IMG/VR virus record: IMGVR_UViG_3300043466_002174 | Coordinates: 1-32,010 of that record | Origin: a virus | Direction: 5' to 3' (one strand) | Length of the DNA stretch: 32,010 bases | Shown: positions 1-32,010 of the stretch, in pieces | Layout: the number at the start of each line of letters is the position of its first letter | Numbering within the stretch: the stretch's first letter is position 1 | Position numbers and translations under genes: made by a program | The notes under the pieces: model-generated | Database searches by the model: none | What the model was told of the DNA's origin: nothing | The model's input: the letters and a program-made list of their open reading frames with translations, nothing else

Positions 1-2
1 AT

Positions 3-34
3 CCCCCGCCCCACCCTTGACCCCCGTACCCCCC
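3..34 (-). other. C-rich tract; minus-strand G-quadruplex candidate
   Basis: Five runs of C (5, 4, 3, 5 and 6 long) lie at 3-7, 9-12, 14-16, 21-25 and 29-34 with loops of 1-4 bases. The minus strand therefore carries G-runs able to form a G-quadruplex, and the plus strand could form an i-motif. This is striking in an AT-rich genome. It may also be the coding 3' end of a gene entering from the left, because frame 1 stays open to a stop at 82-84 and frame 2 reads as proline-rich. The two options cannot be separated here. Confidence 0.5.
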
Positions 35-43
35 TTTTCTTTA

Positions 44-70
44 AATTTAAAAAACTTCGTTTTTTAAATT
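44..70. terminator. AT-only inverted repeat, possible bidirectional terminator
   Basis: Perfect 11-bp arms (44-54 and 60-70) flank a five-base CTTCG loop. The arms end in six A and six T next to the loop. The hairpin sits between the C-rich tract and the dut promoter, where a terminator for an upstream gene would be expected. The stem has no G-C pairs, so a classical intrinsic terminator is uncertain. Confidence 0.4.
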
Positions 71-88
71 ACGCCGAGCCGTGATTAG

Positions 89-116
89 TTGAAAACCCCT
101 TGACAAAGTTTAGAAT
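89..116 (+). promoter_or_regulatory. sigma70-like promoter upstream of dut
   Basis: TTGAAA at 89-94 (5/6 match to the -35 consensus) and TAGAAT at 111-116 (5/6 match to the -10 consensus) are separated by 16 bases. Transcription would start near 123, about 12 bases before the dut ATG, leaving almost no leader and no Shine-Dalgarno sequence. A second TTGACA at 100-105 has only a poor -10 partner at 123-128. Assigned by eye. Confidence 0.4.
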
Positions 117-134
117 CTCAGGCAAAGTACGAAC

Positions 135-605
135 ATGCAGCCAAACTTATCGTTCAAAGTTCTCAAAAACGGATTCGAAAATAACGTGATTCCCCCAGCA
201 AAGGGCGATGCGGGATGGGATCTCGTAGCAGCAGGAGAGCCAACTTTTGTTTACTCTGACGAAGAGGGTAAGAAAATTTTGTATGTCGAGTATGACACAG
301 GAGTTGCGATCCAACCGCCAGATGGATTCTTCACTCTTTTGTTTCCAAGATCTAGTGTAAGCAAATATAATTTAGCGCTTTGCAATTCTGTCGGCGTGAT
401 CGACAATGGGTATCGGGCGTCAATCAAGCTTCGTTTCCGCTATCTCGGCAAAGGCAAGCCAACCAAAAATTCCTTGATTTACAAAAAAGGTGACAAGATT
501 GGGCAATTGATGTTCATGCCAATTTTTAATTTTGTGGCGCATCAAACCGAATCATTGGACGATTCCGAAAGAGGTCTTGGCGGCTTTGGAAGCACAGGAA
601 AATGA
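135..605 (+). CDS. dut: dUTP diphosphatase (dUTPase)
   Basis: This trimeric-type dUTPase hydrolyses dUTP to dUMP and diphosphate, which keeps uracil out of phage DNA and supplies dTMP synthesis. All five family motifs are visible in 156 residues: AGWDLVAA (26-33), PRSSVS (71-76), GVIDNGYR with the catalytic Asp90 (87-94), GDKIGQLMF (119-127) and the C-terminal flexible motif RGLGGFGSTG (146-155). The length is normal for the family. The ATG at 135 has no clear ribosome binding site but follows a plausible promoter. The stop overlaps the next start in an ATGA, so dut heads a translationally coupled cluster with the sigma factor and SSB. Confidence 0.95.
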   Translation: MQPNLSFKVLKNGFENNVIPPAKGDAGWDLVAAGEPTFVYSDEEGKKILYVEYDTGVAIQPPDGFFTLLFPRSSVSKYNLALCNSVGVIDNGYRASIKLRFRYLGKGKPTKNSLIYKKGDKIGQLMFMPIFNFVAHQTESLDDSERGLGGFGSTGK

Positions 606-1183
606 GATTGATGCCAGAAAAAATGGACGATCTTGACCTGATCCAAAAGGTCAAAAAAAGCGGCGATAGCGATTGCTTCATGGAAATCGTCAACAGACAT
701 TCTGGCATTTATTTGCAGATGGTACACAGCTATGCGCCAAGAGAAACTGCTATTGATAATTTTTATGATTTAATGTCGAATAAAGAATCAAATATTTTTG
801 ATGCGGTCAAAGCTTTTGATGAAAAGCGCAATATAAAGTTTTCAACTTATCTCGGAAATCACACAAGATGGCTTTGCTTGAACTCCTCAAACAAGCGCCG
901 CCACTTGCCAATGGAGGATAATTTTGACTGTGAGTTTGAAAGCTCAGAGCCCAAGCAGTTGGCGGAACAAGAAATGTTGCGAGACATTCTAAGTCAGCTT
1001 TCGAGCTTGGAAGACAAAAGAATTGAGAAAATATTTAAAATGAGATATTTCTCAGAAAAGAAAAAGCTTACCCCTTGGAGAAAAATCGCAAAAGAACTTG
1101 ACTTATCGATTCAAGGATGTATCAATATTCACAACCTAGCCTTCAAAAAGCTTAAAAAAACCTACGTTAAAAAAAATGATTAA
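602..1183 (+). CDS. phage RNA polymerase sigma factor (sigma70-like)
   Basis: A 193-aa sigma-like protein predicted to redirect host RNA polymerase, probably to phage late genes. Residues 66-100 match sigma70 region 2: FDEKRNIKFSTY followed by an aromatic/basic stretch ending in NKRRH, the core-binding and -10-recognition segment. Residues about 125-187 resemble region 4, with a helix-turn-helix (SLEDKRIEKIFKMRYF, then WRKIAKELDLSIQG). Regions 1 and 3 are missing, as in compact phage and alternative sigma factors. The ATG at 602 overlaps the dut stop and is preceded by an AGGA; an alternative ATG lies at 611. The 3' end overlaps ssb by 8 bases. Which promoters it reads cannot be told from the window. 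Confidence 0.83.
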   Translation: MRLMPEKMDDLDLIQKVKKSGDSDCFMEIVNRHSGIYLQMVHSYAPRETAIDNFYDLMSNKESNIFDAVKAFDEKRNIKFSTYLGNHTRWLCLNSSNKRRHLPMEDNFDCEFESSEPKQLAEQEMLRDILSQLSSLEDKRIEKIFKMRYFSEKKKLTPWRKIAKELDLSIQGCINIHNLAFKKLKKTYVKKND

Positions 1184-1616
1184 TTCAGTAGTACTAGCAG
1201 GAAACGTCGTTGCGGACCCAATGGCCCGCAGCACTTCAACTGGAAAGAACATCGCTTCTTTCCGCTTGGCAGTTAATAACCCAATCAACGACAAAGACAC
1301 AGTTTTCATCGATGTCGATGTATGGGAGAAGCAAGCTGAGTTTGTGACAACTCACGTAAAGAAGGGCAGCAGCGTATCCGTCATTGGTCGCCTTAAGCAA
1401 GACTCTTGGGAAAAGGACGGTGAGAAGAAGACGAAGATTCTTGTTGTTGCCGATAGAGTAAACTTTGTTGGCGGCAAGAAGAAGGACGGAGCAGAGACTG
1501 AGGATGCCCCTCCTGCACCAAAAGCAGCCGCAAGACCAGCAGCAAAAGCTCCAACAAAAGCTGCCCCAGCAAAGCCTGCTCCCGTAGAGGCTGACGAAGA
1601 CGAAGTTCCAATCTGA
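1176..1616 (+). CDS. ssb: single-stranded DNA-binding protein (SSB)
   Basis: A 146-aa SSB that coats single-stranded DNA during replication and recombination. Residues 1 to about 100 form the OB fold: MINSVVLAGNVVADPMAR, FRLAVNN, FIDVDVWEKQAEFV, then KGSSVSVIGRLKQDSWE. A disordered Ala/Pro/Lys linker (about 100-136) follows, then an acidic tail ending DEDEVPI. The tail corresponds to the bacterial DDDIPF recruiting tip but ends in Ile instead of Phe. Codon use looks more GC-rich and regular than the neighbours, consistent with high expression. The gene overlaps the sigma gene and shares a TGATG with the next gene, so the cluster is coupled. Confidence 0.95.
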   Translation: MINSVVLAGNVVADPMARSTSTGKNIASFRLAVNNPINDKDTVFIDVDVWEKQAEFVTTHVKKGSSVSVIGRLKQDSWEKDGEKKTKILVVADRVNFVGGKKKDGAETEDAPPAPKAAARPAAKAPTKAAPAKPAPVEADEDEVPI

Positions 1617-2713
1617 TGAATATCCTCTTCGAAGCTCCATTGAATCAAGTTTCCTTTGGAAACGTAACCTATAACATCTTAAAGGTATTCTTTAAGAAGG
1701 TTCAGCAAGATCCTAGTTTTAAGGTTTCGTATTTTCCCATTGGGAATATTGAATTGTCCGCTTTCGACAAGATGCCAAAAGACTTTGCTCTTTGGGTAAA
1801 AAGCCTAGTTGATAATAGATTTACCAATCTATCAAAAGACGCTATTACCCTAAAGCTTTGGCATATCAATGGAGCCGAGAAGAGAATGACATCGCGTCAG
1901 GTGCTGCTGACTTTTTATGAACTTGATCAGCCAACTGTTGCAGAAAAAGCAATAGTTGGCTTTCAAGACGGAACCCTATTTTCTAGTTCTTATGCGGCAA
2001 ATTCTTTTATTGCCTCTGGTTGCCAAAATGTTCAAAGCATTCCGCTTGGATTTGATCCAGACTTTTACCTTACTGGCAAAAAGTATCTAGAGGGAAAGAT
2101 TAACTTCTTGCTCATGGGTAAATTTGAGAAGCGTAAGCATACCGATAAGATTGTAAAGATGTGGGCTAAAGCTTACGGCAATAATCCAAAATTTCAACTT
2201 ACTTGCTGCATTATCAATCCATTTCTTCCCAAAGAATTTACTCAAAAAGTTATAGCTTCGTATAAACAAATGGCTGGTAATATTAACGTGCTTCCATTTG
2301 TAACAACAAACTCAGAAGTTAATGACATCTTAAACTCGGCGGATATTGATCTTAGTGGTTTAAGTGGAGCAGAGGGCTGGGGCTTGCCAGCTTTTAACGC
2401 TACTTGCCTCGGCAAATGGAGTGTTGTATTAAACGCGACAAGCCACAAAGATTGGGCCACCAGAGACAATGCCATCCTTGTTGAACCAAGTGGGAAAATC
2501 GAAGCTTATGATGGCACCTTTTTCAAAAAAGGTTCCGACTTTAATCAGGGTAATATTTATGATTTTAATGAAGATGAAGCGGTTCAAGCTATTCAGAAAG
2601 CCGTAGCTCTCGCTGAAAACAAAGTACTTAATCAAGCTGGAATCAAACTGGGACAAAATTTCACTTACGAAAATACAGTTGAGAAAATTTGTAACACTTT
2701 GCGCGCCATTTAA
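1616..2713 (+). CDS. GT4-like glycosyltransferase
   Basis: A 365-aa GT-B fold glycosyltransferase. The N-terminal half starts with a Rossmann-like strand (MNILFEAPLNQVSFGNVTYN). The C-terminal half contains NFLLMGKFEKRKHTDKIV, typical of the GT4 second domain start, and GAEGWGLPAFNA at about 251-262, the acidic nucleotide-sugar binding loop. Donor and acceptor are unknown. It starts on the stop of ssb (TGATG), so it is co-transcribed with early-type genes, unlike the other glycosyltransferases here, which are in the minus-strand tail train. It could modify phage proteins, host surface glycans or DNA bases. Nothing in the sequence decides. Confidence 0.82.
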   Translation: MNILFEAPLNQVSFGNVTYNILKVFFKKVQQDPSFKVSYFPIGNIELSAFDKMPKDFALWVKSLVDNRFTNLSKDAITLKLWHINGAEKRMTSRQVLLTFYELDQPTVAEKAIVGFQDGTLFSSSYAANSFIASGCQNVQSIPLGFDPDFYLTGKKYLEGKINFLLMGKFEKRKHTDKIVKMWAKAYGNNPKFQLTCCIINPFLPKEFTQKVIASYKQMAGNINVLPFVTTNSEVNDILNSADIDLSGLSGAEGWGLPAFNATCLGKWSVVLNATSHKDWATRDNAILVEPSGKIEAYDGTFFKKGSDFNQGNIYDFNEDEAVQAIQKAVALAENKVLNQAGIKLGQNFTYENTVEKICNTLRAI

Positions 2714-2767
2714 TTGCGTTCTCCTCTGGAATAGCCTTGGCATGCAGTTAGCTAAATAGTAATCACT

Positions 2768-3109
2768 ATGACATACTACTACTCAGTAAACTACGATACT
2801 ACTACAACTGGAACTGGCACTATTTGGAATGACTGCGCGTATATTAATCAGTCTTCCGATAAGGATTCGACCTCTTATGTATTTCGGGTTACAGGATGCG
2901 GAAAAGATGATGTTTTAGTCACCTACTGCGAAGATTCTTATAAGCTCTCTGTTAGAGCCAAGAGTGAGTACACCGATTATAATAGATCATTTTTAGTTTG
3001 CAGAGAGTCTTTTGATCTCTCAGCGGTTCAATGCTCTGTAAAAAATGGAGTCTTGACAATTAAAATTCCAAAGAAGAAAAAACAAGAAAAGAAGGTAGAC
3101 ATTAACTAA
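2768..3109 (+). CDS. Hsp20/alpha-crystallin-like small heat shock protein
   Basis: A 113-aa protein whose residues about 35-102 look like an alpha-crystallin domain: alternating beta strands (SYVFRVTGCGKDDVLVTY, KLSVRAKSEY), a RSFLVCRESFDLSAVQ strand and the diagnostic GVLTIKIPK near the end. Such proteins are ATP-independent holdase chaperones and occur in many T4-related and aquatic phages. The N-terminus is short and rich in Tyr/Thr; the C-terminus is a Lys-rich tail. The gene is flanked by a 54-base gap upstream with no convincing promoter and a strong terminator downstream, so it ends this transcription unit. The identification rests on the fold pattern, not on strong identity. Confidence 0.72.
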   Translation: MTYYYSVNYDTTTTGTGTIWNDCAYINQSSDKDSTSYVFRVTGCGKDDVLVTYCEDSYKLSVRAKSEYTDYNRSFLVCRESFDLSAVQCSVKNGVLTIKIPKKKKQEKKVDIN

Positions 3110-3115
3110 AACCCC

Positions 3116-3141
3116 AAGCCGCTTGAAAAAGCGGCTTTTTT
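3116..3141 (+). terminator. rho-independent terminator after the Hsp20-like gene
   Basis: Perfect 9-bp arms AAGCCGCTT (3116-3124) and AAGCGGCTT (3129-3137) with a GAAA tetraloop run into a T-tract (3136-3141). The GC-rich core, small loop and U-run are those of a classical intrinsic terminator for plus-strand transcription. The minus strand lacks a comparable U-run. Confidence 0.9.
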
Positions 3142-3155
3142 ATTACCATATTTAT

Positions 3156-3536
3156 ATGCCTCTGTATACTTACGAGAATCCAAAGACTGGCGAAACGATT
3201 GACGTGTTTCAAGGAATGAACGAGGAGCACTCATACATCGACCAGGAAGGACTTATTTGGAAGAGGGTATATCAGGTGCCCAATGCTTCAGTGGATGCCC
3301 AAATTGACCCGTATAGCAACACCTCGTTCGTTGATGCTACAAAGAACAAGAAAGGTACGTATGGAGACTTGCTAGACAAAAGTGCGGAACTTAGTGAAAA
3401 ACGTGCAAAACAGAACGGCGGCGTAGATCCAGTTAAAAATAAGTTTTTGAAGGATTATTCAAAAAGAAGAAACGGCGCAAAGCACCCAAGCGAAAAGAAG
3501 ACTTACGAATCAAATAGGGTTAAGGTCGAGTACTGA
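3156..3536 (+). CDS. FmdB-like small phage protein without zinc-ribbon cysteines
   Basis: A 126-aa protein starting MPLYTYENPKTGETIDVFQ. This matches the start of FmdB/CxxC_CxxC zinc-ribbon proteins (MPxYEYxCxxCG), but both expected N-terminal cysteine positions are occupied by other residues (ENPKTG), as in phage homologues annotated FmdB-like. The remainder (about 50-126) is charged, Lys-rich and probably disordered. The ATG at 3156 is preferred to an in-frame ATG at 3123, because the upstream one lies inside the terminator hairpin and adds a non-homologous extension. The function is unknown; DNA or structural-protein binding is possible. The 3' end overlaps the convergent heptosyltransferase gene by 17 bases. 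Confidence 0.65.
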   Translation: MPLYTYENPKTGETIDVFQGMNEEHSYIDQEGLIWKRVYQVPNASVDAQIDPYSNTSFVDATKNKKGTYGDLLDKSAELSEKRAKQNGGVDPVKNKFLKDYSKRRNGAKHPSEKKTYESNRVKVEY

Positions 3537-4671
3537 TAATTTTATCGATTTGTTTTATAACGTCTTCTGGCGTTATTTGCTTGGTGCATTCAAAGTCTTT
3601 ATTTCTTGGGCACCATTTCCAGTCAGACCTATCAAAAGCTAAACTTGGATCATTCCAGCAGCCGTTGCATACTTTTTCATTGATTATCCTATAAGGCGTA
3701 GAAAACTCTGCGAACGCCTTACTAAATCCGCTTATCAAAACTACTGGAACTCCGCACGCCCAAGCTAACCAAGATAGGCCAGAACCTAAACCAATAAAAA
3801 ATTCAGCCCCAGATATTTGTTCGATTCTTGTTTGAAGTGAGAAGTCCCCAGTTTTATCTATAGCGCCTTTAGGAATAAAATTAAAATTGCTATTATTTCC
3901 AAAACTTGGATATCGGTCTATGCACCAAACTTCGTAGCCAATCTTATTTAGATATTTTATTACCTCTTGCCAGCCATTTTTATTATTCCAGTACTTACAT
4001 TGAGCAGTACTTTGAGTAGCGATGCAAATATATTTTTTATTAGATTTTTTTTGAACGGCCAAATTTGGCCTTCTCTCTACTGGATCTAGACCAAGAGCCA
4101 AAGCTGGAATCTCTGTTAGTGAAACAGTTCTTGGATCTTTCTTTGTTAGGCCCTTCCAATCTTTAATTGGATAGCGAATCCTATACTCTGCATAAAAGTC
4201 ACTAACAAAATCATAATTGTTAAATTTGATAGCTGGATATTTTTCAGCAAAGATTTTGCATAAGTCTTTATTAAACACTACACAAGAAACATTGCATCCA
4301 TGCTTTAATCTGAATTCTTCAACAGCGCCGATATAGGCGATAGAATCTCCGAGGCTAGAGCTATCAAAAACTATTTTTACATTTTTCTCTTTTAAAAAAA
4401 GGGGCTCCTCTTTTATCAATTGGTCGTCTTTAAATACTTGGATCACCCAGTTTACGAAATACTTTGCCCTAGGCGATGCCCACATTCCAGTCTTCAAAAC
4501 AGTTTCGTAAACCATTTGCGAAGAGTCTTTATCTATAAATCTTACCTTAAAACTGCTTTCTGAACTTCCAGTTATTGTAATCTTCGCCCCATCATTGAAG
4601 GTAAACAAAAAATTAGCGTCATTAAAATTTCTTTTGGTATTTTGATAGTTATACGCCAATTGATATTTCAT
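3520..4671 (-). CDS. TibC/BAHT-like O-heptosyltransferase (GT9-type fold)
   Basis: A 383-aa protein resembling the bacterial autotransporter heptosyltransferase (BAHT; TibC/Aah) family, which O-glycosylates Ser residues on beta-helical surface proteins. An N-terminal beta-rich domain (about 1-95) is followed by a GT-B region (VKIVFDSSSLGDSIAYIGAV, then SGAEFFIGLGSGLSWLAWAC). Near the C-terminus is a cysteine motif characteristic of the family: C335, C338, C354 and C362 in the context VCNGCWND...WKWCPRNKDFECT, which binds a metal in TibC. It is the last gene of the minus-strand train, starting within the ATGA of the preceding GT4 gene. In a phage the likely acceptor is a virion fibre protein encoded upstream (inference). 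Confidence 0.8.
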   Translation of the reverse strand: MKYQLAYNYQNTKRNFNDANFLFTFNDGAKITITGSSESSFKVRFIDKDSSQMVYETVLKTGMWASPRAKYFVNWVIQVFKDDQLIKEEPLFLKEKNVKIVFDSSSLGDSIAYIGAVEEFRLKHGCNVSCVVFNKDLCKIFAEKYPAIKFNNYDFVSDFYAEYRIRYPIKDWKGLTKKDPRTVSLTEIPALALGLDPVERRPNLAVQKKSNKKYICIATQSTAQCKYWNNKNGWQEVIKYLNKIGYEVWCIDRYPSFGNNSNFNFIPKGAIDKTGDFSLQTRIEQISGAEFFIGLGSGLSWLAWACGVPVVLISGFSKAFAEFSTPYRIINEKVCNGCWNDPSLAFDRSDWKWCPRNKDFECTKQITPEDVIKQIDKIISTRP

Positions 4672-5597
4672 AAGCAGCTTTTGATCAAATCTATATTATA
4701 CTGCTCATCTCCATCTTTCAAATATTCTATATTTGCATACTTGTCGTACATATCGCAATATGAATTTAAATTATAAATTAGAGTTTTAAGCCTCCATCCA
4801 ATCGCCTCTCTAATCACAAGTGGCGAACATTCTTTTTTGGAAGTAAACACCATTAAGTCTGCGGCTTGATAAAATAAATCAACATCAGACCTTTCTGCCC
4901 ATATCTTACAGTTATCTGGCAAGTCTTTTGTTATCGGCCCCCAATAATCTTTGAAGTTAATGGCTAAGTTACCAACAAAATGAAACTGAAAATATGGCAG
5001 CTTTCTAGCTAATTCAATAAGCTCTCCCTGATTTTTACCCTGAGTAAATAGACCAACATTGATTATGTGTTTCTTTTTCGGATCAAACCCCAATGCGTCT
5101 TGAGCCATTTTCTTTTGTGGCTTTTTTAACTCAATAGGATACTCAACTATCTCAAATGGGGCGCCTAAACTCCCATAAAGCTTAGACTGATATTCAGAGA
5201 CGAATATAAACTTATCCGGTATGAACTTTTTGTTTTGAGGGTCAAAGTAAATGCCGTGTCCAGTTTCGAAGATTAGATAATTTCTATCTGAACTGTATAT
5301 CTTAGCACAAATTTCATTTCTGAGAAATGTTTCTGGGAATTCCTCGAAATGAACTACATCTGGATTTATATCTCTTATAAGCTCGATTAGATACTCATCT
5401 GGCTTTCCAGAAGCAGAATAAAATCTATCGCCCAGCAAATTTTTAATCTTATTCCTTTGAATAACATAAGCGTCCCCTAAAAACTTATGCTCTATGCAGT
5501 AAATTTGAAATAATGAGTTTAAGCTCTCTATCTTCTTTAGAAGGTACTGAGGAAGCCCCCCTGTAGATAAATGAGGAGAAATATAAGCAATTTTCAT
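4668..5597 (-). CDS. GT4-like glycosyltransferase
   Basis: A 309-aa glycosyltransferase starting MKIAYISPHLSTGGLPQYLL, the typical glycine-rich first strand-loop of GT4 enzymes. VVHFEEFPE and FVSEYQSKLYG fit the acceptor domain. NVGLFTQGKNQGELIEL opens the donor-binding domain, and E256 and E264 (ECSPLVIRE) form the E-x7-E motif that contacts the nucleotide sugar. The ATG at 5597 is chosen over an in-frame ATG at 5639, because it aligns with the family start and overlaps the upstream stop as TAATG. It lies between the dioxygenase and heptosyltransferase genes, which suggests a shared substrate. Confidence 0.87.
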   Translation of the reverse strand: MKIAYISPHLSTGGLPQYLLKKIESLNSLFQIYCIEHKFLGDAYVIQRNKIKNLLGDRFYSASGKPDEYLIELIRDINPDVVHFEEFPETFLRNEICAKIYSSDRNYLIFETGHGIYFDPQNKKFIPDKFIFVSEYQSKLYGSLGAPFEIVEYPIELKKPQKKMAQDALGFDPKKKHIINVGLFTQGKNQGELIELARKLPYFQFHFVGNLAINFKDYWGPITKDLPDNCKIWAERSDVDLFYQAADLMVFTSKKECSPLVIREAIGWRLKTLIYNLNSYCDMYDKYANIEYLKDGDEQYNIDLIKSCL

Positions 5598-6757
5598 TAA
5601 TCCGGTAAAGACCAATGCATGAAAAGTTGAACAACACATTCATTTGGCTCACAAATTAATGGCTGTCTCCAATGTTGCATTTTTGTTCCTAAAATCAAAA
5701 TTCCTTCTCCAACATTTGTGTTTGCAGCGATTTCATTGCCCTTTTTATCTATGCAGTATAAAGGCCATTCTTTTTTTAGAGTAGAAAATAAATTTACTGA
5801 AAGGGTATAATCCAAACCTGGTCGATCTACATGCTTTCCAAGCAAGCCTCCATTATAGTATATTCTGGCATATGTATGCTTATCTTTCCATTTAACTCCA
5901 ATTTTTTCAGAAAGATCTTTTGATATTAATCTCAAATAATCATCAAATCTTTTTATTGATCCGAGTCCATAAGAAGGCTTAAAAACACTTGGATCTGAGT
6001 TTGCCGCTGCCAATTGACCTCTATTTTCTGCTGTTAATTTATTAGAAAATTTTAAATAAAAAAGCTCTTTTGCGAACTCTTCGCATGTTTTCTGGTCTAT
6101 TATTCCTTTTAAAAAAGAATACCCAAATTCTTCAAACTTTTCTTTGTCGTGTGATAGTGTATAAGGTGGAATTTGAGGTTTTTTCTGATCAAAAACTCCT
6201 TCTCTGGTCCAGATTACAATTATATATTTTGTGCCAGAAATGACTGGGAGACCAGCATGATTTGATTTTTCATTAAGCTCTCCATTGACTTTTAAATTTC
6301 TCCAGTTAAATAAAGTTCCAATTGTGGGCTTTACTCTTAGTTCGTACTTCGGGAAATCCGTTTCACCCCCTTCAAAATCCTCATTTAGATAGAGGATAGA
6401 AGAAAAGACTCTTTGTCCGCCTCTAACAAGATGGCTCTTTGAGCTTTCTGCATTAGGATTAAAATAATCAAAATGATGTTTATACTCTCCTCCAACATCA
6501 TACTTAATAAAATGCGGCGCCTCTTGGTTTTCAATCGGCAATCCGGTTATAGAAGATACTATATTTTTTAGCTTTTGTATGACCTTATCTTCTTCGGTTT
6601 TTATCCAAGTCCCATTAGCTATTCGACCTTTGCTCTCTACGCTCTCTGTTTGTCCAACAACCTTTAATTTTTGAAGCTCAAGATCATATTTTTTTATCAA
6701 AGCCTCACACTCTTCTTTCGAAAGCAAATTCTTTAATTCTAATATTTCCTGTTCCAT
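5597..6757 (-). CDS. tandem 2OG-Fe(II) dioxygenase, prolyl-4-hydroxylase-like
   Basis: A 386-aa protein with two consecutive 2-oxoglutarate/Fe(II) oxygenase domains. Domain 1 (about 1-190) has the prolyl-4-hydroxylase layout: H95-x-D97 (HHFDYFNP), FNWRN, then H167 (NHAGLPV) with K177 as the 2OG anchor, and GGETDFPKYELRVKP before it. Domain 2 (about 205-386) has H309-x-D311 (GKHVDRPG) and a distal H362 (QHWRQPL), with a conserved-looking WPLY strand; its 2OG anchor is not obvious. Such enzymes hydroxylate peptidyl proline or other residues. The gene sits downstream of a protein with long proline-rich repeats and among glycosyltransferases, so hydroxyproline formation followed by glycosylation is plausible. 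It is coupled to the next gene by TAATG. Confidence 0.85.
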   Translation of the reverse strand: MEQEILELKNLLSKEECEALIKKYDLELQKLKVVGQTESVESKGRIANGTWIKTEEDKVIQKLKNIVSSITGLPIENQEAPHFIKYDVGGEYKHHFDYFNPNAESSKSHLVRGGQRVFSSILYLNEDFEGGETDFPKYELRVKPTIGTLFNWRNLKVNGELNEKSNHAGLPVISGTKYIIVIWTREGVFDQKKPQIPPYTLSHDKEKFEEFGYSFLKGIIDQKTCEEFAKELFYLKFSNKLTAENRGQLAAANSDPSVFKPSYGLGSIKRFDDYLRLISKDLSEKIGVKWKDKHTYARIYYNGGLLGKHVDRPGLDYTLSVNLFSTLKKEWPLYCIDKKGNEIAANTNVGEGILILGTKMQHWRQPLICEPNECVVQLFMHWSLPD

Positions 6758-6765
6758 ATCTTATT

Positions 6766-7848
6766 CTATGTTATTTTTTCGTATTTCCAATAAAAACTAT
6801 GCAGTCTATTCCAGTCGGCAGACTCTTTTTCCCAAGGATATAAATCATACAAGTATTTTCCATAATCAAAATTTATTCCTTTTCTATGAAAATCTTGCTT
6901 TTCGTTTACTCCTCTAATTATATTTATATAGTCAGTGTAAGTAGATAGCCTGCTTCCAAGAAAAACTTCTGCTTCCGAGCATATGATCTGATCTAAAACC
7001 ATGGCTTCATAATTTTTTAGATCTTTAAAGAAATCTTCTAAAAAAAATATTTTATAATCTTTTTTTAAAAAATTAAAAACTGTTTTATCCTTCTCGTCCG
7101 TAGCTATATACAATGGACTGCTATTTGGAATCTTATTTTTCAAATTAAATTGAAGTTCAAACATTTGATTTTCTACTGATTCTTTTCTTGCTGTTAAAAA
7201 ATCATTTCTTCTTACATGTATTGCATTAAAACTTTTTAATATATTTTTTACTTTTTTTCCTTCTTCAAAAAAATAATTTTTATATTTTATTCCATTTATT
7301 ATTTTATTTTTTATTAAATTTCTTTCAATCGGTCCATTGCCATAGACAAGATAATAAAAGTGCCCAAATAGATTTCTTGGAAAGTGTATGTATTTATCAT
7401 CCATGTTTATACATATTCCAGATCTTTCCTTTGCAAATTTTAGATAATCATTTTGACATTGGTTTTCGCAAAATATAAAATTATTTCTATTTATAGATTT
7501 TTGAGGAATCTTCCATTCATGATATTCGTCTGTAAATAAAATTAATTTTGCTATATTTTCAACTCCATGAAAATAATGAATTTCGTTTTCTAAAGACTTA
7601 TATTCATCGATATCATTGTAATCGATACAATCAAAATTTTTAATAAATAAATCTTTGTCCAAAACATTCCATATATCAAAAAAAGATTTTTTATTTTGCC
7701 ATTCAGAAAAAAATAAACAATATATTTTATAAGGAATTATAAGTTTCCTTTTTGTGATTATGCTTATTGCCGCCGCCATTTCATAAGACATCCTTATATT
7801 GCAAAATCCTCCCCACCAAGGGTCAAAAGATATAAAGTTTTTTTGCAT
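6766..7848 (-). CDS. protein O-fucosyltransferase-like glycosyltransferase
   Basis: A 360-aa protein with the motif series of the fucosyltransferase superfamily (POFUT/GT65-68 and relatives). WWGGFCNIRMSYEMAAAIS at 11-29 plus KRKLIIP form the GDP-binding N-terminal loop and first strand. HVRRNDF at 211-217 is the conserved HxRRxDF arginine motif. YIATDE at 247-252 and GSRLSTYTDYINIIRG at 298-313 match the C-terminal donor-binding motifs. The predicted reaction is transfer of fucose (or a related sugar) from a GDP-sugar to a protein or glycan. The gene begins one base after the stop of the Ig-domain fibre gene. Its DNA, especially 7000-7720, is much more AT-rich than its neighbours, which hints at recent acquisition. 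Confidence 0.72.
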   Translation of the reverse strand: MQKNFISFDPWWGGFCNIRMSYEMAAAISIITKRKLIIPYKIYCLFFSEWQNKKSFFDIWNVLDKDLFIKNFDCIDYNDIDEYKSLENEIHYFHGVENIAKLILFTDEYHEWKIPQKSINRNNFIFCENQCQNDYLKFAKERSGICINMDDKYIHFPRNLFGHFYYLVYGNGPIERNLIKNKIINGIKYKNYFFEEGKKVKNILKSFNAIHVRRNDFLTARKESVENQMFELQFNLKNKIPNSSPLYIATDEKDKTVFNFLKKDYKIFFLEDFFKDLKNYEAMVLDQIICSEAEVFLGSRLSTYTDYINIIRGVNEKQDFHRKGINFDYGKYLYDLYPWEKESADWNRLHSFYWKYEKIT

Positions 7849-7849
7849 T

Positions 7850-10800
7850 TTAATTCTCTTGTTCTGGTGGGGGCTCTGGAACGGGCTCGGGCTCTGGAAC
7901 GGGCTCGGGTTCTGGAACGGGCTCGGGTTCTGGAACGGGCTCGGGGTCTGGAACGGGCTCGGGTTCTGGAACGGGCTCGGGTTCTGGAACAGGCTCGGGT
8001 TCTGGAACAGGCTCGGGTTCTGGAACAGGCTCGGGTTCTGGAACAGGCTCGGGTTCTGGAACAGGCTCGGGCTCTGGCGTCGGCTCTGGAGTCGGTGTAG
8101 GCGTTGGCTCTGGAGTCGGTGTAGGCGTTGGCTCTGGAGTCGGTGTAGGCGTTGGCTCTGGAGTCGGTGTAGGCGTTGGCTCTGGAGTCGGTGTAGGTGT
8201 CGGTGTCGGTGTAGGTGTAGGCTCTGGAGTCGGTGTAGGCGTCGGTGTAGGTGTCGGTGTAGGTGTCGGTGTGGGTGTCGGTGTCGGTGTAGGTGTCGGT
8301 GTAGGCGTTGGCGTAGGCGCAGGGGCTGCTATTACAGTCAGTGTCGCAGTATTAGAAGTAGCCTCAAAAGCCGAAACCTCGGTACTCACAATGCAATAGT
8401 AAGTATCGCCGTTATTTCCAAGATAAGTAACTCCAACTTGAGTAAATGAATTACTGTCAGCCGCCCCAATGATTTCAGATCCGTTTCTGTACCAAGTATA
8501 ATGTAATGGACCAGAGCCATCTGCAACAACTGTAAATGTGGCATTGCCACCTTCATTGACGGAAATGCTGTCTGGGTGGTCTGTAATATTTGGATTTACG
8601 TAAAGAGTTGCAGCAGCAGAAGTGTCAGTTAAAGTAAATGATGAGTTATTGCCTACTATGCATCTGTATTGATAATTTTTAATCGCATTAGAGGTTGTTA
8701 CGCTATAAGAACTGGTAGTGGCGCCACCAATTACAGACCACGCGCTTCCATTATTAACCTCCCACTTATAGAATGTCGAAGGATTGCCAGCATCAGCAGC
8801 AACTGAAAATACTGCCTGATCGGTAACGTTTAGATAAATGCTGTCTGGATCATCCGTTATGACCGGCGCATAGTATACCGTAAGAGTGCTTATTGTAGAG
8901 TTTTGGACAGGTAGGCTAACCTTTGAACTATCTACGGCACAAAAATATTCTTTACCATTATCATTTTTTGAAGCATTAAATGTATAAGTATTGCTGGCAG
9001 AAGACTGAAGAAGCGTATCTGTTGGGGTTCCTCCTGGATAAGTTCTTAAATAAAAATCATACCCAAGAGTGCCAGCGCCAACCGCTGTAGTAACATACGA
9101 GACTGAAGCGCCTTCATTTACTGTTGGATTAGAAACTCCGTTGCCCAAAAATTGAGTAATTGTTATTGGCAATAAAGTCACTGTCATTTCGCAGGCTGAA
9201 CTCTGTTCAGCTTCTGTTCCAGCTTGAGTCGAAGATATTTCGCATCTTATGGACACTCCAGAATCATTTTCGTCAACTGTGTGATAAAAATTAGGAGAGT
9301 TTGCCCCAGCAAAGTTTTGCCAACCGGCACCGGCATTTTCTTGCCATTGGTACTGAAGAGTTGGGGAAGAGTCGCCTAAGACATAAAAGTTAATTACAGT
9401 ATTGTTTTGGCCGTTTCCAACCTGAGCCGAAACTGAAGCTGGAAGATCTGTAACTATTGTTGGATTCATATATAGCGTAGCTATATCTGAAAGAACGCCG
9501 CCTCTAGTATTATATCCAGAAACTCTATATTGATAATTTTTATTGCTTGGTTCTACACTTACCGAATAATTACTAAGAGAACCATTGCTTGGTACGGGGG
9601 TAAAACTACTGCTTCCTGGTGGCGCGTAATACCAAAGGTAGCTTGGAGACGGCTTTCCTTGAGCCAAGCTTTGAAAAGTAGCGACGCTACCGCGTTTTAC
9701 AAATTGATTTGTTGGTTGCAAATCAAAAGAAGGAATATATTCTACTGTCAAAGTAACTACATTAGACAAATCTGCTGTCATTCCTGCAAAAGAACTTGAT
9801 ACAATACATTGATATTCATTTCCATCGTCACCTCTTGAGGCTGTAAAAGAATATCCGCTACTAGTAGCTCCAGCAACAGAGCTTAAAGGCGCACCAGCGC
9901 CAGAATACCATTGGTAAGATAATGTTGGAGATCCGTCTGCAAAAAGAGCAAATGATGCAGTTGTATTTTCAAGAACACTTACATTTTGAGGCTGAACCAC
10001 AATATTGGGATCTACATAAACATAAATAGGGCCACCAGTTACATTTGCACCTCTTGTATTTCCGACAATGCATCTGTAGGCAAATCCGATATAATCGTTT
10101 CCTGCGTTTGTTAGAGTCAATTTGTCAGTGCTACTTCCAGCAAGACCCCAAGAAGACCCTCCATTCGTTGACTCCTCCCAAGAAAATGTTGTAGTTGGGC
10201 TTCCTGATTCAGATAAGAAAATAAACAAATCGTCTGAACTTCCAAATCCAGCTTTATTCATTATAAGGTTTGGAAATGGCGTAAGATAGTCTATTGTAGC
10301 TGGAAACGCTACAGTTAGTGTAGCTGCTCTACCTGTCTTTGGGATAGTTGGATAACCTTGTATATTTAAGCTATTAGATATTATGGGCCTAAATTTATAT
10401 TTATTTTGAGATTTTAAAGCTGAAAAAATAATATATTCAAAAGAATTACTGCTTTCTATATTGCTCCAAGTTGAACCTCCATTAGTTGACTGCTGCCAAG
10501 TGTAAGACAGACTTGATCCTCCAGCATCGCTTTCAAAAGTAGCAGAATCTCCGCTATCGACTACAATATCAAAAGGTTTATTATTGTTCTTTATATATGG
10601 CTGAATATATAAAGTAGAGTCCTCTGTTACATTTGATATGTATCCGTTTGACAAGAATACGGAATAAACTCCAGAGTTAGTTTCATTTTGTATTTCGAAA
10701 CTTAAAACGGGATCTGTTGAATAATTAACTCCATCCCATTTCCACTGATAGCTATTAACTGGTGGATTTGATCTTGTCAAAACTGTATAATTAACTAGAT

Positions 10801-12043
10801 CTCCAACCGAAAGTAAATATTGATCAGTAGTAATTGTGCCACCAGTAATCTGTAAATATGCAACATCTAATCTTGCCTGCCTTGTCCCAGTTTCCCAATA
10901 GCTTACGTTATCAGCTTTATAATTAAGTATATAACATCTATAAAATCCCGTATCAGCAACTTGAAGATTATCTATTTCTAAAACGGGGCTTTGAGCACCG
11001 TTATACTTTGCGCCGTTAGATAAATTAGTCCAAGTTCCATTTTGTAATTTTTGCCAATAAAACGAAGCGTCGGATCTGCCATCAGCGACTGTACTAAAAA
11101 TCAAATCGTTTTGATTTTCTATTCCTGTGATATCAGACGGCTGCGCCAGTACTGTTGAAGGGTAATATACAGAAACAACTCCCGAATTCGATCCAGAAGA
11201 TCCAATAGTATTTGTAGCCTCGCATATATATCCGTAATTATGAATAGTTCTTGGAGCATTTGCTATCTGTAAAGTCTTTGTCGTAAAGTTTTGATATAAT
11301 CCTCCTTCAGAAGTAGTGATATTTGACACTGTGCCTGCGACATTTTTTTTCCATTGAAACGTTAAGCTCGCCCCGCTTGGGTTACCGCTCGCCTCTATAC
11401 CAAAAGTCGGAGAATCTCCTTCATTAATAGCAATACTATCTGGCTGATCCCATATTTTTGGTGAAAATTTTATATTAGCATAAGCTATTTGAGAAAAGCC
11501 AGAAGCTTCTACGTTTTGAGCGTAGCACTTATAAAACCCTTGATCATTTAAATAAAGTGAGTTTGGCTTAGAATAGCCAGTTGTTTGGGCGCCAAAACTA
11601 GAACCAAGAGAAGAAAAATCAGCTTCTGTTATGCCAGAAAGATACCATTGATAACTTATTGGATCTATACCGCTTGCCTTAGCGGTAAATGCTACAGTCT
11701 GCCCTTCTATAATATCTATGTTTTGAGGGTTAACCAAAAACGTCATCACACCCTCAAATCCAAATCTTCTAAAAATATCTTTTAAATCAATGTATGTTTC
11801 CCCAACCTTTACAAAAAAATTTGTCGCAAAATTTATTCTATCATTTTCGCTGGTTGATTTGTGAAATATCCCAGATAAATCCAAAGAATTTACTTTAAAA
11901 AAAGTCTGAGTTTCTGTAAAAGAACCCGCACCAGTTTGCGCGGTAAATATTCCAGTTAGATCAAAATAGCCAGAGTCAGGTATATCAATGTTTACATTCT
12001 GTGGATTTGATATGTAAACCTTATAATTTGTCGGATCTGGCAT
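7850..12043 (-). CDS. giant Ig-like repeat virion protein with proline-rich C-terminus
   Basis: A 1397-aa putative tail appendage. Residues 1 to about 105 form a phage-type N-terminus with three DL(T/S/K)xIF elements. Residues about 108-1238 hold twelve Ig-like domains, each with a Q-P...EG...F start, a YQW-type strand and a closing YxCxVxN/S strand; most keep only part of the Ig cysteine pair. Residues 1241-1397 are almost purely Pro/Thr/Glu/Val: PTP repeats, then PTPTPTPE units, then eleven PEPEPV units, ending PPPEQEN. Ig-like domains on phages are thought to bind carbohydrate weakly and reversibly. The start overlaps the upstream S74 fibre gene by 23 bases. The downstream fucosyltransferase-like gene follows after one base, suggesting that the proline-rich tail is a modification substrate. 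Confidence 0.88.
7874..8071 (-). repeat. 18-bp tandem repeat x11 (PEPEPV units)
   Basis: Eleven head-to-tail copies of an 18-base unit (plus strand CTCTGGAACGGGCTCGGG and variants) encode PEPEPV. One copy carries E to D. Variation is mostly A/G at one position, splitting the array into two blocks (six with ACGGG, five with ACAGG), consistent with recent slippage duplications. It is in frame, so copy-number change would lengthen or shorten the stalk without a frameshift. Confidence 0.95.
8082..8177 (-). repeat. 24-bp tandem repeat x4 (PTPTPTPE units)
   Basis: Four identical 24-base units begin at 8082, 8106, 8130 and 8154 (each starting GGCTCTGGAGTC), followed by a fifth degenerate copy to about 8198. 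They encode PTPTPTPE. Identity at the DNA level including third positions shows recent expansion. Confidence 0.95.
8187..8320 (-). repeat. 6-bp GGTGTN repeat (PT dipeptides)
   Basis: Hexanucleotide GGTGTA/GGTGTC units with a few GGCGT(A/T) variants encode alternating Pro-Thr, interrupted by one PE. The block begins the proline-rich segment right after the last Ig domain. PT-rich linkers are classical O-glycosylated stalks in other proteins. Confidence 0.9.
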
Positions 12044-14336
12044 GATTTATTTTAATTTTCAAAGCATTTATTTCCGCAGAAAGCTCTTTTATCGCCTGAA
12101 TTAAAATTGGAGTTAACTTGCCATAATCAATTCCAACAATATCTCCTTTATTATTTAATCCTACAAGGTTAGGAATAACTTCGTTCACTTCTTCAGCAAT
12201 TAAACCAATATCATTTTTTAAATCTTTAGTTTTCCAATCAAAAACTACTGGCCTAAGTTTCGAAACAGTTTCCAAACCATTTTTTAAATTTTTAATTTTC
12301 TTCTTGAATCGTTTCGAAGAAGTCGATGTATATGTTGGCGCTTCAATACTTGTTTCAACTATTAATTTCCCACTGCCACTATTTGGCGCGCCGCTTTTAA
12401 CAGTGTCGTTTTGACTTCCAATAGTTACGGTTCCGTTTCTTTCTATAATCAATCTTTTAATTCCAATTAAATTAGCGCCTGAATTAATATCACTTCCATA
12501 ACTTGTTCTAAAAACTATAGATCCATCGTAAAAATCTGTAAATGAAGACGCCTCTGCATTTGACGTTGGATTTTTTTTATATCCAGCGGATAAAATTAAT
12601 TGGCCGTTTGCTTGCCCAGCCGGTCCAGTCGCATCAACGCCTACAAAATCTATTTGAGAGCCTCCTTGCACGCCATTTTCGTCTCCTCCCGTAATTGTCA
12701 AAACAGAAGTTTTATTTACATATCTTATTCCAAATCCAGAATTTATAGTTAAACCAACCCCAGAGCTTCCAGATGTAGACTCAGCAACAAGACTTCCATT
12801 TACTAATAAATTAGTCCCGTTCCACCTTAGATTATTACCAGTAGGATTTCCTATAAAAAATTGATAAATCGAGGTTGGCGTAGGCGTGCTTTCGGCAGAA
12901 CTATTTCCTAAAAAGAAACCAGGGCCATTTGTAAATGCACCATAAGCCCCAGAAGTTCCATCAGTTCCATTAAAACCAAGCCCTGCTGATTTTATGTAAC
13001 CTTGATCACCTATTGTTAAACCCTTTGAATCTATTCTTACGGAATCCTTAACATTTCCAAAATGCCCAGTTTTTGCCCAAATATCACCATCAATTATTGC
13101 GTCTGAAAGTTGAATTTGACCGCTACCTACAATTCTAAATCCTTGTATATCGGTTCTTGTTGATATATCGCCAGTATTATTTACTTCGTCCCAATATGTT
13201 GTCCAACTTGCTCCAGAACCAGGTTTATTTACTGAACTTGATGTGTGAGTTTGCCCTGTTTTGACTTTATAAACTTTATAAGCCCCAGCATAAATTCCAG
13301 TTGTTTGCTTTATTCTTACTCTTGTTTGATCAGAAGGTGTCGTTTTTATATCCTTGTACTGCTTGTTAGTAACCCACTCTTCTATAAAACTTTTAGACTG
13401 AATATATGAATTTTCATTTGGCAATTCTATAGCCTGAGAACTTAAAAATCCAGCAGTGGCTTTACCAATATCAACGGTTTCTATAATAGCTTCTGTTATT
13501 CTTACCCCCTGAACAGTGCCTGTTATTGTTGTTGATGAAACAGAACTGCTAAAAGGAGAAATTATGTAAGTTCCTACACTTCCAGTTCCAGTTAAAAATG
13601 CTTTAATGATTGGAGTATTAGGTCCATCAGGAACTCCACTTCCAGTCAAAACCATATTTAACCTTATTGGTCCAGAAGTTACTGCGGTTACTGTTAATGT
13701 GGCGGTTCCGTCAGTACCGCTTGCAGCTATTGAACCAGTAAATACAGCACTATAATTTCTAACAGCAAACGGAACTCCGCTAATTGCTCCAGCAGAATTC
13801 GTTATTTCAAAGTTATCAGCGACCATTACAAAATTTTTAGCGAGAGTATCTCCAACTTTAACAAGGCCAGAAACGTTTGAGTTTGCATCTAGCTGCAAAA
13901 GAGACTTTGTGCTTCTTTCCCAAACGCTAGTCGAAGAATTATAAACAAAAGCTTTATAATTACCGTTTGTAATATACCAAATATCTCCATTAGCTGGACT
14001 GGGATTGGTTATGGCTGGGGTCGGAACTGGATTTAAAATATTAGGATTTACCGCATTCCTATAATAAATTTGCACGCTTCCACTTGCAGAATTTTGACTT
14101 CCGTGTACTGAAGCAGTTGCTAGTTTTGCAATAGTTTCATTATATCCCATCTCATCCCAAAGCTCTTCATTTGTTTCTGGATTTACTACCTTGCCCTCAA
14201 AAACAATCCCTCTACTTCTAAAAAAATTACCTCTCTTTACCTTTTTGGTCCTTTTGGTAGAGTTCTGATAAAACAAAATCTCATCTTGATCATCAATAAT
14301 CGTCGCTTCTTGAAGGTCTGCGATTGTGCGGCTCAT
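12021..14336 (-). CDS. tail fibre/tip protein with C-terminal S74 intramolecular chaperone
   Basis: A 771-aa fibre protein. The N-terminus ([20 protein letters not shown]) and the segment around [20 protein letters not shown] with PFAVRN resemble the distal part of lambda J-like tail tip proteins. The middle is beta-rich and glycine-rich. The C-terminal 99 residues (673-771) are a Peptidase_S74 chaperone: SSKRFKKKI with Ser673 and Lys678 as the likely cleavage dyad, [42 protein letters not shown] and a final coiled coil. The domain trimerises the fibre and cleaves itself off. The usual Asp after the catalytic Ser is Ser674 here. The 3' end overlaps the Ig-protein gene by 23 bases. Confidence 0.88.
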
Positions 14337-14351
14337 ATGTTTATTTACAGT

Positions 14352-14370
14352 TAATTATTGGCAATAATTA
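14352..14370. other. 19-bp near-perfect palindrome in a gene junction
   Basis: TAATTATTG and CAATAATTA (perfect 9-bp complementary arms) flank a single central G. It covers the stop of the RCC1 gene and part of the 31-base gap before the S74 fibre gene, one of the few gaps in the minus-strand train. Symmetry with a one-base centre resembles a dimeric operator more than a hairpin. The function is unknown. Confidence 0.4.
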
Positions 14371-16521
14371 TATATTATATAGTCTAACTGGGGTATACGT
14401 ATTATAATTTCCAAGGGCGCCATATTCGCCAAGTCCAAAAGACCACCCTACATTATTTTCGTCTGTAACTATAAAGTGTTGCCCACCAGAATCTATCTTG
14501 CAAAAGCGTTTTTCAGAATTTACAGCGATAGGGGCACTTGTCATTCTCCAAACAAGGCCATTTTCATCAATCGCGCATATTCCAAGTCCTTGTATTTTCC
14601 CAGCGCTTAATTCGTTAAATTTTATATTTGCGCTTACTCGTATTGGAGTTCTGGTTGCTGTCCAGTTAGTATGACCCAAAGAATTTCTGAATCTATTATA
14701 TCCCCATGTCCAAAGGTTCTTATCTTTATCTATAGCGGCTGACATATTACCTCCAGCAGATATTTTACAAAATGTTGTGCTGCCATAAACTGTAACAGGG
14801 CTCGTTACATTTTGACCGAAGTCATTATTTCCAATTTGACCCCAGCTATTTAAACCCCAAGCCCAAATTTTTCCATAATTGTCTAATGCTAAATTATGTT
14901 GAAAACCCGCTGATATTTGACAAAAAGTTTTTGAATTTAAATAAGGCAAAGAAACTGGAGTAGTAACAGAGGCTATGCTGGCATCTAAAGTTAGATAGCG
15001 AAAGCTAGAGTTGTTTGCCCCCCAACCCCAAATTTTATTTTGATTATCTATAGCAAATGTAAATGACCCTCCAAATCCAACCATTATTTTACAAAAAGTA
15101 TTAGTTCCGTATATTTGAATAGGAGTCAATTTATAAGAAATTGTTGCTCCACCAGAATAATTATTTCCCAATGCTCCTGAAGCTTCGTTGCCCCATCCCC
15201 ATACTTTCCCGTTTTTATCAATAGCTTGTGTCCGATTAGCCCCAAAGGCTATTTGGCAAAAAGTCTTAGGTTGGCCTGCTAATTCAGTAGGAAACATTTC
15301 ATAATTTGATATTTTATTATTACCTATTTGAGCGTTACCATTATTCCCCCATAAAAAAACCTTACCATTTTGCTGTATCCCAGCAGACGTTGTAGGCCCC
15401 ACAGCTATAGAATTAAAAGTTTTTTCGCCACAGATCTTTCTAGGAATAAAATCTTCATAAAACCTATTCACGCCTAATTCTCCAACGCGATTTCTTCCCC
15501 ATCCCCAAACTCTACCATTTTTTTCAATTGCAATTACGTTTTCCCAACACATACTTATTTCACAAAATGTCTTTTTTTGACCTGAGATACTAACAGGAGT
15601 AAGAGTTGAAACTAATTGATGGCTATCTCCAAGCGTACCCCAAGTATTATTTCCCCATCCCCATACTTGACCGTTTTTATCAATTAGCGCAACAGTAGAG
15701 AACGCAACCCCTTTTGCAATTTTACAAAAAGTTGTGTTTCCATAAACCTCAACAGGGGTTAATGAACTTGAAGCACTTCCATTCCCAAGGTAATACGAAC
15801 CCCATGCCCACGCTTTTCCGTTTTTGTCAATAGCTAATGATTTATCGTATAGCACTGATATTTGACAAAATGTTTTATTACCATAAACATTAACTGGGGT
15901 TATTCTAGAAACATTAGACCCATCTCCAAGAGGATTAGATCCCCAAGCCCAAGCTTTACCATATTTGTCCAAAGCATACGAATTGACAAAGCCAATACTT
16001 ATTTGACAAAATGTCTTGGGGCCTCCATAAATAGCAGTAGGTGTTGATTTACAAACATTAGAATTGTCTCCTAATTGACCATAATAATTATCTCCCCACA
16101 TCCATATTTGACCATACTTATCGATTCCACCACAAAATCCACTTCCTCCTGATACTTGACAAAAAGTTTTATCTCCATAAACTTTTACAGGAGTTCTTCT
16201 AAAAGTGCCAGCATTAAGTCCATCTCCAATAATACCTGTTCCCCAGACCCAAGCAGTACCACTATCATCAAGAGCAATGACTGAACTTCCTCCAGATGAA
16301 ATTTCATTAAATATTTTTCCATATCCAAGTGTTTTAACCGGAGATGCAGCGGCGGTTTGAGAACTTATATTTTTATTTCCAAACGCAGAAACCACATTAC
16401 TGCCCCAAGCCCAAAGTTTTCCTTTTTGGTCAATTGCATTTGTTCCTCTTAAAGAATTAGTCCCTGCCATAGCAATTTTTTTAAATAGCTTTTCTGTATT
16501 TAATGATTCTTTTGCTTTCAT
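14368..16521 (-). CDS. RCC1-repeat beta-propeller tail protein
   Basis: A 717-aa protein built from fourteen RCC1-type repeats of about 50 residues. Each has an (I/L)D-x-x-GK-x-W-x-WG core (for example AIDKNGKVWGWGNE) followed by a TPVxVYGxKTFCQIS-type strand. Fourteen repeats would make two seven-bladed propellers or one double ring. RCC1/BNR-like propellers bind proteins or glycans; on a phage tail a receptor-binding role is likely (inference). There is no signal peptide. It lies one base downstream of a tube-like gene and directly upstream of the S74 fibre gene, inside the tail module. The many near-identical blades suggest expansion by internal duplication. Confidence 0.87.
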   Translation of the reverse strand: MKAKESLNTEKLFKKIAMAGTNSLRGTNAIDQKGKLWAWGSNVVSAFGNKNISSQTAAASPVKTLGYGKIFNEISSGGSSVIALDDSGTAWVWGTGIIGDGLNAGTFRRTPVKVYGDKTFCQVSGGSGFCGGIDKYGQIWMWGDNYYGQLGDNSNVCKSTPTAIYGGPKTFCQISIGFVNSYALDKYGKAWAWGSNPLGDGSNVSRITPVNVYGNKTFCQISVLYDKSLAIDKNGKAWAWGSYYLGNGSASSSLTPVEVYGNTTFCKIAKGVAFSTVALIDKNGQVWGWGNNTWGTLGDSHQLVSTLTPVSISGQKKTFCEISMCWENVIAIEKNGRVWGWGRNRVGELGVNRFYEDFIPRKICGEKTFNSIAVGPTTSAGIQQNGKVFLWGNNGNAQIGNNKISNYEMFPTELAGQPKTFCQIAFGANRTQAIDKNGKVWGWGNEASGALGNNYSGGATISYKLTPIQIYGTNTFCKIMVGFGGSFTFAIDNQNKIWGWGANNSSFRYLTLDASIASVTTPVSLPYLNSKTFCQISAGFQHNLALDNYGKIWAWGLNSWGQIGNNDFGQNVTSPVTVYGSTTFCKISAGGNMSAAIDKDKNLWTWGYNRFRNSLGHTNWTATRTPIRVSANIKFNELSAGKIQGLGICAIDENGLVWRMTSAPIAVNSEKRFCKIDSGGQHFIVTDENNVGWSFGLGEYGALGNYNTYTPVRLYNI

Positions 16522-16522
16522 C

Positions 16523-17662
16523 TTAAACTAAATCTCCATATGCTCCTATCATTAGGATATTGCCATTCGCGCCGTTTCTTATCTCTGTTGTCCAATTCGT
16601 CTCAACAACTACTTTGCCCCCAATTCCTGCGCTAAACGAATAAGACTCTAGAGTTAAATTGTCTAAATTTACACCAAATTTTTTGTACTGCCCCACGTTA
16701 AAAAACTCAACCAGCATAGAGCTTTTTAGCCCGCCTTCGTTATGAAATACCTTGCTTAAATTCTCTGCCTGAAAGTCATCAATCATTGATGACAAACTTA
16801 ATGAGGCTACTGCTGGCACTTGAATTTTTCTTAGGAATGGATGGTTATTGCCAAACCCATACAAAGACTTTCTTTCAAACTGAAAAGATAATGTTAAGTT
16901 TTGAAAGTTATTAACTACTTGATCAAAAAATCCGAAAGTAATTGGTGACTTGCCAGCGTTTGATTGAAAAGTTGGAGTTACCACGCATCTATCATAAGTA
17001 CATCCGCCGTCAAAAACCTCTGTGGCTTTTGAGGCATATCTTTGCCCTCTTGATTCGCCGGTAAAACTAATATTAAATTTTCTATTAGCGTCTTGGGCGT
17101 TTTGTCCAGTTACTAAAGTATTGACCGAAGGAAGATATTGAGAAACATCATAATCTTGAACATTCGCATTCGCGCCAACAAAAGAACAAGATACGGTGGC
17201 TAATTGATTGACCCCAATGCTGATCTCATAACTTGTAATATAAGCATTGCCTATTCCTAAAACATAACTATTGGCTATCTGTTCCTGTGAATTTTGATCT
17301 GTGCCGTCTTGCTTCGCTATTGTGACGTAAAAATTTCTATCTCCTGTTGAAGTAAATATTGTGTCAAATGGGTTTCCGCTGGTTGTATTAGACAAATCTA
17401 ACCCAATATATTTTTCATTCCAACCATCATTTAGCAAATATTGAAAATTAAAATTAACATCTGGAGCTAATTGAGTTTGTCTAGTTGCAAAAGATCCTGT
17501 GCCTAATTGTTTTAATGCGGCGCGATCAATATTGAATGAAAAGTCGTAGCCTTGTATAAAATCAAGGCGAGCTATTCCGCTGCCGCTATTTGGCGTTTCT
17601 TCGAAGGCCCCAGAAGAGCCCACGAACATCATCTGCATTTCATATGAAATAGGTCTAGCCAT
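16523..17662 (-). CDS. tail tube-like structural protein
   Basis: A 379-aa beta-rich protein without an enzyme motif. Its order of elements (GYDFSFNIDRAALKQLG, PDVNFNFQYLLNDGWNEKYIG, AYITSYEISIGVNQLATVSC and a long C-terminal beta sheet region) parallels the 256-aa protein at 19289-20059, suggesting two paralogous tube or tail-tip-ring proteins. An extra C-terminal region with GFGNNHPFLRKIQVPA and SYSFSAGIGGKVVVETNW repeats the same strand pattern. It follows the LamG-bearing protein by one base and precedes the RCC1 gene by one base. The tail role is inferred from position and beta-sandwich character. It could be a distal tail protein instead of tube. Confidence 0.6.
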   Translation of the reverse strand: MARPISYEMQMMFVGSSGAFEETPNSGSGIARLDFIQGYDFSFNIDRAALKQLGTGSFATRQTQLAPDVNFNFQYLLNDGWNEKYIGLDLSNTTSGNPFDTIFTSTGDRNFYVTIAKQDGTDQNSQEQIANSYVLGIGNAYITSYEISIGVNQLATVSCSFVGANANVQDYDVSQYLPSVNTLVTGQNAQDANRKFNISFTGESRGQRYASKATEVFDGGCTYDRCVVTPTFQSNAGKSPITFGFFDQVVNNFQNLTLSFQFERKSLYGFGNNHPFLRKIQVPAVASLSLSSMIDDFQAENLSKVFHNEGGLKSSMLVEFFNVGQYKKFGVNLDNLTLESYSFSAGIGGKVVVETNWTTEIRNGANGNILMIGAYGDLV

Positions 17663-17663
17663 A

Positions 17664-19289
17664 TTAAATTTTAAACCTATCCCTTCCTGCGTTAAAGTTT
17701 GTAATTATTTCTTCTTCGGTTAAAGCGCGATTATAAATTCTAAAAGATCCAAGATCCATATTCATTTTATATCCAGAATCTGATCTCCATCCCGATATTC
17801 TTCCATTTCCACTATTAAAATTTTTGTTTGCGCTGATTTCTGAGCCTGTTATTTGAGAAAGTGTTTGTTGTTGCCCGTTAACGTAAATTTTATTATTCGT
17901 ATAAGATACGCCAGTTCTCATTTCAAAAACATAATGCTTCCAATTACCAACGCATCCCAAAGAGGTTACTTGAGCAAATGGAATTCCATACAAATCACTA
18001 CCTGCGGTATTGAATCCAATACCAGTGGCTCCTATTGTATATATGTCGTAATAAAGCCATCCCATAATCATTCCTCCAAGCGCATTTATTTTGGCCCAAA
18101 TTTCAATTGTAGCGGTAGAAGTTAATCCCGAAACAGAAAAATCAACATAATCATCTACTGCATCAAGAACAAATATTCCTCTATTTCTGGAAGAATATAC
18201 TGGAGTGTTATAAATAGTCGCGGCAGTTCCAGATCCACTTAAGTCATACCAAGAACTTCCTGCTCTATAGGAGGAGGTTCCAGAAGCTTCTAAATAATAT
18301 ACTAGCCCATTAGTAGATATACTGGTAATATCCTCACTGACTCTACCAAGCGGATCTTCAATCAAAGTTACTGATATATCATTAACGTTTTTATAAACAA
18401 AAGTATGGCTCCATTGCGGCGCATAAAATATCTTGAATTGGTTATATATTTTTGGTATTTTATACTGGAACCTTTTGTACCCTTGCCTACCTATTAAAAA
18501 GTGAAGAATGCATCTAGCCTCGGCATCACTTACCCCCTTAAAATCTAGTTTAAAAGACTTTAATGCGTTTGCGTGCAAACCAAAATTTGTTCTTTTTGTA
18601 AACGAATAAGGCAGTTCAGTTTTTATCACGGCGCTTTCTTTCGAAAGCGGCGTGGAATAAGTTGGCTGAAAGAAAAAATCCTTTGACCATTTTACCGTAT
18701 CAACCGAAGCTGGAGTAATTGACGATTGAGAAGTATGAGCCTCTTTACAGTAATAAAATGAATCGTATAGATTACCTGTATTGCTTGGAAATGTAGCATT
18801 CCCTGTATATCTTACAACATCATACTTCTGATAGCTTGTTGAAGTTGCCCAATTACCTTTTATATTTGAGCCTGTTATCAGTGGCTGATTCCAATTTAAA
18901 ACGGTTGAAATTTGATCTGTAGATAAAGTCGCACCTAATGTATATAGATCATTTTCAACAAAAGAATTATCTATACTATTTAAAAATAAATTAAGAGGCT
19001 TATATATCTGCGCTGGATCGGTGTATAAAAAATACCCCGTGCCGTTTAAGCCTTCAAAAAATCCAGCAAGCTTTCTTGCTTCTTCTTGTTTTCTGTTTTC
19101 AAAAGGCATAGCAATTTGCATTTGCAAATGATTAACTGCCTTTGGGATTGTATAAAGATAATTGTCAACTGTCGTGTATTCTGCAAGCTCAGAAGAGAAC
19201 GAAACTTGCATTCCATACGAAGGAACAAAAGTAAAGGACGAAGGAATCGTCCCAGTTACATTTTGGTCTCTATCATAAAAGAAAGACAT
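17664..19289 (-). CDS. minor tail protein with carbohydrate-binding and LamG modules
   Basis: A 541-aa three-part protein. The N-terminal 110 residues and the segment about 215-315 (RTNFGLHANALKSFKLDF, ILHFLIGRQGYKRFQYKIP, PQWSHTFVYKNVNDISVTLIEDP) resemble lambda gpM-type minor tail proteins. An inserted module (about 145-205, NWATSTSYQKYDVVRY, YYCKEAHTS, VKWSKDF) looks like a chitin-binding type 5/12 carbohydrate module. The C-terminus (about 325-541) is a LamG/concanavalin-like jelly roll (YYLEASG, WYDLSGSG, DAVDDYVDF, TIEIWAKIN, NWKHYVFEM, IYVNGQQQTL, GSFRIYNRALTEEEI). Two sugar-binding folds point to receptor or glycan binding at the tail tip. It starts on the preceding stop (TAATG). Confidence 0.78.
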   Translation of the reverse strand: MSFFYDRDQNVTGTIPSSFTFVPSYGMQVSFSSELAEYTTVDNYLYTIPKAVNHLQMQIAMPFENRKQEEARKLAGFFEGLNGTGYFLYTDPAQIYKPLNLFLNSIDNSFVENDLYTLGATLSTDQISTVLNWNQPLITGSNIKGNWATSTSYQKYDVVRYTGNATFPSNTGNLYDSFYYCKEAHTSQSSITPASVDTVKWSKDFFFQPTYSTPLSKESAVIKTELPYSFTKRTNFGLHANALKSFKLDFKGVSDAEARCILHFLIGRQGYKRFQYKIPKIYNQFKIFYAPQWSHTFVYKNVNDISVTLIEDPLGRVSEDITSISTNGLVYYLEASGTSSYRAGSSWYDLSGSGTAATIYNTPVYSSRNRGIFVLDAVDDYVDFSVSGLTSTATIEIWAKINALGGMIMGWLYYDIYTIGATGIGFNTAGSDLYGIPFAQVTSLGCVGNWKHYVFEMRTGVSYTNNKIYVNGQQQTLSQITGSEISANKNFNSGNGRISGWRSDSGYKMNMDLGSFRIYNRALTEEEIITNFNAGRDRFKI

Positions 19290-20059
19290 TAGATAAATCC
19301 TTGATAATTAAGAGTCATGGACACTTCATCTGTGGCAGAACTATTAATTGATTCTCCTATGAATTCCATATTATTAACGGTAAAGGTAGCTAGTGACCCT
19401 ATAGTTATATTAATATTTTGTTTATTTGAGTCTACAATATAATCAAAAGCTCTTTTTGATTCGTAGTCATAAACGCCAAGAGTAAATTGAGCGCTAACTC
19501 TATATGGCCTAATCGTTTCTACCTCCATTGGGGTTGAGCCAGTTGGGTGATAAATAGGCATACGTGGACATTCAACTGTGTATGTAAAAGCTTCAACTCT
19601 ATTTGTTCCTGTACCGTCGCATCGAATTAAAATATCGCCCGGTCTGACAACCGATAAAGGATTACTTGTAGAACTAGTCGTGAATCCAAGTCCAGTTCCT
19701 ATATTGCCAAATATTGAGAAATCTGCTGATAGCTGAGGAAAATTTCCTACCGCACATGAAACATTAAAAGAATTTAAATAAGCAGATTGAAAAGTAAAAT
19801 TTTTATTATTATAGAACAAACCTCCGCTCGCTTGTATTGCGCCAGTATAATTTAAAATATGGTCATTTTGGCATAAGTATTTTTGAAGGCTCAAAGTTGC
19901 TTGAGGCGGGCCACTTATAAAGGTATTAAATTTTCTATAACCAATAACACTTAAATGCTCAACGGGAACCGAATAGCCAAAATTTACATCAGAAACGCCA
20001 AGTATTTTGACGCCACTGAGGTAAAAATTACTCTCATAATTTGATACAGAAGATTTCAT
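19289..20059 (-). CDS. tail tube-like structural protein
   Basis: A 256-aa beta-rich protein directly downstream of the tape measure gene, starting on its stop codon (TAATG). The N-terminus reads as a tube-type beta sandwich (LSGVKILGVSDVNFGYSVPVEHLSVIGY, then PPQATLSLQKYLCQNDHILNYTG). Later elements (AYLNSFNVSCAVGNFPQLSAD, RPYRVSAQFTLGVYDYESK, NMEFIGESINSSATDEVSMTLNY) form the second sheet. Its element order is shared with the larger tube-like protein two genes later. Position next to the tape measure supports a tail tube or distal tail role, but no diagnostic motif is visible. Confidence 0.58.
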   Translation of the reverse strand: MKSSVSNYESNFYLSGVKILGVSDVNFGYSVPVEHLSVIGYRKFNTFISGPPQATLSLQKYLCQNDHILNYTGAIQASGGLFYNNKNFTFQSAYLNSFNVSCAVGNFPQLSADFSIFGNIGTGLGFTTSSTSNPLSVVRPGDILIRCDGTGTNRVEAFTYTVECPRMPIYHPTGSTPMEVETIRPYRVSAQFTLGVYDYESKRAFDYIVDSNKQNINITIGSLATFTVNNMEFIGESINSSATDEVSMTLNYQGFI

Positions 20060-23000
20060 TATCTACCTGATCTCAACGATCCGCCTAAGCGCTTTTCCTC
20101 GTTAATGGTTTCGAGGACTACAGCTTTAATCTTTTCAGACATTTTCTTATAGTCTATGCCGCCTTGAGCAGATTCACCTTGAGCCTTAGTCTCCGAAGTT
20201 CCAGAGCTTGTTACGTTAACTGTGATATTAACCTCTGGAGCGCCCCTTGTTTCGAGCTTGCTGGAAAGATTATCAAATTTCTCGCCAAGCATTTCACTGC
20301 CGCCACCAACTTCACCTCCATTGGCAAATCTTGGAGCGCGGCCTTGATTTAATGAATCAAAAAACTGCTTTCCGTGCTTCTTTACGGCTTTGTTGCTCAT
20401 TACATATTCGCCATCCATAAGAAGAGCGGGAACTTTATCAACTGGGCCACCATTTGCATATTTGGGAATTGGCCCACCATAAGCCTTAAATGGCGCTCTT
20501 GGCATTAAAGCAGTATAGCTTCCAAAAGAGGCTGGTCCAGACGAAGCAGAAAATGATGGGCCTGCACTCAATGGAGAAGCGCCAGGAGCGATTCTACTTT
20601 GAGAATACAACTGGGAGCCTATTCCTTGTCCAGAGTATGAGGTTGGACTGGGTCCGCCCAATGCCCCAAGTCCAGCATTCAATGCTGCTGAAATTACAGT
20701 TTGCTTCAATTGTTTTTGGAATGCTTTTCTTTGCTGTGTTCTATAAGCCTCTCTTTGCTGTATTATGTCCAACCCTTGCTGCTGCGCTGATCTAATTTCT
20801 TGATTGACTATATCGTCCTCATTAAGAAGCGCAAATCTTGAAAGTCTCATGCTTTGGTCTTCAAGATTAATGAATGCCGAAGATTCGGCTCCTCTCATGA
20901 CATCGGTTGCGCCACTGGTTGTAACTTGATTTGCGAATCTGGTTAAATCTTTATAACCAGAAATATTACCAGCGCCACGAACGCCAGGAAGGAAAATATC
21001 GCCGCCAGCAGCAAATGTAGGCATTCCCCCAGAATTCATTTTTTCAAGATTTGCGGCGCCATATTTCTCTACAGAAGATTTGCGAATTACATACTCGCCT
21101 TGACTAAGCATTGCTGGTACATCGTCTTTGTACCCACTGCCCCCAGTAACCAATCCGCCAGTTGCATACCCTTTTACAATTTTTCCACCACTAACAAAAC
21201 CCCCAGTGGCTGCTTGAGCCGGACCTTTTGGAAACACGGTTGGGAAAGCATTCTGCAAACCAATCATTGCCTGATTAGAAGCCTGCTGCAAGAATGCATT
21301 CTGCATAGTCTTCAAAAAGTTCATCGCAACATCTTGCAAAGCAGCGCCAAGATCATCAGTTTGAGAAATTGCCGCTCCTAAAGCGTCCCTCATTCCATCT
21401 CTAAATGCGAGAGTAGTATTTTTAGCGAATGTCTCTTGGAAGTTTTCAGACTCTTGTTCAATTTCGTTAAATGCCGCAAACATTCCTGCTTTGGCTGGAG
21501 ATTCGGCCCTTAGTTGGGCAAGTTTTGTTTGAAATTCTATTTGTCTTTGCTGCTGTTTATTATATTCCTCCAGTAATATTTTTGCTTGTTCAACTGTTAA
21601 ATTATATTTTGCTAGCGCATCTTCGCTTGATTTTATAGCCTTTTCTGTTTCTGCAAGTTTTTTCTTGTCCTCTGGCGTAACGTATCCCAAATCTGCTTCT
21701 TCAGAAGTTGTAAGCTCTAGGAGATTAGATCTTATTTTTTTTAAGTTTTCTAAAGTCTGAGTTAGGTCAGAAACGCTTTTTGCATTTTGCAACGCTTTTT
21801 CGCTTGTCTCTATAAATCCTTTTCCAAGCTCAGAAGATCCTTTTACATTAGAAATAATAGAATTTCTTAATTCTTCAAAACTCTTTCTTTGTATGTCAGC
21901 AAAATCATTATCAATTTTTCTTTGGGCGGATAATTTGGCAAATTCTGCTCTTAACTTAATTAGTTGCGCCTCTTGCTCTCTGGTGGCATATGGCTGAGTT
22001 GCAATTTGATTTTCTAATTGAGCGATAGGAGTTCTTGCGCGAGCTTCTTCTAGAGTTCTATCGCCAGTAATTCTAATGTCTTCAAGCTCTTTTTGCGCTT
22101 TAAAGCCTTCCTCTAAATAGCTTAATCTTAATCTATCTATATCCAAAGCCGTCTTTGCTGCTATATTTGCCTTTTCTCTTGTCTTTAGAGCCTCCCTTTC
22201 TGCGTCGCCCAATGTTCTCGTTACCTGCAATTGAGATTCGTATTTTGTAAGTATGTCTTTTGCCTGAGCAGCACCTTCAAGACTAATCCCATTTATAGTC
22301 GTCAAAACACTTTCTATTTCGCCGCCAGCTTCAATTTGCGCTAACATGTCTTTTAATTTATTTTCGTCTACTGTAGCCAAAGCGCTTGAATTCTTTAATT
22401 CAGTTAAAGAATTTTTTAGCAAATCTGTTCTTGCGTCGCCTTGTTTTCTGTCAAGGTCTAACAATTTTGATTTTAGGTCTTCTTGCCTTTTTTGACCCTC
22501 TGTCAAAAATAAAGACGCTTTTATTTCTTCTGCGTCAGACCGTGCTCTTTCTTTTATTTTTGAAGCTTCTCCCTTGGCAAATGATTGGTTTATTCTGCCT
22601 ATTTGGGTTGTTAAAGCAATTCTTTTTCCCAAAGAATTTAAAACTTCTGAATTTCCAGCAAGTTCTTGATTTCTTTTTCTTTCCTGCTCGTCTGCCGCTG
22701 TTTTTTGCAAACCCGCCAATACCCTTTCATTCGCAATCAAAGATTCTTGAAGCTTAAGATACTCTTCATCTTCTTTGGTTTTTTGAGGTGGAGTTATTCC
22801 AGAAAACATGGCTCCTCCCTTTGCCGCTTGAGCCATAAATTCTGCTTGAGTTTTTGCCCTTTCGTCTACACCAGGTTGAAGCTCGGAAAGTCTTGCCTGT
22901 ATTCTTGCAAGCTCTTGTTGGTTTTTTTGTATAGATTGCTCTGTATTTGCTGTATTTTTTATTACGTTTTGTTGCTGTTCTTGGGCTTCAGCTTCTCTTT

Positions 23001-26000
23001 TCTTTTTTGGAGCATTTTGCACCTCTCTTATTATTGAAAACAGTTCAACTCCAGCACCGATTGCCGCTCCAATAAGTCCTGCTGACTTTCCAACCTGTCC
23101 AATTGCTCCAAGAAGACCGCTTTTACCAACTAAATTTTTTGATAAATCTCCAAACGCTTGACCTAAAAGCGCTCCTTGAGACGCTGCCTGAGTGACGCCT
23201 GTAATAGCAACTGCAAATTTTGCAATCCCATTTTCAGATTTACCTAAAGCTTGCTCAAGAGCATTCGCCGCAAGAGTCAAACCAGAAAAAGCATAAAATG
23301 TTTTATCTAGAGAAAATCTTTCTCCCGAAGCCTCCCCCTTGCCTGATCCGCCGCCTCCTCCAGTTTTAGATTTATTTTTTTCAAATCTTTTTGCTGAATC
23401 ATTGACTTGAGTTTGTAATTTATTCGTTGATTCTGCGGTTAAATTATTTTTCGCCGCTAAATCTTTTATGGCTGTATTTAGTTTTGATTGGTCAATTGCA
23501 CCTTCTTCAAACTGCTTTAAAAGTTTATTTGCTGATCCTATCAGACTTGACTGCAAATCTTTTGGTATGCCTATAGCTTCACCAGTTGAAGATTCTGCGG
23601 CTTTATATCCACCCTTGGGAGTACCAATAGCAAAGTTTGGAATAAAGCCCTTTGCGGCTTTTCTTCCATCCTTCTCATTTATTCTATTGGAAGGAACTTT
23701 GCCATTTGGCTCATCTCTGGTATTTATGACTGCAATCCCTTCTGGATTGCGGGTTGTCATTAAACGATCATCTCTTGTAACACGAACTTGAGAAGGCTTA
23801 ACTCCAGCGGCAATTTCTCTATCAACGGCCTCTTCTAATGGGTCAGCAAAGTTTGGAACAAAGCCAAAAGCGGCGGTCAAAGATCTCGGCCCTACCTTTT
23901 TAACTGCGCGAGCCTTGCCGCCAGTAGCTCTTATTGCGGGCCAAGGAGTTGGATCGAAAGGCGTTGGATTATTGAACTTTGCAAGAGCATCTGGAGTATT
24001 TGCTTCTGGTCCAACACCGCCAGTTGTGGCCTTTTGCAGAGCGATAAAATCATCAGCTAAAGCAGGATTAGCTAATACTGCTGAAGTGAAAGCCTCTCTC
24101 TGACCCGGTAGTCTTGAAATTCCAATTTGAGCTTTTGGCCCATAAACTCTTCTGGCTGAATCAAGAATTTTTTTCTTTAGTTCCTGACCTAAGCCTTTGT
24201 TGGCGGGAGATGCGGGATCAAGGTTTATGCTAGATCCAGCGAGAAATGCATCAGCGGTATCAAGATCATAGAACTGCCCAGATGGAGCTAAAACGTCTTG
24301 CTGCTTTAATCCTTGAGCAAAGTTTGGAATATACCCTTTCGCCGCAGATCCAAAATCGACTAAAGACTTAATCGAATCTCTACCACCTTGTTTTTGCGCT
24401 ATTTCCGACAATTTTTTGGCAACTATTGGATCTAAACGTTTTACATAGTTTAGATCTCCCATCTCCAAAGCATCTAAATTAAACAGCATCCCAAAACTTT
24501 TGCCCATTCCTGCGACAATTTTTTCTTTGTTCTGATTAAGATAGTCCTTGTCTTCTTGGGTTATCGGAACCTTTATTTTTGTGGTCTTTTGCGCCGCAAC
24601 TCTTGGATTATTTAATGAACTTACTTTTGTAAGTTGAGAAAGTTTTAACGACGCTGCATCTTTTTCTCCTTGTGGAGCGGCAGGGTCTGAGACGATTCTT
24701 CTCATTGCGTCTATTGCGTTTTGAGAAGCAAAATTTGGAATAAACCCAAAAGCGCCGCGATTTCTTAAATTTGCATTTATGCCGCGAGATCCAAGAGCCA
24801 TCAAGTTCTCTTCTTCATCATCAACGATAGATCTACCAGTTTTCTCCGCGAATAACGCTTTTCTTTCTGGAGTGTAAAGTTTTCTCGGACCTCTTTTGCC
24901 TTGAGCCCTGCGATTTTCAAACATTGATCCAAGAGGAAATACTTTTTCAACATTGAGCCCGAGATTTTGGGCTACATTTTTAATTGGATCTTTAAATAGA
25001 ATTGGTCTAGCAGTTGCAATATCAAACTTTTCTTTTGAAGCGGCAAGCTCTTTGCCCACGGGAAGAAGATCCTTCTTTTCAAGTTTCTGGATCGACTGAA
25101 TATATTCTTCGGGCTTTCCTGAGATTTTTGGAATGATAGTGCCATCCCAATCATACATTTCTGTAAGTTTTTCGGCATAATTTGGAACAAATCCTTTTGC
25201 GGCAACTTTCTTTGGCGCATTAGTCATTTCCCTGATCTCTTCTTTAACTAAATTATTTTTTACTGCCTGACTTGCAAATCCTCTTAAAACGCCATCAGAA
25301 ACAGAACCTTTAAGATCGGCGCTTCTTTCTCCTCCAGTTATTCCGAAAGCCAATCGCATTGGATCAGGAATATTTGGAACGTCTAAAGTATTAACTTTAT
25401 CACTTTCAAAATTAAAAGCTACTCTTGCGGCAGATTCAAAGATGCCTCCGACAACACCTCCGAAAGCTCCAGCAGCACCAAAAGATTTTTTGTATGATTG
25501 TTGATACTCAGCTTGGCTGACCTGTCTTCCAGCCAGATCTGAAGAAACAGAAGTGCCGAAATCTAAAGCTATTTTATCTAATGGCTCTTTGATCTTTGGA
25601 ACAGCGCCAAGTTTTGCTTGCTGCAATCCACTATCCTTTAAGCCATAAACTGGGAACTTTACTCTTCCAAATATTTTATTTTCTGGCTCTTTTGGCTCAA
25701 AACCCCAAGGATAAGTTTTATCTGTTCTGACTTTTTGCTCATCAGCTTGATCCTTGACCAGCATTGCCGCAGTACCAAAAGTATTGCCAACCCTATTATT
25801 TATTACTTTCTCTGCCTTTGTTTTTAATTCCTTTTCTTTTGCGGTAAGCTGCTTTTCGCCAACCGCCTGCTGCTGAAAATTTGGAATATAGCCATCCGCT
25901 GCATTTTTTACGATTCCAAAATTTCTGGCCTTTGTTTTTACTTTTTCGATAAAATCAAATTGATTTAGTGGAGCGTATTTTGTGCCCGCAATCTGCTTCT

Positions 26001-28818
26001 CTGATCTCAAATCTCCTTCTGTCACTTCTTTTCCTTCTCTGCCGCTTCTTCTGGCAATAATATCCATATTGCTGGCATATAGATACGAAACTTTTCCTCC
26101 GCTTACGTTTACCGCACTAATGATCGATTCAAGATTAGCGGAAACCCCTCCATCTTTTGTCCTAGCCGCACCAGAAAGAATATCGATCTCTGTTGCTTTA
26201 TCAACATCTTCTGGTTTTGCTATAAAGGCTCCACCTGCTGCTGCAAAAGTTGTTTTGCCTGCGCCTGCTGGACCTAAAATTAAATTCTTTTTTGCTTTAG
26301 ACGCTAAAATTTTCTTCAGTAGGACGTTCTTGTCTGCTGGCAATCTATCTGAATCGTAAATATATTTGCCATCTGCAAAATTTGGAATATAGCCACTTGA
26401 TGCTTTTTTAGCATTCAGTTCATCTTTATTTATTTTATCAGCAATATAAGGCATAGCAATAGTTTTGCTAGTTTTTTTATTTCCAAATTTTTTTGCAATC
26501 AAATCTTTTGTTTTCTCTGATAAAATAGCCTCTCTTGTTCCGAGATAAGCCGTTTGTTTCGCGTCTTGGCCTTCTTCTAAAAATAACATCGACAAGCCCT
26601 TTGGATTTAAATTTATAAATCCTCTGGCAGTTTCTTTCGCATTTAAAAACTCTGAGCTTCCTTCTGGAGTTCTCAGGTATTTATCCAATAAACTTTTTTC
26701 ACTTTTTCTGCTTTGTGTTCTTTTCGCATCTCCATATTCTGATTGCGGATTTATTCCAAGTTGCTTTTTTGTTTCGGAGTCTGCACCAAAGCCTTCTGGT
26801 TTTGGAAAGTCCAAAACAGCATTAGCTGCATATGACGCCTCTCCGAATAATTTTAGATTTAAATTCTGTTCAAATTTTTTACCTTGACGAATAGCTTTAA
26901 TATTTTTAGGCTGGCTATTTACATAATTTGGAATATAGCCAGTTGCCGCATTTATTTTTTTGGCGTTTTCTGGTTTTCCGTATTTGCGAACCATATCTTT
27001 ATTAAAAATAGCGGTTCCTTCACCCCCATTAAAATTAGGAACAATGTATTCGCTAGTATTTGCATACATTGTGCCCTTTTTGCCGCCACCAAAAGAGAAG
27101 TTTGGAATCTTAACTACTTTTGCATTCCTGTCTGCGCCACCGACTCCGCGCTTTACGTCAGCAGCCTCTTGCGCTGGCAGATAGCCTTCTGCGGCTCTAC
27201 GTTTTACAGTTCCACTAGTAGCGGAAAGGCCGCCCTGCACTAAAGCAGGAGCAACAGAAGACGCTATAGACTGAACTCTTTCAAGAGCAGAAATTTGGCG
27301 GTTATAAACATTTAGTAAATATTCTTCTTGTTTCGCCCTATCTCCACTCAAAGCAAGAATTGCCGCCATTACATCTCTGTCTTTGATCAGAGTATTCACA
27401 ACAGCTTGCTCAAGAGCTTGACGCTCTCTGACTTGCTGGTTAATGCCCAAGATCGTCTTCAAAGACTCAACGCCGAATTGCGCAATGTCTTTTGTCAGTT
27501 TTATAAAGATAGCGCCAATAATTGGCAGACCAACACTAAAGAAAATATCAGAAATACCCTTGATTAGACCTTTCGCAATGTTGCCGCCAGTCGTTTCCGA
27601 ATCCAAAAGCTTATTGAAGCCATCTAGTAGATCATTAACGAACTTCAATATGCTGGTTAAACTTTCTGTAACGCCAATCTCTGAAAGCTTATTGAATAGT
27701 TGAGTAACTGAAACGGTGGTAAGATTTATCTGAGCAGCAAGAGTTTTATTTAACTCTATTTGTCTTTCGTAAGCTTGATTTTGCGCTGCACCTGAAATTT
27801 GAACAACCTCAGCAAACTTACCGTTAGCTGCGTTCAAATCATTTAAAAGAGCAGAAAGAATGTTAATGTTGTACTTGCTGGCAATCGCTTCTAAAATCTG
27901 AACTCTTTCGCCTCCAGAAAGGCTTTCAATCTTTGTGGCTACCTCTTGAAGAAGAGGAATAGCTCCTTTTAATCCTCCTTGGGCATTTAAAGACTCTACG
28001 CCAATAGATCTTAGCGCATTAACTGTTTCATCGCTTCTTAGTCTTGTGAAAATTGTCTTTAATGCGTTACCAATTACTGCGCCACCGCGAGCAGTTCTTT
28101 CTTGAGTGATGGTAATGGCCGCATTAAGCTCGTCAAATGAAACGCCAACCTCTTGAGCAATCGAGCCCGCGCGAGCCAAACCGTTAGCAAGGTCTTCCGC
28201 CGAAACTGCGAATTTAGTGTCTACCGCAACTAGTTTATTTAAAATTTCAGAAGTTGTAATTCCTGTTTCTGAAAATGAATTTGTCGCCGCAGTTAAAACA
28301 TCAACTGCTTCTGCGGCATTTAATGTGGTAAATCTTACAAGAGTAAGAGCATCGTTTGTTCTTCTAATTGTCTCGTCTGTAGTCAAACCTTGACGAGAGA
28401 ATTCAAGAGCAGCTTGAGCGGCTACTTTAAAACTTTGACTAGTATTTTTTGCAACATTAAAAATAGAATCACCAAACTTTGAAAGTTCTGCTCCAGATTG
28501 ACCTGAGATAGCGGCGATATCCGCTAATATCTTCTGAACTTCTATACCTGTTCTAAGTAGTTCAGCAAAAGCACCTTGAATACCATTGATAATTCCAACT
28601 GAAGCGCCGAATGCGATAACACGGGCATTCGATGCCGCAATTGACTTTTCGAACTCAGTCGCCAAACCAGTGATTCTTCCTAGCGGCTGAGAGAGGTTTT
28701 TGAATGATCTTGAATCAATGTCAACCGGAACGCTAATTCCGCCAACTTGCTTAACCGCATTTTGAATGGATTGCGATAATCCAGTTTGAGTGACCGGGAC
28801 TGTGATTCCTTTTGCCAT
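20059..28818 (-). CDS. tail tape measure protein with inserted enzyme cassettes
   Basis: A 2919-aa tape measure protein, which sets tail length and is expelled during DNA delivery. Residues about 95-320 match the TP901-type PhageMin_Tail domain (ILADIAAISGQSGAEL, FSRQGLTTDETIRRTNDALT, AVGVSF-type DELNAAI). A hydrophobic segment lies at about 425-455. Residues 545-1730 form a mosaic of cassettes separated by GYIPNF-type motifs. A Gly-rich linker and a second hydrophobic region (about 1846-1930) precede a long coiled coil (about 1940-2460). The C-terminus carries two copies of the tape measure motif VPAMLSQGEYVI/VPALLMDGEYVM (about 2570 and 2800), each followed by a G-x-x-P-x-FA-x-GG loop. An AAAGG-containing site precedes the ATG. 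The frame is unbroken, so the cassettes belong to one polypeptide. Confidence 0.93.
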   Translation of the reverse strand: MAKGITVPVTQTGLSQSIQNAVKQVGGISVPVDIDSRSFKNLSQPLGRITGLATEFEKSIAASNARVIAFGASVGIINGIQGAFAELLRTGIEVQKILADIAAISGQSGAELSKFGDSIFNVAKNTSQSFKVAAQAALEFSRQGLTTDETIRRTNDALTLVRFTTLNAAEAVDVLTAATNSFSETGITTSEILNKLVAVDTKFAVSAEDLANGLARAGSIAQEVGVSFDELNAAITITQERTARGGAVIGNALKTIFTRLRSDETVNALRSIGVESLNAQGGLKGAIPLLQEVATKIESLSGGERVQILEAIASKYNINILSALLNDLNAANGKFAEVVQISGAAQNQAYERQIELNKTLAAQINLTTVSVTQLFNKLSEIGVTESLTSILKFVNDLLDGFNKLLDSETTGGNIAKGLIKGISDIFFSVGLPIIGAIFIKLTKDIAQFGVESLKTILGINQQVRERQALEQAVVNTLIKDRDVMAAILALSGDRAKQEEYLLNVYNRQISALERVQSIASSVAPALVQGGLSATSGTVKRRAAEGYLPAQEAADVKRGVGGADRNAKVVKIPNFSFGGGKKGTMYANTSEYIVPNFNGGEGTAIFNKDMVRKYGKPENAKKINAATGYIPNYVNSQPKNIKAIRQGKKFEQNLNLKLFGEASYAANAVLDFPKPEGFGADSETKKQLGINPQSEYGDAKRTQSRKSEKSLLDKYLRTPEGSSEFLNAKETARGFINLNPKGLSMLFLEEGQDAKQTAYLGTREAILSEKTKDLIAKKFGNKKTSKTIAMPYIADKINKDELNAKKASSGYIPNFADGKYIYDSDRLPADKNVLLKKILASKAKKNLILGPAGAGKTTFAAAGGAFIAKPEDVDKATEIDILSGAARTKDGGVSANLESIISAVNVSGGKVSYLYASNMDIIARRSGREGKEVTEGDLRSEKQIAGTKYAPLNQFDFIEKVKTKARNFGIVKNAADGYIPNFQQQAVGEKQLTAKEKELKTKAEKVINNRVGNTFGTAAMLVKDQADEQKVRTDKTYPWGFEPKEPENKIFGRVKFPVYGLKDSGLQQAKLGAVPKIKEPLDKIALDFGTSVSSDLAGRQVSQAEYQQSYKKSFGAAGAFGGVVGGIFESAARVAFNFESDKVNTLDVPNIPDPMRLAFGITGGERSADLKGSVSDGVLRGFASQAVKNNLVKEEIREMTNAPKKVAAKGFVPNYAEKLTEMYDWDGTIIPKISGKPEEYIQSIQKLEKKDLLPVGKELAASKEKFDIATARPILFKDPIKNVAQNLGLNVEKVFPLGSMFENRRAQGKRGPRKLYTPERKALFAEKTGRSIVDDEEENLMALGSRGINANLRNRGAFGFIPNFASQNAIDAMRRIVSDPAAPQGEKDAASLKLSQLTKVSSLNNPRVAAQKTTKIKVPITQEDKDYLNQNKEKIVAGMGKSFGMLFNLDALEMGDLNYVKRLDPIVAKKLSEIAQKQGGRDSIKSLVDFGSAAKGYIPNFAQGLKQQDVLAPSGQFYDLDTADAFLAGSSINLDPASPANKGLGQELKKKILDSARRVYGPKAQIGISRLPGQREAFTSAVLANPALADDFIALQKATTGGVGPEANTPDALAKFNNPTPFDPTPWPAIRATGGKARAVKKVGPRSLTAAFGFVPNFADPLEEAVDREIAAGVKPSQVRVTRDDRLMTTRNPEGIAVINTRDEPNGKVPSNRINEKDGRKAAKGFIPNFAIGTPKGGYKAAESSTGEAIGIPKDLQSSLIGSANKLLKQFEEGAIDQSKLNTAIKDLAAKNNLTAESTNKLQTQVNDSAKRFEKNKSKTGGGGGSGKGEASGERFSLDKTFYAFSGLTLAANALEQALGKSENGIAKFAVAITGVTQAASQGALLGQAFGDLSKNLVGKSGLLGAIGQVGKSAGLIGAAIGAGVELFSIIREVQNAPKKKREAEAQEQQQNVIKNTANTEQSIQKNQQELARIQARLSELQPGVDERAKTQAEFMAQAAKGGAMFSGITPPQKTKEDEEYLKLQESLIANERVLAGLQKTAADEQERKRNQELAGNSEVLNSLGKRIALTTQIGRINQSFAKGEASKIKERARSDAEEIKASLFLTEGQKRQEDLKSKLLDLDRKQGDARTDLLKNSLTELKNSSALATVDENKLKDMLAQIEAGGEIESVLTTINGISLEGAAQAKDILTKYESQLQVTRTLGDAEREALKTREKANIAAKTALDIDRLRLSYLEEGFKAQKELEDIRITGDRTLEEARARTPIAQLENQIATQPYATREQEAQLIKLRAEFAKLSAQRKIDNDFADIQRKSFEELRNSIISNVKGSSELGKGFIETSEKALQNAKSVSDLTQTLENLKKIRSNLLELTTSEEADLGYVTPEDKKKLAETEKAIKSSEDALAKYNLTVEQAKILLEEYNKQQQRQIEFQTKLAQLRAESPAKAGMFAAFNEIEQESENFQETFAKNTTLAFRDGMRDALGAAISQTDDLGAALQDVAMNFLKTMQNAFLQQASNQAMIGLQNAFPTVFPKGPAQAATGGFVSGGKIVKGYATGGLVTGGSGYKDDVPAMLSQGEYVIRKSSVEKYGAANLEKMNSGGMPTFAAGGDIFLPGVRGAGNISGYKDLTRFANQVTTSGATDVMRGAESSAFINLEDQSMRLSRFALLNEDDIVNQEIRSAQQQGLDIIQQREAYRTQQRKAFQKQLKQTVISAALNAGLGALGGPSPTSYSGQGIGSQLYSQSRIAPGASPLSAGPSFSASSGPASFGSYTALMPRAPFKAYGGPIPKYANGGPVDKVPALLMDGEYVMSNKAVKKHGKQFFDSLNQGRAPRFANGGEVGGGSEMLGEKFDNLSSKLETRGAPEVNITVNVTSSGTSETKAQGESAQGGIDYKKMSEKIKAVVLETINEEKRLGGSLRSGR
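23650..23844 (-). other. tape measure cassette 7: short beta module
   Basis: Residues 1659-1723, about 65 residues: DREIAAGVKPSQVRVTRDDR, then GIAVINTRDEPNGKVPS. A helix followed by two short strands and an NTRDEP turn suggest a small autonomous fold. No enzyme motif seen. Confidence 0.5.
23866..24315 (-). other. tape measure cassette 6: unknown, proline-rich end
   Basis: Residues 1502-1651. It opens with APSGQFYDLDTADAFLAGSS, continues with ELKKKILDSARRVYGPKAQI and GQREAFTSAVLANPALADDF, and ends in a Pro-rich stretch (FNNPTPFDPTPWPAIRATGG). No family recognised. Confidence 0.5.
24337..24726 (-). other. tape measure cassette 5: unknown
   Basis: Residues 1365-1494, mainly helical and rich in Lys/Asp (PITQEDKDYLNQNKEKIVAG, LNYVKRLDPIVAKKLSEIAQ). 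GMGKSFGMLFNLDALEMGD is its most distinctive element. No catalytic motif is recognised. Confidence 0.5.
24748..25173 (-). other. tape measure cassette 4: HAD-family hydrolase
   Basis: Residues 1216-1357. All haloacid dehalogenase motifs are present in order: MYDWDGTI with nucleophile D1223 and D1225 (motif I), FDIATARP with T1269 (motif II), TPERKALF with K1320 (motif III) and SIVDDEEEN with D1333/D1334 (motif IV). It is close to a minimal HAD with little cap, so a phosphatase or polynucleotide 5'/3'-phosphatase-like role is plausible. Confidence 0.8.
25195..25872 (-). other. tape measure cassette 3: possible second nuclease-like domain
   Basis: Residues 983-1208, the longest cassette. The first half is charged and helical (AKEKELKTKAEKVINNRVG). 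The second half has FESAARVAF (E1128), LDVPNIPDP (D1146/D1152) and ERSADLKGSV (D1168-L-K1170), an E...PD...DxK order like PD-(D/E)XK enzymes. It is not similar to cassette 1 outside these residues. The assignment is tentative. Confidence 0.4.
25894..26373 (-). other. tape measure cassette 2: P-loop NTPase/kinase-like
   Basis: Residues 816-975. KNLILGPAGAGKTTFA gives a perfect Walker A at 849-857. A possible acidic follow-up is EIDILSG (D879). A kinase-like strand VSYLYASNMDIIARRSGRE at 911-928 carries the paired arginines typical of a lid in zeta-toxin/uridylate-kinase-like P-loop enzymes. It is small, so a phosphotransferase rather than an AAA motor is likelier. Confidence 0.65.
26395..26919 (-). 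other. tape measure cassette 1: PD-(D/E)XK nuclease-like
   Basis: Residues 634-808. After a helix with GKKFEQNLNLKLFG (E650) come AVLDFPKP (D670) and EYGDAKRTQSRKS (D697-A-K699), followed by strand RGFINLNPKGLSMLFLEEG. The E...D...DxK order and spacing match the core of PD-(D/E)XK nucleases. A closing IAMPYIADKI segment precedes the next joint. The fold is suggested by pattern only; substrate unknown. Confidence 0.5.
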
Positions 28819-28850
28819 CCTTTACCTTTTAGCTTATTTACACCGAAAAA

Positions 28851-29843
28851 TTACATCTCTCCATGCAATTTCATTAAGTCTTCCATACTTAAATTTTTCT
28901 TTTCTTTCATTACGTCACTTACCATTTTAGTGTCTTTTGACTTTGAAAGTTCATTTTTCGATGCACCAAACACCATTTCGGCACTAGAATTGGCGGAAGA
29001 TTTCTTTCTGGTTTTATTAAACTTTTCCTCGGCTTTTGTTTTATCTACATATTTCAATAACTCTTCAGGATCGTTCATTATCTTTTCTGGAATATTTTCA
29101 TTATTTTCAAAAATATTCTTAAAGACTTTTCCATAAATCAAAACCCTTGTCTGAAGCTCGGTAAATTGGCAAAGAGGCTTACCTAAAAAATCATTTGGAC
29201 TATCTAAAACAATATAATAAGGCTTATAAAAATCAGCCAACGCTATTTTTTGCGTACAAAGATCGTCAAATTCTTTATAAAACTCATTATAAAAAACTAT
29301 ATATTTCCCTAAGTCGGCATAAGACATTTCTTCAAAAGATTCTAAATCAAAATATTTTTGCGTAAAATTTCTGTCCTTATAAAGAGTTAAATACAAAACA
29401 TAATCGTTGGATCTGTTAGTTGCGTAGTCCTCTTTTGTTTTACCAACAGCTTCCCTTTTTTCTTCAAGCTTATTTCGTAGTTTAACTTGCTCTGCCTCTA
29501 AATCTTTTTCAATTATATCTATATCTCTTTGTTTGAAAAGATTTTTTTTGGTAAGCTTCATCCGCTCAATGAAGTCTTCCATTGTTTTTATTTCTTTTTC
29601 ATTCTTTTCGCTCCAAGAATCTTCTTCAATAGCTTTTTCCAGAGCTTCTTGTTCAGACAGCAGCCCTATCTTACCAGCATAATCAAAAAATTCCTGATAT
29701 TTTGAATACAAAAAACACCTCTCATCATTGGAGAGGTGTTTAATATATATGGTTTCTTTCTCTAACCTTCTTTCAGAGAATCCCTTTATTATTTCATTAA
29801 ACCTTATGAAAAGCTGATTATGTAGTAAATGTTCCGTTTTCAA
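28851..29843 (-). CDS. putative tail assembly chaperone, second frame
   Basis: A 330-aa, highly charged, helical protein immediately upstream of the tape measure gene. It has no cysteine-metal, enzyme or membrane motif. Its first possible codon in the overlap is TTG at 29843 without a Shine-Dalgarno sequence; the first stop upstream in the same frame is at 29853-29855. It overlaps the preceding gene by 26 bases in the +1 frame. This is the G/GT arrangement in which a tail assembly chaperone is extended by programmed ribosomal frameshift. It may thus be made mainly as a fusion to the 245-aa protein. The C-terminus (MKEKKNLSMEDLMKLHGEM) is a short helix. Function is inferred from position. Confidence 0.6.
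   Translation of the reverse strand: MKTEHLLHNQLFIRFNEIIKGFSERRLEKETIYIKHLSNDERCFLYSKYQEFFDYAGKIGLLSEQEALEKAIEEDSWSEKNEKEIKTMEDFIERMKLTKKNLFKQRDIDIIEKDLEAEQVKLRNKLEEKREAVGKTKEDYATNRSNDYVLYLTLYKDRNFTQKYFDLESFEEMSYADLGKYIVFYNEFYKEFDDLCTQKIALADFYKPYYIVLDSPNDFLGKPLCQFTELQTRVLIYGKVFKNIFENNENIPEKIMNDPEELLKYVDKTKAEEKFNKTRKKSSANSSAEMVFGASKNELSKSKDTKMVSDVMKEKKNLSMEDLMKLHGEM
29710..29741 (-). terminator. intrinsic-terminator-like hairpin inside a coding region
   Basis: On the minus strand, AAACACCTCTC (29741-29731) and GAGAGGTGTTT (29723-29713) form a perfect 11-bp stem with a seven-base loop, ending in a run of six T (29715-29710). This has the form of a rho-independent terminator yet lies about 100 bases into the 330-aa gene, in frame (encoding KHLSNDERCF). 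It would act as an attenuator between the chaperone genes and the tape measure gene. Confidence 0.6.
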
Positions 29844-30555
29844 TGTCGGAATTTAACTTTTCAAAATCTTCTTTCTTTGCGTTCTTGCTATAATACCAGA
29901 ATGAAACAAAGGTGGCAAGTTTTCTATAAGCCTTTGAATAAATAGGATCTTCGGCTTCATCCATCTTGTGAAGAGAAGCCTGCTTTTCCTCAGTGCTTTC
30001 TCCTTCAAATAAAGGTTGAATTGGACCATCTCCCTCTTGCTTGTGCGCCATGTGCAGGCAGAACCAGCGGATTACAGCATTTACAGCAATTGAATCGGCA
30101 GTGTTTTCAAAGAGATTGGCATAAGCAGATTCATATTCAAGCATCGTTCTTTTTGCGGACATGATTGTCTCCACAATTTCATCTTCGGCAGCTTTATCTC
30201 TTTCTGATCTTGAAATCATTTTTGAATAATCGTCTTGCTTTGAAATCACAAATGCATTTAATCTGGCAAGTTCCTTTCGGTCTTCTTCTAGAATAAAGCC
30301 GCCAGAATCAGAGTATTTCTTGAGTAGCATTCCTTTTGTCAGAATGCCTTTTTTGATACAGTTAGACATTTCAATGCTAAACTGCATCTCGGCGTCTTCA
30401 ACGTTTTTTCTTGAAGGATTCTTGATGATGATCTTTACAGGAACATCTTCTTGGACTTTCTGAGTAACGGAAATAGTCTTGCCATTCTCTTCTTTTGTCT
30501 CAGTTTTTTCGACTTCTTTATTTACTTTTACAGTGAAGCTAAATAGTTCTTTCAT
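29818..30555 (-). CDS. putative tail assembly chaperone, first frame
   Basis: A 245-aa acidic protein. Residues about 37-100 (VPVKIIIKNPSRKNVEDAEM, MSNCIKKGILTKGMLLKKYS, GGFILEEDRKEL) resemble a conserved segment I associate with phage structural gene clusters. Residues 150-175 hold a helix with AVIRWFCLHMAHK. The position two genes upstream of the tape measure gene and the overlap with a start-poor second frame support a tail assembly chaperone role, analogous to lambda G. It overlaps the 98-aa gene by four bases (ATGA). No catalytic motif seen. Confidence 0.6.
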   Translation of the reverse strand: MKELFSFTVKVNKEVEKTETKEENGKTISVTQKVQEDVPVKIIIKNPSRKNVEDAEMQFSIEMSNCIKKGILTKGMLLKKYSDSGGFILEEDRKELARLNAFVISKQDDYSKMISRSERDKAAEDEIVETIMSAKRTMLEYESAYANLFENTADSIAVNAVIRWFCLHMAHKQEGDGPIQPLFEGESTEEKQASLHKMDEAEDPIYSKAYRKLATFVSFWYYSKNAKKEDFEKLNSDIENGTFTT

Positions 30556-30848
30556 TGTTTGAAGGTGTGATGAAATTCAATTCTGACAAAATCAATTTCA
30601 GATGCAGTTTTTCTGATCGATTCATTGCCCATGTCTAAAATGCGCTTACGATAGAGCGCCATTTTGCTCTCGTCGAGATAGTTTGCCTGTTTTACTACGG
30701 GCTTAAAAGATTCTGGAGAAGAGGCGAGCAGCATTTCAAACTGCCTATCATGCTCATGCTTAACGTCTTCTAAAATGGCAAGCATCCTCTTGAATAAATC
30801 AGAGGTGTTCGCCTTAACCCTATCACTAAGATATTCCTTTCCTGTCAT
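30552..30848 (-). CDS. small hypothetical protein, first gene of the tail train
   Basis: A 98-aa, mostly helical, charged protein (DLFKRMLAILEDVKHEHDRQ, MALYRKRILDMGNESIRKTA). No family recognised. The ATG at 30848 is preceded by an AAAAGG ribosome binding site and, 21 bases further up, by a perfect TATAAT. It starts the 27-kb minus-strand train and is coupled to the 245-aa gene by ATGA. A role in tail assembly is guessed from position alone. Confidence 0.65.
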   Translation of the reverse strand: MTGKEYLSDRVKANTSDLFKRMLAILEDVKHEHDRQFEMLLASSPESFKPVVKQANYLDESKMALYRKRILDMGNESIRKTASEIDFVRIEFHHTFKQ

Positions 30849-30864
30849 AACCTTTTGCCTTACC

Positions 30865-30884
30865 TTATATTATATTTAATATAA
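30865..30884. promoter_or_regulatory. divergent promoter region with AT palindrome
   Basis: TTATATTA and TAATATAA form perfect 8-bp arms around TATT in the 53-base gap between divergent tail and neck genes. On the minus strand a perfect TATAAT (30874-30869) lies within the palindrome; the best -35-like TTTACA is only 14 bases upstream. On the plus strand TATAAA (30880-30885) has TTGCCT 19 bases upstream. Both directions could fire from here, perhaps under the phage sigma factor or an operator-binding regulator. Confidence 0.5.
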
Positions 30885-30901
30885 AAAGTGTAAAGTAAAA
30901 T

Positions 30902-31357
30902 ATGGCTTCTTCCTATATATCTGCTAGTCAAAAGACATTTATAAATGAGGCTTTTGACAATATTCATGAAACGTTCTCAAGAACAATATCAATCATCATG
31001 AATCCAGAAGTTACCATCATTTCAACTTCTCCAACATACAATGCGCTATATGATGCAGATACTAATTCTGCGGTCAGCGCGCCAACTTACACTGCCGTTA
31101 CACATTCTGTAAAAGCTAGAATAAAGTATCTGAGCCAACAGAAAGACTTGTTTTCAGGAACGGACGCACAGCAAAAAGTTCTCTATCCTGCTGGCAGCGT
31201 AAAAATCAAAGTTGATGCGACGGGCTATAATTATCTAAAAGAAGCAAGAAAAGTTGAATTTGACGGGCGCAGATATGGCATCGCCTCAGACCAAAAGAGC
31301 TATGGTATGTTTGGCCCCAAATACTATTCTTTTATTCTTACCCCAATTAACGAATAA
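30902..31357 (+). CDS. putative neck or head-tail connector protein
   Basis: A 151-aa protein: an N-terminal helix (SASQKTFINEAFDNIHETFS) then a beta-rich body (VTHSVKARIKYLSQQKDLF, YPAGSVKIKVDATGYNYLKE, VEFDGRRYGIASDQKSYGMF, KYYSFILTPI). The all-beta fold after one helix and the small size resemble head-tail joining or tail completion proteins. It opens the plus-strand structural block, divergent from the tail genes. No Shine-Dalgarno sequence is obvious. The role is inferred from position and shape. Confidence 0.5.
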   Translation: MASSYISASQKTFINEAFDNIHETFSRTISIIMNPEVTIISTSPTYNALYDADTNSAVSAPTYTAVTHSVKARIKYLSQQKDLFSGTDAQQKVLYPAGSVKIKVDATGYNYLKEARKVEFDGRRYGIASDQKSYGMFGPKYYSFILTPINE

Positions 31358-31358
31358 A

Positions 31359-31961
31359 ATGGCGTTACCAAGAGAAGTCCAAAATTTGATCAAAAAACAA
31401 TCTGGCAGAATCATAAGAGATTCTGTTGAAAAAAGAATTCTTTTATCCTTTAATAATTTAAAGGAACAAATGATTTCTGAATTTGCTGATCACCCCATTT
31501 CTCAGGAAATCTTAATGGGTCCAGACGCTCCAAACTTAAGCGGAACATTGGGCGGATACGGCAATTTATTTTCTTATATTGGATTTTATGCGGGAGATAG
31601 ACCTCTTGATCCTATCGTAAAAATTTTAGAAAGAACAACAATAAGGTTCTCTGGATTTATTGATGACGGAGCGGTTTGGAATATATTTATGCCCGCCAAA
31701 GAAGATATTTGGGACGTAACCCCAATGCCTTGGGCTCCTGGCCGCAGTTGGGCAAAAGGAATGGAAACAGGAATATCAGGGGTAGGTTACTATCTTTATC
31801 TAGAAAAAGACATCCCCCAATCAAGATCCGAAGCCGCGATTCAATTAAAAAATAAACTCCGCACTAAAGTTAGATTTAAAAACACAAAGTACATTAGCCA
31901 AATCTTAGCTAAGTATGAAAAACTATTTTCTCAATTAGATGAAACCGCAATATCAACATAA
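31359..31961 (+). CDS. putative neck/tail completion protein
   Basis: A 200-aa protein starting MALPREVQNLIKKQSGRIIR one base after the preceding stop. An upstream in-frame ATG at 31254 was not chosen, because it lies deep in the previous gene. A basic amphipathic N-terminal helix is followed by a region rich in aromatic residues (GGYGNLFSYIGFYAGDRPLD, WNIFMPAKEDIWDVTPMPWA) and a C-terminal basic helix. The N-terminal helix plus small beta domain vaguely recalls HK97 gp10-like completion proteins. No confident family. Confidence 0.55.
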   Translation: MALPREVQNLIKKQSGRIIRDSVEKRILLSFNNLKEQMISEFADHPISQEILMGPDAPNLSGTLGGYGNLFSYIGFYAGDRPLDPIVKILERTTIRFSGFIDDGAVWNIFMPAKEDIWDVTPMPWAPGRSWAKGMETGISGVGYYLYLEKDIPQSRSEAAIQLKNKLRTKVRFKNTKYISQILAKYEKLFSQLDETAIST

Positions 31962-32010
31962 TGTCACAACGTCTTTTGCGCTTTGGTTAGACCACTATCT
32001 TCTTGACAAA
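31939..32010 (+). CDS. 5' fragment of the next gene, cut by window edge
   Basis: An ATG at 31939, inside the end of the previous gene and in another frame, opens a frame of 24 codons to the last base (MKPQYQHNVTTSFALWLDHY...). The overlap of 23 bases matches overlaps elsewhere in this genome. The later ATG at 31961 is excluded because its frame stops after nine codons. The product is probably another structural protein, but too little is visible for identification. Confidence 0.6.
   Translation, partial: MKPQYQHNVTTSFALWLDHYLLDK

Follow-up and report, generated by a model that had tools for sequence, protein, structure and literature searches.

Two questions are raised by the gene at 5597-6757 of the IMG/VR virus record IMGVR_UViG_3300043466_002174, which lies among tail and glycosyltransferase genes: what are its two oxygenase-type domains, and on what do they act? 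Throughout, the window is the whole stretch of 32,010 bases that was analyzed. We propose, at about even confidence, that the product is a two-headed Fe(II)/2OG-type hydroxylase whose substrate is the C-terminal, Pro-rich stalk of the 7850-12043 virion protein, and that the resulting hydroxyls are then glycosylated. The gene and its parts are as follows.

5597..6757, minus strand: tandem Fe(II)/2OG-type dioxygenase, a D1-D2 fusion of 386 aa with an ATG start (ORF call, PF13640, phrog_61, phrog_2954)
6173..6757, minus strand: D1, residues 1-195, prolyl-4-hydroxylase-type domain (H95/D97/H167, K177, Y92; PF13640 at 3e-13; 2jig, 5iax)
5600..6157, minus strand: D2, residues 201-386, divergent double-stranded beta-helix domain (phrog_2954, AF2 model, Foldseek, VIA)
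5825..5833, minus strand: HxD metal-ligand motif of D2, H309 and D311 (162/162, partly enriched by the search pattern)
5666..5674, minus strand: H-W-R motif of D2, with the distal ligand H362 and the candidate anchor R364 (each 162/162)

The open reading frame was found at identical length in six further IMG/VR contigs, at 71-100% identity. The original prediction had described a tandem of dioxygenase-fold domains, of which one is canonical and the other divergent. Our analysis bears this out, D1 being recognized through PF13640 and phrog_61 and D2 through phrog_2954, and H95, D97, H167, K177, H309, D311, and H362 all lie at the positions it had given. The full-length alignment used was checked row by row. 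Profile-profile comparison of D1 with D2 returned a probability of just 7.3%, yet it aligned the HxD motif and the distal His of both. The full-length model reached a pTM of only 0.51, so that the relative placement of the two domains is not fixed by it. No near DNA match to 3500-14500 was found among deposited phages, and the counts of promoters and terminators in this region lay near those of shuffles and were thus uninformative.

The closest PDB relatives of D1, which also matches phrog_61 at 2.1e-24, are the Chlamydomonas prolyl 4-hydroxylase (P4H; 2jig at 3.4e-26, 3gze at 3.5e-26) and a Bacillus-type P4H (5iax at 3.5e-26). The metal triad HxD...H is present as H95, D97, and H167, and the basic 2OG anchor, usually placed about 10 residues past the distal His, is K177 at +10; the same position is occupied by Arg in 17/17 D1-only rows of alignment A8. 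Y86, Y92, H95, D97, and H167 are invariant across 40 aligned D1 sequences, and Y92 aligns with the betaI-betaII loop tyrosine of Cr-P4H. The relevant source describes 3GZE as containing (Ser-Pro)5, with Tyr140 of that loop touching the target proline (PMC9676403). Chlamydomonas P4H-1 (2jig, 3gze) and the Bacillus-type enzymes (5iax, 3itq, 5hv0) share with D1 the fold family, the metal triad, the Lys anchor and the betaI-betaII tyrosines; the algal enzyme uses a Pro-rich peptide, as D1 would here. In contrast to D1D2, they are non-phage, single-domain proteins without a second barrel, at about 30% identity. Judged by its sequence, D1 belongs with the prolyl 4-hydroxylases of Chlamydomonas and Bacillus type, with peptidyl-proline as a plausible target. 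The earlier suggestion that the two domains have differing targets, such as Pro and Lys, survives in its first half, peptidyl-proline being plausible for D1; nothing pointed to lysine, and lysine hydroxylation was dropped as a candidate.

The identity of D2 is less obvious. Its residues 207-382 match phrog_2954, a family labelled ferrochelatase, at 3.3e-23, while no Pfam match was obtained at E<=10 and a D2 profile of 15 sequences matched nothing relevant in the PDB. The AF2 model of D2, built from 85 sequences, has a pLDDT of 93.3 and a pTM of 0.89. When it was compared with the PDB by Foldseek, the best match was the P. putida P4H 4iw3 (1.3e-10), followed by Dictyostelium PHD, AsqJ, SnoN, and PHD2. 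VIA-align gave a Z of 17.5 to each of 4j25, 5ep9, and 6n1f, with rmsd values of 3.0, 2.6, and 2.3 over 170, 173, and 166 residues, respectively. It had been left to a fold check whether D2 adopts the double-stranded beta-helix, and by AF2, Foldseek and VIA it does. Taking D2 for a ferrochelatase, as do the label of phrog_2954 and the GenBank records of cyanophages and pelagiphages, we regard as next to impossible. None of 15 D2 proteins matched Pfam ferrochelatase at E<=1, and 10 further Pfam scans at E<=0.1, with some proteins common to both sets, were equally negative. In addition, the BFVD entry of the S-SM1 cyanophage protein named ferrochelatase fits the D2 model, with an rmsd of 1.7 over 125 columns. 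With an oxygenase fold and no match to a ferrochelatase model, the label is unsupported, and this identity was rejected.

Residue conservation in D2 was counted over 162 unique sequences of at least 165 aa, out of 166. H309, D311, H362, R364, and Y300 were kept in 162/162, R298 and R312 in 160/162, Q377 in 158/162, and H381 in 156/162. The set had been recruited partly by patterns containing R298, H309, D311, and R312, so some of the invariance of these four is built in. Neither H362 nor R364 figured in those patterns; the HWR stretch served as a pattern elsewhere, in one search that yielded six near relatives and another that yielded none. Where the P4H loop tyrosine would stand, D2 has Leu306 (Leu in 153/162), and the usual anchor place on strand VIII holds no basic residue, Q377 being found on that strand instead. 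For these two reasons we do not file D2 as a prolyl 4-hydroxylase. The original prediction, in which D2 had no clear basic 2OG anchor, was right in that no Lys or Arg stands at the usual spacing past H362, but D2 is not poor in conserved arginines (R298, R312, R364). Set against the usual anchor positions in other oxygenase families, R364 lies just two residues past the distal His, within H-W-R. Five D2 relatives found only through Pro-Thr tracts, as described below (L238, L276, L275, L318, L392), show HxDD...HWR and lack R312, which indicates that R298 and R312 are not universal and that HWR is kept; the D2 relative of L271, recruited through such a tract and without a D2 pattern, keeps HVDR and HWR. 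Of the basic residues of D2, R364 thus varies least, and on this comparison it is a candidate 2OG anchor. The closest solved folds, the P. putida P4H that acts on EF-Tu (4iw3, 4j25) and PHD2, are at about 12% identity and carry the P4H tyrosine and the usual basic anchor, whereas D2 has Leu306 and R364 in H-W-R.

A further possibility, already raised in the original prediction, is that D2 is a non-catalytic module for peptide binding or dimerization that presents the substrate to D1. The missing basic residue at the usual anchor place and the leucine in place of the P4H tyrosine would fit such a role, but we find it very improbable, given that H309, D311, H362, and R364 are each invariant. Moreover, stand-alone D2 genes exist in bacterial NRPS clusters, namely L177, inside an NRPS cluster of Brasilonema, and L202, beside NRPS-like genes and a PhyH oxygenase on a Cyclobacteriaceae contig, and in L275 a D2-type gene lies beside a Pro-Thr tract and sugar genes, with no D1 in the stretch examined. 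One relative, L256, has HxE instead of HxD and HGR instead of HWR in its second domain. We therefore favor, against the binding-module reading, D2 as a second oxygenase that would be catalytically competent, with a re-arranged 2OG pocket and R364 as its putative anchor.

The two domains also belong together beyond the window. The survey covered 209 D2 ORFs in 205 loci, dereplicated at 80% identity to 135 clusters, and used a D1 profile built in four rounds. A D1-type gene was fused to D2 or was its same-strand neighbor in 96/135 clusters, which marks the pair as a two-enzyme unit and not as the oddity of one phage. Fusions accounted for 13 of the 135 clusters and occur in both orders (11 D2-D1, 2 D1-D2), and same-strand neighbors for 83, the gap between the ORFs being below 60 nt in 81/83. 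The D1-type neighbor was on the opposite strand in seven clusters, and no D1 was found within 600 nt in 32, nine of which lie near a contig end. By one common definition, an immediate same-strand D1 neighbor was recorded for 65/106 unfused D2 genes vs. 133/945 other genes of the same loci. Among phage isolates, the D2-type gene immediately follows a 2OG-Fe(II) oxygenase gene in L009, L010, L012, L013, L014, and L016, and not in L015 and L018. Isolated cyanophages and pelagiphages carry the two types as separate neighboring genes, labelled 2OG-Fe(II) oxygenase and ferrochelatase; these are the same two families, phrog_61 and phrog_2954, and are usually adjacent on one strand. The gene of the window differs from them in being one fused chain and in having a D1 nearer to cellular P4H. 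In S-T4, S-SCSM2R, and L394 the order of domains or genes is opposite to that of the window. The Synechococcus phage S-T4 has the fused form, the pelagiphage HTVC023P the two genes apart, and L394 a D2-D1 fusion with a D2 like that of the window and a P4H-like D1. The link between D1 and D2 is hence strong in virus loci, while in bacterial genomes D1 was fused or same-strand adjacent in only 7/28 D2 clusters.

Concerning the substrate, the genes around the fusion are informative.

12021-14336: tail-fibre-like protein with an S74 chaperone domain
7850..12043, minus strand: Ig-domain virion/tail protein that ends in (TP)n/(PEPV)n, the candidate substrate (Ig_3 at 5.1e-48; phrog_3995 tail protein at 1.3e-39)
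7865..8323, minus strand: DNA for the alternating-proline tract of about 150 aa (tandem repeats at 7871-8319)
6766..7848, minus strand: O-fucosyltransferase-like glycosyltransferase (PF10250 at 41.9 bits, cut-off 31.5; human POFUT2 at 9.1e-5)
4668..5639, minus strand: GT4-type glycosyltransferase (PF00534 at 33.8 bits, cut-off 26.4)
3520..4671, minus strand: Aah/TibC-type O-heptosyltransferase of the BAHT family (TIGR04414 at 373.6 bits, cut-off 200; TibC 4rap at 1.2e-80)

In order of transcription, the S74 tail-fibre-like protein is followed by the Ig virion protein, the O-FucT-like enzyme, D1D2, the GT4 enzyme and the heptosyltransferase. The last 163 residues of the Ig protein contain 78 Pro, 35 Thr, and 30 Glu, arranged as (TP)n and (PEPV)n. 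The heptosyltransferase gene has a Cys spacing of 3-16 in common with the TibC/Aah enzymes (4rap, TIGR04414) and differs from them in being phage-borne, in a last Cys spacing of 8 instead of 12 and in that no autotransporter is present in the window. The order O-FucT, D1D2, GT4, heptosyltransferase is conserved in L002, L003, L006, L101, L102, and L007, as far as the contigs reach, the O-FucT gene of L007 being cut. The Pro-rich Ig protein is found upstream wherever the contig extends (L101, L102, and its end in L006). In L101 and L102, D1D2 is 96-98% identical to that of the window and the Ig part only 34-35%; the Pro-rich tail is retained wherever the Ig protein is reached, with differing repeat units. 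In L104, which is among the nearest D2-only relatives, the gene of a long (PT)n protein is succeeded by that of a DXD-type glycosyltransferase (PF04488) and then by D2, with a convergent D1-type gene. On this arrangement, D1 would hydroxylate prolines of (Thr/Glu-Pro)n in an extended conformation, and D2 would probably modify a second position or residue of the same Pro-rich stretch. The flanking O-FucT-like, GT4 and TibC-like enzymes would then place sugars on the hydroxyls, that is, on hydroxyproline rather than Thr.

An independent view of this proposal came from a scan of viral contigs for DNA able to encode (PT)10, in which oxygenases were not used and which gave at least 120 stretches. 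The controls were 64 loci chosen by an arbitrary 15-mer, and the Pfam-family searches covered 50 of the 64 control records. With our own profiles, D1 or D2 was detected in 13/120 PT loci listed vs. 0/64 controls; the other 107 of the 120 listed had neither. On whole records, PF13640 was present in 19/120 PT records listed (7, 7, and 5 of 40) vs. 0/50 controls (Fisher p 0.001), and PF11397 in 14/120 listed (9, 2, and 3 of 40) vs. 0/50 (Fisher p 0.011); the control search for PF11397, 14 named genomes included, gave no match anywhere. The founding member of PF11397 is the Skp1 hydroxyproline GlcNAc-transferase. Position is also telling: among the loci listed, 10/12 have the oxygenase downstream of the PT ORF, on its strand and within 1.2 kb, where 3.1 would be expected for randomly picked genes, and none of 20,000 permutations reached 10. 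L317, in which only a fragment that lacks HxD matches D2, was left out of this test. The PT-linked D1 sequences form three or more lineages, to none of which the D1 of the window belongs, comprising one group at about 50-94% identity, L271 at about 27% to that group, and L256 at 34% to the window's D1. Not all these loci are independent, the D1 of L237 and that of L258 being 94% identical.

Sugar genes accompany several of these tracts. The fullest cassette, in L392, runs on one strand from the PT tract through a small gene, D1, D2, a radical SAM gene and a PF11397-type gene to an epimerase. In L256 the PT tract is followed by a D1-D2-type fusion, 28 nt downstream of the tract's ORF, a radical SAM gene (own profile) and PF11397. 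P4H and PF11397 genes are found together in the related cassettes L237, L256, and L392. D1, D2 or both stand ahead of an epimerase and a presumed fucosyltransferase-like gene, so named from its motif and without a Pfam match, in L230, L238, L258, L275, and L276. Since the PT loci were the source of the profiles GT60, GT11, EPIM, and RSAM, the counts of these four inside the loci arise by construction; the PF11397 and PF13640 counts are free of this.

It might nevertheless be argued that D1D2 is a general phage hydroxylase of proteins or metabolites that acts on host factors (e.g., EF-Tu or ribosomal proteins), its location being the usual spot for variable cargo by the tail genes. The top fold match of D2 is an entry for the P. 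putida P4H-EF-Tu complex, D2 relatives stand alone in bacteria (21/28 clusters without a fused or same-strand adjacent D1), some of them in NRPS clusters, and most D2 loci have no Pro tract. Still, we consider this account unlikely, though deserving of some weight, as the oxygenase-blind (PT)10 scan led to P4H genes directly downstream of the tracts, far above expectation and controls, and as the cassette is kept in the clade of the window though the Ig part diverges. The scarcity of tracts does count against a Pro-tract substrate as such: an alternating-Pro tract was present in only 9/205 D2 loci fetched (L104, the clade of the window, and L192, the last with some doubt), and the general substrate of the pair would accordingly be something else or broader. 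Collagen-like Gly-X-Y was rejected as a general substrate, tracts of at least eight triplets occurring in just 8/205 D2 loci, mostly Pro-poor, in a tally where L064 and L113 are one contig.

A different account concerns the sugars. The Pro/Thr tract may be O-glycosylated on Thr by the flanking glycosyltransferases, with D1D2 targeting something else in the virion. The 35 Thr beside 78 Pro in the tail of the Ig protein are in keeping with it, as are the relatives of the two transferases, for TibC-type and O-FucT-type families act on Ser/Thr. Ser/Thr targets of families like that of the TibC-type enzyme are the subject on which the BAHT paper is cited (PMC4358343). Thr glycosylation would, however, leave unexplained why P4H genes of several D1 lineages, and PF11397 genes, are located at PT tracts, and we rate it as quite unlikely. 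Hydroxylation of the stalk prolines followed by glycosylation of the hydroxyls is the reading that we retain.

Such a sequence of steps has a cellular counterpart. In Dictyostelium, as one study describes it, the product of the P4H serves as substrate of Gnt1 and then PgtA (PMC3515798). The Skp1 pathway (PhyA, Gnt1, PgtA) is alike in logic, with prolyl hydroxylation followed by sugars on hydroxyproline, and related phage loci likewise carry P4H and PF11397 together. It differs in being cytosolic and eukaryotic and in modifying one proline of Skp1; the glycosyltransferases of the window are different, and the phage counterpart is a putative one. Among the ORFs of the window that were scanned with Pfam, none matched PF11397, so the Skp1-type combination of P4H and PF11397 was not found in them. 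A note of warning for stalk hydroxylation comes from PBCV-1, whose prolyl 4-hydroxylase is also virus-encoded, although it is a single-domain enzyme of an algal virus: according to the source, hydroxyproline was undetected in its virions (PMC7019647). A bolder version of our proposal, with plant extensins and Dictyostelium Skp1 as its models in logic, we put forward tentatively and would not rely on. Some tailed phages may have a complete hydroxyproline-O-glycosylation pathway of their own for (Thr-Pro)n/(PEPV)n tail stalks, in which D1 and D2 would hydroxylate and PF11397-type, fucosyltransferase-like and TibC-like enzymes would add the sugars, D2 being a new type of 2OG oxygenase with its anchor Arg two residues past the distal His.

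The co-occurrence of phrog_61 and phrog_2954 was already known from a study that reports enrichment of both among seasonal marine viruses and treats phrog_2954 as a ferrochelatase (PMC11561400). Three things appear to be new: the fused or coupled oxygenase unit, the D2 fold together with its HWR motif, and the association with PT-tract tail genes and cassettes for glycosylation. In one open-access library no report of phage hydroxyproline or of tail modification by a prolyl hydroxylase was found. Our findings suggest that some phages hydroxylate, then glycosylate, their tail stalks. So far, phrog_61 and phrog_2954 have counted as independent auxiliary metabolic functions. Should phrog_2954 be one half, the second, of a pair of oxygenases, the reading of these genes in terms of haem or iron metabolism falls, and the PT-tract link would then offer a concrete substrate hypothesis, testable on virions by mass spectrometry, for some at least of these abundant genes.

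Genes related to the tandem dioxygenase, which joins a prolyl-4-hydroxylase-type domain (D1) to a divergent double-stranded beta-helix domain (D2), were found in several arrangements:

L392 2285-7651 (-), viral cassette, all on one strand, in which genes for a PT-repeat protein, D1 and D2 are followed by those for a radical SAM protein, a PF11397-type transferase and an epimerase
L256 1389-2627 (-), viral D1-D2-type fusion that follows an ORF with a PT tract at a distance of 28 nt
L397 6506-13006 (+), seven D1-type oxygenase ORFs in a run on one phage contig, adjoining structural genes
L177 5749-6420 (+) and L202 5779-6402 (+), stand-alone D2 relatives, each within a bacterial NRPS gene cluster

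In the second domain of the L256 fusion HxD is replaced by HxE. The bacterial D2 relatives are possibly tailoring oxygenases. In addition, a short contig (L041) carries two D2-type and two D1-type ORFs.

The ferrochelatase label of the phrog_2954 and phrog_3531 phage proteins (L009, L010, L012-L016, L018) was found to be unsupported, as these are oxygenase-like double-stranded beta-helix proteins. The label is in use in ecological papers.

Two further genes of the window were noted:

14368-16521 (-), RCC1-repeat protein in the phage structural region (PF25390, 5e-131)
3520-4671 (-), phage-encoded Aah/TibC-type protein O-heptosyltransferase (TIGR04414, 373.6 bits; TibC, 1.2e-80)

The heptosyltransferase contains a Cys cluster, C-x2-C-x15-C-x7-C, resembling the iron finger. 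No word starting with "phage" occurs in the main text of the BAHT paper (PMC4358343). Compared with the near relatives L003 and L101, the heptosyltransferase and the GT4 glycosyltransferase (4668-5639) present only 52-74% identity, while the tandem dioxygenase that flanks the two holds 98%, a sequence pattern suggesting that the neighboring sugar genes were swapped through recombination.

Follow-up and report, generated by a model that had tools for sequence, protein, structure and literature searches.

The O-fucosyltransferase (O-FucT)-like gene at positions 6766 to 7848 of the window, the whole 32,010-nucleotide stretch of viral DNA analyzed here, is probably one component of a phage-encoded cassette that hydroxylates and O-glycosylates proline-rich virion proteins. 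A proline hydroxylase, protein glycosyltransferases and proline-rich virion proteins recur together in phages, and this set probably sugar-coats fibres in the style of the hydroxyproline-rich wall proteins of plants and algae. What the analysis shows is the enzyme families, their folds, the intact active-site motifs, the operon layout and the recurrent linkage.

In the window, the cassette is a run of five minus-strand genes that overlap or are separated by 1 to 8 bp. In order, they encode an Ig-repeat fibre protein, O-FucT, a prolyl 4-hydroxylase (P4H), a GT4 and a homologue of the TibC-type protein O-heptosyltransferases. The first gene (7850 to 12043) encodes a fibre- or adhesin-like protein of 1,397 aa, the putative acceptor, with eight stretches that match Ig_3 in Pfam (161.9 bits) and a low-complexity (TP)n/(EPEPVP)n tail at the C-terminus that includes TPTPTP and has 21 prolines in 40 aa. 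This proline-rich tail is retained in the related loci L003 and L008 while the Ig part differs. The upstream context of the cassette is a tail fibre gene with an S74 chaperone domain (12021 to 14336, minus strand; PF13884, 46.7 bits; PHROG tail/baseplate matches), and a second GT4-type glycosyltransferase, encoded on the plus strand (1616 to 2713; PHROG 2170 glycosyltransferase, 52.2 bits), is a possible further member. The tail region also encodes a 717 aa RCC1-repeat protein (14368 to 16521; RCC1, 180 bits), with a related protein in L003, and an ORF of 2,919 aa (20059 to 28818) is present between the tail genes and the end of the window. Neither a GT60 (PF11397) gene nor genes for GDP-fucose synthesis are present in this 32 kb fragment.

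The 360 aa product of the minus-strand O-FucT gene (ATG start) is classified as a POFUT-type O-fucosyltransferase-like glycosyltransferase based on its Pfam match, fold and conserved residues. The match to PF10250 (O-FucT; 41.9 bits with a cut-off of 31.5, E 1.2e-10) extends over residues 6 to 312 and positions 2 to 323 of the 326 in the profile, so that nearly the full domain is present. The preliminary description assigned this phage gene to the POFUT/O-FucT superfamily from four motifs, GGFCNIRM, HVRRNDF, YIATDE and STYTDYINIIRG; all four are present in the ORF, and the assignment is backed by Pfam, PDB sequence and fold comparisons. Against PDB sequences, phmmer and a profile search both placed POFUT2 first, with HVRRNDF aligned to the HLRRKDF/HWRRRDF sequences of POFUT proteins. 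An AlphaFold2 model, obtained with an alignment of 28 phage homologues (pLDDT 86.8, pTM 0.89), gave fold Z scores of 20.9 with POFUT2 (291 residues), 17.5 with POFUT1, 15.8 with plant FUT1, 15.1 with NodZ and 13.8 with FUT8. As the values for POFUT2 and POFUT1 exceed those for NodZ and FUT8, the modelled protein is, among solved folds, closest to the protein O-fucosyltransferases. Residues H211, R213, R214, D216, F217, D251, S302 and T303 are among those invariant in all 28 phage homologues. The catalytic glutamate of POFUT2 (GT68) is E54 in the human enzyme; the N-terminal region of the phage protein is outside the aligned part of the PDB sequence alignments to POFUT2 and, by eye, the GGFCN sequence seems to resemble the POFUT1 type. 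With POFUT2 and POFUT1 (GT68 and GT65), the window protein shares the Pfam O-FucT domain, the HxRR.DF motif and a fold over 272 to 291 residues, but only ~14 to 18% sequence identity and, unlike POFUT1 and POFUT2, members of the phage clade are often fused to a carbamoyltransferase or a GT60. No Pfam match to an EGF or TSR domain was obtained in the seven plus six window proteins scanned; the upstream fibre has Ig domains where the acceptors of POFUT1 and POFUT2 have EGF or TSR domains. PHROGs returned a weak match only, to a family of unknown function.

The adjacent gene (5597 to 6757, minus strand) encodes a 386 aa protein with a P4H-type 2OG-Fe(II) dioxygenase in its N-terminal half (PF13640, 51 bits) and a second, HxD...H oxygenase-like domain in its C-terminal half. 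Profile searches matched this protein to bacterial, algal, human and Chlorella virus PBCV-1 P4Hs (E 1e-44 to 5e-30), with values for the N-terminal half of 3e-44 for the Bacillus, 5e-36 for the Chlamydomonas and 5e-30 for the PBCV-1 enzyme. Its fold gave Z scores of 25.9, with 35% identity, for the Chlamydomonas P4H with (Ser-Pro)5 (3gze) and 22.5 for the PBCV-1 P4H. The active-site residues H95, D97, H167 and K177, which constitute the iron site and the 2OG-binding basic residue, are nearly invariant. By profile and fold, the N-terminal half is of the prolyl 4-hydroxylase type. The C-terminal half, which has the second HxD...H set and is a stand-alone gene in L009/L010, was barely sampled by the fold search, and its assignment therefore stops at this motif. 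The pathway that generates plant and algal hydroxyproline-rich glycoproteins has in common with the window the closest hydroxylase fold and acceptor-like (X-Pro)n repeats, but it employs other glycosyltransferase families and operates in a secretory pathway rather than in a phage.

Downstream on the minus strand are genes for a GT4-type glycosyltransferase of 323 aa (4668 to 5639; PF00534, 33.8 bits) and a GT9-like, TibC/BAHT-type protein O-heptosyltransferase homologue of 383 aa (3520 to 4671). The latter aligns full-length with TibC (4rap; phmmer E 1.2e-80 over residues 17 to 378), with the catalytic D110 and all four iron-finger cysteines (CxxC..C..C) matched, and contains the N-terminal barrel domain TibC_1st (PF21129, 36 bits). 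TibC O-heptosylates serines, not threonines, in autotransporter proteins (PMC4358343). The window protein has the D110 and iron-finger cysteines of the TibC/AAH heptosyltransferases but is phage-encoded and adjoins a fibre protein, whereas the TibC/AAH partner is an autotransporter (PMC4358343). In L115, one ORF of ~1,450 aa (3907 to 8271) has matches to the window GT4 and also to the window TibC-like protein, with genes for a P4H and a (TP)7 protein beside it.

IMG/VR scans provided 45 viral O-FucT loci for analysis, representing 15 lineages at 80% identity, in which enzymes were called with local HMMs and a proline-rich ORF was defined as one with at least 15 prolines in 40 aa. A P4H is encoded nearby in 12 of the 15 lineages versus none of 119 random viral loci, as detected by an HMM trained on O-FucT-linked hydroxylases and applied identically to these controls, and a proline-rich ORF is present in 9 of the 15 lineages versus 3 of the 119. 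In four records of 23 to 65 kb, the sole PF13640 gene adjoins the O-FucT gene. The O-FucT and P4H distance matrices are correlated (r 0.85; 0 of 2,000 permutations), as shared vertical descent alone would also predict. In L033, L042 and L048, the proline-rich partner gives a match to a PHROG of structural virion proteins. O-FucT is fused in many lineages to a carbamoyltransferase of the NodU type, and a GDP-mannose 3,5-epimerase (GME) is present in several. The linkage has exceptions. The L047 record (111 kb) has no PF13640 gene; its O-FucT (GC 24%), which forms a sister lineage to that of the window, lies beside an S74 fibre and a (TP)n protein. L057 also lacks a PF13640 gene, and no proline-rich gene adjoins O-FucT in the cyanophage clade (S-SCSM1, L011-L024, L049-L060).

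GT60, the family of the polypeptide α-GlcNAc-transferases of protists (PMC8724618), is present or fused in L033-L037, L039-L046 and L025/L062, and is fused to or adjoins O-FucT in L025/L062, L033 and L042. L025 is the clearest case, encoding an S74 fibre, a 518 aa (APTP)n protein with a collagen-like GPPGPPG end, a P4H, an O-FucT-GT60 fusion (7134 to 9866, with the (APTP)n/collagen-like protein upstream), a second GT60 (9863 to 10792) and a carbamoyltransferase. When used as a single-protein query, L025 matched only itself. No discussion of GT60 in a phage context was found in the literature searched. The combination of P4H, GT60 and fucosyltransferase in L025, L033 and L042 follows the logic of Skp1 hydroxyproline glycosylation and of the mucin-type GT60 α-GlcNAc-transferases in protists (PMC8724618), although the Skp1 system has a single proline acceptor, the phage loci have repeats and the window itself lacks a GT60.

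The association was also approached in reverse, with viral contigs chosen solely by the presence of coding repeats, (TP)5 or APTPAPTPAP, and not by enzyme content; two sets of controls were picked, one by a random-start pattern and the other by a Gly-Thr repeat. Repeat-selected contigs and controls were scored with the same P4H HMM, trained on O-FucT-linked hydroxylases. Among the matches listed, a P4H, GT60 or O-FucT was present in 13 of 110 (TP)5 loci and 4 of 109 APTP loci, and in 0 of 84 and 0 of 119 control loci. Pooled, again among the matches listed, the counts are 16 of 216 versus 0 of 203 (p 1.9e-5) and, for contigs with a GC content below 0.47, 15 of 123 versus 0 of 129 (p 1.3e-5), statistics in which the contigs are not independent of each other. 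The immediate neighbour of the repeat gene is a P4H in L145, L163 and L171 and a GT60 in L135 and L151. Those calls that were tested against Pfam were confirmed, for P4H in L171, L163, L145, L115 and L102 and for GT60 in L163, L135, L151 and L159; a weak O-FucT call in L171 had no Pfam match. Given that the enzymes were found in only 16 of the 216 repeat-selected contigs, among the matches listed, most phage (TP)n proteins are not linked to these enzymes.

Cyanophage S-SCSM1 is the only cultured phage found to carry O-FucT. Its protein, ORF113, is 36% identical to the window O-FucT over 98% of the length, and the gene has 2OG genes on either side, genes for GMD, GDP-fucose synthase (FCL) and GME downstream, and many glycosyltransferase genes. 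T4-like cyanophages carry many 2OG genes, with 24 in S-SCSM1 (PMC9602691), and the adjacency of O-FucT and 2OG genes in this phage and its cyanophage clade is therefore weak evidence. Two S-SCSM1 proteins annotated as virion proteins have long proline-rich stretches, SSCSM1_19 (PRPQP repeats) and SSCSM1_217 (SPTPTPRPSPTP). The cultured jumbo phages XacN1 and RAS14 have a GT60 and a carbamoyltransferase gene near a giant TP-rich protein (L302, 11989 to 15706; L303, 12001 to 15818); no P4H is present in the region fetched, and these are therefore partial examples only. Mycobacteriophages have glycans at the C-termini of capsid and tail-tube proteins (Freeman et al. 2023, as cited in PMC12619734), and so share phage-encoded glycosylation of virion proteins with the system proposed here, but that citation mentions no hydroxylase or POFUT-type enzyme.

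The preliminary description suggested that the O-FucT gene was a late acquisition inserted between the fibre and hydroxylase genes. The compositional contrast on which this was based is real. With a GC content of 25.2%, the gene is, as stated, more AT-rich than both the upstream Ig/fibre gene (41.0%) and the downstream 2OG gene (33.9%), and than the window as a whole (37.9%); the A/T runs that were noted are visible in its sequence and the GC content falls to 22% in windows 7001 to 7500 and 7251 to 7750. As a sign of late import, this contrast fails. FYMINK residues constitute 48% of the protein and, when re-encoded with codon frequencies taken from the remaining window genes, the protein has a predicted GC content of 29.0%, so that ~70% of the GC deficit is accounted for by amino-acid composition. 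The GC3 value of 0.20 compares with 0.22 to 0.27 for tail genes and 0.25 for the 2OG gene, and the residual codon shift (z -4.9) is similar to those of the RCC1 (-5.7) and S74 fibre (-4.5) genes. The gene is at the same locus, in the same gene order, in L003 (96% aa identity) and in L005/L008 (84%), and the vertical inheritance in related phages that had been named as counter-evidence is thus seen in the relatives sampled. As these relatives retain the gene order under purifying selection (dN/dS 0.10 to 0.15), a late insertion is unsupported; inferred from composition, it is rejected by the codon and amino-acid decomposition together with the synteny. Relative to L003, dS is 0.16 for O-FucT and 0.19 for the hydroxylase, values similar to each other, and 1.3 and 2.7 for the downstream GT4 and TibC-like genes (3520 to 5639), both above 1.2, consistent with the pair having been co-inherited across a recombination boundary that the sequence comparison places after the hydroxylase gene. 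The gene may still have come from cells through an older transfer. Pattern-seeded scans of GTDB genomes identified no cellular relatives of O-FucT, none were found on plasmids, and the O-FucT tree, which is internal to phages, has long branches. That the gene is a recent horizontal import of a eukaryotic POFUT gene, functionally unconnected to its neighbours, is very improbable. The GC content of 25% and a eukaryotic POFUT2 as the nearest solved relative are as such an import would predict, but the gene belongs to a phage clade with 15 lineages and recurrent partners, is held at the same locus by relatives at 84 to 96% identity with dN/dS of 0.10 to 0.15, and has a composition mostly explained by its amino acids.

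Of the functional alternatives to a virion-protein cassette, remodelling of the host surface, in which O-FucT, the glycosyltransferases and the GDP-sugar genes would change LPS or capsule on infected cells and so confer superinfection exclusion or masking, is the likeliest, though still unlikely. ORF113 of S-SCSM1, annotated as a GDP-fucose protein O-fucosyltransferase, was grouped with cell-wall and LPS genes by the authors of that genome, who proposed for it such a role in cell-wall/glycan modification and made no connection to virion-protein hydroxylation (PMC9602691), and many glycosyltransferases, GMD, FCL and GME are encoded near it. The window and most lineages, however, have O-FucT among tail and virion genes, beside a P4H and a proline-rich virion protein; the neighbouring glycosyltransferase is of the TibC protein-modifying type, the O-FucT fold is nearest to protein O-fucosyltransferases, and a prolyl hydroxylase would have no role in LPS modification. 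There is very little likelihood that the 2OG oxygenase, glycosyltransferases and carbamoyltransferase instead alter the bases of phage DNA, in the style of TET/JBP-glycosyltransferase systems. Co-occurrence of 2OG oxygenase, carbamoyltransferase and glycosyltransferase genes, and the annotation of S-SCSM1 ORF125 as a DNA β-glucosyltransferase, are consistent with this, but the 2OG gene is a P4H by profile and fold: PF13640 was matched with 51 bits while Tet_JBP had no match in the window protein at E≤1 and just sub-threshold matches in relatives. Furthermore, O-FucT and TibC are families that act on proteins, and the proline-rich virion proteins would be left unexplained. A cassette that modifies virion proteins accounts for more of the linkage than does either of these two alternatives or an unconnected recent import.

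In the proposed virion-protein pathway, the P4H-type dioxygenase would hydroxylate the upstream Ig-repeat fibre protein at prolines of its (TP)n/(EP)n tail, and the POFUT-type enzyme would then transfer a sugar from a GDP-sugar to threonine, hydroxyproline or a pre-existing sugar. The donor would be GDP-L-fucose or, in lineages in which GDP-mannose 3,5-epimerase replaces the fucose genes, GDP-L-galactose. Further sugars could be attached by the TibC-like and GT4 enzymes, on this protein or on neighbouring ones. The outcome would be a stiff, extended, sugar-coated fibre segment resembling plant and algal hydroxyproline-rich glycoproteins, and the phage might gain reach or protease resistance from it, or use it in masking or receptor binding. 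These enzyme activities, the donor sugar, the acceptor residue (Thr or Hyp) and the benefit are predictions from family, fold and gene context. A more specific version, that tailed phages have hydroxyproline-linked glycosylation in which a P4H of the algal hydroxyproline-rich glycoprotein type acts on (X-Pro)n and POFUT-type and GT60 enzymes glycosylate the resulting hydroxyprolines, is put forward only tentatively; if true, phage fibres would be the first hydroxyproline-rich glycoproteins of bacterial viruses.

The O-FucT, P4H, TibC and GT60 families, and glycosylation of phage virions, are already known; no paper that combines a phage P4H and O-FucT with proline-rich virion proteins was found in the open-access literature searched. 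Phage 2OG-Fe(II) oxygenases are abundant in aquatic phages and are usually explained in terms of nitrogen or 2-oxoglutarate metabolism. If the proposed pathway is correct, there would be a function for many of these unassigned oxygenases, and soluble, cytoplasmic POFUT, GT60 and P4H enzymes that act on simple repeat peptides. Phages would then own a hydroxyproline-rich glycoprotein system, and there would be a testable picture of the sugar-coated phage fibres that hosts and grazers meet.
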